A stretch of 64,000 bases of DNA, from positions 57,033-121,032 of the forward strand of contig JAUNHC010000015.1 in NCBI GenBank assembly GCA_030524175.1, read 5' to 3'. The position numbers and the translations under genes were made by a program. Positions 1-64,000 of the stretch are shown here, in pieces; the stretch's first letter is position 1; each line of letters begins with the position of its first letter. The notes under the pieces were generated by a model. That model had not been told where the DNA came from. It did not search any database and saw nothing but the letters and a program-made list of their open reading frames with translations. The stretch is from Eubacteriales bacterium (GTDB taxonomy: Bacteria; Bacillota; Clostridia; Lachnospirales; Lachnospiraceae).

Positions 1-258
1 GTTTCCAAAAATCAAGCTTGGTAGCATGACAATAAAAAGAACTGGAATCATGATAATAACTGTACATACAATAAAAACACGCTTTAGTGTCTGTGGGTTT
101 TGGAGAGCGCCACCAATCACGGCTCCGAATGGACCGGCAAGAGCAGCACCTTTCGCACCCTTGACCATTGTGGAAGCCGCCCTCATAAATTTCAGATGAG
201 ATATAGCTGCCGAGCCTACTTCAGCCGCCTCACCCAAAGCAGATCGTTGTTCTGGCAT
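1..258 (-). CDS. Partial membrane protein of the conjugative element (N-terminal 86 residues)
   Basis: An open frame starts at ATG 258 (reading MPEQRSALGE) and runs off the left edge without a stop. It begins 2 nt after the stop of the upstream gene on the same strand, so it is the next gene of the transfer operon. The visible part has an Ala/Gly-rich amphipathic stretch (residues 25-55) followed by a hydrophobic helix (about 62-82, rich in I, V, M, L). In Firmicutes conjugative elements this position and N-terminus fit the family of large cell-wall hydrolases (lysozyme/C40 peptidase, CD1108-like), but the catalytic part lies outside the window. The family is inferred from context; only the membrane anchor is seen. 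Confidence 0.6.
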   Translation of the reverse strand, partial: MPEQRSALGEAAEVGSAAISHLKFMRAASTMVKGAKGAALAGPFGAVIGGALQNPQTLKRVFIVCTVIIMIPVLFIVMLPSLIFGN

Positions 259-260
259 GT

Positions 261-1250
261 CTACATCCGATCCTTTCTTTGCGGAGCTGGTGGGAGTTTC
301 TGGACGAGGGATTCATGGTAGGCAATTTTTCCATCGTCCTTTTTATATGGGGTTTTGGATACAGCATCCTGAGCATATTGCTTGTACCAGGCAGTGCCGT
401 CTACAGATTGGACGGTGTCATATTCTCCCTGAGGTGGAGCTATATACTGATCCTTGCTATACATAGCAAAATCTCTGCTTCCGTTCTCAGTAGTCTCTGT
501 GCCAGTAATTCGTCCACCACCAATTTCCATATTCGTATAGGAAGGAACATTGGGTCTGGCACCGGGATTACCGGCAGTACCATTGCCAGCAGTGTCTCCG
601 GTTCTGGAAGATGGCTGGTTTGCAGGATTCGGGGTAAGCCCCATATAAGAGGAAAATGCCTTTGCCGCATCATCGCCTTTGATGGAGCCTACCTGCCCGT
701 AATTTCCCTGAGCAATGTTACTGATGACTTGATTAGAAAAATCGCCGCCTTTCTTCAGAGATGACTGATATAAGGAATTGCCAATGCTGGAATTTTCGGT
801 ATAGCCAGTCGCTGCATTGACGGCACTTCGTTGTACCTGCCTTCCCACAGAACCGGCCAGCCCTCCGGCAAGAAAGCTTCCGCCGACTGCCGCATCTCCT
901 GGGCTTGTGCTGCCGCTACGCGCCCTGCCTCCTCCGGATGGCTTATGAAAGCCACCACTCAGACTTCTCCCGGCAATGAGAAGTTCGCCGAGCATATTGC
1001 CGCCGGTGTTCCCCACATTGACACCAAGGGAGGCCAGAAAGCTGTCAATTTTCTGGGAGACTTTTAAAAAGGCCATGGCACATAAGAACCAGATGAACAC
1101 ATTGCCAGTCACGGCTTCTTTTCCTTGGTTAGCAACTGCCTGTTCTACATCCGCTTCTGTAAGCTCCGCTGCAAAGACCGGCATGGAGCAAAACAGCACC
1201 ATGCTGACAAGGAGCACGGTACATAGAATCCATTGTTTTCGTTGTTTCAT
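261..1250 (-). CDS. TrbL-like secreted/membrane conjugation protein
   Basis: A 329-residue protein with an N-terminal signal peptide (KxRK start, hydrophobic core 8-25, cleavage near VFAAE) and a second hydrophobic segment at about 50-65. The remainder is Gly/Ser/Asn-rich and low in hydrophobicity, with repeated GG and SG runs and a proline-rich tail. This architecture, directly downstream of a VirB6/TrbL protein and a pilin, fits the Gly-rich accessory subunits of Firmicutes type IV secretion systems. It begins 15 nt after the preceding gene with an AGGAGG-like site. The exact role (channel component or surface-exposed mating factor) cannot be read from the sequence. Confidence 0.6.
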   Translation of the reverse strand: MKQRKQWILCTVLLVSMVLFCSMPVFAAELTEADVEQAVANQGKEAVTGNVFIWFLCAMAFLKVSQKIDSFLASLGVNVGNTGGNMLGELLIAGRSLSGGFHKPSGGGRARSGSTSPGDAAVGGSFLAGGLAGSVGRQVQRSAVNAATGYTENSSIGNSLYQSSLKKGGDFSNQVISNIAQGNYGQVGSIKGDDAAKAFSSYMGLTPNPANQPSSRTGDTAGNGTAGNPGARPNVPSYTNMEIGGGRITGTETTENGSRDFAMYSKDQYIAPPQGEYDTVQSVDGTAWYKQYAQDAVSKTPYKKDDGKIAYHESLVQKLPPAPQRKDRM

Positions 1251-1265
1251 TTCGTCCTCCTTTCC

Positions 1266-1976
1266 TTAGAGGGAGAGTGGGTTTGCGAGGAAAGTGCCGA
1301 CCATGCTGGTAAAGAGTCGCAGGCACCAGGCGTTCATTAAAAGTAAAAAGAGCTGTCCGCCCAGCATCCGGCACCAGCTCTTAAAAATATTGCCGGTGCT
1401 CTGGGAAGCGCCTGTAGCAAATGCAACCGGTGCAGTATAGACCAGCACGCCCAGTAACACGTACCGTTCCGCTGCTTCCAGTAAAAGTTTCAAGTAGTTC
1501 CAGGCCAGAATCAGGACCAGGATAAGTGCAATAATTGCCACAGCACCGTTGGCACATACGCCCAGAATGACTGTGATGACACTGTTGAAATCCGCAAATT
1601 TCAGAGGCGGAAGATCTTCTGTCAAAATCCAGTTGTAAGGTGTACCTGCAATATTAAGAATGAGATCCACAATGTCCTTGGCATAAAATGTCAGAAATAG
1701 AAAAATAAAGGTACGCATGGACAGCTTAATAGGGTCTTCTGCTTCAATCCCCGCACCGAGAAAATAGTTTTTAAACAACTGCCAGATCCAATTTAATAGG
1801 ATGAGTCCGATGCCAAGTGCCAGAAACACCTGATACATGGTTTCGGCTGCTGGAAAGTAACGTAGGAACGTATCCATGGAACATCCCAGGGCGCCCAGCA
1901 CGGAAGTCGTAATCAGATCCAGAATATTCATGACCTGTTCGGCTATCCACTCTACAATTCCGTCGAGTATTCCCAT
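1266..1976 (-). CDS. VirB6/TrbL-type inner-membrane channel protein
   Basis: A 236-residue polytopic membrane protein with hydrophobic segments near residues 45-65, 88-108, 140-165, 172-190 and 205-222. The stretch around residues 186-215 (FATGASQSTGNIFKSW, then a hydrophobic helix with MNAW) resembles the conserved core of TrbL/VirB6 proteins, which form part of the inner-membrane channel for DNA export in conjugative type IV secretion. An N-terminal amphipathic helix (MGILDGIVEWIAEQVM) precedes the first membrane segment, as in related clostridial elements. It sits between the pilin gene and the Gly-rich protein, all on the minus strand with short gaps, as one transfer operon. Confidence 0.75.
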   Translation of the reverse strand: MGILDGIVEWIAEQVMNILDLITTSVLGALGCSMDTFLRYFPAAETMYQVFLALGIGLILLNWIWQLFKNYFLGAGIEAEDPIKLSMRTFIFLFLTFYAKDIVDLILNIAGTPYNWILTEDLPPLKFADFNSVITVILGVCANGAVAIIALILVLILAWNYLKLLLEAAERYVLLGVLVYTAPVAFATGASQSTGNIFKSWCRMLGGQLFLLLMNAWCLRLFTSMVGTFLANPLSL

Positions 1977-1994
1977 AATGACTCCTTTCCGGAC

Positions 1995-2372
1995 TTATCC
2001 ATTCCACTGTCCCCCCGCAAAAAATGGGGTTATGTAGGCCATGATAAATCCAAGTCCATTTAAAATGGCCCAGGTGATAATGATACGTTTGAGCCAGGCG
2101 CGGGATTCATCCACGGTTTTCCCTGATTTTGAAAAGTTCATGAGCAACAGGGCAACCGATGCAGTTACGACGGCAGCAATCGTAGATATCAGAACAATCT
2201 GTTTGTAAACATCCTGCATAATCTCTTTTGCTTTGTCCCACATATTGGCGGCCAGGACAGGCTGGACATTCCCCAAGAGCAGCGTAAATAAGAGAAATGC
2301 GATGTAGAGCCATTTCCCATAATTTATATGGTGCTTCGGGGCAGGCGGACTTTCATTATTTGGTAGTTTCAC
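1995..2372 (-). CDS. VirB2/TrbC-like conjugative pilin subunit
   Basis: A 125-residue protein with a GTG start preceded by AAGGAGG at 8 nt. It has a charged N-terminus, a signal-like hydrophobic segment (about 20-41, ending near VLAAN) and two further hydrophobic helices (about 60-82 and 92-114) separated by a short basic loop with KSGKTVDESRAWLKR. Signal plus two helices is the layout of VirB2/TrbC pilins, which are cleaved and assemble into the conjugative pilus or surface adhesin. Position at the head of the TrbL-type genes agrees. The GTG start overlaps the stop of a possible 53-codon leader ORF in a GTGA junction, so translation may be coupled. An alternative is a short uncharacterised membrane protein. 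Confidence 0.65.
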   Translation of the reverse strand: MKLPNNESPPAPKHHINYGKWLYIAFLLFTLLLGNVQPVLAANMWDKAKEIMQDVYKQIVLISTIAAVVTASVALLLMNFSKSGKTVDESRAWLKRIIITWAILNGLGFIMAYITPFFAGGQWNG

Positions 2373-2530
2373 GTTGTTATGACCTCCTTTATAAAAGTGG
2401 GCAGGGCGGAGAAAATCCGCCTTGCCCTTTGCTTATAGTTTTCAAGCCTCTTACCGGTTTTACGGTATAGAAAAAGCAGCCTGGTCAATACAAACTGCTT
2501 TTTTTGGTTTCCATATGAAGTTGTAGACAA
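2369..2530 (-). CDS. Possible 53-codon leader ORF ahead of the pilin gene
   Basis: A TTG codon at 2530 is preceded by AGGAGG at 6 nt and opens a stop-free frame of 53 codons. The frame ends in a TGA overlapping the GTG start of the pilin gene. The predicted peptide is basic (KRLENYKQRARR in its middle). The frame spans an intrinsic-terminator-like hairpin (2471-2505), so translation of it could affect termination. The ribosome site and the overlapping stop/start favour a real leader ORF; the lack of recognisable homology, the rare start codon and the small size leave it uncertain. Confidence 0.3.
   Translation of the reverse strand: MSTTSYGNQKKQFVLTRLLFLYRKTGKRLENYKQRARRIFSALPTFIKEVITT
2399..2427. 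other. GC-rich hairpin in the pilin operon leader
   Basis: Arms 2399-2410 and 2416-2427 pair over 12 bp (one G-U) around a five-base loop. No T-run follows on the minus strand, so it is less a terminator than an RNA structure just upstream of the pilin ribosome site (AAGGAGG). Confidence 0.5.
2471..2505. terminator. Bidirectional terminator-like hairpin inside the pilin leader
   Basis: AAAAAGCAG (2471-2479) and CTGCTTTTT (2495-2503) form a 9-bp stem with a 15-base loop. T-runs flank it on both strands. On the minus strand it lies between the promoter at 2630-2658 and the pilin gene, the position of an attenuator. Confidence 0.55.
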
Positions 2531-2543
2531 AGGTCACCTCCTC

Positions 2544-2611
2544 TGCAGAGAAAAACGCAGCCAGAACCGGAGAGAGGCAAATCCTCAGGTTGTGCTGCGT
2601 TTTTCTCTGCA
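2544..2611. repeat. 17-bp perfect inverted repeat in the pilin leader
   Basis: TGCAGAGAAAAACGCAG at 2544-2560 is the exact reverse complement of 2595-2611. The 34-base interior pairs further (AACC with GGTT, GAGG with CCTC). In the minus-strand transcript it would be a long stem close to the 5' end, ending directly at the AGGAGG site of the leader ORF. Confidence 0.7.
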
Positions 2612-2629
2612 TATAATTTTGACAATATA

Positions 2630-2658
2630 ATTCTAGCATAGGCAGTTTTACCTGTAAA
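2630..2658 (-). promoter_or_regulatory. Promoter of the pilin/transfer operon
   Basis: Reading the minus strand: -35 TTTACA (2653-2658), 17-nt spacer, extended -10 TGC-TAGAAT (-10 at 2630-2635). The surrounding 50 bp resemble the promoter at 10862-10890, also minus strand, at about 70 percent identity by eye. Confidence 0.6.
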
Positions 2659-2769
2659 TTGCAGGAGTGTGCCAGTTTATGACAATCTCCGGCCAATATT
2701 GTTTCATCACGGAAAATGCACTGCAGCTCTGGAATCTCATAGGATAGATTATGTAAAAGATAAGTTTGT

Positions 2770-2801
2770 ATTCTTAAAGAATCGTACTAATCTTTAAGAA
2801 T
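2770..2801. promoter_or_regulatory. Inverted-repeat operator upstream of the XRE gene
   Basis: ATTCTTAAAGA (2770-2780) and TCTTTAAGAAT (2791-2801) are an 11-bp perfect inverted repeat with 10-nt spacing. It lies upstream of a TATAAT at 2825-2830 and of the XRE regulator at 2882. This is a likely autoregulatory operator. Confidence 0.5.
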
Positions 2802-2881
2802 CTAGTCAAAAATATTGTGGAAAGTATAATTGTGGTACAAGGTAACAATCAGCACACAAAAGGTGTTGGGAAGGAAGCGGG

Positions 2882-3217
2882 ATGGGAGAAAATGTATTTG
2901 GGCGGAAAATGAATCATATCAGGAAAGAAAGGCATATAACCTCTGAAGGGCTGGCAGAATTGTGTGGTGTAAATCCAGGACATATCCGTCAGATTGAAAG
3001 TGGAAGACGAAATCCAAGCTATACGTTGCTGGTGGACATCTGCAGGAATCTGAAAGTATCCCCAAACTATTTAATGGAACATGAAGTGGGAGATGTGGAT
3101 GCTTTTGGGGAAGAATATAAAAGTATTTTTCAGAAACTGCAGTTTCTTACACCCAACCAGCTTGATATGTTAGATGGTCTGTTAGAGACATATTTGAAAA
3201 AAAGTGGAATCCAGTGA
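2882..3217 (+). CDS. XRE-family transcriptional regulator
   Basis: A 111-residue protein with an N-terminal helix-turn-helix of the Cro/C1 type at about residues 10-65 (LAELCGVNPGHIRQIESG for the recognition region, then PSYTLLVDICRNLKVSPNYLM). The C-terminal 40 residues form a short helical tail, probably for dimerisation. It is transcribed away from the transfer operon, on the opposite strand, with an 11-bp inverted repeat about 80 bp upstream that may be its operator. Such regulators commonly control excision or transfer of conjugative elements. The target here is inferred from position. A GAAGGAAG ribosome site precedes the ATG. Confidence 0.8.
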   Translation: MGENVFGRKMNHIRKERHITSEGLAELCGVNPGHIRQIESGRRNPSYTLLVDICRNLKVSPNYLMEHEVGDVDAFGEEYKSIFQKLQFLTPNQLDMLDGLLETYLKKSGIQ

Positions 3218-3352
3218 TAAGAGCGGGTTCTATTTTTTTGTCATTTTATAAGCAATCCTGTCGATGAAAAAGTGTGGATTTTCGACGGGAAATAAGGTAA
3301 TATATGTATCATACAGCACATAAAGAATCATTAAGATACAAGGAGGAGAAAC

Positions 3353-3592
3353 ATGGAACTGACACAGGAATTGTTTCAGGTACTGGGCAGTGATTATAGT
3401 CAAAGCAATGTGAAGAAGGCACTGGAGCATATGGATCATCTGCTTTATGAGGAGGAGGAATACTTTCAGCTCGGAAAAGAGGCTGGAGAGGAAGAATTAT
3501 CTGCATTGTTTGATCTGATGCAGGAGTTTATGGAGTATATACAGGCAGGAAATTATACTCATCTAAAGAAATATCTTTGTGTTTACAGGTAG
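3353..3592 (+). CDS. Small acidic hypothetical protein
   Basis: A 79-residue protein with an excellent ribosome site (AAGGAGGAG, 6 nt before ATG). It is very acidic in the middle (EEEEYFQLGKEAGEEELSAL) and predicted mostly helical, with no membrane segment and no recognised domain. It lies between two XRE regulator genes on the plus strand of the conjugative element. Its size, charge and position would fit an element-encoded adaptor or anti-regulator, but nothing in the sequence shows a function. Confidence 0.6.
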   Translation: MELTQELFQVLGSDYSQSNVKKALEHMDHLLYEEEEYFQLGKEAGEEELSALFDLMQEFMEYIQAGNYTHLKKYLCVYR

Positions 3593-3759
3593 AGGTTTCA
3601 TAAAGGTATTTATTAGCAGACAGAGGAATTATTTTTTTAAAGGAATGCTACTCAATAGAGTTAAAATATTATATTATTTGGGAAACTAATATAATTATTC
3701 TATACAGGTTAAAATAAATGGTACCAGAGAATTGTTTGAAGAATTGAGGTGCCATAACT

Positions 3760-4086
3760 TTGATAGAAAATTATATTGTAGAACGTATCCATCAATTATG
3801 TGAACGGATGCACATGTCACAGTATGAGCTGGCGCTCCGCGCAGGGATGACGCAATCCTCTCTCTCAAATCTGATGAGCCGGGGGAGCACGCCGCGGATG
3901 GATACGGTGGAAAAGATATGCAATGGCTTTGGAATCACCCCGGCGCAGTTCTTTTCCACGGACGATTCTTTTCCGGATCTGACGGAGGAACAAAAGGAGA
4001 TGCTCTATGAATGGGGTTCCCTCTCACCGAAGGAAAAAGAAATCTGGAAAACAATGTGGAGTAGTGTGAAAGAATTAAGAAGATAA
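3760..4086 (+). CDS. XRE-family transcriptional regulator
   Basis: A 108-residue protein starting at TTG 3760, with GAGG 9 nt upstream. The helix-turn-helix covers about residues 8-65 (MSQYELALRAGMTQSSLSNL, then PRMDTVEKICNGFGITPAQFF), followed by an acidic helical tail (LTEEQKEMLYEWGSLSPKEKEI). This arrangement is common in small XRE regulators of Firmicutes mobile elements. A terminator overlaps its stop codon, so it forms its own unit. It shares no obvious sequence identity with the XRE gene at 2882 beyond the fold. Confidence 0.8.
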   Translation: MIENYIVERIHQLCERMHMSQYELALRAGMTQSSLSNLMSRGSTPRMDTVEKICNGFGITPAQFFSTDDSFPDLTEEQKEMLYEWGSLSPKEKEIWKTMWSSVKELRR

Positions 4087-4109
4087 CCTTTGCGGGTTAT
4101 CTTTTTTTT
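4081..4109 (+). terminator. Intrinsic terminator after the XRE gene
   Basis: AGATAACC (4081-4088) pairs with GGTTATCT (4095-4102), followed by seven T. The stem overlaps the stop codon of the XRE gene. Confidence 0.85.
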
Positions 4110-4140
4110 ACGGAAAAATCGTGTTGAAGGGACAGAAGTT

Positions 4141-4881
4141 ATGAAAAAAGTGGGATGTATTATTTTGACTGCCTTTTTAAGTTTTGCTTTTGGGATTACT
4201 GTTGGAAGTGATCTTTTTCAACGGGAGAATAAAAGTATCTCTGACAAGATAATTTCTTCGGAAGAATCAGAAAGAACTTGGGAGACAAAAACACTGGAGC
4301 CTGTAAAAAGCAAGCTGGCTGATCAAAAGAAATGCTGGTTGTGCGGCAATGATAATCGTAGTCTGATGGGGTATTTCCGTAAGTTTAATGATGTGGGGAT
4401 CATCTGTACCAATAGCTGGTATGTTCTGGATTTCCAGGTCAGGAACTATGATGAGGCGGGAAATTTTACAAGTGAACAAGACGGCAGCCGTTCTGGATGG
4501 GTGTCAAATGGGGAAGGGGAATGTTCCTTTTATTCAAACCAAATGTCAGGCCGGGGGATTTCAGAAGTTACAGCTACTTATGGTGAAAACAGTTATTTTG
4601 ATATTTCTAAAGTACAGGGGCATTTATGTCAGGTGTGTTTGGATAAAGTGCTGGCAGTGATGGAGACTTCTGGTTATGAAGATGAACAGGCAAAGCCACG
4701 GGATTTGTGTCTGGTGGACTTTCAGACGCTGGAACTGTACCCGCTTCAGAAGCAGAATATCGCGTATTTTGTGCGGGATTACTATATTATGGTTGAAAGT
4801 AAGGAGGAGGAAACAAAGGTACATGCAATCTATGCGCCGGTGTTGGAGAATGGAAGCAAGAATATTGAACTTTATTACTAA
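4141..4881 (+). CDS. Exported protein with two CxxC motifs, unknown function
   Basis: A 246-residue protein. The ATG at 4141 with GAAGGGA upstream is preferred over an earlier in-frame codon at 4090, which lies inside a terminator. Residues 1-22 form a signal anchor or signal peptide (MKKVGCIILTAFLSFAFGIT). The mature part contains two CxxC pairs (C65/C68 and C163/C166) about 95 residues apart, which could together bind one metal or form disulfides. No known enzyme motif is seen. It follows the XRE regulator but is separated from it by a terminator. It is probably an accessory cargo gene of the conjugative element. Confidence 0.55.
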   Translation: MKKVGCIILTAFLSFAFGITVGSDLFQRENKSISDKIISSEESERTWETKTLEPVKSKLADQKKCWLCGNDNRSLMGYFRKFNDVGIICTNSWYVLDFQVRNYDEAGNFTSEQDGSRSGWVSNGEGECSFYSNQMSGRGISEVTATYGENSYFDISKVQGHLCQVCLDKVLAVMETSGYEDEQAKPRDLCLVDFQTLELYPLQKQNIAYFVRDYYIMVESKEEETKVHAIYAPVLENGSKNIELYY

Positions 4882-4960
4882 TTACTTATACATGATTTCA
4901 ATGGTTTTGGCGCATTTGAAAAGAAAAGCGGGTGAATGAATCATTAAATAAAAGGGGGAC

Positions 4961-4989
4961 TTGATTTCTCTCATCCCCCAGTGTATAAT
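4961..4989 (+). promoter_or_regulatory. Promoter of the antisense antitoxin RNA
   Basis: TTGATT (4961-4966), 17-nt spacer, TATAAT (4984-4989). It points toward the 3' end of the small toxin gene on the opposite strand. A transcript would start near 4996. Confidence 0.65.
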
Positions 4990-4995
4990 CAAAAC

Positions 4996-5092
4996 AAGAA
5001 AGGTAATCAGATGCAAGATCTGATGCCCTCAGTCAATAATATGTCAAAAAGAAATAGTATTCACTTTGGACGGTGGGATGCTATTTCTTTTT
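4996..5092 (+). ncRNA. Putative antitoxin RNA antisense to the toxin 3' end
   Basis: A transcript from the promoter at 4961-4989 would run about 95 nt to the terminator stem at 5046-5092 and overlap the toxin gene's terminal codons and its 3' untranslated region. Convergent overlap at the 3' end is the layout of known type I modules such as txpA/RatA in Bacillus. The RNA ends are inferred from the promoter and terminator only. Confidence 0.5.
5046..5092. terminator. Shared bidirectional terminator of the type I module
   Basis: AAAAAGAAATAG (5046-5057) and CTATTTCTTTTT (5081-5092) are perfectly complementary over 12 bp. T-runs lie on both strands, so the stem can end both the toxin mRNA (minus) and the antisense RNA (plus). 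The toxin stop codon is inside the stem. Confidence 0.75.
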
Positions 5093-5164
5093 ATTATGTC
5101 GATCTATGTAAGTTAAAGCCGCAAAGACAACAAGTAGTAGTGTTAATACTTCCATTGTGCTCAT
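5081..5164 (-). CDS. Small hydrophobic type I toxin (holin-like toxin family)
   Basis: A 27-residue peptide starting at ATG 5164. AAGGAGG lies 9 nt upstream; an ATG at 5170 is only 3 nt from the ribosome site and is not preferred. The peptide begins MSTMEVLTLL, continues as a single hydrophobic helix and ends in YIDRHNKKK. This matches the pattern of the putative holin-like toxins (Hol_Tox family): an MSxxE start, one membrane helix, an acidic-basic junction and a lysine tail. Such peptides insert into the membrane and are held off by an antisense RNA. Promoter (5241-5269), terminator and opposing RNA promoter are all visible. It probably stabilises the conjugative element. Confidence 0.75.
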   Translation of the reverse strand: MSTMEVLTLLLVVFAALTYIDRHNKKK

Positions 5165-5240
5165 GGGCATCACCCTCCTTCGTAAAACTAGAGGGCATAA
5201 TCGAAATTGCATCCGTACTTTCCTGTTTGATTATTAAATT

Positions 5241-5269
5241 AGTATAACAGAATAAAAATTCTGCCGCAA
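5241..5269 (-). promoter_or_regulatory. Promoter of the type I toxin gene
   Basis: On the minus strand: -35 TTGCGG (5264-5269), 17-nt spacer, -10 TATACT (5241-5246). The leader is about 70 nt before the toxin ATG, long enough to fold and sequester the ribosome site. Confidence 0.6.
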
Positions 5270-5277
5270 TATGATAG

Positions 5278-6210
5278 TTAAATATTGCTTCTTATAATAC
5301 GTGTTATAATTCCAAGAGCAACATTTCGTTCTTCGTCAATGTGTGTGACCACAAAAGATACATCGTCCTTTTTTCCTGGGGTGCGGGCATCATAGCAGCT
5401 GTGGGCAATAGCGTTTACACCGATGGAAAGCCGCACAAAGACCGTTCCTTTATGGATATCCTCCACTGTTCCGGCGTATTTTCCCTGAACTTTGCATTTT
5501 TTCATGTTTTCAATGCTGGTATTGCCTTCTACGCTTTTTACATCTGCCCGGACAGAGATTTTTTCCGGATTCTCAGCCTGCACTTCCAGAATACGGACCA
5601 GAATGTTTTCGCCTACATGGAAACGTTCTCTGGCATCCCCCATCCAGTCAAAGGAGAGATCACGTGCCAAAATAGGTGTCTCAACTCCGAAAATTTCTGC
5701 CCGGACTACTTTTTCGGCAACAGCAATGACTCTGGCTTGTACAATACGGTCTTCGTGGACCTTGGGTATCCCGGAGGAATCCTTGTCCAAATAGAATATT
5801 TGACGTTTCTTTAGCATAGCATCCTTGCGGCTGGCAACAATGCTACGTGTTGGGGTATCTAAGCCTTTTACAAGAAAGTCAATTTCGCAGCCCAGCATGT
5901 TGTTTAGGATTTTATTCTGACGCAGTGCCAGTTCCCCATAGTCATGTGCGGCATCCTGCGGCAGATTGATCATCATTTCCGTTACCGGAATGACGGCTCG
6001 AAATTCTTTGTAATACGCAATCGCAATCAGACTCCCAGTTTCTGTTTTCTCGATTCCTCCCAGCATCCCGGTCAGGATTCGTTTGGTTCGATAGGCGTTT
6101 TGGATTTCGTGCCAGACCAGATCCGCTTTGGATTGTGTGGTTTCCAGTGCAGTATCGGAATCAAGGATCAGAATGGAAGTGCTGTTTAAATTATTTTTTT
6201 CGTTTGGCAT
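5278..6210 (-). CDS. S1 RNA-binding domain protein of the conjugative element
   Basis: A 310-residue protein. The C-terminal 75 residues (about 232-305) read as an S1/OB-fold RNA-binding domain (KYAGTVEDIHKGTVFVRL, NAIAHSCYDA, DVSFVVTHIDEE). A second beta-rich segment at about 155-225 may be another degenerate OB fold. Proteins of this type are often found beside VirD4 genes in Firmicutes conjugative elements; their role is not established. It lies 13 nt downstream of the virD4 stop on the same strand, so the two are probably cotranscribed. An RNA-binding role in transfer-gene regulation is possible, given the terminators in the element's leaders, but this is inference. Confidence 0.65.
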   Translation of the reverse strand: MPNEKNNLNSTSILILDSDTALETTQSKADLVWHEIQNAYRTKRILTGMLGGIEKTETGSLIAIAYYKEFRAVIPVTEMMINLPQDAAHDYGELALRQNKILNNMLGCEIDFLVKGLDTPTRSIVASRKDAMLKKRQIFYLDKDSSGIPKVHEDRIVQARVIAVAEKVVRAEIFGVETPILARDLSFDWMGDARERFHVGENILVRILEVQAENPEKISVRADVKSVEGNTSIENMKKCKVQGKYAGTVEDIHKGTVFVRLSIGVNAIAHSCYDARTPGKKDDVSFVVTHIDEERNVALGIITRIIRSNI

Positions 6211-6223
6211 AAAAATGCTCCTT

Positions 6224-8239
6224 TCAAATTTTGGTCATAATGGAATCTTTGTCCAGTGGAATCATGTCAGAGGTGTAAGGATCATACTCGGATAAATCAT
6301 CCTGCAGCCTGTCTGAAGGTGGATTCTCGTAATCGGGTTCGTGGTAAACTGGAGGTTGTGTGGCAGGAGGGGATGAATTTTTCCTGGTACACATTGAAGC
6401 TGTGGAAGTTCTTTTCTTACGTGGTCTTGGTGAAGAAGGAATTTTGGGTGTATAATCATGTTCTTCGCATATTCCGTTTTCCCGCCATTGTGGAATATGC
6501 TCACATGCTTTCCGTAGTATCAGCTTTTTTGCATCGGGATGCAGGGTATAATCATACTTTTCAACCCTGAGCACCTTCTGACCACGTAAAATAATCAGTG
6601 CCGTGTCCAAAGGAAGACGAAGAATCTCATCCGGTGTGAGCAGTTTGCGCTTTCCGATGCTTCTGGTATGACGGTATTCGGGTGTGTAATCTGAGACCCT
6701 CCAGCTATTGAGCTGCTTGGCCTCACTGCTGACACCTACGGTGATATCCCCGGTCCGATCTGAAATAAAGCTGGCAGTTACCTCATCGGTACACCCTAAA
6801 AATAATTGGGTGTCACAATTGCCGATAATTTCCTGCCATTGGTTCAGAGGATAGCGATTTTGCATTTGCGGCAAATTCTGAAAAATACAGGAAATACTGA
6901 TATTTCTGCTTCGGATGACAGAAATTTTTTTGTTAAGTTCCAGGATGGCACCCGTATTTGCCAGTTCATCTGCTAATATATGTACAGGAACGGGTAATTT
7001 TCCATCCGCCCCATAGCGGTCTGCATAACGAACTAGCTTAATGAACACAAAGGTCATAAACAGGGACGAGAGAAAATCGAAGGTGCTGTCCTGGTCCGAG
7101 GTGATGCAGAAATAGGCGCACTTTTGCGTCCCCGGAAGTGTCAGGTCAATCTCATCGAAGGAGGTGATCTGCCGGATCAGCTTGTTCTGGAACACCTGCA
7201 GCCGGGCACCCAGACCGATGATGACTCCAGAACGGACTGTGTCGCTGGCCTGCTTGTAAATGCAGTATGGGACTTTGGCTGGATGGCTTACGGGAAGCAG
7301 GTCAAATAAGGCATTCAGCTCTTTTTCCGAACTCATAGTGAGAAGCCGGTATACCTGCCCGATATTCTTGGATTCTGGTGGGAATCCCTGTTCGACATAG
7401 AGAACCAACGCCTTTAACAGGTTTAATTCCGCATTATCCCAAAAGTGGTCTCCTTTACCGGAACCGGTATTTTGAATAATAACATCTGAAAAGACTTGCG
7501 CCATCGTTTCCTGCCCGTCAATTTCCATGAGACAGTTCCAACTGTCGGAATTTTCAGGGCTGACAAGGTTAAAACATTTTACCGTATAACCCTCATTTTC
7601 CAGGTAAGCAGACATGCTTTCATAAAGTTCAGATTTAGGGTCCGTGATAATCAGGCTTTCCCCACAACCGCCGTTTTTCCCTCTTGCGACACACTGAAGG
7701 ATCATATTGCGTGCGAAAGCCCGGCTTTTCATGCTGCCGGATGCGCCATAAACAGCAATATTTTTGTTCATACGCGTTTCATATGGAAGACATACAGCTT
7801 TACCATCCAGCGTGCCGAGAATTGTCCCTTTGTTTTTCTTAACATGAGCGGTAAGTTCCAAAACCTGCGTCATTTCTTCACGGGTCATAAACCCAGAAGT
7901 CCCGTAGGTTCCTTTTTCGGAATAATTTAAGTTCCGTTCCTTGTCATAAACCTCACCATTTCGGTCAAATCCCATACGCATCAGCAGGAATACCAAAATT
8001 CCAAATAAAAGCAGGCAAATAAAAATTCCATATAGATTGTACGGATAGCTGGCAAGCGCATGGAAGCATTCGGATGGATGCAGGGATGGAATCTGTGGGC
8101 TGCTGCCATTGCCGGCAAAGTTCCCGGCGGCTGTCCAGGTTTGATAGTTACGGATAAATTGTGCAATGTAGCCCCCGGTATATAGTGTACAGAGGCAGAG
8201 CGGAAGCACGAAAATAAGCTTCCACTTTTTATGGTTCAT
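6224..8239 (-). CDS. virD4: VirD4/TraG-type coupling protein (conjugative ATPase)
   Basis: A 671-residue protein. The start at ATG 8239 (MNHKKWKL) has AAAGGGGG 8 nt upstream and is preferred over an in-frame ATG at 8272. Two N-terminal membrane helices (about 5-25 and 70-90) precede the ATPase domain. Walker A is GASGSMKS (about residues 165-172), a variant seen in clostridial VirD4 proteins. Walker B is in PVHILADELANTG, and the NLPQMQNRYP segment follows as in TraG. The C-terminal 80 residues are Pro/Ser/Arg-rich and probably disordered. It brings relaxase-DNA complexes to the type IV channel. It overlaps the upstream gene by 11 nt. Confidence 0.9.
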   Translation of the reverse strand: MNHKKWKLIFVLPLCLCTLYTGGYIAQFIRNYQTWTAAGNFAGNGSSPQIPSLHPSECFHALASYPYNLYGIFICLLLFGILVFLLMRMGFDRNGEVYDKERNLNYSEKGTYGTSGFMTREEMTQVLELTAHVKKNKGTILGTLDGKAVCLPYETRMNKNIAVYGASGSMKSRAFARNMILQCVARGKNGGCGESLIITDPKSELYESMSAYLENEGYTVKCFNLVSPENSDSWNCLMEIDGQETMAQVFSDVIIQNTGSGKGDHFWDNAELNLLKALVLYVEQGFPPESKNIGQVYRLLTMSSEKELNALFDLLPVSHPAKVPYCIYKQASDTVRSGVIIGLGARLQVFQNKLIRQITSFDEIDLTLPGTQKCAYFCITSDQDSTFDFLSSLFMTFVFIKLVRYADRYGADGKLPVPVHILADELANTGAILELNKKISVIRSRNISISCIFQNLPQMQNRYPLNQWQEIIGNCDTQLFLGCTDEVTASFISDRTGDITVGVSSEAKQLNSWRVSDYTPEYRHTRSIGKRKLLTPDEILRLPLDTALIILRGQKVLRVEKYDYTLHPDAKKLILRKACEHIPQWRENGICEEHDYTPKIPSSPRPRKKRTSTASMCTRKNSSPPATQPPVYHEPDYENPPSDRLQDDLSEYDPYTSDMIPLDKDSIMTKI

Positions 8240-9329
8240 GGTAAAACCCCCTTTGGAATTTGGAAAAGTCAATACTGGAGAAGCGTATGTCTGCGGTCAG
8301 GTATTCCTTTAGGCAAGGAATCTGAAAATCAAAACAGATGAGATTTCCAGATAAACCGTATACGTTCAGTCCAGTATTGAACCGGTTGATACGCTGCATG
8401 TCAAAATCATAAGCAAGTAGGGTGGGGGTTCCATCCCTGGCTACTGCGTCATGTTCGATGGAGATTTCTGCACTCCGTCCATCCTGATCTGATAACAGGA
8501 GCCGGTTCAGTTGATCCATCATTTGCGGATTGGTGAGCAGTTTAAGCAGCCCCTCCCCATAAGGATTGTTTGGCAGATAATGAAAATGCTCAAAAGAGGT
8601 ATCCAGCATGAACAGGCTTTTTTTGTGCCCGCCGGTGCTGGTGAGCAACTGAAACGCAGTGTCCATATTGGTTCCAAGCATAATGGCATGGATGAGCGGG
8701 CGCCCGGCATAGGGAGCACCCTGCAAATAATGCTGCAGGAAGGCATTTACACGTACTTCTGTTTTATATTCCCACTTCAGGATATGGTCTCCAGTGTTAT
8801 AGAGGACATAGACGCAATGCGCTGCCATCAGGATTCCAACACTCCGGGAGTTCTTAATCTTTGTCGTCTCCGCTCCCAACTCCTTTACTTCTCTGGAGGA
8901 ATAGAACAGCGGAAGGCTTCGCAAAGTTAATGCTTCGCGATTCTCTCGGAAGATTGCCGGCTTTTCATCTGGGAAAATCGGGATGCCGGCGTGGAGTAAA
9001 GTCAAGTAAGTCTGTGCTTTCTGGTGGAGCCTTAGCCTTCTTGGTGTTTCACTGCGGATCAGGTTTGTTTCTGAATTTCCCGTCAGATAGCAGTGGAAGC
9101 GGGCAGGGCAGTGGGACAGTAACAGTTCTTTTGCCTGTTTGGTCAGCCGGTATCCTCGGAGCTGGTTCCGGTAATGAGTACGTATCAATTTCTCTGACTT
9201 TAGCTCAGTGATTATTTTTTCTGCATAGGAAGAACTGGGGATCAGCCTGTTTAGCTGGTCAGAAGGAAACTCCCCGCATATCCCTATCATCTCCAGCAGC
9301 CTGTCTTTCGTGTTGTCGGTCTTTTGCAA
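8229..9329 (-). CDS. Element-encoded protein with N-terminal winged helix, replication-relaxation-like
   Basis: A 366-residue protein starting at TTG 9329, with GAGGTG 8 nt upstream. Residues 1-70 read as a winged helix (two helices, then a basic wing with IRTHYRNQLRGYRLTKQA). The middle and C-terminal parts are mixed alpha/beta without an obvious catalytic motif. The layout resembles the replication-relaxation family of Gram-positive plasmids and conjugative elements (winged helix plus nuclease-like domain), but the match is by shape, not by diagnostic residues. It is directly upstream of and overlapping virD4, as expected for a DNA-processing partner of the coupling protein. No classical relaxase with a HUH motif is seen in this window. 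Confidence 0.5.
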   Translation of the reverse strand: MQKTDNTKDRLLEMIGICGEFPSDQLNRLIPSSSYAEKIITELKSEKLIRTHYRNQLRGYRLTKQAKELLLSHCPARFHCYLTGNSETNLIRSETPRRLRLHQKAQTYLTLLHAGIPIFPDEKPAIFRENREALTLRSLPLFYSSREVKELGAETTKIKNSRSVGILMAAHCVYVLYNTGDHILKWEYKTEVRVNAFLQHYLQGAPYAGRPLIHAIMLGTNMDTAFQLLTSTGGHKKSLFMLDTSFEHFHYLPNNPYGEGLLKLLTNPQMMDQLNRLLLSDQDGRSAEISIEHDAVARDGTPTLLAYDFDMQRINRFNTGLNVYGLSGNLICFDFQIPCLKEYLTADIRFSSIDFSKFQRGFYHEP

Positions 9330-9411
9330 TAAGCAGCACCTCTATTCTGTTCGATTATTACCTATGTCAGCCTATACTTCGGTATTTTTGCCGCTGCAAA
9401 GGCATAGAAAA

Positions 9412-9435
9412 AGCAAGGATTTTAAAGCCCTTGCT
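9412..9435. terminator. Intrinsic terminator between element operons
   Basis: AGCAAGG (9412-9418) pairs with CCTTGCT (9429-9435). On the minus strand a T5 follows, ending the unit that stops at 9473. A T-run is present on the other strand too. Confidence 0.65.
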
Positions 9436-9472
9436 GGATTTTTTACCTATGTCGGATTTTCCGTCTGGATTA

Positions 9473-10144
9473 TCAGGAAATTTCCGATATGGTTTTTATC
9501 TGGTTTTTCCGCGCTTTTACCCAGGAAGGGAAAGCTGCTTTTTCCATGATATAGACATCGGTGCAGTCACACCCGCCCAATTCCGTAGTGTGGTACAGGT
9601 CACAGAACAGCCCGGTATCGTCTGCTAATATATAAGCAGCTATCGTGTCCAGAATTTGTTTAAACTCCAGATTGTCGTAATCCCGAATCCTTTCCAGTGT
9701 CAGCGCCTTATCGTAAATCTGGCTGAAACAAACCACGCAGTCCCGGTATAGTGCAAGTGGATGTTCCTTTAAGTATTCCTGCAGGGCGAAACTCAACGGT
9801 TCACTCAAAAAAGCAGTGTTGATCCGGAGTTTACGCTTGGGCAGGAGTCCGGGGAGGCGGATGGAAAGGATATTTTCATTCAGATTAATCTGGATTCCAT
9901 GTGCCAGAGCGGCCTGCTTCATATAATTAGCCACGGATTGTACATTGGCAACGTACACCAGATTCCGCATCCGGCAGGCAATCCGTTCTGCCCGAAGTGC
10001 AGCATTGACACTCAGCTCTTCATAATTTGTCCGGTATTGTCGGATATCTGTAGATTTAAGTGCATAAATTGCGTTATTCAGCTTTAGGAGTTCATCTTCA
10101 ATTCCCTGTAGCCGTTGGTATATAATTTTAGTGTTTGCCTCCAT
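9473..10144 (-). CDS. Conserved mobile-element protein of unknown function
   Basis: A 223-residue protein starting at ATG 10144 (MEANTKIIYQ) with GAGG 5 nt upstream. An upstream in-frame start would run into the previous gene. The N-terminal 60 residues are strongly helical (KLNNAIYALKSTDIRQYRTN) and may form a coiled coil; the rest is mixed. No catalytic or metal motif is evident. It resembles uncharacterised DUF families found only in clostridial conjugative elements, always beside the gene at 10152. It is the last gene of its operon, with a terminator 40-60 nt downstream. Confidence 0.55.
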   Translation of the reverse strand: MEANTKIIYQRLQGIEDELLKLNNAIYALKSTDIRQYRTNYEELSVNAALRAERIACRMRNLVYVANVQSVANYMKQAALAHGIQINLNENILSIRLPGLLPKRKLRINTAFLSEPLSFALQEYLKEHPLALYRDCVVCFSQIYDKALTLERIRDYDNLEFKQILDTIAAYILADDTGLFCDLYHTTELGGCDCTDVYIMEKAAFPSWVKARKNQIKTISEIS

Positions 10145-10151
10145 AAAAACC

Positions 10152-10682
10152 TCATTTCTTTTGGTAATAGCTGACAGCACCATTCCGGTCCACGATGCAG
10201 AAGGCAACAACGCCGTCAATGGACAGCTTGGAAGCCTGGCTTTCCGACTCTAAGATCACTAGGCGGCTGGCATCCTGGCAGGGGATGCTCTCCATCACAT
10301 GATTTAACAGGGGTTCCTGGTTCAGCCCGGCATAGATGACCTCATAGCTCTCATCGTTGGAGAAAAAATGAAGTTTGATGGGGAAGTCCCCGCTGGTGTG
10401 GTAGACAAGTGCTTCCTTAAAATCCAGCAGAACCCAAAAGGCTGCTATCATGCCATAATCTGGCGACACAGCCGATTCCTGTGTGTCAGATAAAAGCTCC
10501 CGTTCTTTGTCGTGATAGATCCGCCCCTGTTTGGTCAGACTGGTAATCAACGATTTTATGGAATCTTCTTTACTTCGGGAAAAAAAGCGGATGACCTGTT
10601 CATAGCGCAGCACATGATAGGTGGTGATAAGTCGTAAAAGTTCAGTGCCTTCCCCGTTGTAAATCTGTTCTCTTGTTTTCAT
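10152..10682 (-). CDS. DUF5697-like winged-helix protein
   Basis: A 176-residue protein. Residues 1-65 form a winged-helix-like domain (MKTREQIYNGEGTELLRLIT, VLRYEQVIRFFSR, then a basic wing). The C-terminal half is alpha/beta and resembles a restriction-like or sensor domain without visible catalytic residues. The N-terminus matches the pattern I associate with DUF5697 of Firmicutes mobile elements. It is first in its operon, with a promoter (10862-10890), an early terminator (10811-10831) and 13-bp direct repeats (10716-10762) upstream. A role in regulating or initiating element DNA processing is plausible but not shown. Confidence 0.6.
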   Translation of the reverse strand: MKTREQIYNGEGTELLRLITTYHVLRYEQVIRFFSRSKEDSIKSLITSLTKQGRIYHDKERELLSDTQESAVSPDYGMIAAFWVLLDFKEALVYHTSGDFPIKLHFFSNDESYEVIYAGLNQEPLLNHVMESIPCQDASRLVILESESQASKLSIDGVVAFCIVDRNGAVSYYQKK

Positions 10683-10715
10683 GGTATGCTCCCTTCCTGT
10701 AAGTGTAAGTTTTTG

Positions 10716-10762
10716 TACATATGCTGTACGTATGGATTATTTGCCTTCATACGTATGCTGTA
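10716..10762. repeat. 13-bp direct repeats with internal inverted repeat
   Basis: TACATATGCTGTA (10716-10728) and TACGTATGCTGTA (10750-10762) differ at one base, with starts 34 bp apart. Between and overlapping them, CGTATG (10729-10734) and CATACG (10748-10753) are inverted. Located 30-80 bp upstream of the DUF5697-like gene, they could be regulator-binding sites or small iterons. Confidence 0.5.
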
Positions 10763-10810
10763 AGTACAAAGTTAAGCATGGCCTGCTGTCAGCGTTGGTC
10801 TGTGAGTACA

Positions 10811-10831
10811 AAAAAGCACCGTTATCGGTGC
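10811..10831 (-). terminator. Early terminator in the leader of the DUF5697-like operon
   Basis: On the minus strand GCACCG-ATAA-CGGTGC (10816-10831) is followed by six T. It lies only about 25-45 nt after the predicted start of transcription from the promoter at 10862-10890 and more than 120 nt before the first gene, so it would act as an attenuator. Confidence 0.65.
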
Positions 10832-10861
10832 CTGAAAATTTGAAAACTATAAGCAATACTA

Positions 10862-10890
10862 ATTGTAGCATGGGTAATTTTACGCTTCAA
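10862..10890 (-). promoter_or_regulatory. Promoter of the DUF5697-like operon
   Basis: Minus strand: -35 TTGAAG (10885-10890), 17-nt spacer, extended -10 TGC-TACAAT (-10 at 10862-10867). It is related to the promoter at 2630-2658. A 17-bp sequence, TTGAAAACTATAAGCAA (10840-10856), just downstream, recurs exactly, inverted, at 2429-2445. Confidence 0.6.
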
Positions 10891-10932
10891 TCGCAAGAGC
10901 AGGCCAATACAGTGCCAAAGATGTGGCATCTG

Positions 10933-11463
10933 TTATTCTGGGAAAAATTGATCTAGGATGTTCAGTGTTTCCTTGGCTGTGAATCCCCAAAGTATTGTGC
11001 TTAAAGCTTCAATAGCTGCCCGGCGTTTTCGGTAATAAGTCCGATAAGAGATATTACTGATATGCAATTCTAACTTTTCCAAAATCTCATCGGTATTGCG
11101 GAGTTCCTGGGGCGATAAAAAGGCATAGTACAGAATCCAATAATACTGTTCCCCATGCTTGTGGTTATTTCGGAGCAGATCAACCGAAGAATCCAACAAC
11201 TTCAGCATTTGGTTGCTGCGCTCTATACTTTTTGCTCGCTGTTCAATATCCCCGCCTGTCAGATCCGCTCCTGCCGCATAGATAGAATCCAGGAAATCAT
11301 CAATGCCGGTGCCATATTCTATCCGGAACTGTGTTTCCATCTGCCGGACTACGACCATGAGGCTGTATTTCGCATCCCGGTAGCGGCGTAAGAATTGATA
11401 GGTGTCGTGGAATCTTGGATCCTCTTCTGGTGCGGGGAATCCCTGTTTTTCCTTTCCAGCCAT
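10933..11463 (-). CDS. Sigma-like/ArpU-like DNA-binding protein of the element
   Basis: A 176-residue protein starting at ATG 11463. GGGGGTGA lies 8 nt upstream, and the previous gene stops 1 nt before. It is almost entirely helical. The C-terminal region (LELHISNISYRTYYRKRRAAIEAL as two adjacent pieces, about residues 130-155) looks like a sigma region-4 type helix-turn-helix, as in phage ArpU-family late regulators, where it is followed by a short hydrophobic tail. It is cotranscribed with the gene at 11465. It may act as an element-specific transcription activator. The family assignment is a pattern match only. Confidence 0.5.
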   Translation of the reverse strand: MAGKEKQGFPAPEEDPRFHDTYQFLRRYRDAKYSLMVVVRQMETQFRIEYGTGIDDFLDSIYAAGADLTGGDIEQRAKSIERSNQMLKLLDSSVDLLRNNHKHGEQYYWILYYAFLSPQELRNTDEILEKLELHISNISYRTYYRKRRAAIEALSTILWGFTAKETLNILDQFFPE

Positions 11464-11464
11464 C

Positions 11465-12628
11465 CTATTCACCCCCTTTCGATTTCAGGCTAACTGCATC
11501 CATCTGTTCCGGCCATATGGGTGAAGTGTCTCCGGGACTAAGGGATAGTTCAAAGCAATACTTTACATTACCAAAGTGGCAGATAATATCTAATGTAAAG
11601 GTAGTATATAGTTCCTTGCAGGCTGATAAAGGAGATAATATATACTGTGTTTCCTGACAGTGGCAGCAAGGAATCCCTTGTGTATTCAGTAGTTCAGCCA
11701 CTTTTTTGATAATAAATTTCATATGCGATTCTGGAACGCAGGAATCATTTTTTGAAACGGTGATCTGCTCATCGGTAACGTTTTCCGGAACGCAGGATGA
11801 TTCCTCTTCTTCCGGAATGTGAATGGGTAACTGCATCTTCATGGCGATTTCCTCCTTGTCAATCATCACATCGCTGATATCGAACATGACAGACAGATAA
11901 TTCTTCAGATAGATCATGCTGCCATACTTTCCCTTAAACGAGATGAGTGTAATTAATCCCTTTTCCTCCAGTTTCTTCAGCAGTCTGGAAACGGATGCTT
12001 TTGACTGACCCCAGCGATCCGCCAGCGTTTGGAAACTTGTCAGCGGATTACCGGTATTGTTGCGGAAATAGACGACCGGCCCTGAATCGGAACCCATAAC
12101 AGACGTATCATTATAAACTGCATGAATCCATAGATCCAACAGTACATCCATTTCTGAACATTTGCCCATGCCGATCAGTTCATGTACTCGGACAATAGGG
12201 AAAAAGAAAAACCCTGCATCTTTTTTGCAGGGATAATTGTACTCCAGTATGGTATTGTCACTGTTCCAGTCTAATATCCGGAACTTTACAATCTTATCTT
12301 TTTCCATGATGGTGTAGGAGATATAATGCTGCTCTTCAAAATTCTGCAGAATAGAAATCACCTGATGCTGGAATTTACAGCGGAACCAGGACTGCAGTTC
12401 TTTCAGCGGGCAGATCCATTCTCCGGGTCCTACAGTATAGACAAGATGTTCCAGCCGCCGGTAGGAAGTCCGATAGTTAGCGTAGGAACAAAGTACAAGG
12501 TAATAAAAGAGAAAAGAGCGTCCGTTTGTTCGGATGCTCTTGTCAGATATCAGTGTCTGTATGAAGTCGCGGTAAATGCGGCAGCGTGGAAATTCCACAA
12601 TTTGTTTAAGTTCTAATTGATAATTCAT
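11465..12628 (-). CDS. Winged-helix replication-initiator-like protein
   Basis: A 387-residue protein with AAAGGAG 6 nt before ATG 12628. It contains a MarR-type winged helix at about residues 205-250 (FQTLADRWGQSKASVSRLLKKLEEKGLI), preceded by an N-terminal domain of about 190 residues with further helix-rich segments. The C-terminal 100 residues carry a pair of Cys residues (CCHC near 335) and mixed secondary structure. Double winged-helix proteins of this size occur as plasmid/ICE replication initiators and as helix-turn-helix regulators; the sequence does not decide between them. It is the first gene of the rightmost element operon, next to the presumed element end. Confidence 0.5.
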   Translation of the reverse strand: MNYQLELKQIVEFPRCRIYRDFIQTLISDKSIRTNGRSFLFYYLVLCSYANYRTSYRRLEHLVYTVGPGEWICPLKELQSWFRCKFQHQVISILQNFEEQHYISYTIMEKDKIVKFRILDWNSDNTILEYNYPCKKDAGFFFFPIVRVHELIGMGKCSEMDVLLDLWIHAVYNDTSVMGSDSGPVVYFRNNTGNPLTSFQTLADRWGQSKASVSRLLKKLEEKGLITLISFKGKYGSMIYLKNYLSVMFDISDVMIDKEEIAMKMQLPIHIPEEEESSCVPENVTDEQITVSKNDSCVPESHMKFIIKKVAELLNTQGIPCCHCQETQYILSPLSACKELYTTFTLDIICHFGNVKYCFELSLSPGDTSPIWPEQMDAVSLKSKGGE

Positions 12629-12712
12629 AAGGTTCTCCTTTGATTTACATGAATGGTTATATGTGATAAAATAAAGAAAAATTAGACTGCTACTGAGCTA
12701 ATTTTTTGGTAA

Positions 12713-12985
12713 GCGTTCCTAGTTCGATTCGGAGAGCAGCTAATAATCTGCTAATTACAAACCAGAATATAAGAGGAAACGAGATGGAACTTGAGGATAT
12801 TCCATCCCGTTTCAGAAGTTAAAATACCCAGGAAATTTAAGGGGTTTCAGGGTATTTGAAGGTCTTAGGTTATACGACGGGTGATTGGGTTATTTCTACT
12901 CCTAAGCGCTAGTTGTGAGTTCGATTCTCGCAGGGAACGCTGGAAACTGCCGAAAACTTTGTAAAATCAACGTTTTCGGCAGTTT
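12713..12985 (+). other. Structured, tRNA-like segment at the element-chromosome junction
   Basis: Covers the gene-free stretch 12629-13092. GCGTTCC (12713-12719) is complementary to GGAACGC (12934-12940). It is followed by a D-arm-like GTTC/GAGC hairpin. Near the other end is a perfect T-arm: GTGAG-TTCGATT-CTCGC (12915-12931). Between them are a 14-bp hairpin with one mismatch (12776-12814), an 8-bp AAATACCC/GGGTATTT hairpin and CTTAGG/CCTAAG. A 14-bp inverted repeat (12944-12957 with 12972-12985) follows. No anticodon arm fits and two extra bases separate T-stem and acceptor, so it is not a normal tRNA. It may be a displaced tRNA 3' end at an attachment site, or a structured RNA. Confidence 0.4.
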
Positions 12986-13092
12986 GTAATTTACGAAAGA
13001 ATTTAAACTCATGACAACCTTCGTAAGCAGAAGCGATTCCTGCTGGAGAAACACCACCTTATAAACCGGACATATCTGCGTCAGCACAAAAT

Positions 13093-13662
13093 CTAAGACA
13101 ACTTTAATTTACCAGTCCGGATATGATCATTAACAGATTTATCTATTGTCCCCATATAGCGTATATAGTCATTCATGTTAGATTCTATAGTCTTATTTGT
13201 ATCATACATTTTATTAAACGGCTCAGCATCTGCCATAGCAGGAGGCCCAATGATGAGATTTTTACAAATGACATTTTTATCAGCCGGTGACTTATCAAGA
13301 AGAGTCTGAAAATGGTCCTGGTAACTGAGCCCGTAAAGCTGCGGGGTTTCCTGAGAGATTCCCGCTATAATAAAGGAACAGTTATCCGTTGTAGTTTCGC
13401 TGGTAGCCTGCAGTATATGCTGAAGGGCCAGGGCAATCTGCCGGATATCTTTTATGTTGTCTTCCTCTAATTGTTTTTTTAAAGCTATTATTAACATATC
13501 ACATACTATTTTATCTCCTGCATATCCCACAAAACATTGTTCTGATAACTGTGTAAACCAGTTTTGATCTTCGCTTAGGATTGCACCATATTCACTTTTT
13601 TCTCTTCCGTCACTTTTTATGACTACTCTACTTTGATTGGCACAAGCTATGACAATACTCAT
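13093..13662 (-). CDS. Proteasome-beta/HslV-like Ntn-fold protein (predicted)
   Basis: A 189-residue protein with GGAGGGA before its ATG. The order of elements resembles the proteasome beta/HslV fold: an N-terminal strand pair with VVIKSDGR, a turn with CFVGYAGDKIVCDMLI followed by a helix (IALKKQLEEDN), a second helix (IRQIALALQHIL), then CSFIIAGISQETPQLYGL, which matches the SFIVAGxxxxxPxLYxI pattern of that family. There is no obvious catalytic Thr/Ser/Cys at position 2, unless S2 after Met removal serves as nucleophile. It stands alone on the minus strand without an ATPase partner. The fold is inferred; activity is unknown. Confidence 0.45.
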   Translation of the reverse strand: MSIVIACANQSRVVIKSDGREKSEYGAILSEDQNWFTQLSEQCFVGYAGDKIVCDMLIIALKKQLEEDNIKDIRQIALALQHILQATSETTTDNCSFIIAGISQETPQLYGLSYQDHFQTLLDKSPADKNVICKNLIIGPPAMADAEPFNKMYDTNKTIESNMNDYIRYMGTIDKSVNDHIRTGKLKLS

Positions 13663-13746
13663 TTTATATCCCTCCGTAATTCTCTGTTTTATTTATTGTA
13701 CCAAATTTAAGGCATCATGGCGACATATTTGCAGGATACACTGATA

Positions 13747-15201
13747 TCATTTCCGCTCCAAAAAATAGGAAAGCAGTATATGCGAGCGGATGTCAGGATT
13801 TTCGAAATCAATATCGAGTATTTCGTATATTTTTAAAATTCTGTGGACAAGAGTATTTCGGTGAATATGCAGCAGTTTGGCAGTACGGATCTGATTTCGC
13901 TCTTCCAAAAGAAAATGATACAGGGTATTGTAATAATCAGTGTGGTATTTTTTGTCATATTGCTTCAGACGCTGAAGAGCAGGATGGAGGATATCCAGCG
14001 TAATATTTTTTTTCAGCGTTTCGTGAACATAATCCATAATAAAATCCTGACAGAAAGCTATGGTACCGGAGGACTTAGCACTGTAAGAAAGAGCAATGCC
14101 TGCCTGTTCGTAATAGTTTTTGAGATTGGAAAGATCTTGAAAGATATAGCTTGCGCCGCCGCAGGCATTCATAGCTTTTAAGGTTCTGGAGAGCTGTGCG
14201 GTCAATTCCTGCTGGGTTGTTCCTTTCAGGTTAAATATATACACAAGCTGTTCCTCATAGAGAAAGCCGTACCCGTCATTTATTTTACGGGATATCAGGT
14301 GATAAAGTGTATCCAGACTGCCAGGGGCAGTGCTGCATGGTGCCATACGGATCAAAAATTTCGGGTCTTCCAGGCTCCATCCGATAGAATTCATAGAAAG
14401 CCGCAGAGAAATGGTTTCTTTCTCCGTACCTGTGAGGTAACGTTTGAATATCATGCCTATGGATGAAAGTTCTTCCTGTGTCTGATTTCTGGAAAACCAT
14501 TGTTCCAGGACAGTACCCAGGTAATCACAGAGCTGGACTGCACCCTGGGTGATGGGAGAACGGGTTTCCCAGATCATGAGCCAGCCAATATGTACTGCGC
14601 CAAAGTAGAGATTTCTCAGAAGCTGAGGATAGGGGATGGCATCGGAGGTGAAGAAAAAAGGCACGCGCATGTTTTCTGTTCCTGCCAAGTCTTTGTGTAT
14701 AACAGCAAGGGCATTCATAGGCAGGAATTTATGTTCCAGCAGGAAATGCTGGCCTTCCTCCCAGCCATCTACTTTTTCATCCAATGAAAGGCCGGCAAGA
14801 ATCCGGTGGCCGGAATCTGTAACAGCAAGGGGATTACGGAAAATACCGCTGCTCAACTGAATTAGGGCTTCTATTGAAACATTGTTTAGAATGGCATCCT
14901 GCATGGCATATTCCCAATCATTATAAAAATCAAAAGCCTCTAAAATCTGATTATAAACTTCATCTACATTTTCCGTTTTTAACAGCAAAAAATCCTTCTG
15001 GTTTACACATATCACACCATTTCCCAGGGTAGGAATATAATCCTGGCTTTGGCAGAGCAGAACGGAAGATTCATGCAAGCCTTTTTTATCTGTGTCCGTC
15101 AGAAGACGCACATGTCTCAGTATCTGTTCGCCGGTTTGTATATTACATACCGGATGGTAACTGCTTAGCCAGTCAGCAAGAATCCACATACTTAATCTCA
15201 T
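13747..15201 (-). CDS. PucR-family transcriptional regulator
   Basis: A 484-residue protein starting at ATG 15201 (MRLSMWILAD) with GGAGG 6 nt upstream. It has an N-terminal sensor region of about 100 residues, a GAF-like middle part and a C-terminal PucR helix-turn-helix (about 435-484: RTAKLLHIHRNTLVHRILKI and a C-terminal helix). The YYNTLYHFL segment before the HTH is also typical. It is divergent from the URO-D-family methyltransferase gene at 15371, with a strong promoter (15248-15276) and a palindrome (GTATAAATTATAC) between them, so it probably controls both itself and that gene. The inducer is unknown. Confidence 0.85.
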   Translation of the reverse strand: MRLSMWILADWLSSYHPVCNIQTGEQILRHVRLLTDTDKKGLHESSVLLCQSQDYIPTLGNGVICVNQKDFLLLKTENVDEVYNQILEAFDFYNDWEYAMQDAILNNVSIEALIQLSSGIFRNPLAVTDSGHRILAGLSLDEKVDGWEEGQHFLLEHKFLPMNALAVIHKDLAGTENMRVPFFFTSDAIPYPQLLRNLYFGAVHIGWLMIWETRSPITQGAVQLCDYLGTVLEQWFSRNQTQEELSSIGMIFKRYLTGTEKETISLRLSMNSIGWSLEDPKFLIRMAPCSTAPGSLDTLYHLISRKINDGYGFLYEEQLVYIFNLKGTTQQELTAQLSRTLKAMNACGGASYIFQDLSNLKNYYEQAGIALSYSAKSSGTIAFCQDFIMDYVHETLKKNITLDILHPALQRLKQYDKKYHTDYYNTLYHFLLEERNQIRTAKLLHIHRNTLVHRILKIYEILDIDFENPDIRSHILLSYFLERK

Positions 15202-15247
15202 TATAACCTCCAGGATATTGCACGGACAATTTATTTGTATTGTATAA

Positions 15248-15276
15248 ATTATACGAAGGTAATAATAGAATTGCAA
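15248..15276 (-). promoter_or_regulatory. Promoter of the PucR-type regulator with overlapping palindrome
   Basis: Minus strand: TTGCAA (15271-15276), 17-nt spacer, TATAAT (15248-15253). GTATAA-A-TTATAC (15242-15254) covers the -10 and could be an operator for autoregulation. Confidence 0.6.
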
Positions 15277-15370
15277 GAAGAAATGTATATAAGATGTATT
15301 GGAAATCAGTCAGATTACGCTTATGATAATGACAACAGATAAGCAGTGAGCCTGAAAGGAGGCATTTATT

Positions 15371-16618
15371 ATGACGAATGAAGAAAAATATAATGAACGT
15401 CTGAAGAGGGTAGAGGATGCTATTGCCATGAAGAAAACAGACAGGGTACCCTGTATGCCTTTTATACAAACCTATCCGTTTATTCACAATGGGCACTCTA
15501 TGGCAGAAGTGATGTACGATGCAGATAAAGCGGCAGAGGACTTAAAGAAATATCTGGTTGAGTATGAACCTGACATGGCCATACATTTCGGCAGTATGTT
15601 CTGCGGTCAGGGGGCCATGCTGGAGAAGCTTGGAATCAACTGGCTGCAGTGGGCAGGACGGCCTGGATGTAATGTAGATAAAAATTCCATCCACCAGTTT
15701 ATTGAAAAGCCGTATCTGGAAGATGGAGAGTACCCGGAACTGTTGTCTGATTTATCAGGATGGATCATGCGCAAATGGCTTCCCAGATGCTTTACTTCCA
15801 TGGAAAGCCTGAGGAATATCAATATTCCTTCCATGCTGGCTTATCAAAGTATCTCTGCCACACTTCAGTTTACAGACCCGAAAATCGTAAAAACATTCCA
15901 AAACCTGGCGGAAGTGGGGAATATGGCCCTTGAATATTATGGGAAAATAGCCGCATATGAGCAGGATGTTACGAATATGGGCTTCCCGCCCCAGATTGGG
16001 GCTACCACGATTACTGCATTTGATATATTGAGCGATACACTGCGGGGTACCCTGGAATCCATGGCAGATTTGTATGAGGAGCCGGATAGTGTTCACCGGG
16101 CAGTGGAAATGTTCTATCCCAGCAGTCTCTACGGAGCAGTATCACAAATGCAGAATTCCAAAGGAAAATTTGTCTTTATTCCCCTTCATAAAGGTCTGGA
16201 TGGGTTTATGGGACCGCAACAATATGAAGAATTTTACTGGCCAACCTTAAAACGTCTGGTAGAAGATTTGATCAATATGGGATATACTCCCTGGATTTAT
16301 ACAGAAGGAAAATACGATACAAGGCTGGAAACAATAACTGATGTTCCGGCAGGAAAAGTTCTCTTCCATTTTGAAAATGTAGATATGAAGGAGGCAAAAC
16401 GGATCGTAGGAAAAGAGCACTGCATATCAGGAGGCTTTAATTCCCGGATACTGAAAACAGAAAATCCCGATGGAGTCAGGGAACAGGTGAAACGGCTGCT
16501 GGATGTTACAGCTGTAGATGGAGGATATATTTTCGACCTCTCAGACACATTGGACGAAGTGCCGCACGAGAATGTAGAAGCAATGTTTGATGCAGTGAAA
16601 ACTTACGGAAGATACTAA
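15371..16618 (+). CDS. URO-D-family corrinoid methyltransferase-like protein
   Basis: A 415-residue protein of the uroporphyrinogen decarboxylase superfamily. In this group (MtaA, CmuA and relatives) members transfer methyl groups between methylated corrinoid proteins and coenzyme M or tetrahydrofolate. The TIM-barrel-like body starts after KKTDRVPCMPFIQ. The PLHKGLDGFMGPQQYEEFYWP segment (H273), TEGKYDTRLE (E312) and KEHCISGGFN (H350/C351) lie where the zinc or substrate ligands occur in methyltransferase members. AAAGGAGGC precedes the ATG. It is divergent from the PucR regulator and followed by a terminator, so it is monocistronic. No corrinoid protein is in the window. True haem decarboxylase activity is unlikely in this context. 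Confidence 0.75.
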   Translation: MTNEEKYNERLKRVEDAIAMKKTDRVPCMPFIQTYPFIHNGHSMAEVMYDADKAAEDLKKYLVEYEPDMAIHFGSMFCGQGAMLEKLGINWLQWAGRPGCNVDKNSIHQFIEKPYLEDGEYPELLSDLSGWIMRKWLPRCFTSMESLRNINIPSMLAYQSISATLQFTDPKIVKTFQNLAEVGNMALEYYGKIAAYEQDVTNMGFPPQIGATTITAFDILSDTLRGTLESMADLYEEPDSVHRAVEMFYPSSLYGAVSQMQNSKGKFVFIPLHKGLDGFMGPQQYEEFYWPTLKRLVEDLINMGYTPWIYTEGKYDTRLETITDVPAGKVLFHFENVDMKEAKRIVGKEHCISGGFNSRILKTENPDGVREQVKRLLDVTAVDGGYIFDLSDTLDEVPHENVEAMFDAVKTYGRY

Positions 16619-16620
16619 GG

Positions 16621-16668
16621 GAAATGACCTGAAGCATACGGCAGCACGCCGGGCTTTCAGGTCATTTT
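16621..16668 (+). terminator. Terminator after the URO-D-family gene
   Basis: AAATGACCTGAA at the left and a complementary TTTCAGGTCATTT at the right (16655-16667) form a long stem with a T-rich end, 3 nt after the stop. The remaining 16669-16943 shows no gene or structure I can support. Confidence 0.7.
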
Positions 16669-16943
16669 CAATTGCAGATGATTTCCTTTTGGTATGGAGC
16701 TGAGAAATATACGGGGTGAGAAGGGAATCTTGAAAGGCCAGACTGGCGGAGTATTTAATGTGTACCTGTATTCCTTAAATCCGTCCGATTTTGGATTCTA
16801 ACAATAGTAATCATCAATATAGTGAAATAATTAAGAACCAAGTCCCTCATTTCGGTAGTCAAGAAAAAGTTATGTTATGTAGGAGTGAACCTGACATCAA
16901 TTTAAAAAGAATGAATGATTTATTATACATATGCAAGATATAT

Positions 16944-16972
16944 TTGACATTTAAAATATAAGAGTATATAAT
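16944..16972 (+). promoter_or_regulatory. Consensus promoter of the XRE-membrane operon
   Basis: TTGACA (16944-16949), 17-nt spacer, TATAAT (16967-16972), about 25 nt before the first ribosome site. A perfect sigma-A type promoter. Confidence 0.8.
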
Positions 16973-17002
16973 AAGGGTATAAAAGATGTGAGGTTACGGA
17001 GT

Positions 17003-17206
17003 ATGAAAAATCTTAGGATGAAGGTTGCACGTATGGAGAAGGATATTTCACAAATAGAACTGGCCGGACGGGTAGGTGTGACAAGGCAGACAATAGGAAT
17101 GATAGAAGCCGGAGACTATAATCCTACTCTGAACCTCTGCATAGCCATTTGTAAAGAGCTTGATAAAACCTTAAATGATTTATTCTGGGAGGAGGAGTCA
17201 AAATGA
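17003..17206 (+). CDS. Small XRE-family regulator
   Basis: A 67-residue protein that is nearly all helix-turn-helix: MKNLRMKVARMEKDISQIEL, VGVTRQTIGMIEAG, then LNLCIAICKELDKTLNDLF. It is a stand-alone regulator of the type usually followed by a membrane protein gene, as here. The ATG at 17003 fits this family better than a GTG at 16988. It overlaps the next gene by 4 nt (ATGA), so translation is coupled. Preceded by a consensus promoter, it probably represses its own operon. Confidence 0.85.
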   Translation: MKNLRMKVARMEKDISQIELAGRVGVTRQTIGMIEAGDYNPTLNLCIAICKELDKTLNDLFWEEESK

Positions 17207-17655
17207 AAAAAAGGGGACTTGATGAGAGACAGGAGCAGGTTGCAGCTAAAATAGGAGCCTTAAGCTTTTATGTAATGTTTGGTGTATGTTTGCTGGTTAT
17301 ATTAGGTGAACTTATCTGGAAAGGAAATCTGGAGAGTGTCATAGGTGAAACAATTGTATTTGTAGCCGGAGGAATTACTTGTCTGATTGGTTGTATAAGA
17401 AACGGGATTTGGAATAATACAGGAAAGGATATGACAATAGGCCAGAATTTGTTAGAAAGTGTTATTTGTTCAGGTATATTTTCTGTTCTTTATGCCTTGA
17501 TACTCAGCAGAAAAGTGGGGGACAGTGTTAATGTAGGTAAATATGCCGTGTTCTTTTTTATAGGTATTTTCATCCTGTGCTTCATTTGCCTTATGGTTTT
17601 GGGAAAACTGGCCCGCAGCCGTAAAGAAAAACAGGAAGAGAAATACTCAGATTAG
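17203..17655 (+). CDS. Membrane protein partner of the XRE regulator (DUF6773-like)
   Basis: A 150-residue protein with four predicted membrane helices (about 20-40, 46-66, 85-105, 112-135) and charged ends (MKKRGLDERQEQ at the start, RSRKEKQEEKYSD at the end). It follows a small XRE gene with a 4-nt overlap. Such XRE-membrane pairs are common in Clostridia and their function is not known. A role in sensing membrane state is possible but not shown. No enzyme motif is seen. Confidence 0.7.
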   Translation: MKKRGLDERQEQVAAKIGALSFYVMFGVCLLVILGELIWKGNLESVIGETIVFVAGGITCLIGCIRNGIWNNTGKDMTIGQNLLESVICSGIFSVLYALILSRKVGDSVNVGKYAVFFFIGIFILCFICLMVLGKLARSRKEKQEEKYSD

Positions 17656-17665
17656 GGGTGATTTC

Positions 17666-18001
17666 ATGGATGAAAGCAGACTGATAAAGATTACAGAAGT
17701 TACAAGTATGGCTGAAGCAGAACAGCTGATCCAAATTTTGGAAGAAAACGGAATCCCTGCATTCAGACAAGGCGGGATTATGGACGTGTATACGGCGAAT
17801 TCTATTGGCGGAGAAGATATCATGGTGTCCGAAAAAGACCGGGACAGATCAGTAGAAATACTGAAAGATTTCCGCCCTGTGAAGGTTAATGCAAGGATGA
17901 AGGACTATGCTTTGCCAAAAGGGCAGAAGACGATAAGCTGGTTACTTTTAGGTATGATCCTTATAATCCTTATATTCTGTATATATCTTGTTATCAATTA
18001 A
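17666..18001 (+). CDS. DUF2007-type putative signal-transducing protein with C-terminal membrane anchor
   Basis: A 111-residue protein. Residues 5-70 match the DUF2007 pattern (EVTSMAEAEQLIQILEENGI, IMVSEKDRDRSVEIL), a small ferredoxin-like fold related in shape to GlnB. A single membrane helix at about 91-110 ends the protein. It is the third gene of the operon with the XRE regulator and the DUF6773-like membrane protein, 10 nt after the latter. DUF2007 proteins are of unknown function. The fusion to a tail anchor is common in Lachnospiraceae. Confidence 0.75.
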   Translation: MDESRLIKITEVTSMAEAEQLIQILEENGIPAFRQGGIMDVYTANSIGGEDIMVSEKDRDRSVEILKDFRPVKVNARMKDYALPKGQKTISWLLLGMILIILIFCIYLVIN

Positions 18002-18085
18002 AAATATGTAATAACCCCGGGGTCAAGTATCTTTTGCTCCTAACGACATTTAATGATCAAGCTAAAATAAAGGAAGTATAATAAA

Positions 18086-18120
18086 AAGGTGTGAATGGAT
18101 GCGCTGTCTGTTCACACCTT
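18086..18120 (+). terminator. Hairpin after the XRE-DUF2007 operon
   Basis: AAGGTGTGAA (18086-18095) and TTCACACCTT (18111-18120) form a 10-bp stem with a 15-base loop. Only a short T stretch follows, so termination may be weak. Confidence 0.5.
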
Positions 18121-18221
18121 TCCTAATATATAGCCGGGGAGGTATCTTCATTTAACTGCCGGTTACAGAGTCTGCATTATCTTTACTTACCATAAAATAT
18201 TTGCAAAACTGATTATTCATA

Positions 18222-18250
18222 TTGAAATAATAGGTTAAAAGAAGTATAAT
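18222..18250 (+). promoter_or_regulatory. Promoter of the Rrf2 gene
   Basis: TTGAAA (18222-18227), 17-nt spacer, TATAAT (18245-18250), 27 nt before the ATG. Confidence 0.75.
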
Positions 18251-18276
18251 CTGTCTATACGGAGGTGTTGTGTATT

Positions 18277-18711
18277 ATGAGGATATCCACGAAAGGCAGA
18301 TATGCTGTCAGGCTTATGCTTGATCTGGCAATAAATAATTCCGGCACGCCTGTACGCCTGAAGGATGTGGCGAAGAGACAGGATATTTCGGAGAAATACT
18401 TGGAGCAGATAGTTTCTGTTTTAAATAAAGCAGGATATGTGCGGAGTGTGCGCGGTCCCCAGGGGGGATATATACTTCATAAGGCACCGCAGGATTATAC
18501 CGTTGGAATGATACTGCGCCTTACAGAAGGAAGCCTGGCCCCGGTAGAATGTGTGGAAGATGATGCTCCTGCGTGCAGCAGGGAGAATGAATGTGTCACA
18601 AGAATCTTATGGAAAAAGCTTAATGACGCTGTCAATGATGTGGTAGATAATGTGACGTTGGAAGATTTGGTAAGCTGGCAGGCTTCGAAAGCAGATGAGT
18701 ATGTAATATAG
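18277..18711 (+). CDS. Rrf2-family regulator with candidate Fe-S cysteines
   Basis: A 144-residue protein starting at ATG 18277 (MRISTKGRYAVRLMLDLA) with GGAGGTG upstream. The winged helix (about 1-85) has the typical LKDVAKRQDISEKYLEQI and GYVRSVRGPQGGY segments. Three cysteines follow in a C-x7-C-x5-C pattern (ECVEDDAPACSRENEC), where IscR and NsrR carry their iron-sulfur ligands. It may sense iron-sulfur, redox or NO status. In Firmicutes CymR-type members lack these cysteines, so this one is closer to IscR-like proteins. No isc/suf genes are adjacent, so the regulated genes are not evident. Monocistronic. Confidence 0.85.
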   Translation: MRISTKGRYAVRLMLDLAINNSGTPVRLKDVAKRQDISEKYLEQIVSVLNKAGYVRSVRGPQGGYILHKAPQDYTVGMILRLTEGSLAPVECVEDDAPACSRENECVTRILWKKLNDAVNDVVDNVTLEDLVSWQASKADEYVI

Positions 18712-18997
18712 AATGTAAAGGATATATTTGTATTCCGTCCAGTCTGCGGCAAAAGGCTTCAGATATGAATAAAAACAAGGGGAATTTGGCCTTCGGGTAA
18801 GTGTTTGTGCTCATCCGGAGGATTTTTTTGCCGGAGAAAACTGCTTCCCAGGGGTATCTTGGCATAAAGAGAAATCATTTTTAAAATAGAGTGGATTTAA
18901 CAAATTGAACACAATTTTCCCACAAAGTAAACACAATTTCTTTTTATACTATGAATCATCAAAAGGAAACAGAGATTCTTTCAAGGAGGGATTTATA

Positions 18998-20392
18998 ATG
19001 AACAATATAAATGAAAAAAACCAAAAGATTAAAAAAATGATAAAAAAAGGAGCCAGCTTCAGTTTATGTGCAGTATTGGCAGGGGGATTGGCAGCAGGTG
19101 CTTTCGAAGGTGTTAATTACCTTACCGGCTGGAATGGAACTCAGCAGGAAGTAGAAGCGGCAGTAAACCAGAATGATGCACTTACACTTATGAAATCCAC
19201 TTCTGAATCAAAGTCAGCCGGAAAGGGAAGCCTTGATGTATCCGACATTGTAAAAGAGGCAATGCCATCGGTGGTTTCAATTACGACAAAATCCATTCAG
19301 GAGGTCCAGAATTATTATGGTATGTTCGGCTACGGCGGATATGCACCGCAGCAGCAGGAGGTACAAGGCAGCGGTTCTGGTATTGTAGTAGGAAAGAATG
19401 ACGACATGTTATTTATCGCTACAAATTATCATGTTGTAGAGGATGCACAGACCTTATCTGTATGCTTTGTGGACGGTGAGGCATATGAAGGAACCGTGAG
19501 AGGATACGATGAGGGCAGAGATCTTGCAGTAGTTTCCGTAGCGCTGGATGATATATCAGACGATACCATGGATCAGATAGCTGTTGCTACAATCGGAAGC
19601 TCTGATGATCTGGCAGTAGGTGAACAGGTAGTGGCGATCGGCAATGCGCTTGGATATGGCCAGTCTGTTACAACCGGTATTGTCAGTGCCAAGAACCGCA
19701 GACTGGATTCCTCTTCAGGTGCGGTGAAGTCAGAGGAAGACAACCGCAGAGGTGTAAACCTTATTCAGACAGATGCTGCTATCAATCCAGGTAACAGCGG
19801 CGGTGCATTACTTAATATGAACGGTGAGGTAATCGGCATTAACTCAGCTAAACTTGCATCCACAGAGGTGGAAGGAATGGGATATGCAATTGCAATTTCT
19901 GATGTTTCAGATATTCTTGAGCAGATGATGAATGAGGAACCCAGAGAAAAGCTGGAGGATAATGAGCATGGTATCCTTGGTATTACCGGTTCTACAGTAA
20001 GTGATGAGGGAGTTCAGGTTTACGGAATTCCGGAAGGTGTATTTGTGTCAGAGGTGACAGAAGACGGACCCGCAGATGAAGCCGGCATTAAAAAGAATTA
20101 CGTCATCACCGATTTTGACGGAAGATCGGTGTCATCAATCCAGGAACTGGTGGAGAGACTTGAATACTATGAGCCTGATGAAGAAGTAGAAGTAACTGTA
20201 CAGATTCCGGATGGGAACGGATATAAAGAGAAAACTGTGACTGTAACTCTTGGAGAGAATACAAATGATTCAAAAAGCAGCAAGGATGACAGCCAGGACG
20301 AAGACACCCAGGAAGACGACCGTGACAGTATCCTCAGAGATTGGGCGGATGAAATGGAACGAGGCGGATATACTTATCAGCAGCAGTGGTAA
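18998..20392 (+). CDS. htrA: HtrA/DegP-like membrane-anchored serine protease with PDZ domain
   Basis: A 464-residue protein. ATG 18998 has AAGGAGGG upstream; an earlier in-frame codon at 18905 lacks one. Order: basic cytoplasmic N-terminus, one membrane helix (about 18-38), a trypsin-like protease domain with the catalytic triad H145 (ATNYHVV), D175 (RDLAVV) and S267 (PGNSGGAL), one PDZ domain (about 335-440) and an acidic Ser/Asp-rich tail. It degrades or refolds damaged exported proteins outside the membrane. Its length fits Firmicutes HtrA. It is convergent with uraA and shares a strong terminator with it. Usually induced by envelope stress; no regulator site is recognised here. Confidence 0.9.
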   Translation: MNNINEKNQKIKKMIKKGASFSLCAVLAGGLAAGAFEGVNYLTGWNGTQQEVEAAVNQNDALTLMKSTSESKSAGKGSLDVSDIVKEAMPSVVSITTKSIQEVQNYYGMFGYGGYAPQQQEVQGSGSGIVVGKNDDMLFIATNYHVVEDAQTLSVCFVDGEAYEGTVRGYDEGRDLAVVSVALDDISDDTMDQIAVATIGSSDDLAVGEQVVAIGNALGYGQSVTTGIVSAKNRRLDSSSGAVKSEEDNRRGVNLIQTDAAINPGNSGGALLNMNGEVIGINSAKLASTEVEGMGYAIAISDVSDILEQMMNEEPREKLEDNEHGILGITGSTVSDEGVQVYGIPEGVFVSEVTEDGPADEAGIKKNYVITDFDGRSVSSIQELVERLEYYEPDEEVEVTVQIPDGNGYKEKTVTVTLGENTNDSKSSKDDSQDEDTQEDDRDSILRDWADEMERGGYTYQQQW

Positions 20393-20433
20393 TATAAAAT
20401 AAAGGCAGAACAGAAATACTGTTTTACATTAAG

Positions 20434-20464
20434 TAAGGCGCAGCCATAAGCAGGCTGCGCCTTA
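20434..20464. terminator. Bidirectional terminator between htrA and uraA
   Basis: TAAGGCGCAGCC (20434-20445) and GGCTGCGCCTTA (20453-20464) form a 12-bp perfect stem with a 7-base loop between the convergent genes. Confidence 0.8.
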
Positions 20465-20470
20465 TTGCAG

Positions 20471-21742
20471 TTATTCTTCGTCCCTGTCGTTTGTAAGCTT
20501 CAGCTTATCCAATACATAAAACAGCAGACCCATAAGCATTCCCACGATACATGCAAGTACCATTCCTGTAAGTTCAATACTGCCGAACTTTACGGAAATA
20601 CCGGACAATCCTGTCACAAAGATAATAGATGTAAGTGCCAGGTTTCTTGATTTTCCATAATCCACCTGTGCCTCAACCAGGATTCTGATACCGGAAGCTC
20701 CGATCATACCATAGAGCAGGAAGGAAATACCTCCGATAACAGGTCCCGGAATAGTGCTGATGAGTGTGGAAAGCTTACCCACAAAGGAACAGAGGATTGA
20801 CAGAACAGCAGCCCCTCCTATTACATAGACACTGTATACCTTAGTGACAGCCATGACACCGATATTTTCGCCGTAGGTTGTGGTTGGCACAGAACCGATA
20901 AACCCTGAAATCATAGTAGAAAAGTTATCTGCAAACAGAGAACGGTGGAGTCCCGGATCTTTCAGTAAATCTCTGCCCACAATTTTGCTTGTCACAATCT
21001 GATGACCGATATGTTCTGAAGCGATAACAAGGAGCACAGGCAGTATTATCACAATGGCTTCCCATTTGAATTTTGGTGCTGAAAAGTTGGGTAATGCCAG
21101 GATATCTGCTGCCGCCACTTCTGAAAAATCAATGATCCCGCACAGGAGTGCTGCCACATACCCTACAATTATTGCAATAAGGATAGGGATTACGGATAAA
21201 AATTTCTTGAAGACAACAGAACCTATGACAGCAGTACCTAAAGTAGCTAAAAATACGATCACATTTTTGGGGTCCAGAACCTCATCTGTAAGTCCTGCAT
21301 TAGAGGCAGCAGTTCCGGCCAGCTCTAAACCGATCAATGCAACCACAGGTCCCATGGCAGCAGGGGGCAGAACAATATCAATCCAGTCAGCCCCGAACTT
21401 ATAAATGATAAGAGCCAGGATACAGCCGAAGAAGCCCACTACCACGAAGCCTCCAAGGGCATATTCGTACCCCCATTTGCTGATAACGATTCCTGCAGGC
21501 GCCAGGAATGCAAAGCTGGAACCTAAGTACGCAGGAGCCTTGCCTTTTGTGATAAAGATAAATAATAAGGTTCCGCAGCCGTTCATGAATAATACGACAG
21601 CGGGGTTTATGCCGAAAATAAACGGCACAAGAACTGAAGCACCGAACATTGCAAACATATGCTGGATGCTTAGAGGAACAAGCATTTTAAATGGTACTTT
21701 TTCCTCTACTTGGATAATTCTTTTACTCTCCACAATTTCCAC
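20471..21742 (-). CDS. uraA: Uracil:H+ symporter of the NCS2 family
   Basis: A 423-residue polytopic protein with about 12-14 membrane segments. NCS2 family features are present: QHMFAMFGA in TM1, PTTTYGENIGVMA near TM10 (conserved Glu of UraA), and IASEHIGHQ in TM8 (the conserved Glu/His of the substrate site). It imports uracil with protons. The gene is alone on the minus strand, convergent with htrA. A possible sigma-A promoter (TTGTTT-N17-TAAACT) lies upstream of about 21790. No PyrR-type leader structure is recognised. Xanthine permease is the alternative within the family, but the N-terminus and the GENIGV motif favour uracil. Confidence 0.88.
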   Translation of the reverse strand: MEIVESKRIIQVEEKVPFKMLVPLSIQHMFAMFGASVLVPFIFGINPAVVLFMNGCGTLLFIFITKGKAPAYLGSSFAFLAPAGIVISKWGYEYALGGFVVVGFFGCILALIIYKFGADWIDIVLPPAAMGPVVALIGLELAGTAASNAGLTDEVLDPKNVIVFLATLGTAVIGSVVFKKFLSVIPILIAIIVGYVAALLCGIIDFSEVAAADILALPNFSAPKFKWEAIVIILPVLLVIASEHIGHQIVTSKIVGRDLLKDPGLHRSLFADNFSTMISGFIGSVPTTTYGENIGVMAVTKVYSVYVIGGAAVLSILCSFVGKLSTLISTIPGPVIGGISFLLYGMIGASGIRILVEAQVDYGKSRNLALTSIIFVTGLSGISVKFGSIELTGMVLACIVGMLMGLLFYVLDKLKLTNDRDEE

Positions 21743-21864
21743 CCTCCGTTTTTCTTTTGTACAGTCCTTTAAGTGTTGACTGTCACAACTTCAAGTTTAC
21801 AATAATTAAAGCCTAAAAACAATAAAATTTTAAGAGGGTGAAGTTGTTTCCTGCAGAAAACAGC

Positions 21865-21890
21865 AACAGCTCAGGAAGGCCTGAGCTGTT
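21865..21890 (-). terminator. Hairpin downstream of the DUF305 gene
   Basis: AACAGCTCAGG (21865-21875) and CCTGAGCTGTT (21880-21890) form an 11-bp stem with a 4-base loop. The sequence after it on the minus strand is only moderately T-rich. Confidence 0.6.
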
Positions 21891-21912
21891 ACGGGAAATA
21901 TGCAGATGAGGT

Positions 21913-22734
21913 TTACAGGTTATCCAGTACAGACTGCATTTCTTCAATTTCTTCTTTCTGGGTTGCTATGATATTGTTCGCGAGATTGATCACATCTTCT
22001 TCATCTGTATATTCCAGAATATTTTCTGCCATTTCTACTGCCATCCGATGATGCTCGATCATGCCTTCAGCAAAAGCGGCATCCACGCTATCTGCGGAAG
22101 TGCTGTGTCCCATATGGTGTGATGCGAACATTTCTTTATATTTTTCCATATGCGCATCAGCAGTATCAGGATCTTCCTTTTGAGCAGCATGATATTCCTG
22201 CATTAAGCTGTTCATGTCTTCTATCTCTTTTGTCTGAGTTTCGATTATAGAATTAGCCAGTTTAGTAAGCTGTTCGTTTTCGCCGCCATATTTAAGATAG
22301 CTTTCTGCCATGGCTACAGCAGCTTCGTGATGAGGAACCATTCCTGCAAGGAAATCTGTGGCTGCATGATCAGACTTCGGAATATTTTCCATATCTATCA
22401 TCATCTGGTTCATCATACGGTCCTGGTCTTCCATATACGCTGTAAGGTTGTCATCAGCTGACTGAGAATTGGAATTATCGGTAGTGTTGCTGTGGGAATC
22501 ATGGTTGTTCCCGGAGTTATTGCCGGAGCCGGTATTGTCTGTATTTTCTGCTGAGTCCTGTCCGTTTTCTGCTGGTGTTACAGTTGCAGGATCAGCAGAG
22601 TCCTGATTTTGTGCTGCAGTATTATTTTTAGTATCCTTTGAAGTGTTGGAATTTCTTGGCAGCAGCCAAATGACTGCGATAATTACAATTGCGGCAATAA
22701 TGCCGATAGTCCAATAGGTGGATTTTTTGCTCAT
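21913..22734 (-). CDS. Membrane-anchored DUF305 protein with duplicated His-rich bundle
   Basis: A 273-residue protein. It has one N-terminal membrane helix (about 7-25), a long Ser/Asn/Asp-rich linker (26-95), then two DUF305 units. Each unit has the repeated pattern FLAGMVPHHEAAVAMAESYL and FAEGMIEHHRMAVEMAENIL (about 128-147 and 219-238). DUF305 adopts a four-helix ferritin-like bundle, and the paired His-His are candidate metal ligands; many family members are linked to copper or other metals. A HHMGH stretch near 205 adds further His. A monocistronic minus-strand gene. Function is unproven. It is outside the membrane by topology. Confidence 0.8.
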   Translation of the reverse strand: MSKKSTYWTIGIIAAIVIIAVIWLLPRNSNTSKDTKNNTAAQNQDSADPATVTPAENGQDSAENTDNTGSGNNSGNNHDSHSNTTDNSNSQSADDNLTAYMEDQDRMMNQMMIDMENIPKSDHAATDFLAGMVPHHEAAVAMAESYLKYGGENEQLTKLANSIIETQTKEIEDMNSLMQEYHAAQKEDPDTADAHMEKYKEMFASHHMGHSTSADSVDAAFAEGMIEHHRMAVEMAENILEYTDEEDVINLANNIIATQKEEIEEMQSVLDNL

Positions 22735-22871
22735 AGTAGCCTCCGTTTAATGTATTTTTATCTCAGTATTAGGATTTTCAGAATACTTAAATTTATACAT
22801 AGGGCAGTCTTTATAAAATCCTTATAATTGTTTTCTATACTGTTAAAAACAAAAATTACGGAGGCGGTTAT

Positions 22872-23576
22872 ATGTGTAATATATTACAGACAGAAAATCT
22901 CACAAAGGTTTACAAAAATCAAAAAGCCAATGACAATATCAACCTGACAGTGAGAAGGAATTCTATTTACGGACTTCTGGGACCAAACGGAGCGGGAAAG
23001 TCTACACTGCTTAAGATGCTTACCGGGATGGCAGATCCTACATCAGGAAAGATTTTATTCCAGGGACAGGAGCTGCGGCGAAAGGATCTTATGTACATCG
23101 GTGCATTGATAGAAAGTGCGCCTGTTTATGAAAATCTTACGGCAAAAGAAAATCTGAAAGTCCGTACATTGTTATATGGGGTGGAAGACAAAAGAATAGA
23201 TGAGGTGCTGGAAATTGTTGATCTCAAAAATACAGGGAAGAAACGTGCCGGAAAATTTTCTATGGGAATGAAACAAAGGCTTGGTATTGCAATGGCACTT
23301 TTGAACCGTCCAACGCTGCTCATACTGGATGAACCTACAAACGGTCTGGACCCAATCGGCATAAATGAACTTCGAGAGCTTATCAGAGAGTTTCCGGGCC
23401 AAGGGATCACGGTTATTGTCTCCAGCCATATCCTGTCGGAAATACAGCAGATTGCAGATGATATCGGAATTATAGTAAATGGAAAACTCTTATATCAGGA
23501 GGCGCTGGGGCATACACAGGATTTGGAGGCGCTTTTTATGGATATTGTGAGAAAAGAGGGACGGATGCATGAGTAA
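22872..23576 (+). CDS. LanF-type ABC transporter ATP-binding protein (antimicrobial peptide immunity)
   Basis: A 234-residue ATPase: Walker A GPNGAGKS (37-44), signature FSMGMKQR (129-136) and Walker B LLILDEP with the catalytic Glu at 154. The Q-loop position reads IGALIESAPVYENLTA with Glu in place of Gln, the E-loop typical of LanF subunits that protect against lantibiotics. It overlaps the first permease gene by 8 nt. The operon encodes two permeases, a response regulator and a sensor kinase, as in SpaFEG-RK or NisFEG-RK, but no lantibiotic structural gene is nearby, so it probably defends against foreign or host peptides. Confidence 0.85.
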   Translation: MCNILQTENLTKVYKNQKANDNINLTVRRNSIYGLLGPNGAGKSTLLKMLTGMADPTSGKILFQGQELRRKDLMYIGALIESAPVYENLTAKENLKVRTLLYGVEDKRIDEVLEIVDLKNTGKKRAGKFSMGMKQRLGIAMALLNRPTLLILDEPTNGLDPIGINELRELIREFPGQGITVIVSSHILSEIQQIADDIGIIVNGKLLYQEALGHTQDLEALFMDIVRKEGRMHE

Positions 23577-24291
23577 ATATTTAAAGAGTGAGATTCTTAA
23601 GCAGAAAAGGTCTTTTAACGGTAAGGTGTTCTGGGCTGTTCCTGTTATATGTGTTGCAACGGCATTTCTTATCATGGCAGGAAATTTCATTTTACCTTCA
23701 GCCTATAACTGGTGGTATGTTTTGTTTTTACCATTTACATTTACGTATATAAGCGCATCTTTGGTGAGCAAAGAAAAGAAACATAATTATCATGGTTTGT
23801 TTGCTGTCAGCGCTGATAAAAAACAACTATGGTATGCAAAAATTATTGCAGCTACTTTGTATTTAATGCTTGCCTGTCTTTGCTTCTGCGCTTTGTGCCT
23901 CATATGCGGAGGTTTTTACGGCATGATAATCCCGGCAGGCAGGATTATAACAGCAAGCCTTCTTCTGGCAGTTACCTTTGCATGGCAGATTCCGTTTTTT
24001 ATGTTTCTGGCGTTAAAGTTAAATATGTATGTATGCATACTTGTAAGTATTATTTGTAACTTTGTAATTGCATGTGATTTTGCAGTGAAATCCAGTTGGT
24101 GGATACCTTTTTGTATACCGGCCAGAATTATGTGCCCTGTCATAAATGTACTGCCTAACGGCCTGCCCATGGAAGAAGGAAATCCGCTGGGAAACCCCCA
24201 TGTTATTTGGATCGGTCTTATTATAACAATTATACTGTATGGGGTGTTTTCTGTTATTTCTGCGAGAATATATGAAAGGCAGGAAGTGTGA
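23569..24291 (+). CDS. LanE-like ABC permease
   Basis: A 240-residue membrane protein with six predicted helices (about 22-40, 47-66, 88-115, 122-145, 155-175, 212-232). Its ATG lies inside the end of the ATPase gene (8-nt overlap), so it is translationally coupled. The family (LanE/MutE/EpiE type) forms a heteromer with LanG and the LanF ATPase to expel peptides from the outer face of the membrane. The N-terminal MSKYLKSEILKQKRSFNGKV is typical of these permeases. Substrate unknown. Confidence 0.8.
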   Translation: MSKYLKSEILKQKRSFNGKVFWAVPVICVATAFLIMAGNFILPSAYNWWYVLFLPFTFTYISASLVSKEKKHNYHGLFAVSADKKQLWYAKIIAATLYLMLACLCFCALCLICGGFYGMIIPAGRIITASLLLAVTFAWQIPFFMFLALKLNMYVCILVSIICNFVIACDFAVKSSWWIPFCIPARIMCPVINVLPNGLPMEEGNPLGNPHVIWIGLIITIILYGVFSVISARIYERQEV

Positions 24292-24292
24292 T

Positions 24293-25066
24293 ATGAAATG
24301 TTTTATAAACGATATAAGGGGAAATATGTATAAAATCCTACATACAAGGATACTCCTTATCCATATTTTAGTTCCGATGGCAGGAATACTTGTTTTTAGT
24401 GCCTATTATTCTTACTCCCCCATTAATGAGCAGGAAAAAGTAATGTTGTATATACAGGCTGTAGCAATGGCATTTCCTCTTATGGCATCCATTGTAGTGA
24501 CACAATTATATGAGCTGGATTTAAAGGCTGGAGGATTTTTTAACCTGCTGTCTGTACCTTGTTCGAAAACAGGTGCACATATGGGGAATTTTATATCTTT
24601 GATCGTTCTTGGTTTTTTAGCAGATATAACGGCGATTGCCGGGTTTGGGGCAGTTTTCCGTAGGATGGGCTTTACAGAGCTTCCGTTCAGTGCTTTTATG
24701 AACCTGGGATTTATTGTTTTTGGAGCTAATATTGCTGTTTATGTGATTCAGTACATTGTATGTTTTACGCTGGGCAAAGGGGTATCTTTGGGGCTGGGGA
24801 TTTTAGGGACACTGCTTGCACCGCTGATGTATCTGGGATTAGGAGAGGCGCTGTGGCGGTTTTTGCCTCCTGCTTATGGAATCCGTTTGTCTATGTATTA
24901 TTTTAAATTAAAATATGGTATGCTCATGGGAGATACTTCGGGCTATGCTTTGGAGAATTATAATAAAGGCATACGGACGGTTATCACAGTAACTTTATTA
25001 ACTGTTGTGGCTTTTGTAATCTGGAGTTATAAGTGGCAGAACACAAGACAGGATGAGGAAGGATAA
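24293..25066 (+). CDS. LanG-like ABC permease
   Basis: A 257-residue membrane protein with about six helices. The ATG at 24293 lies 1 nt after the stop of the previous permease and is preferred over an internal upstream start. It begins MKCFINDIRGNMYKILHTRI, as in the LanG/MutG permeases that pair with LanE. It is the third gene of the putative peptide-immunity ABC operon and is followed 26 nt later by the response regulator. Confidence 0.8.
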   Translation: MKCFINDIRGNMYKILHTRILLIHILVPMAGILVFSAYYSYSPINEQEKVMLYIQAVAMAFPLMASIVVTQLYELDLKAGGFFNLLSVPCSKTGAHMGNFISLIVLGFLADITAIAGFGAVFRRMGFTELPFSAFMNLGFIVFGANIAVYVIQYIVCFTLGKGVSLGLGILGTLLAPLMYLGLGEALWRFLPPAYGIRLSMYYFKLKYGMLMGDTSGYALENYNKGIRTVITVTLLTVVAFVIWSYKWQNTRQDEEG

Positions 25067-25092
25067 ATACAGAAAATAAGAGGAGGCGGGAA

Positions 25093-25752
25093 ATGGCGGA
25101 TATTCTTGCAGTTGACGATGATTCGGAAATTCTGAAGGTTATAAAGAAAGCATTGGAAAAAGAAGGACATCTGGTGACCTGCTGCAGTGACATAGCAGAA
25201 TTAAACAAGGAAAAGCTTACAGTCTACGACTTACTTTTACTGGACGTTATGATGCCTAAGGTGGATGGATTTACTTTCTGCAGGGAAATACGCCAAATGG
25301 TAGACTGCCCCATAATATTTATAACCGGAAAGACCATGGACAGGGATTTAGAGATGGGATTTGCTTCCGGCGGTGACGATTACCTGAAAAAGCCATTTAG
25401 TATTGTGGAGCTTAGGGCAAGAGTGGCAGCCCATCTGAGGCGCCAGGTACGGGAATATCACGCAAAAATCATCAGCGGAAGTTTATATTTTGATTTATCC
25501 GGCAAAACATTGTTTATGGATGGAGAGCCCGTAAAGCTTACGAAAAGTGAGTATGAAATATGCGAATTTCTGGTTCAAAATAAAGGACAGGTATTTTCCC
25601 TGGAACAGATAGTGGAGAAGGTTTTTGGATATGATTCGGAAAGTGACAGCAGCGTAATCCGGGAACATATTAAAAATATCAGGGCAAAGCTGAAAAAATG
25701 CGGGGAAAGTCCTATAGAGACAGTCTGGGGGATTGGATATAAATGGAAATAA
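25093..25752 (+). CDS. OmpR-family response regulator of the peptide-immunity operon
   Basis: A 219-residue regulator. The receiver domain has the DD pair at 8-9, phospho-acceptor D51 (LLLDVMMP) and conserved K100 (KKPF). The C-terminal winged helix (about 125-219) has the usual LTKSEYEICEFLVQN and ETVWGIGYKWK ends. Its stop overlaps the start of the sensor kinase by 10 nt. In related SpaRK/NisRK systems the regulator turns on the transporter genes when peptide is sensed; the same is likely here because the genes are in one operon. Confidence 0.9.
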   Translation: MADILAVDDDSEILKVIKKALEKEGHLVTCCSDIAELNKEKLTVYDLLLLDVMMPKVDGFTFCREIRQMVDCPIIFITGKTMDRDLEMGFASGGDDYLKKPFSIVELRARVAAHLRRQVREYHAKIISGSLYFDLSGKTLFMDGEPVKLTKSEYEICEFLVQNKGQVFSLEQIVEKVFGYDSESDSSVIREHIKNIRAKLKKCGESPIETVWGIGYKWK

Positions 25753-27104
25753 AGAAGAAAAAGCAGACACTGTTCCGTTTGTTCATAAGGCAGATAATCA
25801 TTCTCGCGGCAGCATTTTTCCTTGAAGTAAGTGTTCTTCTAGTGCTCTTTAACACCGGGGTGAGCTCGGGACTGATTATGCGGGCTGATTATACTCAGAA
25901 TTATATCAGGGATAATCAGAAGGAAATTTCAGAAAGCGATCCTTTTGATCCGTCCCTTCTGCCTTTTACCTGTAAGTATGGTATTTTTGATGAAGAAGGA
26001 AAGCTTCAGGATGGTACATTAAGGGGAAAAGACCTGGAAACAGCTGAGAAGCTGGCTGTAAACCGTGACGATTCCCAATGGGGATTTACAGTCATCCCTA
26101 GGGAAAAAGGGATTTGTATTGTCCATTATGACATCCTGGCACAGTTTTCCAGTCCGCTGTTGTACAGGTTCCTCCCAAATCCTGAAATCCTGTTATTAAT
26201 TTTGTTTGTGGTGCTGATGATCCTCATAGTGATCATCAATGCATTATCTTTCGGGAAGAAGCTTCGAAAGGAACTGGCTCCCCTGGCAGATGAAATACAG
26301 CAGGTAAAAGGAAAGGAACTTGAGCTTGACTGCCGCAGCTCAGACATTAAGGAGTTTAACGATATTCTTTTGGCATTAAACGATATGAAGCAGGAATTGT
26401 CCCGGTCACTGAAAGCACAGTGGGAAACTGAGCAGAGGAGAAAGGATAATATTTCTGCCCTGGCCCATGATATAAAAGCGCCTTTAACAATTATCAAGGG
26501 CAATGCAGAGCTTATGAAGGAAGAAACCGACCTGGAGGAATTATATATGCAGGCAGACGCTGTGGATGCCAATGCAGACAGGATTGAAGAATACATTAAG
26601 CTATTGATCGAAGAGACAAAGACCGATACGGAAACAACGGAATCCCGGGATAAAAGTTTCTCCATTGGTGAGTTTATGGAAAACACTGAGATGGAATGCA
26701 GAAATCTATGCCGGGTCCATCACATTCCCGTTACTGTTGAAAGGCATTCACAAAAAGGTGTGGTATGTGCTGACAGCGAGCAGATCAGGCGTGCTTTAAT
26801 GAATCTTATACTAAACGGAATTGAGCATACAAAAGAAAGTGAGGGACTTAAAGTAAGTCTGGATTATAGGGAGGGTATCTTCCGTGCTGAATTGGAAGAT
26901 TTCGGTGAGGGGTTCACCCGTGAAGCTCTCAAGCATTGCAAAGAACAGTTTTATACTGAGAATGCAGAACGGAGCGGATCCCACTACGGCATGGGAATGT
27001 ACTTTGCGGACAGCGTGGCAGGAAAGTACGGGGGGAAGCTGGAATATTATAACAAAAACGGCGGCGATGGAGCGGTTGTTGTTTTTTCTGTAAGATTGGG
27101 ATAG
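25743..27104 (+). CDS. Sensor histidine kinase of the peptide-immunity operon
   Basis: A 453-residue kinase with two membrane helices (about 15-38 and 148-168) flanking an extracellular domain of about 110 residues, a HAMP-like linker, the H box ALAHDIKAPLT with phospho-acceptor H242, and an ATPase domain with N, G1 (DFGEGF) and G2 (GSHYGMGMYFA) boxes. The layout matches NisK/SpaK-type kinases more than the short intramembrane-sensing BceS type. It overlaps the regulator gene by 10 nt. A terminator follows. Confidence 0.88.
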   Translation: MEIKKKKQTLFRLFIRQIIILAAAFFLEVSVLLVLFNTGVSSGLIMRADYTQNYIRDNQKEISESDPFDPSLLPFTCKYGIFDEEGKLQDGTLRGKDLETAEKLAVNRDDSQWGFTVIPREKGICIVHYDILAQFSSPLLYRFLPNPEILLLILFVVLMILIVIINALSFGKKLRKELAPLADEIQQVKGKELELDCRSSDIKEFNDILLALNDMKQELSRSLKAQWETEQRRKDNISALAHDIKAPLTIIKGNAELMKEETDLEELYMQADAVDANADRIEEYIKLLIEETKTDTETTESRDKSFSIGEFMENTEMECRNLCRVHHIPVTVERHSQKGVVCADSEQIRRALMNLILNGIEHTKESEGLKVSLDYREGIFRAELEDFGEGFTREALKHCKEQFYTENAERSGSHYGMGMYFADSVAGKYGGKLEYYNKNGGDGAVVVFSVRLG

Positions 27105-27139
27105 AAACTTCCTGCCTATATGAAATTAATAATGAAAGT

Positions 27140-27178
27140 CATCCGGTTTATATTGAAGATAAACCGGATGGCTTTTTT
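27140..27178 (+). terminator. Terminator of the peptide-immunity operon
   Basis: CATCCGGTTTAT (27140-27151) and ATAAACCGGATG (27159-27170) form a 12-bp stem, followed by T6. Confidence 0.9.
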
Positions 27179-27280
27179 ATGTACGAAAAGATTGTACAGA
27201 GATTTGAAATTTAATCCGATTGAAGTTGTCTCTGAAAGATTCTATGATGAATTTAAAATCAAGTACGGAGGCAAACTTAA

Positions 27281-30200
27281 ATGACAAAAAAGAAAAAAAC
27301 AGCAAAAAAGATCACCACGGGAATCCTGGCGGCTATTTTGGCATCTTCAATGCCGGTACAAGGCATTATGGTGAGGGCAGCAGAGGCGGAAGGTGCAGCC
27401 CAGGAAACAATCCTCTCCTCTTATCTGAACGGAAAATCAGCCACTGGTCTTATGGCGAGATACTGGTTCCCGGATGCAGGTGCAGGGTATGACGCAGACG
27501 GTGACGGAATCGGCGATGGAATTACACAGGTCCGGGACATGATCTTGGATATGATTGAAGCCGGTTTTGGCGGATGTGAGCTGACCATGTTATTGGACAG
27601 TGCGGATTACGGGATGCTGAGCGATGAGAAATATCAGGAGCTTGGATTTACGGATGCGGAAGATGCCATTGCGAAGATTGGATGGGGTTCAGAGGCCTGG
27701 GCGAATATAATTGCTTGTGCAACTGATACTGCAAACCAGTATAACGAGGAGCATGGAACTGAGTTTAAGGTGGATGTGACCATTACGGCCCATTGGCCCA
27801 TGATCATTAATAATATTGCGCCAAACGACGATGAACAGCAGCAGGCTCTTGTGTACACTACCCAGAAGCTCACGGCAGCAGAGTTGGAAAATGGTGTTGA
27901 TCTGGCCCTTCCGGAGATGAAAACCACAGATACAGCAAACTCTTCTTCCATGACCTCTACGTATATTTTTAAAGATACGCTGGTAAGCTCCACAATTGTA
28001 AAATACTCTGGGGAAGAGTCTGAGACCACCACAAATTTCTTTACCGGGCAGGATGAGACCACTACTTACCCTCTGGCAGATTTTGCATCCTTTACGGATG
28101 TGACAAATGTAGTTTCTACAGAGGATGGGTATGAGGCAGGGGTGCCGAAAGCTGATGCAAAATATATGAAGCTTGTAAAAGATGAATCAGGGGAAAGTTA
28201 TCATTGGAATTATTACGCTTCTGCAGAGGAGATTAATCCTGATTACAGTGATGCAGAGGACTACATAGTCTTGGAAAAGGGTACTGATAAACTCTATGGA
28301 GGAAACTTAAAGGTAGAAACAGCCACCTCCATGGCAGGGGTTGTATACACAGTGACGGATCAGGATACCGGAGAGACAGTTCCGGAAGAAAATTATGACG
28401 TTATTGATAAAGGAAGCATTGTGTCCTTATATGAGGATGAGGAAGGAAACAGCTGTGCAAAGGCAGTCACCCCGGAGACCGCGGAGGATGTGCAGGGATT
28501 GATCACAGTAAGTAACCGGCATTTTCTGGGAGACAGGGAAGAAATGGCGGATACGCAGCAGCTTTACAGTGTTTCATCGGAACAACTTGAAGGGCTGGTA
28601 CCGGACGAAGCGAAATCTGCCATTGAAGCAGCAGAGGGTGAGGAATTAAAAGAGGGAGATTACATTCTGATCAATGTTTACAGAAGAGGAACAGGACAGG
28701 TAGCTTCCGGCGGCGGAAATATTCCTATGACAAATAAAACCTATGCGGTGGATTATTTCAGTGAAGCAGGTGCAAAAAAAGTTATTGAATACTGGGAAGA
28801 AAAATTATTCCCCCATGTGTATACCAGAGAAGACGGAACAACTGCAACACTACAGGAAATCATGGAGAAAAATAATGCCACTATTTTTGAGGATTCCATT
28901 GAGCTGAGTCATTCAGACGGAAATCTGTGGAGTGCAGACCTTTTAGAAAGCATACAGGCAGAGACTGGACTGGATGCACTTCCTTATATGCCGGTGATCG
29001 CAGGATGGAGAGTAACAAATGATGAGACAGGGGAAGCGGGGCGGATTACAGAGGATTATAAGGAAACCTTGAATCAGACCTATACAAAGTATCATCTGGG
29101 AACCATCAGTGACTGGACAAATACATTCGGATATGGATTCCGTACACAGTGCCATGGAATTGATGCAGTGGATGCGGGTACGGCTGCTTTATCCACGGAT
29201 ATTGCAGAATCGGACAATGCAACAGACGGATTCGGGACCCGTGTTTATGCAGGTGCAAAGAATGTAAATCCAGACAACAATGTGATTTCCAATGAATCTT
29301 TGACATTTGGAACTGGTTTCGGCGAATTTCCATCCTGGTATTATTCTATTAATACTTTGAACCGCTATTTCTCGGAGGGGGTAAACCGCGTAATCCTTCA
29401 CGGAACTCCATTTAAGACAAGCTATACCAAGACAAGTACTGCAGATTCATCCTGGCCGGGCTGGGATTTTATGAGCTTTATGGCTTGGAACTCCAGACAG
29501 ACCTGGTGGGACGAGGTAGAGGTATTCAGTGATTATATTGACCGTGTCCAGTCGATCCTTCAGGACGGAGAAAGCAAAATTCCTGTGGCAGTGCTGGAAG
29601 ACCCGTCTATCTCCAATGTGACACAGATAAACACGGGTGTAGGTCTTTCAAAGGCAGTGCTCCAGGAGATGATCGGAAATGGATACAATTACAATATTAT
29701 TACCAGAGGACTGCTGGAAAGTGATAATGCATCCCTTAATATAACACAGGATTCCCTTTCCGGAAATACAGTTCTCTCTGAACTGGCTGAATATCAGGTT
29801 CTGGTATTGGATCATATTACGTCCATGAGTGTGGAGGCTATGGAGAAGCTGGTAGGATACGGCCAGGCAGGATTAAAGATTGTCAATATCGGAAGTGACA
29901 TCACAAAGGTTTACGGAACAGATGAAGACGGAACCCAGGATGCAAAAATCCAGGAATTATTTAAGACTTTAAAGGACTGTGACACTTATTATGAGATTAC
30001 TTCTGACGATGAGGCAGCAACAGCAGACGACGGAATCACCCAGGCAGAAACAGATATGCTGGCTTATATCAGTGAAAATGTGGACTCAGGTGTGTCCTAT
30101 TCAGCTTCTTCCAGCACAGCAGTAAATGACAAAGGAAGTAAATGGCTTGAGACTACCAGAATTTATGACGAGACAGACGGAACAAATTATTATCTCATGT

Positions 30201-31081
30201 ATAACGAGTCCGGAGTGTCTGTGGGAGCAGAACAGGATGCCTCCTTTGGTCCGGCAAGCTGGGAAGAAAACGGCGACATAACTACCACGGTGACATTGGC
30301 AGGAGACGGAGTACCTTATATCTTGGATCCGGCAGACGGAAGTGTCACTGCAATTAAAGATTACAAAGAGGATGAAGGCAAGCTTACCTTTGATCTGCAG
30401 ATACAAGAAGGGGATTTGCTCTTTGTGGCTGTAGGAGACAACGAAAAACTGGCAGAAAATGCAGCGGAGCAGCAGGCAGATAAGACAGAACAGGAAACCA
30501 TAGAGCTTGGTAAAGAGCAGAGCTGGATGCTGGCACTAAACAGCTACAGCCCCGATGACTCCCAGGAAAATACTTCAGAAGACGGAAACCTGATTGACCC
30601 GACAAAGTCAAAAATCACAACAATTTCTCTGGAAACCCCGCTTAAGGTATGGGGGGAACTGGAACTTACAAAAGAGGATTTAGATACACTTGGTGTAGAA
30701 TCAGCGGATTCTGTTTCTGGAACCGGTGATTATAGTGTTGAAGTTGAGGTTGGAGATTATGGAACGGAGTCCATCGGTGCCGTATTGAACTACGATTACG
30801 ATGTACAGTATAACAATATTACCCGAATCACTGTGACGAACAGTGAGGGTACCACTACAGAGTTTGATGGTATTAATCCCAACCATAAATATATGGATTT
30901 GGGAACCGTATTAACACCGGGTAAGAATACCATTACCATAAGAGTCTGCGGCGACCTGAGTAATCGTGCAAATGATGGGCAGCCGGCAGCAGCTTCCCCA
31001 TTCCCTTCAACAGGAGACGGACAGGGATCTGCTAACGGACTGACAGACGCAAGTCTGGAACTTTATACAACAGGGGAATAA
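27281..31081 (+). CDS. Large secreted GH106-like glycoside hydrolase (rhamnosidase-type), first of a pair
   Basis: A 1266-residue protein with a signal peptide (basic MTKKKKTAKK, hydrophobic 12-28, cleavage near VRAAEA). The N-terminal domain (about 50-160: GLMARYWFPDAG, DMIEAGFGGCELTMLL, WGSEAWANII, VDVTITAHWP) and the central RVILHGTPF, SSWPGWDFMSFMAWN, RQTWWDEV pattern match the GH106 alpha-L-rhamnosidase barrel. The C-terminal 180 residues look like beta-sandwich accessory domains. It would remove terminal rhamnose or a related deoxysugar from host-diet or microbial glycans outside the cell. It is followed 17 nt later by a paralogue. No sugar transporter or regulator is adjacent. Substrate is uncertain. 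Confidence 0.65.
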   Translation: MTKKKKTAKKITTGILAAILASSMPVQGIMVRAAEAEGAAQETILSSYLNGKSATGLMARYWFPDAGAGYDADGDGIGDGITQVRDMILDMIEAGFGGCELTMLLDSADYGMLSDEKYQELGFTDAEDAIAKIGWGSEAWANIIACATDTANQYNEEHGTEFKVDVTITAHWPMIINNIAPNDDEQQQALVYTTQKLTAAELENGVDLALPEMKTTDTANSSSMTSTYIFKDTLVSSTIVKYSGEESETTTNFFTGQDETTTYPLADFASFTDVTNVVSTEDGYEAGVPKADAKYMKLVKDESGESYHWNYYASAEEINPDYSDAEDYIVLEKGTDKLYGGNLKVETATSMAGVVYTVTDQDTGETVPEENYDVIDKGSIVSLYEDEEGNSCAKAVTPETAEDVQGLITVSNRHFLGDREEMADTQQLYSVSSEQLEGLVPDEAKSAIEAAEGEELKEGDYILINVYRRGTGQVASGGGNIPMTNKTYAVDYFSEAGAKKVIEYWEEKLFPHVYTREDGTTATLQEIMEKNNATIFEDSIELSHSDGNLWSADLLESIQAETGLDALPYMPVIAGWRVTNDETGEAGRITEDYKETLNQTYTKYHLGTISDWTNTFGYGFRTQCHGIDAVDAGTAALSTDIAESDNATDGFGTRVYAGAKNVNPDNNVISNESLTFGTGFGEFPSWYYSINTLNRYFSEGVNRVILHGTPFKTSYTKTSTADSSWPGWDFMSFMAWNSRQTWWDEVEVFSDYIDRVQSILQDGESKIPVAVLEDPSISNVTQINTGVGLSKAVLQEMIGNGYNYNIITRGLLESDNASLNITQDSLSGNTVLSELAEYQVLVLDHITSMSVEAMEKLVGYGQAGLKIVNIGSDITKVYGTDEDGTQDAKIQELFKTLKDCDTYYEITSDDEAATADDGITQAETDMLAYISENVDSGVSYSASSSTAVNDKGSKWLETTRIYDETDGTNYYLMYNESGVSVGAEQDASFGPASWEENGDITTTVTLAGDGVPYILDPADGSVTAIKDYKEDEGKLTFDLQIQEGDLLFVAVGDNEKLAENAAEQQADKTEQETIELGKEQSWMLALNSYSPDDSQENTSEDGNLIDPTKSKITTISLETPLKVWGELELTKEDLDTLGVESADSVSGTGDYSVEVEVGDYGTESIGAVLNYDYDVQYNNITRITVTNSEGTTTEFDGINPNHKYMDLGTVLTPGKNTITIRVCGDLSNRANDGQPAAASPFPSTGDGQGSANGLTDASLELYTTGE

Positions 31082-31098
31082 AAGGAGGACTTTAGAGT

Positions 31099-34000
31099 AT
31101 GAAATTAAAGAAAATCATGGCACTTTTGTTGGTGACAGCAGTTCTTGCATCCAATGCCGGCACAGTATTGGCGGCCGGAGACACAGGTATTTTGAATACA
31201 TTCCAGGATTGCGATCTTGACACAAAGCCAATGGCTCGTATGTGGTTTATAGATGCAATGGCTGGTTCCGATGAAAACGATGTCATCGAAGAAATGATTC
31301 AGGGTATGGCAGAAGGAGGCATGGGCGGTGTAGAACTGGCCTTTCTTTCGGACAATCCTTCCATTTCAGATGTGGAATTTGCAAAGGAATACGGATGGGG
31401 AAGCGAAAACTGGATAAAGGTTCTGAAAAAGGTGTTTCAGGCGGCATTGAAGGTGGAAGATGGTTTTAAAGTTGATATGACAATTACTTCCCACTGGCCG
31501 CCGGCACTGAATACCATAGATCCCAACGATACGGCTGCATCCCAGGAAATGTCTTCTTCAATTACTTATATCACCCAGGAAGACCTTGACAGAGGAAGTG
31601 TGACATTAAACCTTCCGGAAACAAAAACTGAAGACGGGGGAGGGAACCCATTTGTTTTCACGGACACATTGGTAAGTGCTGTGGCAGCAGGCTCCTGTGG
31701 GGAAAAGGAAGTCTCCTATACAACTGTTCATCCCATGATGGGGGAAAGTACTACCACAGCCACAGTTGCAGCACTGTCTTATGATAATATGCAGGATGTA
31801 ACCGGTGCTGTTACAGCATCGGAAGCATACAAGGCTGGTGTGCCGGATGAAGAAGCCTTACAGACCTGGTATGATGGAAAATATAGTGTGGAGGATGTTT
31901 CTGCTGCTTTTGGTGAGGCTCCCCAAAGTGATGCAGAGCTTGCAGACGGAAAGAGAACTCAAGAAGGTCTTCGTGCCAGGATGGCAGACACCCAGTACTC
32001 TTATACACTTGATCTGACAGGATTAGATTTGCAGGAAGGCGATGCTGTTGCAGGTGTATTCTATCGGGGAACCGGACAAATCAGATCCGGCGGCGGTTCT
32101 TACACAATGCCATATATCACCTATGCCACAAATTATTTTGCCCAGGAGGGCATACAGACAGTAATTGATTACTGGAACAATCATATTCTGAGTGATTCAG
32201 AGCTTGTGGAATTAATGGCTGCCAATGCAGAAAAAACCGGAGGTTTAAGCATTTTTGAGGACTCTATTGAGGCAAGCCACAGTACACCATTTTGGTCAAA
32301 CAATATGCTTTCCGATGGGACGCAGTACCTTGGATATGATTTTACTTCCAGTGTGCCTTTGATATTGTCCTCTGATTCTTCAACCCCATTTGTATTCGTA
32401 AATGAAGAGGGGGAGCAGATTGATACAACTCGTGTTGTTGAGGATTATGACAGTGTATTGACAGAGCTTTTTAATTCCAAACATATGAAGCCGGTTAAGG
32501 AGTGGATGGACAGTCTTGATTTTGATGTGGATTACAGGATCCAGGCATATGGAATTGAATCAATGGGTTACGTGGCAGGAGCACTTACAGCCGGAATTCC
32601 GGAAGGTGATAATGCAACAGCCGGAGATGATGACAGGATGCTTTCCACAGCAGTAAATCTGAATGCAGAGAATAATCTTTTATCCCAGGAAGCATTGACT
32701 ACCATTAAACAGCAGCTCACATGGAAAATTGCTGCTTCAGATGTGAATAATCATTCTTCTTCAGGTATCAATCGTGTTATTTTCCATGGTTCTTCCTATC
32801 CGGTATGCTTTGATGAGGGCTATAATTCATGGCCGGGATGGAACTGGGGTGGTATGAAGAACTATTATGAAGGCTTTAACTCCTGGAACAGCCGTACAGC
32901 ATGGTGGAATGATGCTGAAACTATCACTGATTACGTTTCCAGACTTCAGGCAGTTTCACAAAACGGCACTGCGAAATGTGATCTGGCCATTATGACCAAC
33001 CGGGACGGAAGCGACAGCACCTATGAAGCACTTTTGAATTCAGGGTATAGCTATAATATTATGGATGAAGAAGTTTTCAAAGAGGAGCTTGTAGATCCCC
33101 AGCTTTTCAGTGTGACAGACGGTGTATTATGTGCTGATACGGCAGGATACCGGGCAATGCTTATTTCTGACCTGGAGGCTATTTCTGTTGAAAATCTCAC
33201 TAAGATTGTGGGATTTGCAGAAAATGGTCTGCCCATCATTGTACAGGGAACAATCCCTGCCCGTACTTATGGAACGGCATCTGAAGATGAGGATGCTCAA
33301 ATCACTGATTTAATGAACCAGCTCACTGCAATGGAAAATGTGAGCACCGCAGAAACAGTGGAGGAGGCTTTGTCTGCTCTTGACGCAATGAATGTTACTC
33401 CTGCTGCATCTTATTCTTGTGAAGGGATTGAGACAACTTTACGCCGGGAGGAAAGCGGAAACTATTATAAGCTTTATAACAATTCTGGAGAAAAGGCGGA
33501 ATTTACAGTTACTCTTAGCGGAGATGGTATTCCTTATAAGATGAATACCTGGGATGGAAGTATTGAGCCTATCGCTGCTTATACGAAGACAGATACCGGC
33601 GTGGCTTTGGATGTGAGCATTGAAAAAGATGAAATGCTTGTCATTGCTGTTGCACCATCAGAAGGAGAAGTTGCAAAGGCTGCCGGTTTTGCAGGGGGCA
33701 ATAATGTGTCATTGATTGAAGAAGTGAAGGAGGAAACTGCAGATAACGGAATGGGAGGCTTTAGCTTTGGAGGAAGTGAAGAGGAATCACTGGTAAAAGA
33801 AGCTGATGCCAAATATGTAGATGGGCAGTTGGTTTTGCGCTCCACTGCAGCGAAAGATTATAATCTGACCACGGAAAACGGCGAGATTAAAGTGAGCACT
33901 CCGGAGACAAAAAGTGCTCCAGAGCTCTATGATTGGACACTGACCCTGAACAGCTATGGTCCGGATGAGGAAGCAAACAAAGTTGACCCCACAGTTGCTA

Positions 34001-34446
34001 AGATTACTACAGTAGAAATCGATCATGTAGCAGCCGGTACTGCATGGGCTTATCTTCCAACTACATATGCGGAAGAATTTGGTGTTGACAATATGAATGC
34101 AATATCAGGAACCGGTATTTATAAGACAACGATTACTATGCCGGAGGACTGGAACAGTACAGTTGACGGAGCTTACCTGGCTTTGACTTATTGTGAAAAT
34201 GATATGCTGGCCTCAGTGACCGTCAATGGACAGGAAATTTCTGACTTAAATGCTCTCAGAGATTATGTGGATCTTGGACACCTTCTTCAGGCGGGAGAGA
34301 ATGAGATTACGATTCAGATTGATACAACATTGGTGAACCGCGGACAATACGAAGGCGGACAGGCGAGGAATCCTATGGATCAGCGGGTTGATGACGGACT
34401 GATGAGTGCTGAGATTATTACTTACACGGATACAGTTATTGAATAA
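31099..34446 (+). CDS. Large secreted GH106-like glycoside hydrolase, second of a pair
   Basis: A 1115-residue paralogue of the upstream gene, with AAGGAGGAC before the ATG. It has a signal peptide (MKLKKIMALLLVTAVLAS, cleavage near VLAAG). Shared family segments are PMARMWFIDAMAG, MAEGGMGGVELAFL, VDMTITSHWPP, INRVIFHGSSYP, SWPGWNWGG, then NSRTAWWND. The C-terminal 200 residues resemble a jelly-roll or galactose-binding domain (ENEITIQIDTTLVNRG near the end, also in the paralogue). Gene duplication is evident, but length and internal segments differ, so the two probably act on different linkages or branches. It is the last gene of the unit. Confidence 0.65.
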   Translation: MKLKKIMALLLVTAVLASNAGTVLAAGDTGILNTFQDCDLDTKPMARMWFIDAMAGSDENDVIEEMIQGMAEGGMGGVELAFLSDNPSISDVEFAKEYGWGSENWIKVLKKVFQAALKVEDGFKVDMTITSHWPPALNTIDPNDTAASQEMSSSITYITQEDLDRGSVTLNLPETKTEDGGGNPFVFTDTLVSAVAAGSCGEKEVSYTTVHPMMGESTTTATVAALSYDNMQDVTGAVTASEAYKAGVPDEEALQTWYDGKYSVEDVSAAFGEAPQSDAELADGKRTQEGLRARMADTQYSYTLDLTGLDLQEGDAVAGVFYRGTGQIRSGGGSYTMPYITYATNYFAQEGIQTVIDYWNNHILSDSELVELMAANAEKTGGLSIFEDSIEASHSTPFWSNNMLSDGTQYLGYDFTSSVPLILSSDSSTPFVFVNEEGEQIDTTRVVEDYDSVLTELFNSKHMKPVKEWMDSLDFDVDYRIQAYGIESMGYVAGALTAGIPEGDNATAGDDDRMLSTAVNLNAENNLLSQEALTTIKQQLTWKIAASDVNNHSSSGINRVIFHGSSYPVCFDEGYNSWPGWNWGGMKNYYEGFNSWNSRTAWWNDAETITDYVSRLQAVSQNGTAKCDLAIMTNRDGSDSTYEALLNSGYSYNIMDEEVFKEELVDPQLFSVTDGVLCADTAGYRAMLISDLEAISVENLTKIVGFAENGLPIIVQGTIPARTYGTASEDEDAQITDLMNQLTAMENVSTAETVEEALSALDAMNVTPAASYSCEGIETTLRREESGNYYKLYNNSGEKAEFTVTLSGDGIPYKMNTWDGSIEPIAAYTKTDTGVALDVSIEKDEMLVIAVAPSEGEVAKAAGFAGGNNVSLIEEVKEETADNGMGGFSFGGSEEESLVKEADAKYVDGQLVLRSTAAKDYNLTTENGEIKVSTPETKSAPELYDWTLTLNSYGPDEEANKVDPTVAKITTVEIDHVAAGTAWAYLPTTYAEEFGVDNMNAISGTGIYKTTITMPEDWNSTVDGAYLALTYCENDMLASVTVNGQEISDLNALRDYVDLGHLLQAGENEITIQIDTTLVNRGQYEGGQARNPMDQRVDDGLMSAEIITYTDTVIE

Positions 34447-34486
34447 GTATTTGTAACAGACTGGCTATTAAAATAATATACATTCC

Positions 34487-34519
34487 AGCAGACGCATATA
34501 GATTCCTTGTGCGTCTGCT
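34487..34519. terminator. Hairpin between convergent genes
   Basis: AGCAGACGCA (34487-34496) and TGCGTCTGCT (34510-34519) form a 10-bp stem. No clear T-run follows on either strand, so it may be a weak bidirectional terminator. Confidence 0.5.
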
Positions 34520-34538
34520 AATGGTTTATAGAGGAATG

Positions 34539-35369
34539 TTAACTGCCTGCTGAAATATTTTTATTGTTTTTATGATACGTTAGTAACAACATGATTATGG
34601 CGGCTTGTATTCCATAGACTATAAGTGTTTTTATGTTCAGATTATTGTTTAATGATGTCAGCGTATACATCCCTCCTAACACGGTATTTCCCCACGCGTG
34701 AATCAGAATAGTTACCCAAATACACTTTGTCAGCCGATAGGCTGCAGCGAGGGTTAATCCCAGGATAATAGTATACAAGGTAAAGGAAGTAAAGTTCATA
34801 TCTCGTTGTGTAGAGTTCGGCAAGAACCATAGCGGGAGATGCCACACACTCCAAATAATGCCCTCGATCAAAACCGCTGCTAAAAAGGGGAAACGCTTTT
34901 CAAGCAAAGGCTGAAAAACACCCCGCCAACCAATTTCCTCTAGACCGCCGCCAAAGATCATCATCGGCATAAAGAGGATAAACAGATACCACGGATTTCC
35001 CAAATAGCTTTCCTGCACCACGCAGGCCACAAACTGAATTATCGCAAATACAAAGAGGTATCCAATACTTCTGCGGACATATGGAGTATGAAAAATCTGC
35101 CTGCAAAACACCTTAAATGTAATGCCGTTGTGCGACCTTTGTACGAAGAATGCGGCATAAGCGGGTGCCATGCCGGCACCAAAGCCTATTACTGTAAAAT
35201 AGAGGATAAGTTCTATACTCTCGCTTAACAGATTAAAGTTAAATATTGCTATCAGCAAAAGTTCTGTTCCCCAGGCTATGCCGAAGGTATAAATCAGATA
35301 ACTCCAAAGCATATGCGAATCCTGTTGTGTGATTTTGTTGTGTAATTGCTTTTTTTTATTCATAATCAT
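34539..35369 (-). CDS. CPBP/CAAX-type intramembrane metalloprotease
   Basis: A 276-residue polytopic protein with AAGGAG 5 nt before ATG 35369. It carries the family motifs: EExxxR in GGGLEEIGWRGVF (E144, E145, R149), WSVWHLPLWF (H177) and ILIHAWGN (H224). Bacterial CPBP proteins are glutamic-type intramembrane proteases, often tied to bacteriocin self-immunity or stress. It is followed on the same strand by nothing and preceded by an MFS exporter and a MerR-type regulator 16-70 nt apart, so the three form a likely operon. The regulator may control all three. Confidence 0.85.
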   Translation of the reverse strand: MIMNKKKQLHNKITQQDSHMLWSYLIYTFGIAWGTELLLIAIFNFNLLSESIELILYFTVIGFGAGMAPAYAAFFVQRSHNGITFKVFCRQIFHTPYVRRSIGYLFVFAIIQFVACVVQESYLGNPWYLFILFMPMMIFGGGLEEIGWRGVFQPLLEKRFPFLAAVLIEGIIWSVWHLPLWFLPNSTQRDMNFTSFTLYTIILGLTLAAAYRLTKCIWVTILIHAWGNTVLGGMYTLTSLNNNLNIKTLIVYGIQAAIIMLLLTYHKNNKNISAGS

Positions 35370-35384
35370 AAATTCTCCTTTGCG

Positions 35385-36647
35385 TTATATTTCTGTGAGG
35401 CAATTATTGTCACTCTTTAATTTAGACAGGACTTTTTTTGAGTATATGGCAATGACCAGGGACAGCAGGCTTGCGCCGATGATAATAACAGATTCATTTG
35501 CTAAGTGTTCAAACAGGTAACCGTATAACAACTGTCCCATTGGCTGGACACACATTATAATAGTCATAATACAGGCAATGACTTTCCCAATGAGATTCTC
35601 CGGTGTTTGTGCCTGTACAACAGCTAACATTTGTATACTGAACATGGTTGAAAAGATGGTGATCGTCAGCCCCATAACTGATAAGATGATGTACTTTGTC
35701 ATGGGTGCTGCACCTGCTGCCATTCCAATACCCAGGAGACAGCTGCAGGCAGTACAAAGGTAAAGTGTAATATGTGCTTTATACGGCAGCAGTCTTTTAT
35801 CCAAAAGAACCGTGAGCAGACCTCCGATGATACCGCCAACCGCAAGAAGCCCTTGGGTAATTCCTAGCAGACTATCTGTCAGACACAGTTTGTCAACGAT
35901 AATGACGGGTAGCCCTATGGTTATCATGGATGATAAAAACAAGTTTAGTCCCGCTGTCACAAAACAGATTTGAACAAATATGGGCTTTTCAAATCTTAAA
36001 AAGCATAAACTGTCCCGCAAGTCTTTTGTTATAATTTGAAGTATCTTATTTTGTGCTGGGTGTCTTTGAAACGGTATCTGAATAAAAATCTCCATTATGG
36101 CAGAAAGAATGAAGCATACAATACTTACCCTTAGAATAAGGGTAATTCCGAATGTCCCATACAGCATACCGCCTATAATGGGACCGATAAAGTTTGCCAA
36201 TGCTCCAACTTGATTTACAACCGCATTTGCAAATAATATCTTTTCTTTTGGAACAAGTACCGGAATACTTGCCTGTACTGCTGGCTGATAGGTGCCGGAA
36301 ATACCGTACAGCAGCATAAGCGCAGTGATAAACAGGGGTATCATTGGGGCAGTTCCCAGGAGAAATGAAAAAAGTGTAATGATACCCGCTGTTAAAAAAT
36401 CCAGGCAGACCATAATATTTCGTTTGTTCACCCGGTCAGCGAGTACCCCGCCCAAAAGTGAAAGTACGATCATGGGCAGGAAAGAACAGGCGCCCACGAT
36501 TCCAAACAAAGTGGGTGAGCCGGTTTTGCGAAGTAAATATAAAGGCAAGGAAAAACGCAGAATTGCATTGCCAAATAGTGAAATTATCTGGCCTGCAACT
36601 ACAAGCGTAAAATCCTTGCCTGTTTTTTTGATTTTGCAGTTATCCAT
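35385..36647 (-). CDS. MFS drug/compound exporter
   Basis: A 420-residue protein starting at ATG 36647 (MDNCKIKKTG) with GGAGGTGAC upstream. About 12 membrane helices. The MFS loop 2-3 motif is present as GGVLADRVNKRNIM, and the N-terminus FTLVVAGQIISLFGNAILRF is typical of macrolide-efflux-like and enterobactin-exporter-like MFS proteins in Firmicutes. It is located between a CAAX protease and a MerR-like regulator in one operon, which suggests export of a drug or toxic peptide. Substrate is not readable from the sequence. Confidence 0.85.
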   Translation of the reverse strand: MDNCKIKKTGKDFTLVVAGQIISLFGNAILRFSLPLYLLRKTGSPTLFGIVGACSFLPMIVLSLLGGVLADRVNKRNIMVCLDFLTAGIITLFSFLLGTAPMIPLFITALMLLYGISGTYQPAVQASIPVLVPKEKILFANAVVNQVGALANFIGPIIGGMLYGTFGITLILRVSIVCFILSAIMEIFIQIPFQRHPAQNKILQIITKDLRDSLCFLRFEKPIFVQICFVTAGLNLFLSSMITIGLPVIIVDKLCLTDSLLGITQGLLAVGGIIGGLLTVLLDKRLLPYKAHITLYLCTACSCLLGIGMAAGAAPMTKYIILSVMGLTITIFSTMFSIQMLAVVQAQTPENLIGKVIACIMTIIMCVQPMGQLLYGYLFEHLANESVIIIGASLLSLVIAIYSKKVLSKLKSDNNCLTEI

Positions 36648-36716
36648 TTTTGTCACCTCCCTTGTGCAAATCAGTATAAGGTTGGTGGCGGCCCCCAAGT
36701 CAATGGGTGAGTTTAA

Positions 36717-37745
36717 TTATTTCAGAGGAATAAACACTTCATAAAAATTATGTTCTGTGTGCTCTGATAACTCCACGAAACGGACAAAAATATAAACAAC
36801 TCCTTTGAAGCTTTCTCCGTGTTCCTTTGCCCACTGAAAGCTTGAAAAGAACATTTCTTCCATAAGTGAATCATCGTGACTGTCCGCTTTCAATACAGTG
36901 TGCATACATTTTCCGCTTTCAAGATATGTATTTTCTCCGGCCAGTTCCTTTTTAGCTGCCTGTCTGACAAAGCACATCTTTGTTCCTTTATAACCGGATC
37001 GGTCAAACGTGACTGCACGGACAAGATTGGACAAAATATCTTCCTCCTGCAAATCCATAAATGCCAGCACCCGTTCTCTGTATTCTTTTAGAGAAGATAC
37101 GGCGTCAAAAGTCTCTGCTACATAGTATAAAGGCAGTTCTTTGACTGAAAACACTTTTTCAGATTGAGCCGCATCTTCACGGAAGGCCGCTGTTTCGGAA
37201 AGCCGTTTCACAATACGCTGCTGTTTGTAAATATTGTTTTCAATTTCCTTTATTTTTCTGCGCAGAGGCTCTGCGCCGTCATGTTTGCTGTTTCTCATAA
37301 GTTTCTTGATTTCTAATGGTGTAAAACCACGTTTTTTATAGAAGTCAATCGTCATTAAGCGTGAAACATCATCAAAGCTGAACTCCCGATATTGGCTGAT
37401 TCGGTTCCGTTCCGGAGAAATTAAACCGATTTCCTCATAATAACGCAGGGTTTCCCTTGTAAGACCAAGATTTTTATACACATCGTTTGTAAAATAGATA
37501 TCGTTATTATCAGAATCCATACTGTTGATTTTTTGTAAGGCTCCCTGTAATTGGGGATTGTCCTCAATTACCATTTTGTTTTTTGAAAACCGATGGTCGT
37601 GTGGTTTTTCAGCGTGGGCGGGTAGCAGCCATGTTTTCCCCTTCTTCAATGCCCCTTCAATTTTATTTGCTTTGCAGTAATATGCAACCATACGGCTTGA
37701 AACATTCCATTTCTGTGCCATTTCATTTGAGGTTAAGTATTCCAT
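36717..37745 (-). CDS. MerR-family regulator with an additional N-terminal excisionase-type HTH
   Basis: A 342-residue protein starting at ATG 37745 with GGAGGAA upstream. Residues 1-45 form an excisionase-like winged HTH (YLTSNEMAQKWNVSSRMVAY, GKTWLLPAHAEKP). Residues 83-150 form a second, classical MerR domain (FTNDVYKNLGLTRETLRYYE, ISQYREFSFDDVSRL). A coiled-coil (about 160-190) and a C-terminal effector-binding domain (about 200-342) follow, which resembles GyrI/BmrR-type ligand binders. It heads the operon with the MFS exporter and CAAX protease, so drug-responsive control of export is likely. The two different DNA-binding modules in one chain are unusual. Confidence 0.8.
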   Translation of the reverse strand: MEYLTSNEMAQKWNVSSRMVAYYCKANKIEGALKKGKTWLLPAHAEKPHDHRFSKNKMVIEDNPQLQGALQKINSMDSDNNDIYFTNDVYKNLGLTRETLRYYEEIGLISPERNRISQYREFSFDDVSRLMTIDFYKKRGFTPLEIKKLMRNSKHDGAEPLRRKIKEIENNIYKQQRIVKRLSETAAFREDAAQSEKVFSVKELPLYYVAETFDAVSSLKEYRERVLAFMDLQEEDILSNLVRAVTFDRSGYKGTKMCFVRQAAKKELAGENTYLESGKCMHTVLKADSHDDSLMEEMFFSSFQWAKEHGESFKGVVYIFVRFVELSEHTEHNFYEVFIPLK

Positions 37746-37834
37746 TTTATTTCCTCCCACATTTATTATACTTCGCATATCTGAAATATACAAGTAACGG
37801 GGAAAACAGGATTCACAAATTATTCACAAAATAA

Positions 37835-37877
37835 TTAGCACTCACCTCTTGACAGTGCTAACAATAAGTGTTATATT
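37835..37877 (+). promoter_or_regulatory. CIRCE operator overlapping the hsp20 promoter
   Basis: TTAGCACTC (37835-37843), 9-nt spacer, CAGTGCTAA (37853-37861): the HrcA-binding CIRCE element with one mismatch to the consensus right arm. TTGACA (37849-37854), 17-nt spacer and TATATT (37872-37877) form the promoter; the -35 lies inside the operator, so HrcA would block polymerase. Confidence 0.88.
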
Positions 37878-37969
37878 ACATCTAGAACAAGGGAGCAGAC
37901 AATAAATACTTCCCAAGTCAGTTTAATAACAACACTATTGAGATAGATAATAAACAGGAGGAATGAGTT

Positions 37970-38416
37970 ATGTTAATGCCTAGTATTTTTGGAGAAAATT
38001 TATTTGATGAGATGATGAGATTTCCAAGTGAGAGAGATTTCTTCCAGAGAAACAGCTTCCCAGAGATGAGGAAGGATTTAATGAAAACAGATATCCGTGA
38101 AGTAAACGGTAACTATGAGCTGGATATTGACCTTCCGGGATTCAAGAAAGAAGATATGAAGCTGCAGCTTAAGGATGGCAATCTCACAATTCAGGCATCA
38201 AGAACAGACAACAAGGATGAGAAGGATGATAAAGGCAGATATATTCGCAGAGAACGCTACACAGGCCACTGTTCAAGAAGCTTCTATATCGGTAAGAGTA
38301 TCCGTCAGGAGGATGTTCACGCTAAATACGAAGATGGAATCTTGAAACTCACCTTCCCTAAAGAAGAGACGAAGAAAGAAATCGAAGATAAGAAGTATAT
38401 CGCCATTGAAGGCTGA
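37970..38416 (+). CDS. hsp20: Small heat-shock protein Hsp20 (alpha-crystallin domain)
   Basis: A 148-residue protein with CAGGAGGAA before ATG 37970. The alpha-crystallin domain covers about 40-140 (DIREVNGNYELDIDLPGFKK, RSFYIGKSIRQEDVHAKYED, GILKLTFPKEE, which includes the conserved GxLxLxxPK motif). An ATP-independent holdase for unfolding proteins. It is controlled by a CIRCE element over the promoter, as in the HrcA regulon, which in Firmicutes often includes groESL and dnaK but less often a lone hsp20. A terminator follows 25 nt after the stop. Confidence 0.95.
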   Translation: MLMPSIFGENLFDEMMRFPSERDFFQRNSFPEMRKDLMKTDIREVNGNYELDIDLPGFKKEDMKLQLKDGNLTIQASRTDNKDEKDDKGRYIRRERYTGHCSRSFYIGKSIRQEDVHAKYEDGILKLTFPKEETKKEIEDKKYIAIEG

Positions 38417-38441
38417 TTTGATTTTACTCCCCCCCTATTCT

Positions 38442-38470
38442 CCCTGCCGGGTTTTCCGGCAGGGTTTTTT
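38442..38470 (+). terminator. Terminator of hsp20
   Basis: CCCTGCCGG (38442-38450) and CCGGCAGGG (38456-38464) form a 9-bp stem, followed by six T. Confidence 0.92.
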
Positions 38471-38532
38471 GTATGCAGAGAAAGTACCTCGTTTTGTTCC
38501 GGTCATTCTGTTTTACCGAAGAATTCAACTGC

Positions 38533-38561
38533 TTTACAGCCATAAGAGTGTCTGGTATACT
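38533..38561 (+). promoter_or_regulatory. Promoter of the nucleoside hydrolase gene
   Basis: TTTACA (38533-38538), 17-nt spacer, TATACT (38556-38561). The predicted start of transcription is near 38568, which favours the ATG at 38602 over one at 38575. Confidence 0.6.
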
Positions 38562-38601
38562 GGAGGAAGTGATAATGTACGGAAGCAGAGGTATAATATA
38601 T

Positions 38602-39564
38602 ATGGAAAAGATAAAAATTATTATAGACTGTGATCCAGGTGTGGATGATGCGCTGGCATTGGCGTACGCGGCGGCAAATCAGGAGATTTTTGATATTCTG
38701 GCGGTCACTACCGTTGGAGGTAATCAGACGATAGAGAAGGTTACCAGAAATGCCCTGGATTTAACAGAGTTTTATGGTCTTGATGTTCCTGTGGTAAAAG
38801 GTATGGACGGTCCGATCACCAGAGAACCTTTATATGCACCGGAGTCCCATGGTGCATCAGGTTTGGGCTACTGTGTTCTTCCTGAATCGTCCCGGACGCT
38901 GGCGGGAGATAATGCTGTTCTTTATATGCGGGAACTTCTTCTTGGGCTTGGTGAAGAGGAAAAGGTTGTTTTGATCCCTACGGGACCGCTGACAAATATT
39001 GGTCTGCTGCTGAAACTTTTCCCTGAGGTAAAGAGCAGGATTAAGGAAATATTATTTATGGGCGGAGCAGCCTGCGGCGGTAATGTAACTCCTGCAGCAG
39101 AGTTTAATATTTATGAAGACCCGGAGGCGGCTAAAATTGTATTTCATGCTGGCATTCCTATGGTCATGTGTGGTTTGGATGCCACAATGAAATGTACTTT
39201 GACCCGGAACCAGGTGGCAAAGCTCAGCCAGTCAGGACGCAAGATCGGTAAGGCGTGCGGGGATATGGTTGGATATTATCTGGAGAATTCCACAAATAAA
39301 TACAGGGGCGTTGCCAGTATTCATGATGTGGTGCCGTTAATGTATTTGATTCACCCGGAAGTATTCACTCCCAAGAGGGCGATTCTGGATGTGGATTGCT
39401 CCGAAGGTGTTTCCAGGGGGACTACAATATGTGATTTCCGCTGGTGGAAGCATGATGAGGAAGAGATGAATGGTCTTGTCCTGATGGATGCAGACAGTAA
39501 TCTGTTTCAGGAATATTTAATCACAGCTTTATATGAACTTGAAGAATCCTTAAGCGGAGAATAG
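38602..39564 (+). CDS. Inosine-uridine-type nucleoside hydrolase
   Basis: A 320-residue protein, the usual length of the family. The N-terminal calcium-binding motif reads IIIDCDPGVDDALAL (DxDxxxDD). Further family segments are VVLIPTGPLTNI, FMGGAACGGNVTPAAEFNIYEDPEAA and the C-terminal SIHDVVPLMYL with the catalytic His-Asp pair. It hydrolyses ribonucleosides to base and ribose for salvage; the preference for pyrimidines or purines is not decided by the visible residues. The ATG at 38602 has AGAGG upstream; an ATG at 38575 with GGAGG is the alternative. It stands in its own transcription unit. Confidence 0.88.
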   Translation: MEKIKIIIDCDPGVDDALALAYAAANQEIFDILAVTTVGGNQTIEKVTRNALDLTEFYGLDVPVVKGMDGPITREPLYAPESHGASGLGYCVLPESSRTLAGDNAVLYMRELLLGLGEEEKVVLIPTGPLTNIGLLLKLFPEVKSRIKEILFMGGAACGGNVTPAAEFNIYEDPEAAKIVFHAGIPMVMCGLDATMKCTLTRNQVAKLSQSGRKIGKACGDMVGYYLENSTNKYRGVASIHDVVPLMYLIHPEVFTPKRAILDVDCSEGVSRGTTICDFRWWKHDEEEMNGLVLMDADSNLFQEYLITALYELEESLSGE

Positions 39565-39645
39565 TCAAATACAGCTGCTGCATCCTGGATAGAGAAACAG
39601 AGCTTTGGTATCTGTTTTACGCAGTAAATTTAGAAGGAAATTGGT

Positions 39646-40605
39646 ATGAACTATATTGTCTTTGATTTGGAATGGAACCAGAGCCCTGATGGGAAAAAAT
39701 ATGAAAACAGCAGGCTGCCTTTTGAAATAATTGAAATAGGGGCAGTGAAACTAAATGAAAAAAAAGAAATTACGGACAGTTTCCATCGTCTGATCAAGCC
39801 GCAGGTATACAACTGGATCCATGACAGTATTCACGAGGTTATCCATGTGGACTACAAGGATCTGGCCGGAGGATTGTTGTTCCAGCAGGCGGCAAAGGAA
39901 TTCATTGAATGGTGCGGACCTGAATGGTACTTCTTCACTTGGGGCAGTCAGGATGTTATGGAATTACAGCGGAATATGAAATATTACGATATTCTGCCGC
40001 TGCTTCCCGGACCGGTAACTTATTATGATGTTCAGAAGCTGTTCAGTATATGTTATGAAGACCATAAATCCAGGAGAGCCCTGGAGTATGCTATTGACAA
40101 AATAGGAATCAGCAAAAATCATGGATTTCACAGGGCATTGGCGGATGCATACTATACTGCAGAGGTTTTAAGGAATATAGATGATTCCTATATCCTGCCT
40201 AATTCTTCTTTAGATGTATATCAGAACCCTACAAAGAAAAAGGATGAAATATATATTTCTTATCCGAATTATGACAAATATGTTTCCCGGGAGTTTTATA
40301 CCAGGGAAAAAGCTATGAAGGACAGAGAGGTGACCAGCACCAGGTGCCCGGTCTGCCACACTGCAGCCAAGCGGAAAATCCGTTGGTTTATGAATAATTC
40401 CAAGATTTACTACAGTTTGTCCGTATGTCCCGAACATGGAGATGTGAGAGGTAAAATAAGGATACGGAAAGCAGACAGCGGCAGATATTATGTGGTGAAG
40501 ACATTGAAGGTGGCTGATACAGAAGAGGCGGAGGAAATCCGTATGAAACGGGAGGCCCTCCGCCGTAAGAGACAGTTAAAAAGAAAGCTAGAGAAGGAGG
40601 TCTGA
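39646..40605 (+). CDS. DEDDh 3'-5' exonuclease-like protein
   Basis: A 319-residue protein. Exonuclease motifs: ExoI as VFDLEWNQS (D7, E9), ExoII around TWGSQDVMELQ (Asp), ExoIII as FHRALADAYYTAEV (His and Asp five apart). This is the DnaQ/KapD-like group acting on RNA or DNA 3' ends. A CxxC pair (CPVCHTAAKRK near 228-231) and a further Cys (CPEHGD) in the C-terminal part suggest a zinc-binding extension. The basic tail (MKREALRRKRQLKRKLEKEV) could bind nucleic acid. Its end overlaps by 18 nt with the convergent carboxypeptidase gene. Confidence 0.82.
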   Translation: MNYIVFDLEWNQSPDGKKYENSRLPFEIIEIGAVKLNEKKEITDSFHRLIKPQVYNWIHDSIHEVIHVDYKDLAGGLLFQQAAKEFIEWCGPEWYFFTWGSQDVMELQRNMKYYDILPLLPGPVTYYDVQKLFSICYEDHKSRRALEYAIDKIGISKNHGFHRALADAYYTAEVLRNIDDSYILPNSSLDVYQNPTKKKDEIYISYPNYDKYVSREFYTREKAMKDREVTSTRCPVCHTAAKRKIRWFMNNSKIYYSLSVCPEHGDVRGKIRIRKADSGRYYVVKTLKVADTEEAEEIRMKREALRRKRQLKRKLEKEV

Positions 40606-41835
40606 AAGGATCTCCTTTTCATATTGCATACCCCATCCTACCATATGCTTGTTAAAGTAATATTTGCTTTTCATCCTGGGACGTCCGACCGTATCATTTA
40701 GTATGGCCTGGCGTTTTGTCAGAACACTTACATCGGCGCCCTTGGGCAGGGTCACATAAACTCTGCGGATATAGTAAAATGGGTAGGTATCGCCGTTGTT
40801 TTTCAATATATATTGCTCACAGGGAAGCATTTTCAAGGGGACAGGAGTTTTGTCTATATTCAGGTCTGTTTTCTCGAAATTATTAAATCCGTAGTCAAGG
40901 AGTGCGGCTGTGTCAGAATACGCACCATTGACAGAATTCAGGACAACACTCATAAGAATGGTATCGCCGCGTTTGGCAAAGGTTACAAGTGTATTTCCGG
41001 CTGCGTCGGTGTAACCTGTTTTTCCTCCTAAGACACCGTCATATGCGTAATCTCTCCCGGCCATCATCTTATGATGGTTAAGCAGATACCTTGTCTCAGG
41101 CTGCTTGTTGGTAGGCGGTATCTCAAAGATATCTTTGGTGGCAAATTTGCGGAACAAAGGATTGAACCATGCAGCTTTTGCAATTTTGGCCATATCATTT
41201 GCAGTGGTGTAATGGTTCTCATCTGTAAGGCCGTTAGGATTGTTAAAATGTGTTCCCGTGCAGCCTAACTGATCTGCCCGCTGGTTCATCATTTCCACAA
41301 ACTTTTTCACAGAACCGCAAGTTTTCTCTGCCACGGCCAGTGCCATTTCGTTGGCAGATTCCAGCATTACAGCCATTAAAGACTGCTGTACAGTAAATTC
41401 TTCATCTGTTTCAGCGTAGATAGATGAGCTCATAGGTTCAATTCCATAGGCGGCATTTTCCGAGACAACAAGGCTGTCATTTAAATCTAGATTTTCACAT
41501 GCCAGCAATGTTGTCATAATCTTTGTGATACTGGCTGGATATAATTTTTGGTCTGCATTTTTAGAATAAAGGATGGACTCTGTATAGACATCCATCAGAA
41601 CTGCCGACTGCGCCTCAATTTTAGGACCTTCCGGCCAGCCTTGGATAGAATCTGTGTCTGCTGCCTGATAGTAGGCTTCTGTGTGCGGGTCCGGCGTCGG
41701 AGTTGCTGCAGAGGTTCCGTTTTCCCCTGTGGATTCATTAGCACCGAATACCATACCAGGCTGGACAAACAGCATGCCAGTACACAGAATACAGCAGAAA
41801 GCCCTTTTTAAAATATGATTCTTTTTTCTTACCAT
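40588..41835 (-). CDS. D-alanyl-D-alanine carboxypeptidase (DacF/PBP5 type, S11)
   Basis: A 415-residue protein starting at ATG 41835 with GAAGGG 8 nt upstream; an ATG two codons earlier is too close to it. Signal peptide (about 8-30), then a Thr/Pro linker and the S11 domain with SITK (S102-K105), SAN (S160-N162) and KTG (272-274). The C-terminal 90 residues form the beta-rich PBP5-C-like domain, and the last helix may associate with the membrane. It trims the terminal D-Ala from peptidoglycan stem peptides. Its 3' end overlaps the convergent exonuclease gene, so antisense transcription is possible. A TATAAT lies upstream near 41900. Confidence 0.92.
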   Translation of the reverse strand: MVRKKNHILKRAFCCILCTGMLFVQPGMVFGANESTGENGTSAATPTPDPHTEAYYQAADTDSIQGWPEGPKIEAQSAVLMDVYTESILYSKNADQKLYPASITKIMTTLLACENLDLNDSLVVSENAAYGIEPMSSSIYAETDEEFTVQQSLMAVMLESANEMALAVAEKTCGSVKKFVEMMNQRADQLGCTGTHFNNPNGLTDENHYTTANDMAKIAKAAWFNPLFRKFATKDIFEIPPTNKQPETRYLLNHHKMMAGRDYAYDGVLGGKTGYTDAAGNTLVTFAKRGDTILMSVVLNSVNGAYSDTAALLDYGFNNFEKTDLNIDKTPVPLKMLPCEQYILKNNGDTYPFYYIRRVYVTLPKGADVSVLTKRQAILNDTVGRPRMKSKYYFNKHMVGWGMQYEKEILSDLLL

Positions 41836-41841
41836 ATACAT

Positions 41842-42110
41842 TACCCTTCATTTGTATTAGTATTATTCTATTTTTCCACAATCGCCCCCATTATATCACC
41901 TTTTTTTTGTGAAGACTACTCTTTAAGTATTAAATTTCTATATACTAATACAGCCCAGAAACTATAGAAGGGGCTTATTACGTGATCATCAGTCATAGTC
42001 TCAGCTAAGTAACTACCTATTATATGGGGTGATTTTCCGGGAGTGCAGCCAATTGATTTATGATGCATCAGGTGTTGATTTACGAAAAGAACGCCCTATT
42101 ATCGAAAAAA
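41842..42110. other. Intergenic region before the ileS T-box
   Basis: This stretch holds the upstream region of the carboxypeptidase gene (a -10-like TATAAT on the minus strand near 41900) and about 200 bp between it and the ileS promoter. I see no ORF with a ribosome site, no conserved RNA motif that I can name and no repeat. Confidence 0.4.
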
Positions 42111-42113
42111 CAC

Positions 42114-42143
42114 TTGACATATGGAATTTGGAACCATTATAAT
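42114..42143 (+). promoter_or_regulatory. ileS: Promoter of the T-box/ileS unit
   Basis: TTGACA (42114-42119), 18-nt spacer, TATAAT (42138-42143), about 35-40 nt before the T-box leader. Confidence 0.75.
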
Positions 42144-42179
42144 ATATCAGCATACAAAGAATAAAATAAACACACATAA

Positions 42180-42452
42180 AGACAATGATGGAGACAGTAT
42201 GTTGCCACAGAAAGCAGCAGCGAGCCGGAGACAGTGTAAGCCCGGTGCGAGTAAGTGCATCAGAAAATCACTCCGGAGTTTCATTTCTGAAGAATATCCG
42301 CAGTCCAAAGAGGACAAGGTATGAGTAAGAACTGACGGTGATTCCCCCGTTAAAGGGAACATGTATCGGCAGAATGATGCCCGTACAATGTAACAGGTGG
42401 TTTAGCGAATGTAAAGATCTTTCGTCCTTTTACAAGGGCGAAGTTTTTTTAT
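42180..42452 (+). ncRNA. T-box riboswitch sensing uncharged tRNA-Ile
   Basis: Leader of ileS. The Stem I elements AGCGAGCCGG and GTGTAAGCCCGGTGCGAGTAAG (in two pieces) are followed by GAAA-ATC-ACTCC, where ATC (42267-42269) is the isoleucine specifier codon. The antiterminator carries AGGTGGTTTAGCGA (42395-42408) with the T-box bulge UGGU (42398-42401) that pairs with the tRNA 3' end (discriminator A). A terminator stem (42420-42429 with 42434-42443) and T7 follow. Uncharged tRNA-Ile would stabilise the antiterminator and allow ileS transcription. Confidence 0.9.
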
Positions 42453-42566
42453 ATACCGGAAAATTTCTATATTTCAGATTTATCCGGAAAAATAAAGTAC
42501 ATCAGGCAGACTAAGTAATAAGCTGTTCCGGATGTACACAATATAAAATATAGGAGGGAAAATGCT

Positions 42567-45500
42567 GTGTACCAGAAAGTAGACACGAACTTGAATTTTG
42601 TGGACCGTGAAAAAAAAGTTGAAGAATTCTGGAAAGAAAACCATATCTTTGAGAAGAGCATGGAGAACCGCAAAGAGGGTGAAACCTATACCTTCTATGA
42701 CGGCCCGCCGACTGCAAACGGCAAACCTCATATCGGCCATGTGCTTACCCGTGTTATTAAAGATATGATTCCCAGATACCGTACTATGAAGGGCTATATG
42801 GTTCCTCGTAAAGCGGGCTGGGATACTCACGGACTTCCGGTGGAACTGGAAGTGGAGAAAATGCTTGGTCTGGACGGTAAGGAACAGATTGAGGAATATG
42901 GTCTGGAACCGTTTATCAAACATTGCAAAGAAAGTGTCTGGAAATACAAAGGTATGTGGGAAGATTTTTCAGGTACTGTAGGTTTCTGGGCTGATATGGA
43001 TCATCCGTATGTAACCTATCACAATGATTATATTGAATCAGAATGGTGGGCATTAAAGCAGATTTGGGAAAAAGGACTGTTATATAAAGGCTACAAGATT
43101 GTTCCGTATTGTCCCCGCTGCGGTACGCCTCTGTCAAGCCATGAGGTAGCTCAGGGGTACAAGGACGTGAAGGAACGTTCCGCTATTGCCCGTTTTAAGG
43201 CTGTTGGGGAGGATGCCTATTTCCTGGCATGGACTACAACCCCATGGACATTGCCGTCCAATGTGGCGTTATGTGTGAATCCTCAGGAGGAATACGTAAA
43301 AGTTAAGAACAATAAGGAAGACAAAGTGTATTACATGGCCGGTGCTCTGGTTGAGAAAGTTCTGGGCGAGGACGTGGAGATTCTTGAGACATACACAGGT
43401 AAGGATCTGGAATACAAAGAGTATGAACCATTATTCAAATTTGTCAGCCCTGCCAAGAAGTCTTATTATGTAACCTGTGCTGATTATGTTACCTTGACAG
43501 ACGGTACTGGTATTGTACACATTGCACCGGCTTTCGGTGAGGACGATGCCCAGGTAGGACGCCGTTATGATCTTCCGTTTGTACAGCTTGTTGATGAGAA
43601 AGGTGAGATGACGGAAGAGACCGACTGGGCAGGAACCTTCTGCAAAAAAGCTGACAAATTCATCCTGAAGGATCTGGAAGAGCGGGGGCTTTTATATGAC
43701 GCTCCAAAATTTGAGCATAGCTATCCTCATTGCTGGAGATGCGATACCCCGTTGATTTATTATGCAAGAGAATCCTGGTTCATCAAGATGACTGATGTGA
43801 AGGATGATCTGATCCGCAACAACAATACGATCAACTGGATTCCTGAAAGCATTGGCAAAGGGCGGTTTGGTGACTGGCTGGAGAATGTCCAGGACTGGGG
43901 TATCAGCCGTAACCGTTACTGGGGGACTCCGCTGAATATTTGGGAATGTGAATGCGGACATATGCATTCCATAGGGAGCAGGGAAGAACTGAAATCCATG
44001 TCGGATAATTGTCCGGATGACATTGAGCTTCACCGCCCATATATTGACGGAGTGACGATCAAGTGTCCGAAATGCGGAAAAGAGATGCACCGCGTACCGG
44101 AAGTGATCGACTGCTGGTTTGACTCCGGGGCAATGCCTTTTGCACAGCATCATTATCCATTTGAAAATAAAGAATTATTTGAGCAGCAGTTCCCGGCTGA
44201 TTTTATTTCAGAAGCTGTGGACCAGACTCGTGGATGGTTCTATTCTCTCCTTGCGATTTCTACACTGATCTTCAATAAAGCACCATATAAGAACGTTATA
44301 GTTCTGGGACATGTTCAGGATGAAAACGGACAGAAGATGAGCAAATCCAAAGGGAATGCAGTAGACCCCTTCGATGCGCTGGATCAGTACGGGGCTGACG
44401 CGATCCGCTGGTATTTCTATATTAACAGTGCGCCATGGCTGCCTAACCGTTTCCATGGAAAAGCAGTAGTAGAAGGACAGCGTAAGTTCATGAGTACATT
44501 GTGGAACACATATGCGTTCTTTGTGCTCTATGCGAACATTGACAATTTTGATGCCACAAAGTATTCCCTGGAATACCATAAGCTTCCTGTTATGGATAAG
44601 TGGCTTTTAAGCAAGCTCAATACACTTATCAAGACAGTAGATGATAACCTGGCAAACTACAGAATACCGGAAAGTGCCAGAGCACTTCAGGAATTTGTAG
44701 ATGAAATGAGTAACTGGTATGTAAGAAGAAGCCGTGAGCGCTTCTGGGCAAAGGGCATGGAGCAGGATAAGATCAACGCTTATATGACACTGTACACTGC
44801 CCTGGTAACTGTTGCTGAGGTGGCAGCGCCCATGATTCCGTTCATGACAGAAGATATTTACCAGAATCTTGTAAGAAGTATTGACAAGGAAGCTCCGGAA
44901 AGCGTCCATCTCTGTGAATTTCCGACTGCCAATGACAGCTGGATAGATAAAGAACTGGAAGCAAATATGGAGATTCTCCTTAAGATAGTCGTTCTTGGGC
45001 GTGCCTGCAGAAATGCGGCTAATATCAAGAACCGCCAGCCGATCGGCACCATGTTTGTAAAAGCCGAGAAGAAGATGGATAAATTCTTTACTGATATTAT
45101 TGCAGACGAGCTGAATGTGAAAGAAGTTAAATTTGCAGATGATGTGGAATCCTTCATCTCCTACAGCTTCAAACCCCAGCTTCGCACTGTAGGGCCGAAA
45201 TACGGCAAGCTTCTTAATGGTATCCGTAACGCACTTACAGATATCGACGGCAGCAAGGCAATGAATGAATTAAAAACTACTGGTGTCCTCACATTGGATA
45301 TCAATGGTAATAAAGTGGAACTGACGGAGGAAGACTTATTAATCGAGACTGCTCAGACAGAGGGATATGTTTCAGAGACAGAAGGGGAAACTTCTGTTGT
45401 CCTGGATACCAACCTCACTCCGGAATTAATTGAAGAAGGCTTTGTAAGAGAAATCATCAGTAAAATACAGACTATGCGTAAGGAAGCCGGATTCGAAGTC

Positions 45501-45683
45501 ATGGACAAAATTTGTGTCTATGCAAAAGACAATGAAAAAATCATGGATATCATAAGCACCCATCAGGAAGAAATCAAAGCAGAAGTTCTTGCAGAGAATA
45601 TCATTATGGGTGAAGCCGATGGTTATGTGAAGGACTGGAATATTAATAAGGAACAGGTAACTATGGGCGTATCCAGATTATAG
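42567..45683 (+). CDS. ileS: Isoleucyl-tRNA synthetase, type 2 (IleRS2-like)
   Basis: A 1038-residue class I synthetase. The GTG start at 42567 has AGGAGGG 7 nt upstream. HIGH motif KPHIGHVL near residue 56 and KMSKS in GQKMSKSKGN near 590. The N-terminus (YDGPPTANGKPHIGHVLT), HNDYIESEWWALKQIW and CPRCGTPLSSHEVAQGYKD follow the pattern of the eukaryote-like IleRS2 clade rather than Bacillus type 1 IleRS. Established knowledge links this clade to low sensitivity to mupirocin. The editing domain and C-terminal tRNA-binding domain are present. Controlled by the T-box above. Followed 11 nt later by glgP. Confidence 0.95.
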   Translation: MYQKVDTNLNFVDREKKVEEFWKENHIFEKSMENRKEGETYTFYDGPPTANGKPHIGHVLTRVIKDMIPRYRTMKGYMVPRKAGWDTHGLPVELEVEKMLGLDGKEQIEEYGLEPFIKHCKESVWKYKGMWEDFSGTVGFWADMDHPYVTYHNDYIESEWWALKQIWEKGLLYKGYKIVPYCPRCGTPLSSHEVAQGYKDVKERSAIARFKAVGEDAYFLAWTTTPWTLPSNVALCVNPQEEYVKVKNNKEDKVYYMAGALVEKVLGEDVEILETYTGKDLEYKEYEPLFKFVSPAKKSYYVTCADYVTLTDGTGIVHIAPAFGEDDAQVGRRYDLPFVQLVDEKGEMTEETDWAGTFCKKADKFILKDLEERGLLYDAPKFEHSYPHCWRCDTPLIYYARESWFIKMTDVKDDLIRNNNTINWIPESIGKGRFGDWLENVQDWGISRNRYWGTPLNIWECECGHMHSIGSREELKSMSDNCPDDIELHRPYIDGVTIKCPKCGKEMHRVPEVIDCWFDSGAMPFAQHHYPFENKELFEQQFPADFISEAVDQTRGWFYSLLAISTLIFNKAPYKNVIVLGHVQDENGQKMSKSKGNAVDPFDALDQYGADAIRWYFYINSAPWLPNRFHGKAVVEGQRKFMSTLWNTYAFFVLYANIDNFDATKYSLEYHKLPVMDKWLLSKLNTLIKTVDDNLANYRIPESARALQEFVDEMSNWYVRRSRERFWAKGMEQDKINAYMTLYTALVTVAEVAAPMIPFMTEDIYQNLVRSIDKEAPESVHLCEFPTANDSWIDKELEANMEILLKIVVLGRACRNAANIKNRQPIGTMFVKAEKKMDKFFTDIIADELNVKEVKFADDVESFISYSFKPQLRTVGPKYGKLLNGIRNALTDIDGSKAMNELKTTGVLTLDINGNKVELTEEDLLIETAQTEGYVSETEGETSVVLDTNLTPELIEEGFVREIISKIQTMRKEAGFEVMDKICVYAKDNEKIMDIISTHQEEIKAEVLAENIIMGEADGYVKDWNINKEQVTMGVSRL

Positions 45684-45693
45684 GAGGTAAAGA

Positions 45694-48153
45694 ATGATTG
45701 ATAAGCAGTTCAAAAAAGAGGCATTCAAGGAAAGTGTAAAAGACAATGTGAAATTCCTCTACCGCAAAAAATTAGAGGAAGCTACACAGGAGCAGATTTT
45801 CCAGGCAGTAAGCTACACTGTGAAGGATGTAATTATCGACAACTGGCTGGAAACTCAGAATGCTTACGAGGAGCAGGATCCAAAGGTTCTGTATTATATG
45901 TCAATGGAATTCCTCATGGGCCGTGCATTGGGTAATAACTTGATTAACCTTGGAGCTTACGGGGAAGTAAAAGAGGCGTTAGAGGAGCTGGGATTAGATA
46001 TCAACTGTATCGAAGACCAGGAACCGGACCCTGCATTAGGAAACGGCGGTTTGGGAAGACTGGCTGCCTGCTTCCTGGATTCCCTTGCAACTTTGGGATA
46101 CTGTGCATATGGATGCGGAATCCGTTACCGTTATGGTATGTTCAAACAGGAAATCAAAGATGGTTTCCAGATTGAGGTACCTGACAACTGGCTGAAGAAT
46201 GGATATCCTTTTGAGTTACGCCGTCCGGAATATGCAAAAGAAGTGCATTTCGGAGGATACGTAAGAGTAGAATATGACCATGCAAAAGGCGAGAACAAAT
46301 TTGTCCATGAAGGATACCAGGCAGTAAAAGCAATTCCTTATGATATGCCGATCGTTGGTTATAATAACAAAATTGTCAATACCCTTCGTATCTGGGATGC
46401 AGAGCCTATTGTAGATTTCGGCCTTGACTCTTTCGATAAAGGCGATTATAAAACAGCAGTTGAGCAGGAAAACCTGGCCCGTAATATCGTGGAAGTTTTA
46501 TATCCCAATGATAACCATTATGCAGGAAAAGAACTGAGACTGAAACAGCAGTATTTCTTTGTTTCCGCTAGTATTCAGGCTGCTGTGGAAAAATATAAAA
46601 AGAATCATGACGATATTACCAAACTGTATGAAAAGGTAACATTCCAGATGAATGATACTCATCCTACAGTAGCTGTTGCAGAGCTTATGAGAATCCTTCT
46701 GGATGAGGAAGGTCTTGGATGGGATAAGGCTTGGGAGATCACTTCTAAATGCTGTGCCTATACCAACCACACCATTATGTCAGAGGCCCTTGAAAAATGG
46801 CCCATCGAGCTGTTTTCCAGACTTCTTCCCCGTATCTACCAGATCGTGGAAGAGATCAACCGCCGTTTCATAATTGAAGTACAGGCCAAATATCCTGGAA
46901 ACTACGAGAAAATTAAAAAGATGGCTATCATCTATGACGGACAGGTCAAAATGGCACATCTTGCTATTGTAGCCGGTTTCTCCGTAAATGGTGTTGCAAG
47001 ACTTCATACGGAAATTCTGAAAAACCAGGAACTGAAGGATTTCTACGAAATGATGCCGGAGAAATTCAACAACAAAACAAACGGTATCACACAGAGACGA
47101 TTCCTGCTCCACGGCAATCAGCTTCTGGCTGACTGGGTGACAAAGCACATAGGCCCGGATTGGGCGACAGATCTTTCACAGCTAAAGAAACTGTCCCTTT
47201 ATACGGACGATGAAAAAGCTTTGCAGGAGTTCATGAACATCAAATATCAGAACAAAGTCCGCCTGGCAAAATATATCCTGGAGCATAACGGAGTGGAAGT
47301 AGATCCGCGTTCCATCTTTGATGTCCAGGTTAAGAGACTTCATGAATACAAACGCCAGTTATTGAATATCCTGCACGTGATCTATCTTTATAATCAGATC
47401 AAGAGCCACCCGGAGATGGATTTCTATCCAAGAACCTTTATCTTCGGTGCAAAAGCCTCCGCAGGCTATCACCGAGCAAAGAAGATCATCAAGCTTATCA
47501 ATGCAGTGGCAGAAGTGGTAAACAACGATGCCTCCATTGGAGGAAAGCTGAAGGTAGTCTTCATTGAAAACTACCGCGTATCCAATGCTGAGATGATTTT
47601 TGCAGCAGCAGATGTGTCCGAACAGATTTCCACTGCCAGCAAAGAAGCATCAGGAACAGGTAACATGAAATTCATGCTTAACGGCGCAGTGACACTGGGA
47701 ACCATGGACGGAGCCAATGTGGAGATTGTAGAGGAAGTAGGAGCAGAAAACGCATTCATCTTCGGATTAAGTTCTGATGAAGTCATCAACTACGAAAACA
47801 ACGGCGGCTACGATCCAAATGTGATCTATAATACAGACGGAGATATCCGCCAGGTATTGGTACAGCTGATCAACGGGACCTTCTCCAATGATACAGAACT
47901 GTTCCGCGACCTGTACGACTCCCTGTTAAATACAAAGAACAGCGACAGACCGGACCAGTATTTCATCCTGGCAGACTTCCGTTCCTATGTAGATGCACAG
48001 AAGCGGGTAGAAAATGCTTACCGTGACGAAAAGGCATGGGCAAAGATGGCTCTCATGAACACCGCCTGCAGCGGCAAGTTCACTTCAGACAGAACCATCC
48101 AGGAATATGTGGATGACATCTGGCATCTGGACAAAGTGACGATCAAGCAGTAA
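45694..48153 (+). CDS. glgP: Glycogen/alpha-glucan phosphorylase
   Basis: An 819-residue protein of normal length for the family, with a GAGGTAAAG site and ATG 10 nt after ileS. Conserved segments: EPDPALGNGGLGRLAACFLDS in two pieces, the mid-protein HPTVAVAELMR, KRLHEYKRQLLN and the pyridoxal-phosphate site ASKEASGTGNMKFMLNGA, whose Lys binds the cofactor. It releases glucose-1-phosphate from glycogen or maltodextrin. The coupling to ileS is unusual as a metabolic pairing; with only 11 nt between them they could be cotranscribed and so respond to the isoleucine T-box. Confidence 0.95.
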   Translation: MIDKQFKKEAFKESVKDNVKFLYRKKLEEATQEQIFQAVSYTVKDVIIDNWLETQNAYEEQDPKVLYYMSMEFLMGRALGNNLINLGAYGEVKEALEELGLDINCIEDQEPDPALGNGGLGRLAACFLDSLATLGYCAYGCGIRYRYGMFKQEIKDGFQIEVPDNWLKNGYPFELRRPEYAKEVHFGGYVRVEYDHAKGENKFVHEGYQAVKAIPYDMPIVGYNNKIVNTLRIWDAEPIVDFGLDSFDKGDYKTAVEQENLARNIVEVLYPNDNHYAGKELRLKQQYFFVSASIQAAVEKYKKNHDDITKLYEKVTFQMNDTHPTVAVAELMRILLDEEGLGWDKAWEITSKCCAYTNHTIMSEALEKWPIELFSRLLPRIYQIVEEINRRFIIEVQAKYPGNYEKIKKMAIIYDGQVKMAHLAIVAGFSVNGVARLHTEILKNQELKDFYEMMPEKFNNKTNGITQRRFLLHGNQLLADWVTKHIGPDWATDLSQLKKLSLYTDDEKALQEFMNIKYQNKVRLAKYILEHNGVEVDPRSIFDVQVKRLHEYKRQLLNILHVIYLYNQIKSHPEMDFYPRTFIFGAKASAGYHRAKKIIKLINAVAEVVNNDASIGGKLKVVFIENYRVSNAEMIFAAADVSEQISTASKEASGTGNMKFMLNGAVTLGTMDGANVEIVEEVGAENAFIFGLSSDEVINYENNGGYDPNVIYNTDGDIRQVLVQLINGTFSNDTELFRDLYDSLLNTKNSDRPDQYFILADFRSYVDAQKRVENAYRDEKAWAKMALMNTACSGKFTSDRTIQEYVDDIWHLDKVTIKQ

Positions 48154-48530
48154 TATATCCCCGTATGTCACCTGTACAGCCAATGGTTCTAATACCGGAG
48201 CTGCTGATGACAGGCAAGTAACATATACGGATGCTGATTGTAATCTATTAGTAACAAATTGCAGCCGGAAGAAGCGGCTGACAAGAAGAGATACACGCGG
48301 GACGGGCTTCGGCCCGGCCTGCACATAAAACAGGCAATAACCACCTCTTTAAGGCGGTTTTGCACATAAATTATGAAGCAATATAGTGCAGAATACACGA
48401 TATAGTAGCTATATCAGAATCTTACAGTAACTACTACAAAATGTTGATTTTGGACCATAAAAGCCCGGAAAGTACATATTTTCCACCTATGGGAAATTTA
48501 AGAAAATTGTAAAATTTTCAATCAATTCAC
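48154..48530 (+). other. Intergenic region between glgP and the surface protein gene
   Basis: No ORF with a ribosome site is seen. Possible hairpins are CGGGC-TTCG-GCCCG (48303-48316, a UUCG tetraloop) and AACCACCT/AGGCGGTT (48339-48346 with 48352-48359, one mismatch, followed by T's), either of which could terminate glgP. The rest is AT-rich upstream sequence of the surface protein promoter. Confidence 0.4.
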
Positions 48531-48559
48531 TTGACAAACCGGGGGGAAAGCACTATATT
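48531..48559 (+). promoter_or_regulatory. Strong promoter of the surface protein gene
   Basis: TTGACA (48531-48536), 17-nt spacer, TATATT (48554-48559). It is preceded by an A/T-rich stretch (48490-48530) that could act as an UP-element, consistent with high expression. The 5' leader is about 70 nt. Confidence 0.75.
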
Positions 48560-48636
48560 ATTCATAACGGACAGATTATGTCTAGGAATCTTTACCCAAA
48601 AAGAAATAGTTATATTAAGGAAAGGGGAACTATAAC

Positions 48637-51600
48637 ATGACGAAACTAAAAAACACAAAGAAGGGCATGGCAAAAAAAGCGCTGAGCATCTCACTCGTCG
48701 CAGCAATGCTGGCTACTTCTAATGTTCCGGTTTGGGCTGCGGAGGATTTGTTCTCTGATGGCAGCGCAGTAGAAGCTGAAGTAGATACACCGTTTACAGA
48801 GGAAACTCCTGATACTGCTTTATTTAGTTCAGAAGCTCCGGCTGAAGAGGCACCGGTGACAGAAGAAGCTCCAGTAGAAGATGTTGTGTCAGATGCAGCT
48901 GTTGTCGCTGCTGCTGATACTACAGAGGATGTCAATCTCTTAGACTATGAAGTAAAAGATTTAAAACTGAACAACATTGGAGAATGGGGGACAGATACGG
49001 TTTCTGTAGCAGGATCCATCCAATCAAATGGTAATGATGTCCAAAATTTACAGTATGTTTGGCTTGCTGATGGATTACAGGCTGACGGAGCTGATGCAGC
49101 AGATACTGCTAGTGGGAATATAAGTACGATTACATACACTCCTACTAAAGCGGATTATAATAAGACCTTATCATTGAGAATTTATCAGACTGCTCCTAAT
49201 GGTATGGTATTGTTCAGTAAAACAATTGCCGGCAGCATTGTTCAGGCACAGGATATCAGCACAGATTTTAACGCTGCACTTACTCTTGCTTCCACTGCGC
49301 CCTCTTACAATGGAACCGAGCAGAAGCCAACACCTAGCAATACCTATAGTGTGACAAAAGACGGACTGAGCCTTGATGGATCAATGATCGATTGGCATTA
49401 TGAAACAGAAGGTAATGATTTTACTAACGTGACAGAGAAGGATATTACAGTTTACGGTACACTTACCGGAACAAATGATTCAGCTTCTAATGCGTATGGT
49501 TATACTGCCAGAACTGCCGAAGCTACTTATCAGATTGCTCCGTTAGAGCTTTCTTCATCTAATTTGAAACCATCCATGGTAACTACTTCCGTAGAATATA
49601 CCGGAGATGTTCAGACCTTTGGGAAAAAAGATGTGAAGCTAGAAGTTCTGGTCAATGCCAATACTAATATGAAGACTGACATTACTGCCGCTCTTAAGGC
49701 TGACGCTACATTCAGTGGTGCAGCGGCGGATAAATCTGTTGGTACAGACTACAAACTTGATTCGTCTACTGACTGGGCAGGTGCTTTTGACACCTCTGAT
49801 GCTGCAAATGAAATCCTTAAGAACTTTGAGGTTCCAAGCTCGCTTGTAGTTAATGTAGAGAACACATATGCCATTACTAAACGGAATTTGAGCAACTGTA
49901 CAGGTACAATTACAGAGCAGCTTCTCAGTACTTTTAGAGGTAATCCTGACGCCACAGTTAGTGCAGCAGATATTACATTAACAGATAAAAGCGGCAGAAC
50001 ATTTACTCTTGCCGCATTAGATACAGCAGGCCAGATTACCATCCAGGTTAACAATGCTGTTTTTGCTGCCGCAAATGCAAACAAAACAGGGGTTGTACAG
50101 AATGCTGTTACTGTCAGCTATGCAGCAGATTCTGATAATGTGACCGGAAGCCTTAATCTGCCCATGACATTGGTTACAAGGTCTTTAGGTACTGTTACCG
50201 TTACAAAGGATGGTAGTGCCAACACCGTCGTGCCTACATCAAAAGCTGATGCAGGTAACCTGACTGTTCCTTATATCGGCAAGGCATATTCCTTAACCGG
50301 AACAACCGGAACTTTAAATAGTTTGAATATTGCTGGCGCAGATCCTTCAGAATATGATGTTGCCTATAATGACAATGTAAATGCTGGTATTGTAGAAGTT
50401 ACCATTACTGGTAAAAGCAGCCTTGCAGGCAGCACAAAGAAAGTATACTTTACCATTGCACAGCATGAAGTTAACAGTGGTTTCACTGTAAAGAACGGGG
50501 TGACCGTAAATCCGGCCAACAACAGCAACGCTGCCTTATATAAAGACGCGCTGGGTATGGAATTTAAAACACGTTTAACCGGCGCTACTTCTGACACTAC
50601 TCTTAAAGAAGGTACAGATTATACAGTTAAGTATTATTACACCAATGGTAATACTTATGCAGATGAAGCTGCAGTAAAAGCTGATTTGGCTACAAATGTT
50701 GCCGGAAAATATGTTACTGCAATAGCAACTCCAGTTAAAAATGGAAACTTTAAGCTTGCTACCGTTGCATTTATTTATGACAGTGCTGTAATCGCCAAGA
50801 AATCCATTAGTAATGTCACTATTACTGTTGAAAAAGATTCCTATACCTTTACAGGCAAAGAAATTGTTCCAAACATTGTTGTAAAAGACGGAACAGTTAC
50901 ACTGGACAAGGGTGTGGATTATAATCTGAAATTAAAGGACAACATTGATGTGGGCACTGCAACAATAACTGTTGTACCTACAGCTGGCAGCGACTATGCT
51001 GGTGACACAGCCGCAACAACTACCTTCAAAATCGAAGCTGCAAAAGCAGAAGATGTAAAAGCCACTTTAAGTGCAACCGCAAGTGCTGTGGCTACAACAG
51101 GAAAAGATAATACCTTTAATTACACAGGCAGACAGGTGAAACCATCTGTATCTAAAGTTGAGTTAAATGGTGTAGATGTTACAAAATATTTCGATATCAC
51201 CTACATTACCTATGGTGAGAACGTAAACGCCGGAAAAGAAATGGGAAGTGTTGTGATCTCCCCGAAAGCAGATGTAAAGAACTTCACAGGAACTAAAACC
51301 CACCTTTTCAACATCCAGGGTAAAGAATTAGACGGTGTGCTGAAACTTTACAAAAACGATAAGACACAGGTTGTAACAACGGATCACGTTGCTTTGACAA
51401 AAACCGGCGGCGATATCTATAACTTCTACTATGACGGCAGCGAGCAGACCTTTGCAGATGCGAAGTTTACACCGGCAGCTGCTACCAATGCTAAAGAAGG
51501 CACAGATTATGAAATTAAATATATCAACAACAAAGACGCAGGCATTGCTTTTGCAGCTGTTGTAGCCAAAGGAAATTATGAAGCGAACATTTTTAACTCT

Positions 51601-52818
51601 CCATCAACACCTAGCAAGTGGGATGATTTCGGCTATAAAGTAGTAGACGGAACGTTGATGACAACAGCTGGTAAGATTATTGAGAAAAATATTGTGGACA
51701 TTTATGCCTTTAATATTACCCCGTCCATATTTACAGCCAAAAATATCACTGTTGCCAATGGCAGCTACGCAGGTGGTATGCCTGTAAAACCATCAGTAAC
51801 TATCAGCGTAAACGGAAAGACTTTGGAAGAAGGTACTGATTACGCGCTGAAACTTACAGCTATAGACGGTACTTCCACACCGGACACATACGTAAATGTT
51901 ACAACCGATAAACCTTATATAGTTAGGGTAATCCCGATGGGCGGCTATGGCTTTGATGCAGTCAACGGACCAGATAGCTACACATGGGGCATCGACAAGA
52001 AAAACCTGGAAGACTGCTTCGTTAAAGTGACCAGGAACAAAGACGAGCTTGATCTTGTTGTCATGAACGGCAATGTTACTGAAACAAAAGAAGTATTTGA
52101 CGTAAAAGACAATGGCGATGGCACCGCTACCGTATCTGTAGTAAATGACGGTAAGAACTATACAGGTTCCACTTCTGTCACCATTATCGACCCGACCGAA
52201 GAGGGAACTGTAGGACCGGCAATGATTGATAAAGTCGTTGTTAATGGAAACAAAGCAACAGTAGTACTTTCCGGAGAAGCAGAAAATGCAGACGGGTATG
52301 ACTATGTTATTGCAACACAGGAAGATTACAAAAATGGCCGTGTAGCCATTAACAAAAACCTGCTTACTACAACAACGGACTTCCGTTATGTAGACAGAGG
52401 TGTATATTATGCATACTGCCACGCATGGAAACGTGACGAAAACGGCAAGAAGGTATTTGGAGATTGGTCAAACCTGTACAGATTCGAAGTAAGTGCAGTT
52501 ACTCCGGATCAGCCGGTCATTACCAGCGTTAAGGTTACCGGCAAAACTGTAAAGGTTACCTATACAAAATCTGACGATGCAACAGGCTATGATTTAGTAC
52601 TGGGCACTGCAGTTAAGAAAGTATACGGTGAAAATCGTCCGGTTAATTATGGTAAACTTGTTAAGAAGGTAACCAAGGGTGATACTGTAACTGCTACCTT
52701 CACCAATGTACCAAAGGGAACCTATTATGCAGGACTTCACGCTTACAATAGAACAAGCATGAACAACACCAAAGTCTTCAGTGTATGGTCCAATACAAAG
52801 AAAGTAACAGTTAAATAA
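48637..52818 (+). CDS. Large repeat-containing surface protein, S-layer-like
   Basis: A 1393-residue exported protein. AAAGGGG precedes the ATG; the signal peptide (basic 1-15, hydrophobic to about 30) ends near VWAAE. After an acidic Ala/Glu/Pro-rich linker come repeated beta-sandwich units with the marks YTGKEIVPN, YTGRQVKPS, YDGSEQTF, YAGGMPVKPS and YNGTEQKPT and an EGTDY turn, reminiscent of YDG/MBG-type bacterial repeats. The last 200 residues are two fibronectin-like copies (about 1193-1286 and 1290-1393), each with Y-x-A and KVFxxWSN. No LPxTG motif or membrane anchor is seen. The strong promoter and size suggest an abundant cell-surface protein. Confidence 0.7.
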   Translation: MTKLKNTKKGMAKKALSISLVAAMLATSNVPVWAAEDLFSDGSAVEAEVDTPFTEETPDTALFSSEAPAEEAPVTEEAPVEDVVSDAAVVAAADTTEDVNLLDYEVKDLKLNNIGEWGTDTVSVAGSIQSNGNDVQNLQYVWLADGLQADGADAADTASGNISTITYTPTKADYNKTLSLRIYQTAPNGMVLFSKTIAGSIVQAQDISTDFNAALTLASTAPSYNGTEQKPTPSNTYSVTKDGLSLDGSMIDWHYETEGNDFTNVTEKDITVYGTLTGTNDSASNAYGYTARTAEATYQIAPLELSSSNLKPSMVTTSVEYTGDVQTFGKKDVKLEVLVNANTNMKTDITAALKADATFSGAAADKSVGTDYKLDSSTDWAGAFDTSDAANEILKNFEVPSSLVVNVENTYAITKRNLSNCTGTITEQLLSTFRGNPDATVSAADITLTDKSGRTFTLAALDTAGQITIQVNNAVFAAANANKTGVVQNAVTVSYAADSDNVTGSLNLPMTLVTRSLGTVTVTKDGSANTVVPTSKADAGNLTVPYIGKAYSLTGTTGTLNSLNIAGADPSEYDVAYNDNVNAGIVEVTITGKSSLAGSTKKVYFTIAQHEVNSGFTVKNGVTVNPANNSNAALYKDALGMEFKTRLTGATSDTTLKEGTDYTVKYYYTNGNTYADEAAVKADLATNVAGKYVTAIATPVKNGNFKLATVAFIYDSAVIAKKSISNVTITVEKDSYTFTGKEIVPNIVVKDGTVTLDKGVDYNLKLKDNIDVGTATITVVPTAGSDYAGDTAATTTFKIEAAKAEDVKATLSATASAVATTGKDNTFNYTGRQVKPSVSKVELNGVDVTKYFDITYITYGENVNAGKEMGSVVISPKADVKNFTGTKTHLFNIQGKELDGVLKLYKNDKTQVVTTDHVALTKTGGDIYNFYYDGSEQTFADAKFTPAAATNAKEGTDYEIKYINNKDAGIAFAAVVAKGNYEANIFNSPSTPSKWDDFGYKVVDGTLMTTAGKIIEKNIVDIYAFNITPSIFTAKNITVANGSYAGGMPVKPSVTISVNGKTLEEGTDYALKLTAIDGTSTPDTYVNVTTDKPYIVRVIPMGGYGFDAVNGPDSYTWGIDKKNLEDCFVKVTRNKDELDLVVMNGNVTETKEVFDVKDNGDGTATVSVVNDGKNYTGSTSVTIIDPTEEGTVGPAMIDKVVVNGNKATVVLSGEAENADGYDYVIATQEDYKNGRVAINKNLLTTTTDFRYVDRGVYYAYCHAWKRDENGKKVFGDWSNLYRFEVSAVTPDQPVITSVKVTGKTVKVTYTKSDDATGYDLVLGTAVKKVYGENRPVNYGKLVKKVTKGDTVTATFTNVPKGTYYAGLHAYNRTSMNNTKVFSVWSNTKKVTVK

Positions 52819-52853
52819 TTTGCTTTTGGGTAAGCAATAAAAGATTCCTACAA

Positions 52854-52883
52854 AAAGAATCCCGGCTTAGGTCGGGATTCTTT
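52854..52883 (+). terminator. Terminator after the surface protein gene
   Basis: AAAGAATCCCG (52854-52864) and CGGGATTCTTT (52873-52883) form an 11-bp stem. The short T stretch suggests incomplete termination, and no clear separate promoter follows before the next gene. Confidence 0.75.
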
Positions 52884-52919
52884 ACAAATAAACTGTTAGA
52901 GAATGGAGGGGGATCTATT

Positions 52920-53174
52920 ATGGCAGTTGCAGCATTGGTTTTAGGCATCGTTTCCATTGTGTTTGCAGTGATGGGACTTGGACTTCCACTTGGATTTATC
53001 TGTGGTGTCGTAGGAATTGTTATGGGAATCATGGGAAAAAAAGATATTCGCAATGCCGGAATGGCAAAGGCCGGATTTATCTGTTCTATCGTTGGGACAG
53101 TGCTGTCGGTTTTTGCTTTTGTTGCATGTTCAGCTTGTGTGGGAACGTTCGGTCTTGCTGGAAGTTTATTATAA
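52920..53174 (+). CDS. Small DUF4190-like membrane protein
   Basis: An 84-residue protein with GGAGGGGG 7 nt before the ATG. Two hydrophobic helices (about 3-40 with glycine breaks, and 52-75) flank a GKKDIRNAGMAKAG loop, which is the DUF4190 pattern (small membrane proteins with a repeated helix-GxxA-helix core). Function unknown. It lies between the surface protein and the signalling operon, separated from each by a hairpin. Confidence 0.7.
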   Translation: MAVAALVLGIVSIVFAVMGLGLPLGFICGVVGIVMGIMGKKDIRNAGMAKAGFICSIVGTVLSVFAFVACSACVGTFGLAGSLL

Positions 53175-53180
53175 AATGGC

Positions 53181-53215
53181 AAGGGGCTGCTGCACAATGT
53201 GTAGTGCCCTTTTTG
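53181..53215 (+). terminator. Terminator-like hairpin before the signalling operon
   Basis: AAGGGG at 53181 pairs with CCCTTT at the other side (near 53208), with further imperfect pairing inside, followed by five T. The downstream gap to the next ATG is about 45 nt with no obvious promoter. Confidence 0.5.
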
Positions 53216-53258
53216 TTTTCCTTCGGAGATCTGAACAGAAAAGAACGGATGGCTGAAC

Positions 53259-54047
53259 ATGTACATTGGAAGAAATGATATTGCTGTACCGGTTTATGGG
53301 CTTATGGTGTTGACTGGAATAGTGGCAGGAGTAATTGTAGGTATCCGGCTGGTGAAAAAGGACGGCCTGTCAGTGGATGATTTCACCCTGCTGGCTGCCT
53401 ATACCGTTTTAGGGGGATTTACAGGTGCAAAGTTTCTATACCTGTGGGTCAGCAGGGACGCCATTCAATGGGAACAGATGTTAAATTTGTCCTATTTCCG
53501 GGCTGTAATGTCCGGCGGTTTTGTTTTTTACGGGGGACTGTTCGGCGGTTTCCTGGGATTGGCTTCAGGGGCGTGGATTCATGGAATCCAGGCACGTAGA
53601 TATCTGTATGTGTGTATTCCAATCCTGCCCCTTGCTCATGCTTTTGGGCGGCTCGGCTGCGGTGCAGCAGGGTGCTGTTACGGAATCCCCTACCAGGGGC
53701 CTTTTCAGATTGTATACCGGCACGCGGCCGCTGCCCCAGTGGGTATACCGCTGTTTCCGGTCCAATATCTGGAAGCGTTTATAGAATTTTTGCTGGCAGC
53801 AGTTATTTTTCGGATGGTTTCCCAAAAAGGGGGGACCTGCCGGGGAGTTGAACTTTATCTGCTAGTGTATAGTATGACAAGGTTTTTATTAGAATTTTTG
53901 CGTTACGACAGGGTAGAACGGGGGTCTTGGAAAAATCTTTCCACCTCACAGTGGATTAGCCTAGGTATATTTATAGCTGCCGCGCTTTACATACTTTATA
54001 TAGAAGTAAAAAGTTCTGCAGGGGAAAGGGGAAAAAGGTATGGTTGA
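53259..54047 (+). CDS. Lgt-family membrane enzyme with Cys-rich variant active site
   Basis: A 262-residue polytopic protein related to prolipoprotein diacylglyceryl transferase, which adds diacylglycerol to lipobox cysteines. Lgt marks: N-terminal Arg/Asp-rich GIRLVKKDGLSVDDF, VFYGGLFGG, the signature region HAFGRLGCGAAGCCYG (H127, R131, C134, C139, C140), and the C-terminal EFLRYDRVERG. The usual HGG is YGG here and three cysteines lie in the signature, so it is a divergent paralogue and its activity is uncertain. Its stop overlaps the first kinase gene by 8 nt, which ties it to the phosphosignalling operon. Confidence 0.75.
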   Translation: MYIGRNDIAVPVYGLMVLTGIVAGVIVGIRLVKKDGLSVDDFTLLAAYTVLGGFTGAKFLYLWVSRDAIQWEQMLNLSYFRAVMSGGFVFYGGLFGGFLGLASGAWIHGIQARRYLYVCIPILPLAHAFGRLGCGAAGCCYGIPYQGPFQIVYRHAAAAPVGIPLFPVQYLEAFIEFLLAAVIFRMVSQKGGTCRGVELYLLVYSMTRFLLEFLRYDRVERGSWKNLSTSQWISLGIFIAAALYILYIEVKSSAGERGKRYG

Positions 54048-55836
54048 CCCCGACAGAATCTGCATGGGATGCATGAGGGAATTAAAAAAAGGAGAAACTT
54101 GCCCTTATTGCGGCTTTTCCATAAAGAAATATGCACAATGCAGAAGCAGCCGTGCTTTACCCGCCAGGACAATTCTGGGCGGACTATATCTGATAGGAAA
54201 AGTGCTGGGAGAAGGCGGTTTTGGCATCACGTATATTGCTCTGGACCTAAACCGGCAAATCCCCGTGGCTGTCAAAGAATATTTTCCCTCAGGACTGTCC
54301 TCAAGGGACACTTCAGGAGAAGGAACGGGAGTTGTATCCCTGCCAGGGGGCGATAAGAAACAATTTTACAAATCTGGCCTGAAAGGATTTCAAAAAGAGG
54401 CTGAAAGTCTTGTGAAACTTCGCAGTCTAACGGGCATCGTTTCTGTAGAAAATTTCTTTTACGAAAACAATACCGCCTACCTTGTGATGGAATATATCAA
54501 CGGGAAAACGCTGAAGCAGTATCTTCAGGAAAGGAGAACCCCTATGGGGGAAAAAGAGACTCTTGCTCTGATGCGTCCCATACTGAATGCCCTTGAAGAA
54601 ATCCACAAAATCGGAGTCATACACCGGGATATCAGCCCTGAAAACATTATGCTTGTAGGTGACGGAAGGGTCTATCTGGTGGATTTTGGAGCGGCAAGGT
54701 TTTCAGCAGGTGAAGAATCCCAAAATTTGACAGTACTTTTAAAACACGGATATGCTCCTGTGGAACAATATCAGGGGAATAGCAGGCAGGGTCCTTGGAC
54801 TGATATCTATGCCGTATGCGCCACCATGTACAGGATGCTTTCCGGCAGAATTCCGGATGAAGCCATTGACCGCATGGTCGGCGACAAAATGGATTCTCTG
54901 GAAAGTTTGGCACAGTTGGAGCGGGCGATTCAGGTCAGCCGTCAAACGTCACAGGTAATCCGAAAGGGGCTTTCTGTAAACAGGTCCGATCGTTATCAGA
55001 CAGTGAAGCAGTTGAAAGATGACCTATATAAGGGGGATGAACAGCACGAAGCAGGTGAATCAGGACAAAATGCTTCATCTCCCCTCTCCATAAAAGCTTC
55101 CAGTATAGGAGAAAACGGAACTATGGAACAGACAAGGATGGCAGGCGCCCTGATCCTTGTAATCCTTTTCCTTATAATGCTTGTGTTAAGCTTCCTATCA
55201 GAGGATAGTAATACCATATCCGAGACGGAAATCCATCCCACAGAGTATTCCATCCTCAGTCCGGCAAAGCCAGAAACTGAAAGGGCACAACCGGAAGCGG
55301 CGGACTCCGTAGCAGCAGACAGCTCTTCCCCCATCCCTGAACCGCTGAATTCCAGTTCTGAGCCGGTGGCCCCCGTCCTGGACCTCATTTCCCCAGCAGA
55401 CATAGTTCCCGGTAAAAAAATACCAGTATCCTCTGTGAATGCAGCCGTGACCAAAGGAACCTTTGAGGAACTCCCCTCCCCCGACCAGGCTTTTGACGGG
55501 GACAAAGATACAAGCTGGACAGGGCTTGCCGGGGAGGGCGGTGCCCTTTTATGGGTGGGGTTCGACAAGGCCTATGATGTAAAATATTTGTCCTTGTGTC
55601 TGGGCGGCAGGGACAACGGCGGCCTTTATTCTGACTATAGCCGTCCCCGAAAACTAGAAATAACGCTGGGAAGCAGTTTTTTTCCGGTGGAGTTACCGGA
55701 CTCTGACCAGGATATCTGGATGGAAATCACACCGCCGGTCCGCTGCTCTGTATTATGTATAGAGATTCTGGAAACCTACAAAGGTGAACAGTGGGATAAC
55801 ATCTGCATTTCCGAGATTAGTGTTTTTGGAAGCTGA
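54040..55836 (+). CDS. Transmembrane Ser/Thr kinase with zinc ribbon and extracellular discoidin-like domain
   Basis: A 598-residue protein. Order: CxxC...CxxC zinc ribbon (C8, C11, C21, C24), kinase domain with glycine loop GEGGFGIT (57-64), Lys79, HRD (195-197, in IHRDISPEN), DFG (215-217) and YAPVEQY at the activation segment, a membrane helix (about 367-386), a Ser/Pro/Glu linker and an extracytoplasmic domain (about 455-598) that looks like a discoidin/NADase-type sandwich (AFDGDKDTSW). All catalytic residues are intact. It overlaps the Lgt-like gene by 8 nt. The outer domain suggests sensing of a carbohydrate or wall ligand, which would set phosphorylation of the FHA partners encoded downstream. 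Confidence 0.88.
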   Translation: MVDPDRICMGCMRELKKGETCPYCGFSIKKYAQCRSSRALPARTILGGLYLIGKVLGEGGFGITYIALDLNRQIPVAVKEYFPSGLSSRDTSGEGTGVVSLPGGDKKQFYKSGLKGFQKEAESLVKLRSLTGIVSVENFFYENNTAYLVMEYINGKTLKQYLQERRTPMGEKETLALMRPILNALEEIHKIGVIHRDISPENIMLVGDGRVYLVDFGAARFSAGEESQNLTVLLKHGYAPVEQYQGNSRQGPWTDIYAVCATMYRMLSGRIPDEAIDRMVGDKMDSLESLAQLERAIQVSRQTSQVIRKGLSVNRSDRYQTVKQLKDDLYKGDEQHEAGESGQNASSPLSIKASSIGENGTMEQTRMAGALILVILFLIMLVLSFLSEDSNTISETEIHPTEYSILSPAKPETERAQPEAADSVAADSSSPIPEPLNSSSEPVAPVLDLISPADIVPGKKIPVSSVNAAVTKGTFEELPSPDQAFDGDKDTSWTGLAGEGGALLWVGFDKAYDVKYLSLCLGGRDNGGLYSDYSRPRKLEITLGSSFFPVELPDSDQDIWMEITPPVRCSVLCIEILETYKGEQWDNICISEISVFGS

Positions 55837-55900
55837 CAGCCCGGTACTCTGCACAATATCAGAAAAGATTGTTCAAAATCCATAGAAGAGGAGAAGTAAT

Positions 55901-56737
55901 ATGAATGAGAAAAAGAAATATCACCTGCCCCTAGAATACCGAATTGGAATGATCAGCGCATTTTCTTTAATGCTTTTGTCTGTTATCCTTCCGTTATTCT
56001 CGGTTAAGGCAGCAAAACAATCCATGAGTGTGTCTCTGTTAAGCTTTTTTAGCAAAAGCAAACTTGAGCAGCTGGACTTATTATCTCTGGATCAAGCCAC
56101 AGCAGTAATCCTGAATACTATCCGGTGTTTTATCATAATTTTTGCCCTGTTGGCGATCCTGGGGATTGTCTGCTACACCCTGGAGTTTACAACCCGGTGG
56201 AAAGAGGGAATCATTATCACTTTGATACTGACACCTTGGTCTATTTTTTCAGGTATCGGGATTACCGTGCTTATGGCCAGGATTGCCACATCAGCAACTC
56301 CCGGAGGCACGATTTCCCTGGGAGTCGGTACCATCTTTGGCTGGCTGGCTTGTGGATACGCCTTCTTCCGACCTTTGGTTTACCTTTGCATGTACAAGCC
56401 GGAGAAAGAATCTGAGGAAAGATCAGGTGCCGTAAAGGGACAGTTGAGAGGTGTATCCGGGATTTATGCCGGGCAGGTGATTCCTCTTGAAGATGGAGAA
56501 AAGCTTGTACTTGGCAGGGGAGCAGAGGAATGCAACCTGATTGTTGACGCACCCAAGATCAGCCGAAGACATTGTGAGATTACATATCATGGGCAGAGTG
56601 GCAGCTTTACATTGAAAGATTTTTCATCAAACGGGACTTATAAAAGTAACGGAGAAAAATACCGGCCTGAGGAAGAATTGACACCAGGGTCAACCTTTTT
56701 CCTGGGAAATAAAGAAAATGGCTTTATGGTAAAATAG
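55901..56737 (+). CDS. Membrane protein with C-terminal FHA domain
   Basis: A 278-residue protein. Four membrane helices (about 15-33, 73-93, 102-124, 139-163) anchor a cytoplasmic FHA domain (about 185-278) with the phosphothreonine-binding marks GR (205-206), SRRH (221-224) and SSNGT (242-246). FHA domains bind phosphothreonine, so it is a probable target or reader of the kinases in this operon. The gene lies 64 nt after the first kinase, with AGAGGAG before the ATG. The membrane domain is not recognised. Confidence 0.85.
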   Translation: MNEKKKYHLPLEYRIGMISAFSLMLLSVILPLFSVKAAKQSMSVSLLSFFSKSKLEQLDLLSLDQATAVILNTIRCFIIIFALLAILGIVCYTLEFTTRWKEGIIITLILTPWSIFSGIGITVLMARIATSATPGGTISLGVGTIFGWLACGYAFFRPLVYLCMYKPEKESEERSGAVKGQLRGVSGIYAGQVIPLEDGEKLVLGRGAEECNLIVDAPKISRRHCEITYHGQSGSFTLKDFSSNGTYKSNGEKYRPEEELTPGSTFFLGNKENGFMVK

Positions 56738-56763
56738 CTGGACGGCGGAGAGGCAGATAGCAC

Positions 56764-57498
56764 ATGGAAATCACGTATGCCAGTATCAATGAAATCGGGA
56801 AACGTCCCTGCCAGGAGGATACCGTAGGCAGTTGTATCTATGGAAAAGAGGCATTGTTTGCAGTGGCGGACGGCTTGGGCGGACATATGTCAGGTGACCT
56901 TGCTTCCAGGAAAATGATAGAACAGGTTCTGGCCGGATTCCATGAGAAATGCGACCCTGAGGTTTTCTTCCCCGAAGTTTTTGCTGAAGGGAACAGACAG
57001 CTTTGTCTGCTTCAGGATGCACACCATACACCAAATGGGATGAAAACCACCCTGGCCTGTGCGGTAATAAAAGAAGACACCATTTACGGAGCATATGCAG
57101 GAGATTCCCGGATATATATTTTTGAGAAAAATAAAATGGTATTTCGAACCCTTGACCATAGTGTCCCACAGATGCTTGTCAATGCAGGCGAGCTGGATGA
57201 GAAGAAAATCCGCAGGCATCCCGACCGAAACCGGCTTCTAAGGGTCCTGGGAGATCGTGACAGGGAAAGTTCTCCCCAAGAGATACCGCCGTACTATATG
57301 AGAAAAAGTGCAGCTATTTTGCTCTGCACAGATGGGTTTTGGGAGAATATTCTTGAGAAGGAAATGGAAAAGACACTGAAAACTGCAAAAGACCCGGAGG
57401 AATGGTTATCAAGGATGAAGAAAATCGTAAAGCGGAGAGGAAAAATGAAAAAACAGGACAACTACTCTGCAGTGTGTATTTGGGTTTTCCTAAAGTAA
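56764..57498 (+). CDS. PP2C-type Ser/Thr protein phosphatase
   Basis: A 244-residue soluble phosphatase with the usual PP2C motifs: QED (D19), VADGLGGH (D36, G37), GDSR (D114), LCTDG (D190) and DNYSA (D232), which bind the two metal ions. Length fits the minimal bacterial PP2C (PrpC type). It lies between the FHA membrane protein and the second kinase, with gaps of 26 and 15 nt, so it is cotranscribed. It would dephosphorylate the kinases or their FHA-bound partners. Confidence 0.92.
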   Translation: MEITYASINEIGKRPCQEDTVGSCIYGKEALFAVADGLGGHMSGDLASRKMIEQVLAGFHEKCDPEVFFPEVFAEGNRQLCLLQDAHHTPNGMKTTLACAVIKEDTIYGAYAGDSRIYIFEKNKMVFRTLDHSVPQMLVNAGELDEKKIRRHPDRNRLLRVLGDRDRESSPQEIPPYYMRKSAAILLCTDGFWENILEKEMEKTLKTAKDPEEWLSRMKKIVKRRGKMKKQDNYSAVCIWVFLK

Positions 57499-57513
57499 GG
57501 GAGGCGTTTATTT

Positions 57514-58704
57514 ATGAACCCTAATCGTCTGTGCCCGGGGTGCATGAAAGAGGTTCAGCAGCCGGACAAAACCTGCCCTAACTGCGGATATCTGGACAGG
57601 GCATACCAACAGACCAGAAACTGCCGGGTTCTCCCGCCATATACGATTCTTGCCGGGAGATACATGCTTGGTAAGACTCTGGGTGAAGGTGGTTTCGGCA
57701 TTACTTATCTTGCCATGGATCTCAAACAGCAGGAAACGGTGGCAATTAAGGAGTACTTCCCCGTAGGCCTTGCAGCAAGGGATACTATGGACGGAAATTC
57801 GGAACTATCCTGTGTTACAGGAAATGAAAAGAGACAGTATTATAAACATGGGCTGGAAAACTTTGCAAAGGAAGCGAATAACCTGATGAAATTCCGTTCC
57901 CTTCCCGGGGTGGTTTCTGTGAAAAACTTTTTTTACCAGAATAAAACGGCCTATCTGGTTATGGAATACATTGACGGAATCAGCCTTAAACAATATCTGA
58001 ATAAGAGGAATAAACCCATTGCTGAAAAAAATGTACTGAATGTGATGCGCCCTGTTATATGTGCTCTTGCTAAAATACATAGAGCCGGGATGATCCACCG
58101 TGACATCAGCCCCGAAAACATCATGCTGGCACGTGACGGCAGGGTGCTTCTCATCGATTTTGGGGCTGCCCGCAGCATAACCGGAGTGGAAACACAATGT
58201 TTGACCATTATCCTGAAACATGGTTACGCTCCCATAGAACAATACCAGACAAAGGGAAGACAGGGGCCATGGACAGATGTATATGCCCTATGTGCAACTA
58301 TGTATTCGGCACTTTCCGGACTTTCACCGGAAGAGGCTGTGGAACGTATGGATCATGACCGGATGGTGCCGTTGAAACATGTGCGGTTTGCTGCTCCGCT
58401 GCCGCAAATCTCTCCAAAGACTTCCGACATTATAGAAAAAGGATTGTCCATACAGGCTCAGGACAGGTATCAGGATGCAGAGGAGTTACGGAAAGCCCTC
58501 TTTCGGGAAACCGCAGCGCCGATTTCGGAAAAGGAAAAAGAGATTCCCCCGGCTGCTGTGCTGTCTCAGGAGCCACCGCTGAAATCAGGCGGGAATTACA
58601 CAGCGAATGAAAAAATCTTTTTGGTGGTATTTCTGGTAATTGGGATTGCTACTGCCTTTGTACTGACAGCGTATCTGTTTGGTCAGCTGTTAGCTCTTCT
58701 ATAA
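57514..58704 (+). CDS. Zinc-ribbon transmembrane Ser/Thr kinase, second copy
   Basis: A 396-residue protein with the same start as kinase 1: CxxC...CxxC ribbon (C7, C10, C21, C24), GEGGFGIT loop (57-64), Lys79, IHRDISPEN, DFG and YAPIEQY. Catalytic positions align residue for residue with kinase 1. After a short linker a single membrane helix (about 368-390) ends the protein, with no extracellular sensor domain. It is therefore a reduced paralogue, perhaps a partner that depends on the sensing kinase. GGAGGCG precedes the ATG. Confidence 0.9.
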   Translation: MNPNRLCPGCMKEVQQPDKTCPNCGYLDRAYQQTRNCRVLPPYTILAGRYMLGKTLGEGGFGITYLAMDLKQQETVAIKEYFPVGLAARDTMDGNSELSCVTGNEKRQYYKHGLENFAKEANNLMKFRSLPGVVSVKNFFYQNKTAYLVMEYIDGISLKQYLNKRNKPIAEKNVLNVMRPVICALAKIHRAGMIHRDISPENIMLARDGRVLLIDFGAARSITGVETQCLTIILKHGYAPIEQYQTKGRQGPWTDVYALCATMYSALSGLSPEEAVERMDHDRMVPLKHVRFAAPLPQISPKTSDIIEKGLSIQAQDRYQDAEELRKALFRETAAPISEKEKEIPPAAVLSQEPPLKSGGNYTANEKIFLVVFLVIGIATAFVLTAYLFGQLLALL

Positions 58705-58792
58705 CGATTGGAACCGTTTGCCGCTGTTCACAGTTATAGGCTGTGTATAATGGCAACTGATTAGAATATAAACAGATAAAAGTGGGATGATT

Positions 58793-59341
58793 ATGGCAAT
58801 TATAAAATGTGAGCAGGGACATTTTTACGATAGCATCAAATATAAAAAATGTCCTTTCTGTAATAAGGCAGAGATGGATATTCCGGAGACTGTCTGGCAG
58901 GTATCTGATCCATCCGGCAAAATCCAGAAGGTGTCTGTAGTGAACAGCAGCAGAGCTGTGGACGAGGAGATTACGATAGGGGTATTTTCTCCCAAAAAGG
59001 GTAATGACTATGTAGTCGGATGGCTGGTGTGCATAAAGGGGCCGGACAAAGGCAGAGACTACCGGCTCCACCAGGGATTCAACCGAGTGGGAAGAGATTA
59101 TGGGAATGATGTTGTTCTGGAAAATGACAGGATGGTATCACGCAACTCCCACTGCAGTGTTATTTATGAGGATAAAACAAATTATTTTTATATCTGCCCG
59201 GAAGAAGGCACCATTACCTATCTTAAAGGGGAATTTCTGCAGGAACCAGTCAGGCTGTACTCTCACGATGTTATTGAGCTTGGAGGCAGCTTGCTGGAGT
59301 TTGTTGCATTTTGTGAAGGGAGCAGAACGTGGGAAAGATAA
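58793..59341 (+). CDS. Zinc-ribbon FHA protein, first copy
   Basis: A 182-residue protein starting at ATG 58793. The N-terminal metal site has C6-x3-H10...C20-x2-C23 (CEQGHFYDSIKYKKCPFC), followed by a linker and an FHA domain (about 75-175) with GRDYGND (GR at 100-101) and SRNSH (116-120). The later conserved Asn-Gly is not evident, so phosphothreonine binding may be altered. Its stop lies inside the start of the vWA-FHA gene (13-nt overlap). It shares the Cys/His pattern exactly with the second copy at 61845. Confidence 0.82.
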   Translation: MAIIKCEQGHFYDSIKYKKCPFCNKAEMDIPETVWQVSDPSGKIQKVSVVNSSRAVDEEITIGVFSPKKGNDYVVGWLVCIKGPDKGRDYRLHQGFNRVGRDYGNDVVLENDRMVSRNSHCSVIYEDKTNYFYICPEEGTITYLKGEFLQEPVRLYSHDVIELGGSLLEFVAFCEGSRTWER

Positions 59342-61050
59342 AAAAGAAGCATTATATGATTGTGGCTGTTTTATTTGTACTCCTTGTAATTTGTCCGTCT
59401 TTTACAGTGGAGGCAGATGTTGCCGCAGATCTGAGGGTAGAACAGATTGTTTCAAAAATGCCCGATTTGAAGGCATATCTTGCAGGAACTGATGTGGCAG
59501 CTCTGGATTTAAACAAAATAGAAGCATCCCTGGACGGGGAAGCGCTGGAGGTAAAAAACTTACAGAGATTCGTGGAGTCGGGAGAAGGGATACGGTATTT
59601 TTTACTTCTTGATATCTCATCGTCCATTAGCGAATCTGATTTTCAAGGTTTAAAAGAAGCGGTTCTGGATTTTGCGGAGCGCCTGAGGGAGAAAGATGAA
59701 GCATACCTCCTGACCTTTGGGGACAGTGTAAATATTTTGTGGACCCATGAAGAAGGGAGTGCGTGTCTGAAAGAGCGGCTTGATTTCCTCGTAAACGACA
59801 ACCAAAATACGCAGCTTTATGAGGCACTGATTCAGGCGTCTGACCTGTGTGCCCAATATGGGGATATGATGCGTAAAAGTGCAGTCGTCCTCACTGACGG
59901 CCTGGATGATATTAAGGGAAAGTCAACAAAGGAAGAAGCTATGTCCAAAATCCTGAAAAACGGACTTCCTGTTTATGGAATTGCCATTGGAGACGGAGAT
60001 AAGGAAGGGATTGACCGGTTCGGGGAACTGATACGAGGCAGCAGCGGCAGGCTGTATCTGACTCAAAAGGAAAATGTCGTAAAAACTTTGCGGAAGCTGG
60101 ATAAGAACGTGAAAAACGCCTGGATTTTATCTATGAAAGGAAACACAAATCTGGTCGCCAAGGGTGAACAGGAGATTACCCTTCAGTTCAGTCAGTACAA
60201 TTTAACGAAAAATATTCAGTCAGGCTTTTATCAATGGTATCCTGACAACTTGGCCCCGTGGATTAAAGAGGCCCGGCAGACCGAAAAGAATCAGCTCCGG
60301 ATTATTTTTTCTGAGTCTGTGGAGGGGATTGACAATGCGGGAAACTTTCAGTTAAAAAATGCAGAAGGAAAATCTTTTGTGCCCAAGTGGGCATCCCCCA
60401 CAGGCGATACCGAAGTAGAGCTTACATTTGAAGACGATTTTTACCAGGGTGAGTATTCTCTGGAATGCAGTAATATCCATGATATTTCTATGGAAAAAAA
60501 TGAAGTCCGTGAACCCTGTTCCCTCACACTGGAGGGAGAAAAGGAATCCAAAATAAAAGACTTCCTGCGTGCCTGGGGATGGCTGATGGCATTAATTGGA
60601 GTCATTTTAGCCGCTGCGCTTCTGCTTTTTATTTATCTAAGGATACGGAAGCACAAAGGGATTGTTTTGGTAGACGATAAATTTACTCTTGCATCTAACC
60701 TGCAGAAGGATGTACGGCAAGTTGTGGAGTTGGAAGAAAAGGAAGGCATCCATCTGCGTCTCTATATTTCCACCGGAAAATCCCAGGCTATTGAGCTGGA
60801 GCGGGATTTATACGACAGTGCAATTGTAGGACGTTCCGATATCTGTGAAGTATGTGTGAAGGATACAAAAATGTCCAAACAACATTTCGCCCTGGAATAC
60901 CAGGAAGGTTATGTTTATCTGTCAGACCTGGAAAGCACAAACGGAACAATGCTTAACGGGATTGCCGTCACTGGCCGTCACCGGCTTGCAAAAGGAGATA
61001 AAATAACTGCCGGGAATACAACAGTATGTGTGAAATGGGAGGATACATAA
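59329..61050 (+). CDS. vWA-FHA transmembrane protein
   Basis: A 573-residue protein from GTG 59329 with AAGGGAG 7 nt upstream. Signal peptide (about 8-25, ending VEADV), then an extracytoplasmic vWA domain (about 88-260) with an intact MIDAS motif: DISSS (95-99), T161 and D190 (VLTDGLDD). A beta-rich region (about 300-400) and one membrane helix (about 416-437) lead to a cytoplasmic FHA domain (about 495-570) with GR (501-502), SKQH (516-519) and STNGT (536-540). It can bind a ligand outside through a metal ion and a phosphothreonine partner inside, which makes it the likely bridge between envelope and kinases. Confidence 0.88.
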   Translation: MGKIKKKHYMIVAVLFVLLVICPSFTVEADVAADLRVEQIVSKMPDLKAYLAGTDVAALDLNKIEASLDGEALEVKNLQRFVESGEGIRYFLLLDISSSISESDFQGLKEAVLDFAERLREKDEAYLLTFGDSVNILWTHEEGSACLKERLDFLVNDNQNTQLYEALIQASDLCAQYGDMMRKSAVVLTDGLDDIKGKSTKEEAMSKILKNGLPVYGIAIGDGDKEGIDRFGELIRGSSGRLYLTQKENVVKTLRKLDKNVKNAWILSMKGNTNLVAKGEQEITLQFSQYNLTKNIQSGFYQWYPDNLAPWIKEARQTEKNQLRIIFSESVEGIDNAGNFQLKNAEGKSFVPKWASPTGDTEVELTFEDDFYQGEYSLECSNIHDISMEKNEVREPCSLTLEGEKESKIKDFLRAWGWLMALIGVILAAALLLFIYLRIRKHKGIVLVDDKFTLASNLQKDVRQVVELEEKEGIHLRLYISTGKSQAIELERDLYDSAIVGRSDICEVCVKDTKMSKQHFALEYQEGYVYLSDLESTNGTMLNGIAVTGRHRLAKGDKITAGNTTVCVKWEDT

Positions 61051-61054
61051 AGGC

Positions 61055-61840
61055 ATGAAAACAACACGCATCTTTTCGGAGATGGAAATCCCAAGTGTAT
61101 ACGTCTGTGGGGCATCCATGCAGGGCGACAGGGAATATCAGCAGGATGCCATGATGTACAAAAGAAGCGGAAACGGCGTATTGGCCGTTGTCTGCGATGG
61201 CATGGGAGGTCTTGAGGCTGGTGAACGTGCCAGTATGGAGGCCGTCCGGATCATGGAAGAAAAATTTGACCAGCTTGCCCCTGAGGCAGACCTTCCGGAA
61301 TTTTTCAAACAATCTGCTGTTGCAATGGACAGTGTAATTGCCGGGCTGTCAGACAAGGATGGACGGCAAATCCAGGCAGGAACAACAATCACCGCTGTAT
61401 ACACAAGAAAAAACGAATTATACTGGATGTCCGTGGGGGATAGTAAGCTATACTTGTTCCGGGACGGTGAGTTGGAGCAGGTGACAAAGCCGCATAATTA
61501 CAGGACATGGATGAACCACCAGGCTTTATCCCGGGAAAGAGACACTATCATCAGTGGAGCCAGGCAGGAGGCCTTAGTCAGTTACCTGGGAATGGACGGT
61601 ATACGCCTGTTGGATTACAATGAGAAGCCTTTTCTGCTGCGCAAGGGTGACATCGCATTACTTTGTACGGACGGCCTTTATAAAGCAATCCCGGAGGAGG
61701 GTATCCGGCAGATACTGGACGCCTGCCGGGAGGAATTTGACATTACAGCAGAGACACTGATAGACACGGTACAGGAATATGGCATAAAGCCTTTGGATAA
61801 TTGTACTGCGGTCTTGTTAAAATATCTTGAGGAGGATTAA
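61055..61840 (+). CDS. PP2C-type Ser/Thr protein phosphatase, second copy
   Basis: A 261-residue phosphatase starting 4 nt after the vWA-FHA gene. Motifs: QQD (D31), VVCDGMGG (D48, G49), GDSK (D129), LCTDG (D206) and DNCTA (D248). Complete metal site. It is only distantly similar to the first PP2C of the operon. Its end is followed 4 nt later by the second zinc-ribbon FHA gene. Two phosphatases with three kinases in one operon suggest separate targets. Confidence 0.92.
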   Translation: MKTTRIFSEMEIPSVYVCGASMQGDREYQQDAMMYKRSGNGVLAVVCDGMGGLEAGERASMEAVRIMEEKFDQLAPEADLPEFFKQSAVAMDSVIAGLSDKDGRQIQAGTTITAVYTRKNELYWMSVGDSKLYLFRDGELEQVTKPHNYRTWMNHQALSRERDTIISGARQEALVSYLGMDGIRLLDYNEKPFLLRKGDIALLCTDGLYKAIPEEGIRQILDACREEFDITAETLIDTVQEYGIKPLDNCTAVLLKYLEED

Positions 61841-61844
61841 GGGA

Positions 61845-62441
61845 ATGAAATTAAGGAAATGTGAAAATGGACATTTTTATGACGAAGAAAAATATGCATT
61901 CTGTCCACACTGCCGTAAGGCAGGCTCTGGGGCGCAGGAGGATTTTACCATATCCATGCCGTCCGGTATCCAGATAGATGATGATGCGAAGACCGAGCCA
62001 CTTACAGATGAAATTATCCCCTCTCTGAAAAAAGAGGTACAAGAAATCCAAAAAGAAGAAACAAATTTGACATTAGGCTTTTACGCCCAGAAAATGGGGA
62101 TGGAGCCAGTGGTAGGCTGGCTCGTATGTGTGGAAGGGGAACAAAAGGGAAGAAGCTTTGAACTTCATGCGGGAAGGAATTTTATCGGAAGAAGTCCTGA
62201 GATGGACATCGTGCTGGCAGGAGATATCGCGGTATCAAGGAATAAACATGCGATCATCATCTATGAGGCAAGAAATAAAATGTTCCTGGCACAGGCCGGT
62301 GAATCAAGGGAATTATTTTATGTAAATGACGAAGTTGTACTTTCTAATGTAAAAATAAATCCTTATGATGCAGTATTGATCGGAAGCACCAAGCTGCTGT
62401 TTATACCCTTCTGCAGTGATAAGTTTACATGGGATGCATAA
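61845..62441 (+). CDS. Zinc-ribbon FHA protein, second copy
   Basis: A 198-residue protein starting at ATG 61845 (MKLRKCENGH), with GGAGG upstream inside the phosphatase gene end. The metal site C6, H10, C20, C23 has the same spacing as in the protein at 58793. A longer acidic linker (30-80) precedes the FHA domain (about 90-190) with GRSPEMD (115-116 GR) and SRNKH (131-135). Both copies end with a similar hydrophobic strand and a TW motif (SRTW, KFTW). A duplicated adapter that could carry phosphothreonine recognition to a zinc-ribbon-binding partner. Confidence 0.85.
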   Translation: MKLRKCENGHFYDEEKYAFCPHCRKAGSGAQEDFTISMPSGIQIDDDAKTEPLTDEIIPSLKKEVQEIQKEETNLTLGFYAQKMGMEPVVGWLVCVEGEQKGRSFELHAGRNFIGRSPEMDIVLAGDIAVSRNKHAIIIYEARNKMFLAQAGESRELFYVNDEVVLSNVKINPYDAVLIGSTKLLFIPFCSDKFTWDA

Positions 62442-62524
62442 GATGTCAGCTTCCCATAGGCCAGTTTCAAAAAAATGTATAAAGGTGCTTTTGATAAGTC
62501 TGAGTGGAAAGGAGGATTCCAGCC

Positions 62525-64000
62525 ATGAAATTATGTTTAGGCTGCATGGAAGAAATACAGGATAACGTAACCATCTGCCCATACTGCGGATATAAAGAAG
62601 ATACCCCTGTGGATGAGGCCTATTACCTGTCAGGCGGCACACTCCTGGCCCAGCGGTACATTGTAGGAAAGGTGCTGGGATATGGTGGCTTTGGAATCAC
62701 CTATATCGGATGGGATGTGTTGCTTAAAAGAAAAGTAGCAATTAAAGAATATTTCCCCAGCGATTTTGTCACCAGGGGCGTGGAAAGTACAAAAATCACT
62801 ATTTATTCAGGCGATGCGTATACCCAGTTCCAGGCTGGCCTGACCAGATTTATCTCAGAAGCAAAAAGTCTGGCACAGTTTAACCATACAGATGGAATCG
62901 TGCATATTTACGACTGTATCCAGGAAAACGGTACAGGTTATATTATTATGGAATTTCTCAATGGGCAGACTATTAAGGAAATTCTTAAATTCAAAAACAA
63001 ATATTCTTATGAGGAAGCGGAAGCAGTTATTCTTCATGTCCTGGATGCACTTGAAGAAGTACATAAAACAGGAATTATTCACCGTGACATAGCCCCTGAT
63101 AATCTTTTCATTACCAAAGATGGTGAAATAAAGCTTATCGATTTTGGCGCGGCCAGGTATGCTGCATCCTCGAAATCAAAAAGTCTTTCTGTGATTTTAA
63201 AGCCGGGATACGCACCTGAAGAACAGTACAGAGCCCACGGAGAACAGGGTCCATGGACGGATGTTTATGGCGTTGGTGCCACCTTTTACAGGATGATAAC
63301 AGGGGTGCGCCCGGAGGAAGCGATTGAGAGACTCATTGACGGTCATATCCAGAGCCCTTCCAGTCTGGGGATTGATATTCCGCTGCAGAAAGAAACTGCC
63401 CTGATGAAAAGCCTCAGTGTAAAAAAAGAGGGCCGGTTTCAGACAGTAGCAGAGTTTAAAGAGGCTCTATTGGGAACTGCAGATGAGAATTCTTCAGCTA
63501 CGGGTATCGAAAAACCAGGCCCTCCGGCATATCCCTCCGGAAAATGGCTCGTCCTCGGGGCGAGCGTCTTTCTGGCTGTGACGGTTTTTGCCTTTTTGCT
63601 CGGAAGGAATGCACCTGTACAGGAAACCTCATTGCCTGGAAACCAGGATAACAAATCTGTTGTGGAATCTACTCCGATGCTGAATATACAGGAACCATCC
63701 GGCTCGGCCAGAATCCCCGTGGCCACTCCTTCGGAGACAGCCCGCACATCGGAAGTTTTTCCCACTTCGGATCTTGTGCAAATACCGGAGACGTCCCCGA
63801 CACCCGAGCCGACCCCAATGCCAGCAATATCTTCCGCACCTGAACCAACCATAATACCGGAGATATCTCTCACACCCGCACCAACCCCAACACCAGAGGC
63901 ATCTCCTGCACCAGAGCCGACCCCAACACCGGAGGCATCTTCCACACCCGCACCAACAACAAATCCGAAGGAATATCCTACGCCAGAGCCGACCACAAAA
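62525..64000 (+). CDS. Zinc-ribbon transmembrane Ser/Thr kinase, third copy (partial, runs off the window)
   Basis: A 492-residue open frame without a stop, starting at ATG 62525 (GGAGG 9 nt upstream). Ribbon cysteines C4, C7, C18, C21; glycine loop GYGGFGIT (52-59), Lys74, IHRDIAPDN (HRD 186-188), DFG (206-208), YAPEEQY in the activation segment; one membrane helix (about 341-360). The extracellular remainder is Pro/Thr/Glu-rich with repeats of PTPEPTP, PEASxxPAP and PEPTPTPEAS, a stalk likely to span the wall. The C-terminal sensor, if any, is beyond the window. It is the third kinase of the operon. Confidence 0.9.
   Translation, partial: MKLCLGCMEEIQDNVTICPYCGYKEDTPVDEAYYLSGGTLLAQRYIVGKVLGYGGFGITYIGWDVLLKRKVAIKEYFPSDFVTRGVESTKITIYSGDAYTQFQAGLTRFISEAKSLAQFNHTDGIVHIYDCIQENGTGYIIMEFLNGQTIKEILKFKNKYSYEEAEAVILHVLDALEEVHKTGIIHRDIAPDNLFITKDGEIKLIDFGAARYAASSKSKSLSVILKPGYAPEEQYRAHGEQGPWTDVYGVGATFYRMITGVRPEEAIERLIDGHIQSPSSLGIDIPLQKETALMKSLSVKKEGRFQTVAEFKEALLGTADENSSATGIEKPGPPAYPSGKWLVLGASVFLAVTVFAFLLGRNAPVQETSLPGNQDNKSVVESTPMLNIQEPSGSARIPVATPSETARTSEVFPTSDLVQIPETSPTPEPTPMPAISSAPEPTIIPEISLTPAPTPTPEASPAPEPTPTPEASSTPAPTTNPKEYPTPEPTTK

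Follow-up and report, generated by a model that had tools for sequence, protein, structure and literature searches.

Ten plus-strand genes fill positions 53259-64000 of the window, the 64,000-nucleotide stretch of a Lachnospiraceae genome analysed here, and encode an Lgt paralogue, three Ser/Thr kinases (K1 to K3), two PP2C phosphatases and four FHA proteins (Table 1). A Pfam scan of the ten genes places all the named domains (LGT, three Pkinase, two PP2C_2, four FHA and VWA), with VWA and the third FHA in one protein. This confirms the domain set of the original prediction and corrects its count of nine genes, its own list summing to ten. The tight spacing on a single strand that it had described is also found, the largest gap being 82 nt. 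The coordinates give, in order, an 8-nt overlap, gaps of 64, 26, 15 and 82 nt, a 13-nt overlap in which the zr-FHA1 gene runs into the vWA-FHA gene, a gap of 4 nt, a 14-nt overlap and a gap of 62 nt. The 14-nt overlap, which precedes zr-FHA2, becomes a gap of 4 nt with the second start at 61845; the upstream TTG start at 61827 is also open, and the Pfam values of this protein were computed on 61827-62441.

The cluster may begin at the gene of a small DUF4190 membrane protein rather than at Lgt, because in the closest relative (L059) Lgt follows a small protein that looks similar by eye. At the other end, the last base of the window is the last base of its contig (C92, 121032 bases) and lies inside K3, so that no sequence is readable to the right. 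The contig end falls within tandem repeats (63829-63998), and its final 151 bases find only chance-level matches on other contigs.

Table 1. Features of the cluster, with positions in the window and supporting matches
Feature	Position	Strand	Support
DUF4190 small membrane protein, possible first cluster gene	52920..53174	+	PF13828 6e-10
Lgt paralogue	53259..54047	+	PF01790 2.4e-36
Kinase K1: active-type kinase with zinc ribbon, TM and a discoidin ectodomain (NADase-type, glycan-binding)	54040..55836	+	PF00069 2.4e-34
Multi-TM FHA protein, 3 TM (simple hydropathy)	55901..56737	+	PF00498 8.2e-14
PP2C phosphatase a	56764..57498	+	PF13672 7.9e-13, metal-site motifs intact
Kinase K2: zinc ribbon, active-type kinase	57514..58704	+	PF00069 1.2e-34, motifs
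zr-FHA1 adaptor: zinc ribbon, TIGVF threonine motif in the linker, FHA without NG loop	58787..59341	+	PF00498 1e-8
vWA-TM-FHA hub: vWA (MIDAS residues, beta-sandwich) predicted to be extracytoplasmic, TM helix, canonical FHA	59329..61050	+	PF00092 1.5e-11, PF00498 4.2e-15
PP2C phosphatase b	61055..61840	+	PF13672 2.6e-15, motifs intact
zr-FHA2 adaptor: zinc ribbon, TLGFY threonine motif in a disordered linker, GarA-like FHA without NG loop	61845..62441	+	PF00498 3e-5, PF16697 3.4e-10
Kinase K3, truncated by contig end: active-type kinase with zinc ribbon, TM and P/T-rich repeats	62504..64000	+	PF00069 9.5e-34

Domains and motifs of the encoded proteins

The kinase motifs are intact in K1 (VAVK/HRD/DFG), K2 and K3. 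All three kinases carry a CxxC...CxxC pattern and two of the window's four FHA proteins a CxxGH...CPxC pattern, bearing out the predicted zinc-ribbon tags, which presumably bind zinc. The discoidin-type domain of K1 (PF25302 2.4e-9; NF047619 61.5 bits, cut-off 38) is an addition to the original description. K2 has a single TM helix close to the C-terminus and, by eye, almost no ectodomain. Against the PASTA kinase model NF033483 (cut-off 450) the three kinases reach only 150, 150.3 and 174.6 bits, the K3 ectodomain being truncated. Five NCBIfam Lgt models match the Lgt paralogue, each below its cut-off, and the protein has GRLGCGAAGCCYG at the position of GRWGNFFN in the other Lgt of its genome. 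The multi-TM FHA protein has the canonical FHA motifs GR, SRRH and SSNGT.

The hub, as modelled by AlphaFold2 (pLDDT 86.4), has an N-terminal helix, a TM helix at residues 408-442, a disordered segment at 442-469 and a C-terminal FHA domain. FHA domains of the hub type are canonical: [ST]xNG[TS] occurs in 53/60 vWA-FHA proteins, and G, R, S, H, N and G are invariant across 26 aligned members. In Foldseek the top match of the hub is the ArnAB complex (8s05, 1.4e-12; 5a8j, 1.2e-9), a likeness of fold class only, because TM-scores of 0.27 and 0.39 are low; other vWA-plus-sandwich proteins do almost equally well.

In the zinc-ribbon-FHA (zr-FHA) adaptors, the linker carries a threonine motif. The pattern T[TIVLM][GSA]x[FYL], chosen post hoc, is present in 75/94 distinct zr-FHA proteins against 1.5 expected from shuffled linkers, and in 68 of the 75 it lies 20-26 residues before the FHA domain in acidic surroundings. 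A looser, position-fixed Thr pattern, likewise chosen post hoc, fits 89/103 proteins against 22.3 expected and misses 14. The AlphaFold2 model of zr-FHA2 has confident zinc-ribbon and FHA domains, and the motif Thr falls in the disordered linker that joins them. The top five fold matches of the adaptor are all GarA chains (6i2p_E, 6.8e-8, 33% identity), with the FHA domains of FhaA and MDC1 matching nearly as well, and a profile search of the PDB gives five hits led by the Chlamydia FHA protein 3gqs (4.6e-6), followed by GarA 7rj3 (2.6e-5). The canonical NG loop pattern [ST]xNG[TS] is found in 0 of 94 zr-FHA domains, which may therefore not bind phosphothreonine.

Conservation of the module in relatives

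In relatives the conserved module runs PP2C, zinc-ribbon-FHA, vWA-TM-FHA, (kinase-FHA), PP2C and zinc-ribbon-FHA, plus kinases. It is present in 22/396 sampled genomes of the host family, Lachnospiraceae, spread over 20 of 280 genera, and the same core occurs in two other Clostridia families and in two Coriobacteriia records (L074, L078). In the testable neighbourhoods of 61 vWA-FHA ORFs, the next gene upstream is a single-FHA gene in 47/59, the one before it a PP2C gene in 36/55, and a PP2C gene is among the next two downstream in 44/59. The vWA-FHA proteins across loci are only about 25-36% identical. Loss of gene order in homologous loci had been named as one observation that would overturn the original prediction; order is kept, and the cluster behaves as a single system, as claimed.

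The outside domains of the kinases vary. Among 65 island kinase ectodomains scanned, 22 carry PASTA, 11 SBP_bac_8, two lectin and two beta-lactamase-like domains. Kinases of the same locus have kinase domains more than 70% identical in 8/40 pairs, and in six of these eight the ectodomains are less than 20% identical, the extreme being a pair in L034 with 96% identity between kinase domains versus 12.5% between ectodomains. The sensor domains (PASTA, solute-binding, lectin, discoidin) look exchangeable, and the inner machinery seems constant. The 68 accessory genes of relatives include five with choline-binding repeats and two with CHAP, and an M15 carboxypeptidase is found in seven distinct loci. 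Together with the kinase ectodomains, these genes support the envelope role suggested originally. TerY-type kinase/PP2C/vWA triads are linked to the tellurium-resistance genes TerD/TerC/TerZ. A Ter link finds no support in the sets examined: no such gene is seen among the ten genes of the cluster or, for the 68 accessory genes, among the first 25 of the 52 Pfam families that they match.

Proposed relay and its clients

On balance we lean towards reading the cluster as a single Ser/Thr phospho-relay, complete in itself and acting at the cell surface, with envelope transport as its output. To judge from their domain types, membrane kinases with exchangeable outside domains would read varied envelope or extracellular cues. 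They would phosphorylate the conserved Thr in the disordered linker of both adaptors, as its sequence context and modelled disorder suggest, and the two PP2C phosphatases, whose active sites are intact, would erase the mark. Phosphorylated adaptors may dock on, or leave, membrane proteins with canonical phosphothreonine-binding FHA domains. Candidates are the hub and the multi-TM FHA protein, as well as the FHA-FHA-ABC exporter or FHA-bearing EssC of those genomes that have one. Such switch logic would be akin to that of GarA/OdhI and of the archaeal ArnA-ArnB pair. The output would be envelope transport with a lineage-dependent client, that of the window genome lying out of view.

The putative output differs among lineages, the FHA-FHA-ABC exporter being the commonest linked client observed and type VII secretion (T7SS) a minority one. 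The exporter, with two FHA domains N-terminal to ABC, is linked in 18/61 vWA-FHA entries (L070 and L071 among them near-identical) and present in both f25 loci; it is enriched genome-wide in island genomes (5/22 versus 17/374, p=0.005; 4/21, p=0.02, without the window genome), phylogeny being ignored in both comparisons. The part of PMC3908365 used here places Rv1747 in an operon with the kinase PknF, its positive modulator. All this would suit a cluster that mainly controls an Rv1747-like exporter moving envelope lipid or glycan, an explanation that we hold unlikely: the exporter is absent from the stretch examined in 43/61 entries, and the sole match in the window's own genome is 33% identical, on another contig and interrupted by an in-frame stop. 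Among the window's ten genes no exporter is seen, the contig ending inside K3. Quite improbable, too, is a module that mainly controls T7SS, with EssC/WXG100 genes just beyond the contig end or in a part absent from the assembly. In L063, L064 and L075 the full island does adjoin EssC/YukD or WXG100 genes, and in L183 it adjoins WXG100 genes only; EssC has a divergent vWA-FHA gene in its vicinity in L041, L043, L046, L047 and L087, and is above cut-off in 14/37 genomes reached via named loci. Across the 396 genomes, however, EssC is not significantly commoner with the module (7/22 versus 96/374 without, p=0.62). Neither EssC, WXG100 nor YukD-like proteins occur among the window's ten genes (Pfam) or in the stretch examined for 52/61 related entries, and nine cores outside the host family lack type VII genes in the stretch examined. 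The window's own assembly yields only a 115-bit FtsK-like match, an absence of EssC that is provisional, given an assembly of 90.7% completeness and a contig that stops at K3. The predicted control of secretion thus stands as proximity to type VII genes in some relatives and fails as co-occurrence with EssC. Exporter and T7SS genes are both absent from the stretch examined in 34/61 entries, the window included, and in L059 the kinases are followed by DUF2752 and seemingly unrelated genes, none labelled exporter or secretion, so that the putative client remains conjectural.

Two further explanations fare poorly. The three kinases match the PADLOC PD-T4-6 and mad6 models (best 1.5e-52), which speaks for an anti-phage defence system with PD-T4-6/MAD6-type kinases, but the matches span kinase domains and the NCBIfam MADS6 scores are 138.3, 138.2 and 123.2 bits against a cut-off of 460; with no recognised effector in domain scans of the ten genes, and with ectodomains and accessory genes of envelope type, defence is very improbable. 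A chance grouping of generic signalling genes that share no function would fit the patchy distribution; it is disfavoured, and we give it hardly any credence, since order is kept across families and Coriobacteriia records despite the low vWA-FHA identity.

The surface phospho-relay may, more tentatively, exemplify a distinct, widespread class of bacterial surface receptors. A fixed inner core (two PP2C, zr-FHA adaptors, vWA-TM-FHA hub and kinase) would serve a receptor-kinase array whose ectodomains are swapped by recombination, one ArnAB-like switch opening varied FHA-tagged transporters. If so, gut Clostridia would sense their own surface via plug-in receptor kinases sharing one phosphorylation switch, and bacterial zinc-ribbon-FHA and vWA proteins would be tied to the archaeal ArnA-ArnB switch. 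Many uncharacterised kinases would gain a testable substrate site, and there would be a hint as to why some exporters and type VII ATPases bear FHA domains.

Comparison with known systems

The PrkC/PknB-Stp pair resembles the island in its PP2C partner and in the PASTA domains of many island kinases; the window kinases differ in scoring far below that family's cut-off and in bearing zinc ribbons. A separate PP2C-kinase pair lies elsewhere in the same genome (L103). In the phospho-switch adaptors GarA and OdhI, a role is played by an N-terminal Thr. PDB titles and the part of PMC2784874 used here accord with this role. The zr-FHA adaptors share the FHA fold and a Thr motif before it, which in L034 even reads NTTSVY, but add a zinc ribbon, lack the canonical NG loop and sit in a kinase/phosphatase island.

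The T7SSc-T7SSj variants (Garrett, Higginson and Palmer 2024; PMC11217815, in the sections used here) also bring a kinase, a PPM phosphatase, FHA and vWA (TscE) components together at one locus. The claim of a new signalling system therefore holds only in part, since kinases and phosphatases had already been described together with FHA proteins at type VII loci. TscE is predicted to be cytosolic without TM, and those sections mention no FHA for it, whereas the hub has both and the window island shows no EssC, WXG100 or YukD. Rv1747-PknF of M. tuberculosis parallels the FHA-FHA-ABC exporter found beside Ser/Thr kinases in island relatives; it is described in that part of PMC3908365 as a two-gene operon, and no such exporter is visible in the window.

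In Sulfolobus, the ArnA-ArnB archaellum regulatory module is a complex tuned by Ser/Thr kinases and a phosphatase (PMC6509490, PMC12852372). It likewise combines a protein with zinc finger or ribbon, disordered linker and FHA domain with a vWA partner that has a beta-sandwich. In the island, the ArnA-type arrangement appears in the zr-FHA2 model and in the zr-FHA genes beside vWA genes, and the ArnB-type vWA with beta-sandwich in the hub model, as fold class only. ArnB has no membrane anchor, and its C-terminal helical bundle, the phospho-target, is absent from the hub, which has an N-terminal helix, a TM helix and a C-terminal FHA instead. ArnB is a soluble regulator, whereas the hub is a membrane protein that has an FHA inside and a vWA predicted to lie outside; and where the archaeal module uses the phosphatase PP2A, the island pairs PP2C with receptor-like kinases in bacterial hosts.

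The island and its counterparts in relatives

The original prediction of a compact plus-strand gene cluster at the right end of the window proved real: ten genes encode an Lgt paralogue, three zinc-ribbon Ser/Thr kinases (K1-K3), two PP2C phosphatases (a and b) and four FHA proteins, including the vWA-TM-FHA hub. The intergenic gaps are at most 82 nt, and two or three short overlaps occur depending on the choice of start codon. Motifs are intact throughout (VA[VI]K, HRD and DFG in the kinases; DGxGG, GDS, TDG and DN in the phosphatases), so the writers and erasers of the island should be active. A DUF4190 gene may also belong to the cluster since, by eye, L059, the closest relative, has a comparable small protein ahead of Lgt. 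The Lgt paralogue carries GRLGCGAAGCCYG in place of the GRWGNFFN found in the other Lgt of its own genome, and the difference between the two is confined to the GR.G region; a comparable Cys-rich version, GRIGCFLASCCWG, is found in L059. The Lgt His motif was rejected as a diagnostic difference, Tyr being present there in the genome's other Lgt as well. The assembly totals 5.95 Mb at 90.7% completeness, and the window closes on the last base of its contig, C92. Extension to the right stops at 121032, and the last 151 bases gave only chance-level matches to the other contigs. No weight was placed on the scan for promoter-like (13 versus 17.5 in shuffles) and terminator-like sites (18 versus 12.4).

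Features located in the window and in related loci
Feature	Location	Remarks
Gene for a 1393-aa protein	window 48637-52818	signal-like N-terminus; directly 5' of the island
Perfect 11-bp inverted repeat	window 52854-52883	noticed by inspection and missed by the scan; separates the 1393-aa protein gene from DUF4190; possible transcription boundary
DUF4190 gene	window 52920-53174	possible further island member
Island	window 53259-64000	plus strand, to the window end
Lgt paralogue	window 53259-54047	
Kinase pair	L034:1836-6237	kinase domains 96%, ectodomains 12.5% identical
Kinase pairs	L069:12959-20189	kinase/ectodomain identity 87%/14%; 85%/32%; 75%/19%
Kinase pairs	L073:14793-21030	kinase/ectodomain identity 78%/17%; 77%/67%; 72%/17%
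Kinase pair	L060:14163-20213	kinase domains 72%, ectodomains 15% identical
Divergent vWA-FHA genes near EssC	L041, L043, L046, L047, L087	
Two ORFs within the Blautia sp. MSJ-9 island	L061:11787-13572	between vWA-FHA and PP2C
EssC-like ATPase, 1492 aa	L141:6969-17440	genome of L059, on a contig other than the island's
Exporter homologue	L102:9631-12156	own genome, C13
DUF6382-FHA protein	L044:5707-10586	own genome, C116

A profile search with the vWA-FHA protein returned 43 loci in named genomes; the 37 from L059 to L095 count as relatives, and the remaining six (L096-L101), from other phyla, match the FHA part only. The recurring order is PP2C, zr-FHA (the zinc-ribbon-FHA adaptor), vWA-TM-FHA, kinase-FHA, PP2C and zr-FHA, and flanking this core are additional kinases and an FHA protein of multi-TM or DUF4234 type. 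The kinase-FHA fusion is absent from the window and several relatives (e.g., L059 and L060), and in the window K2 is placed between PP2C a and zr-FHA1. The predicted unit keeps its order in homologous loci: a single FHA gene lies immediately upstream of vWA-FHA in 47 of 59 cases, PP2C two genes upstream in 36 of 55 and PP2C within the next two genes in 44 of 59. ORFs were called mechanically over stretches of about 4 to 22 kb per relative, and the relatives' domain labels come from our own HMMs grown on the same loci, with a Pfam check for chosen proteins only. Duplicate or fragment loci (L032, L035, L036, L037, L039 and L040) and unlabelled ORFs below 130 aa were removed before counting; L178 contributes two of the 61 vWA-FHA entries, which also comprise split genes (L078, L170) and near-identical pairs. 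Within the stretches compared, kinases number zero in the five entries near EssC (the ATPase of T7SS) and one to six in the others. The two ORFs inside the Blautia sp. MSJ-9 island resemble, by eye, an IS607-type recombinase and TnpB.

Within the family (Lachnospiraceae) the module was found in 22 of 396 sampled genomes and 20 of 280 genera, a patchy distribution that points to transfer or loss. Sampling across the class gave 10 positives in 393 genomes, counting the window genome. All nine loci outside the family share the order PP2C, FHA, PP2C, zr-FHA, vWA-FHA, with a kinase gene just upstream in seven; in the remaining two all that is present is a discoidin ORF, at or close to where the contig begins. 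Two Coriobacteriia records (L074 and L078) carry a version of the module.

Kinase sensors and the zr-FHA linker

Among 71 island kinases the median pairwise identity is 42% for kinase domains and 14% for ectodomains. The 65 ectodomains scanned, out of the 71, matched PASTA (22), SBP_bac_8 (11), SBP_bac_1 (6), Sel1 (3) and LRR, WG, beta-lactamase-like and lectin families (2 each), counted within the first 25 of 48 families and in sets that can overlap. The discoidin-type ectodomain of K1 recurs in nine distinct loci, those of the window and of both other families among them. Eight of 40 same-locus kinase pairs have kinase domains more than 70% identical, and the remaining 32 reach at most 50%. 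A plain duplication accounts for one of the eight. The L034 pair shares 90% DNA identity across some 1180 bases, with no long alignment beyond; in the L069, L073 and L060 pairs DNA identity falters already inside the kinase domain, and the break is not always clean. Closely similar kinase halves joined to mostly unrelated ectodomains look like recombinational sensor swapping, and the sensors are, to judge from these comparisons, exchangeable.

The linker of the zr-FHA proteins contains T[TIVLM][GSA]x[FYL] in 75 of 94 distinct sequences against 1.5 expected from shuffling, with a pattern set after seeing the sequences; a looser Thr pattern in a fixed window, likewise set afterwards, matched 89 of 103 against 22.3. 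In 68 of the 75 the motif sits 20-26 residues before the FHA domain, Asp, Glu and Lys are the commonest residues just upstream, and the Thr is nearly invariant (at least 90%) over the 26 sequences of alignment A4. The motif might be a mere beta-strand of the FHA fold. This is disfavoured by the AlphaFold2 model of zr-FHA2, where the zinc-ribbon and FHA are confident and residues 32-38 and 40-84, including the motif Thr, have pLDDT below 50. In a fold search the five best matches to the zr-FHA2 FHA were all GarA chains, closely followed by FhaA, MDC1 and OdhI; in a PDB profile search with the adaptor, GarA came second to a Chlamydia FHA. The FHA domain of GarA and of OdhI reads a phosphothreonine located N-terminally. 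The canonical NG loop pattern matched none of the 94 zr-FHA proteins and 53 of 60 vWA-FHA proteins, and FHA binding residues are invariant in 26 aligned vWA-FHA proteins. The simplest reading of these sequences is that zr-FHA would carry the phospho-mark and the membrane FHA proteins would read it.

Linked genes and candidate outputs

In L059 the operon runs from the kinases through a DUF2752 gene into genes read as a conjugative element, with no exporter or secretion gene labelled. In the stretches compared, 18 of the 61 vWA-FHA entries contain the exporter (an FHA-FHA-ABC, Rv1747-like candidate client), nine T7SS genes and 34 neither; not counted in the 18 is the FHA-ABC tail in L104, which adjoins the B. 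luti T7SS outside L064. The nine comprise four full islands (L063, L064, L075 and L183) and five divergent vWA-FHA genes. Of the 396 family genomes, 103 have EssC, which scores above the family cut-off in 94, and 22 have the exporter. By tests that ignore phylogeny, EssC was found in 7 of 22 genomes with the module and 96 of 374 without (p=0.62), and the exporter in 5 of 22 and 17 of 374 (p=0.005; 4 of 21 and p=0.02 with the window genome left out). EssC exceeds the cut-off in 14 of 37 genomes reached via named loci, a set without a matched control. T7SS as the sole output is disfavoured by the EssC co-occurrence test and, because of this and the entry counts, T7SS would serve as a client in certain genomes without being the defining output. 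A defence system was rejected as a reading, the only matches to defence models being cross-matches of the kinase domains. Accessory ORFs were chosen by one criterion, a neighbouring position on the same strand within 160 nt, and some may not belong; 68 of 93 found were analysed, and their Pfam tally covers the first 25 of 52 families.

Elsewhere in the genome of L059, the EssC-like ATPase has no labelled FHA and marks a divergent type VII-like locus; next to it, by eye, are a possible JAB-type protein and small ORFs of WXG100-like type. In the window's genome, the exporter homologue (33% identity) is split by an in-frame stop and its neighbours look unrelated. Tad-pilus genes lie 3' of the Blautia sp. 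MSJ-9 island (L036), and by eye the genes around them resemble the neighbours of the DUF6382-FHA gene.

Relation to known systems

All parts of the island are of known kinds, and its function is a proposal. Garrett and colleagues (PMC11217815) report T7SS loci with kinases, PPM phosphatases, FHA proteins and a vWA protein, TscE, predicted to be cytosolic. The literature searched, with most subscription journals beyond reach, yielded T7SS variants, ArnAB, GarA/OdhI and Rv1747 and no account of the island, nor a description of an autonomous island of this kind, its ArnA/ArnB-like pair, the linker Thr motif or the swapped sensors.

The hub model (pLDDT 86.4) has an N-terminal helix, a vWA domain with a beta-sandwich, a TM helix (408-442), a disordered stretch and the FHA domain. 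In a fold search with this model the ArnAB complex 8s05 came first (1.4e-12) and the ArnB paralogue 5a8j tenth. Given the low TM-scores to ArnAB and the similar scores of inter-alpha-inhibitor and integrin folds, the modelled match indicates a fold class and is not proof of kinship. According to work on ArnAB (PMC12852372, PMC6509490), ArnA consists of a zinc finger, a disordered linker and an FHA domain, and the kinase ArnC converts a loose ArnAB state into a tight one. The zr-FHA adaptors have the same layout as ArnA. In contrast to ArnAB, the vWA domain of the hub is predicted to lie outside, so that what the two systems share may be only their logic.
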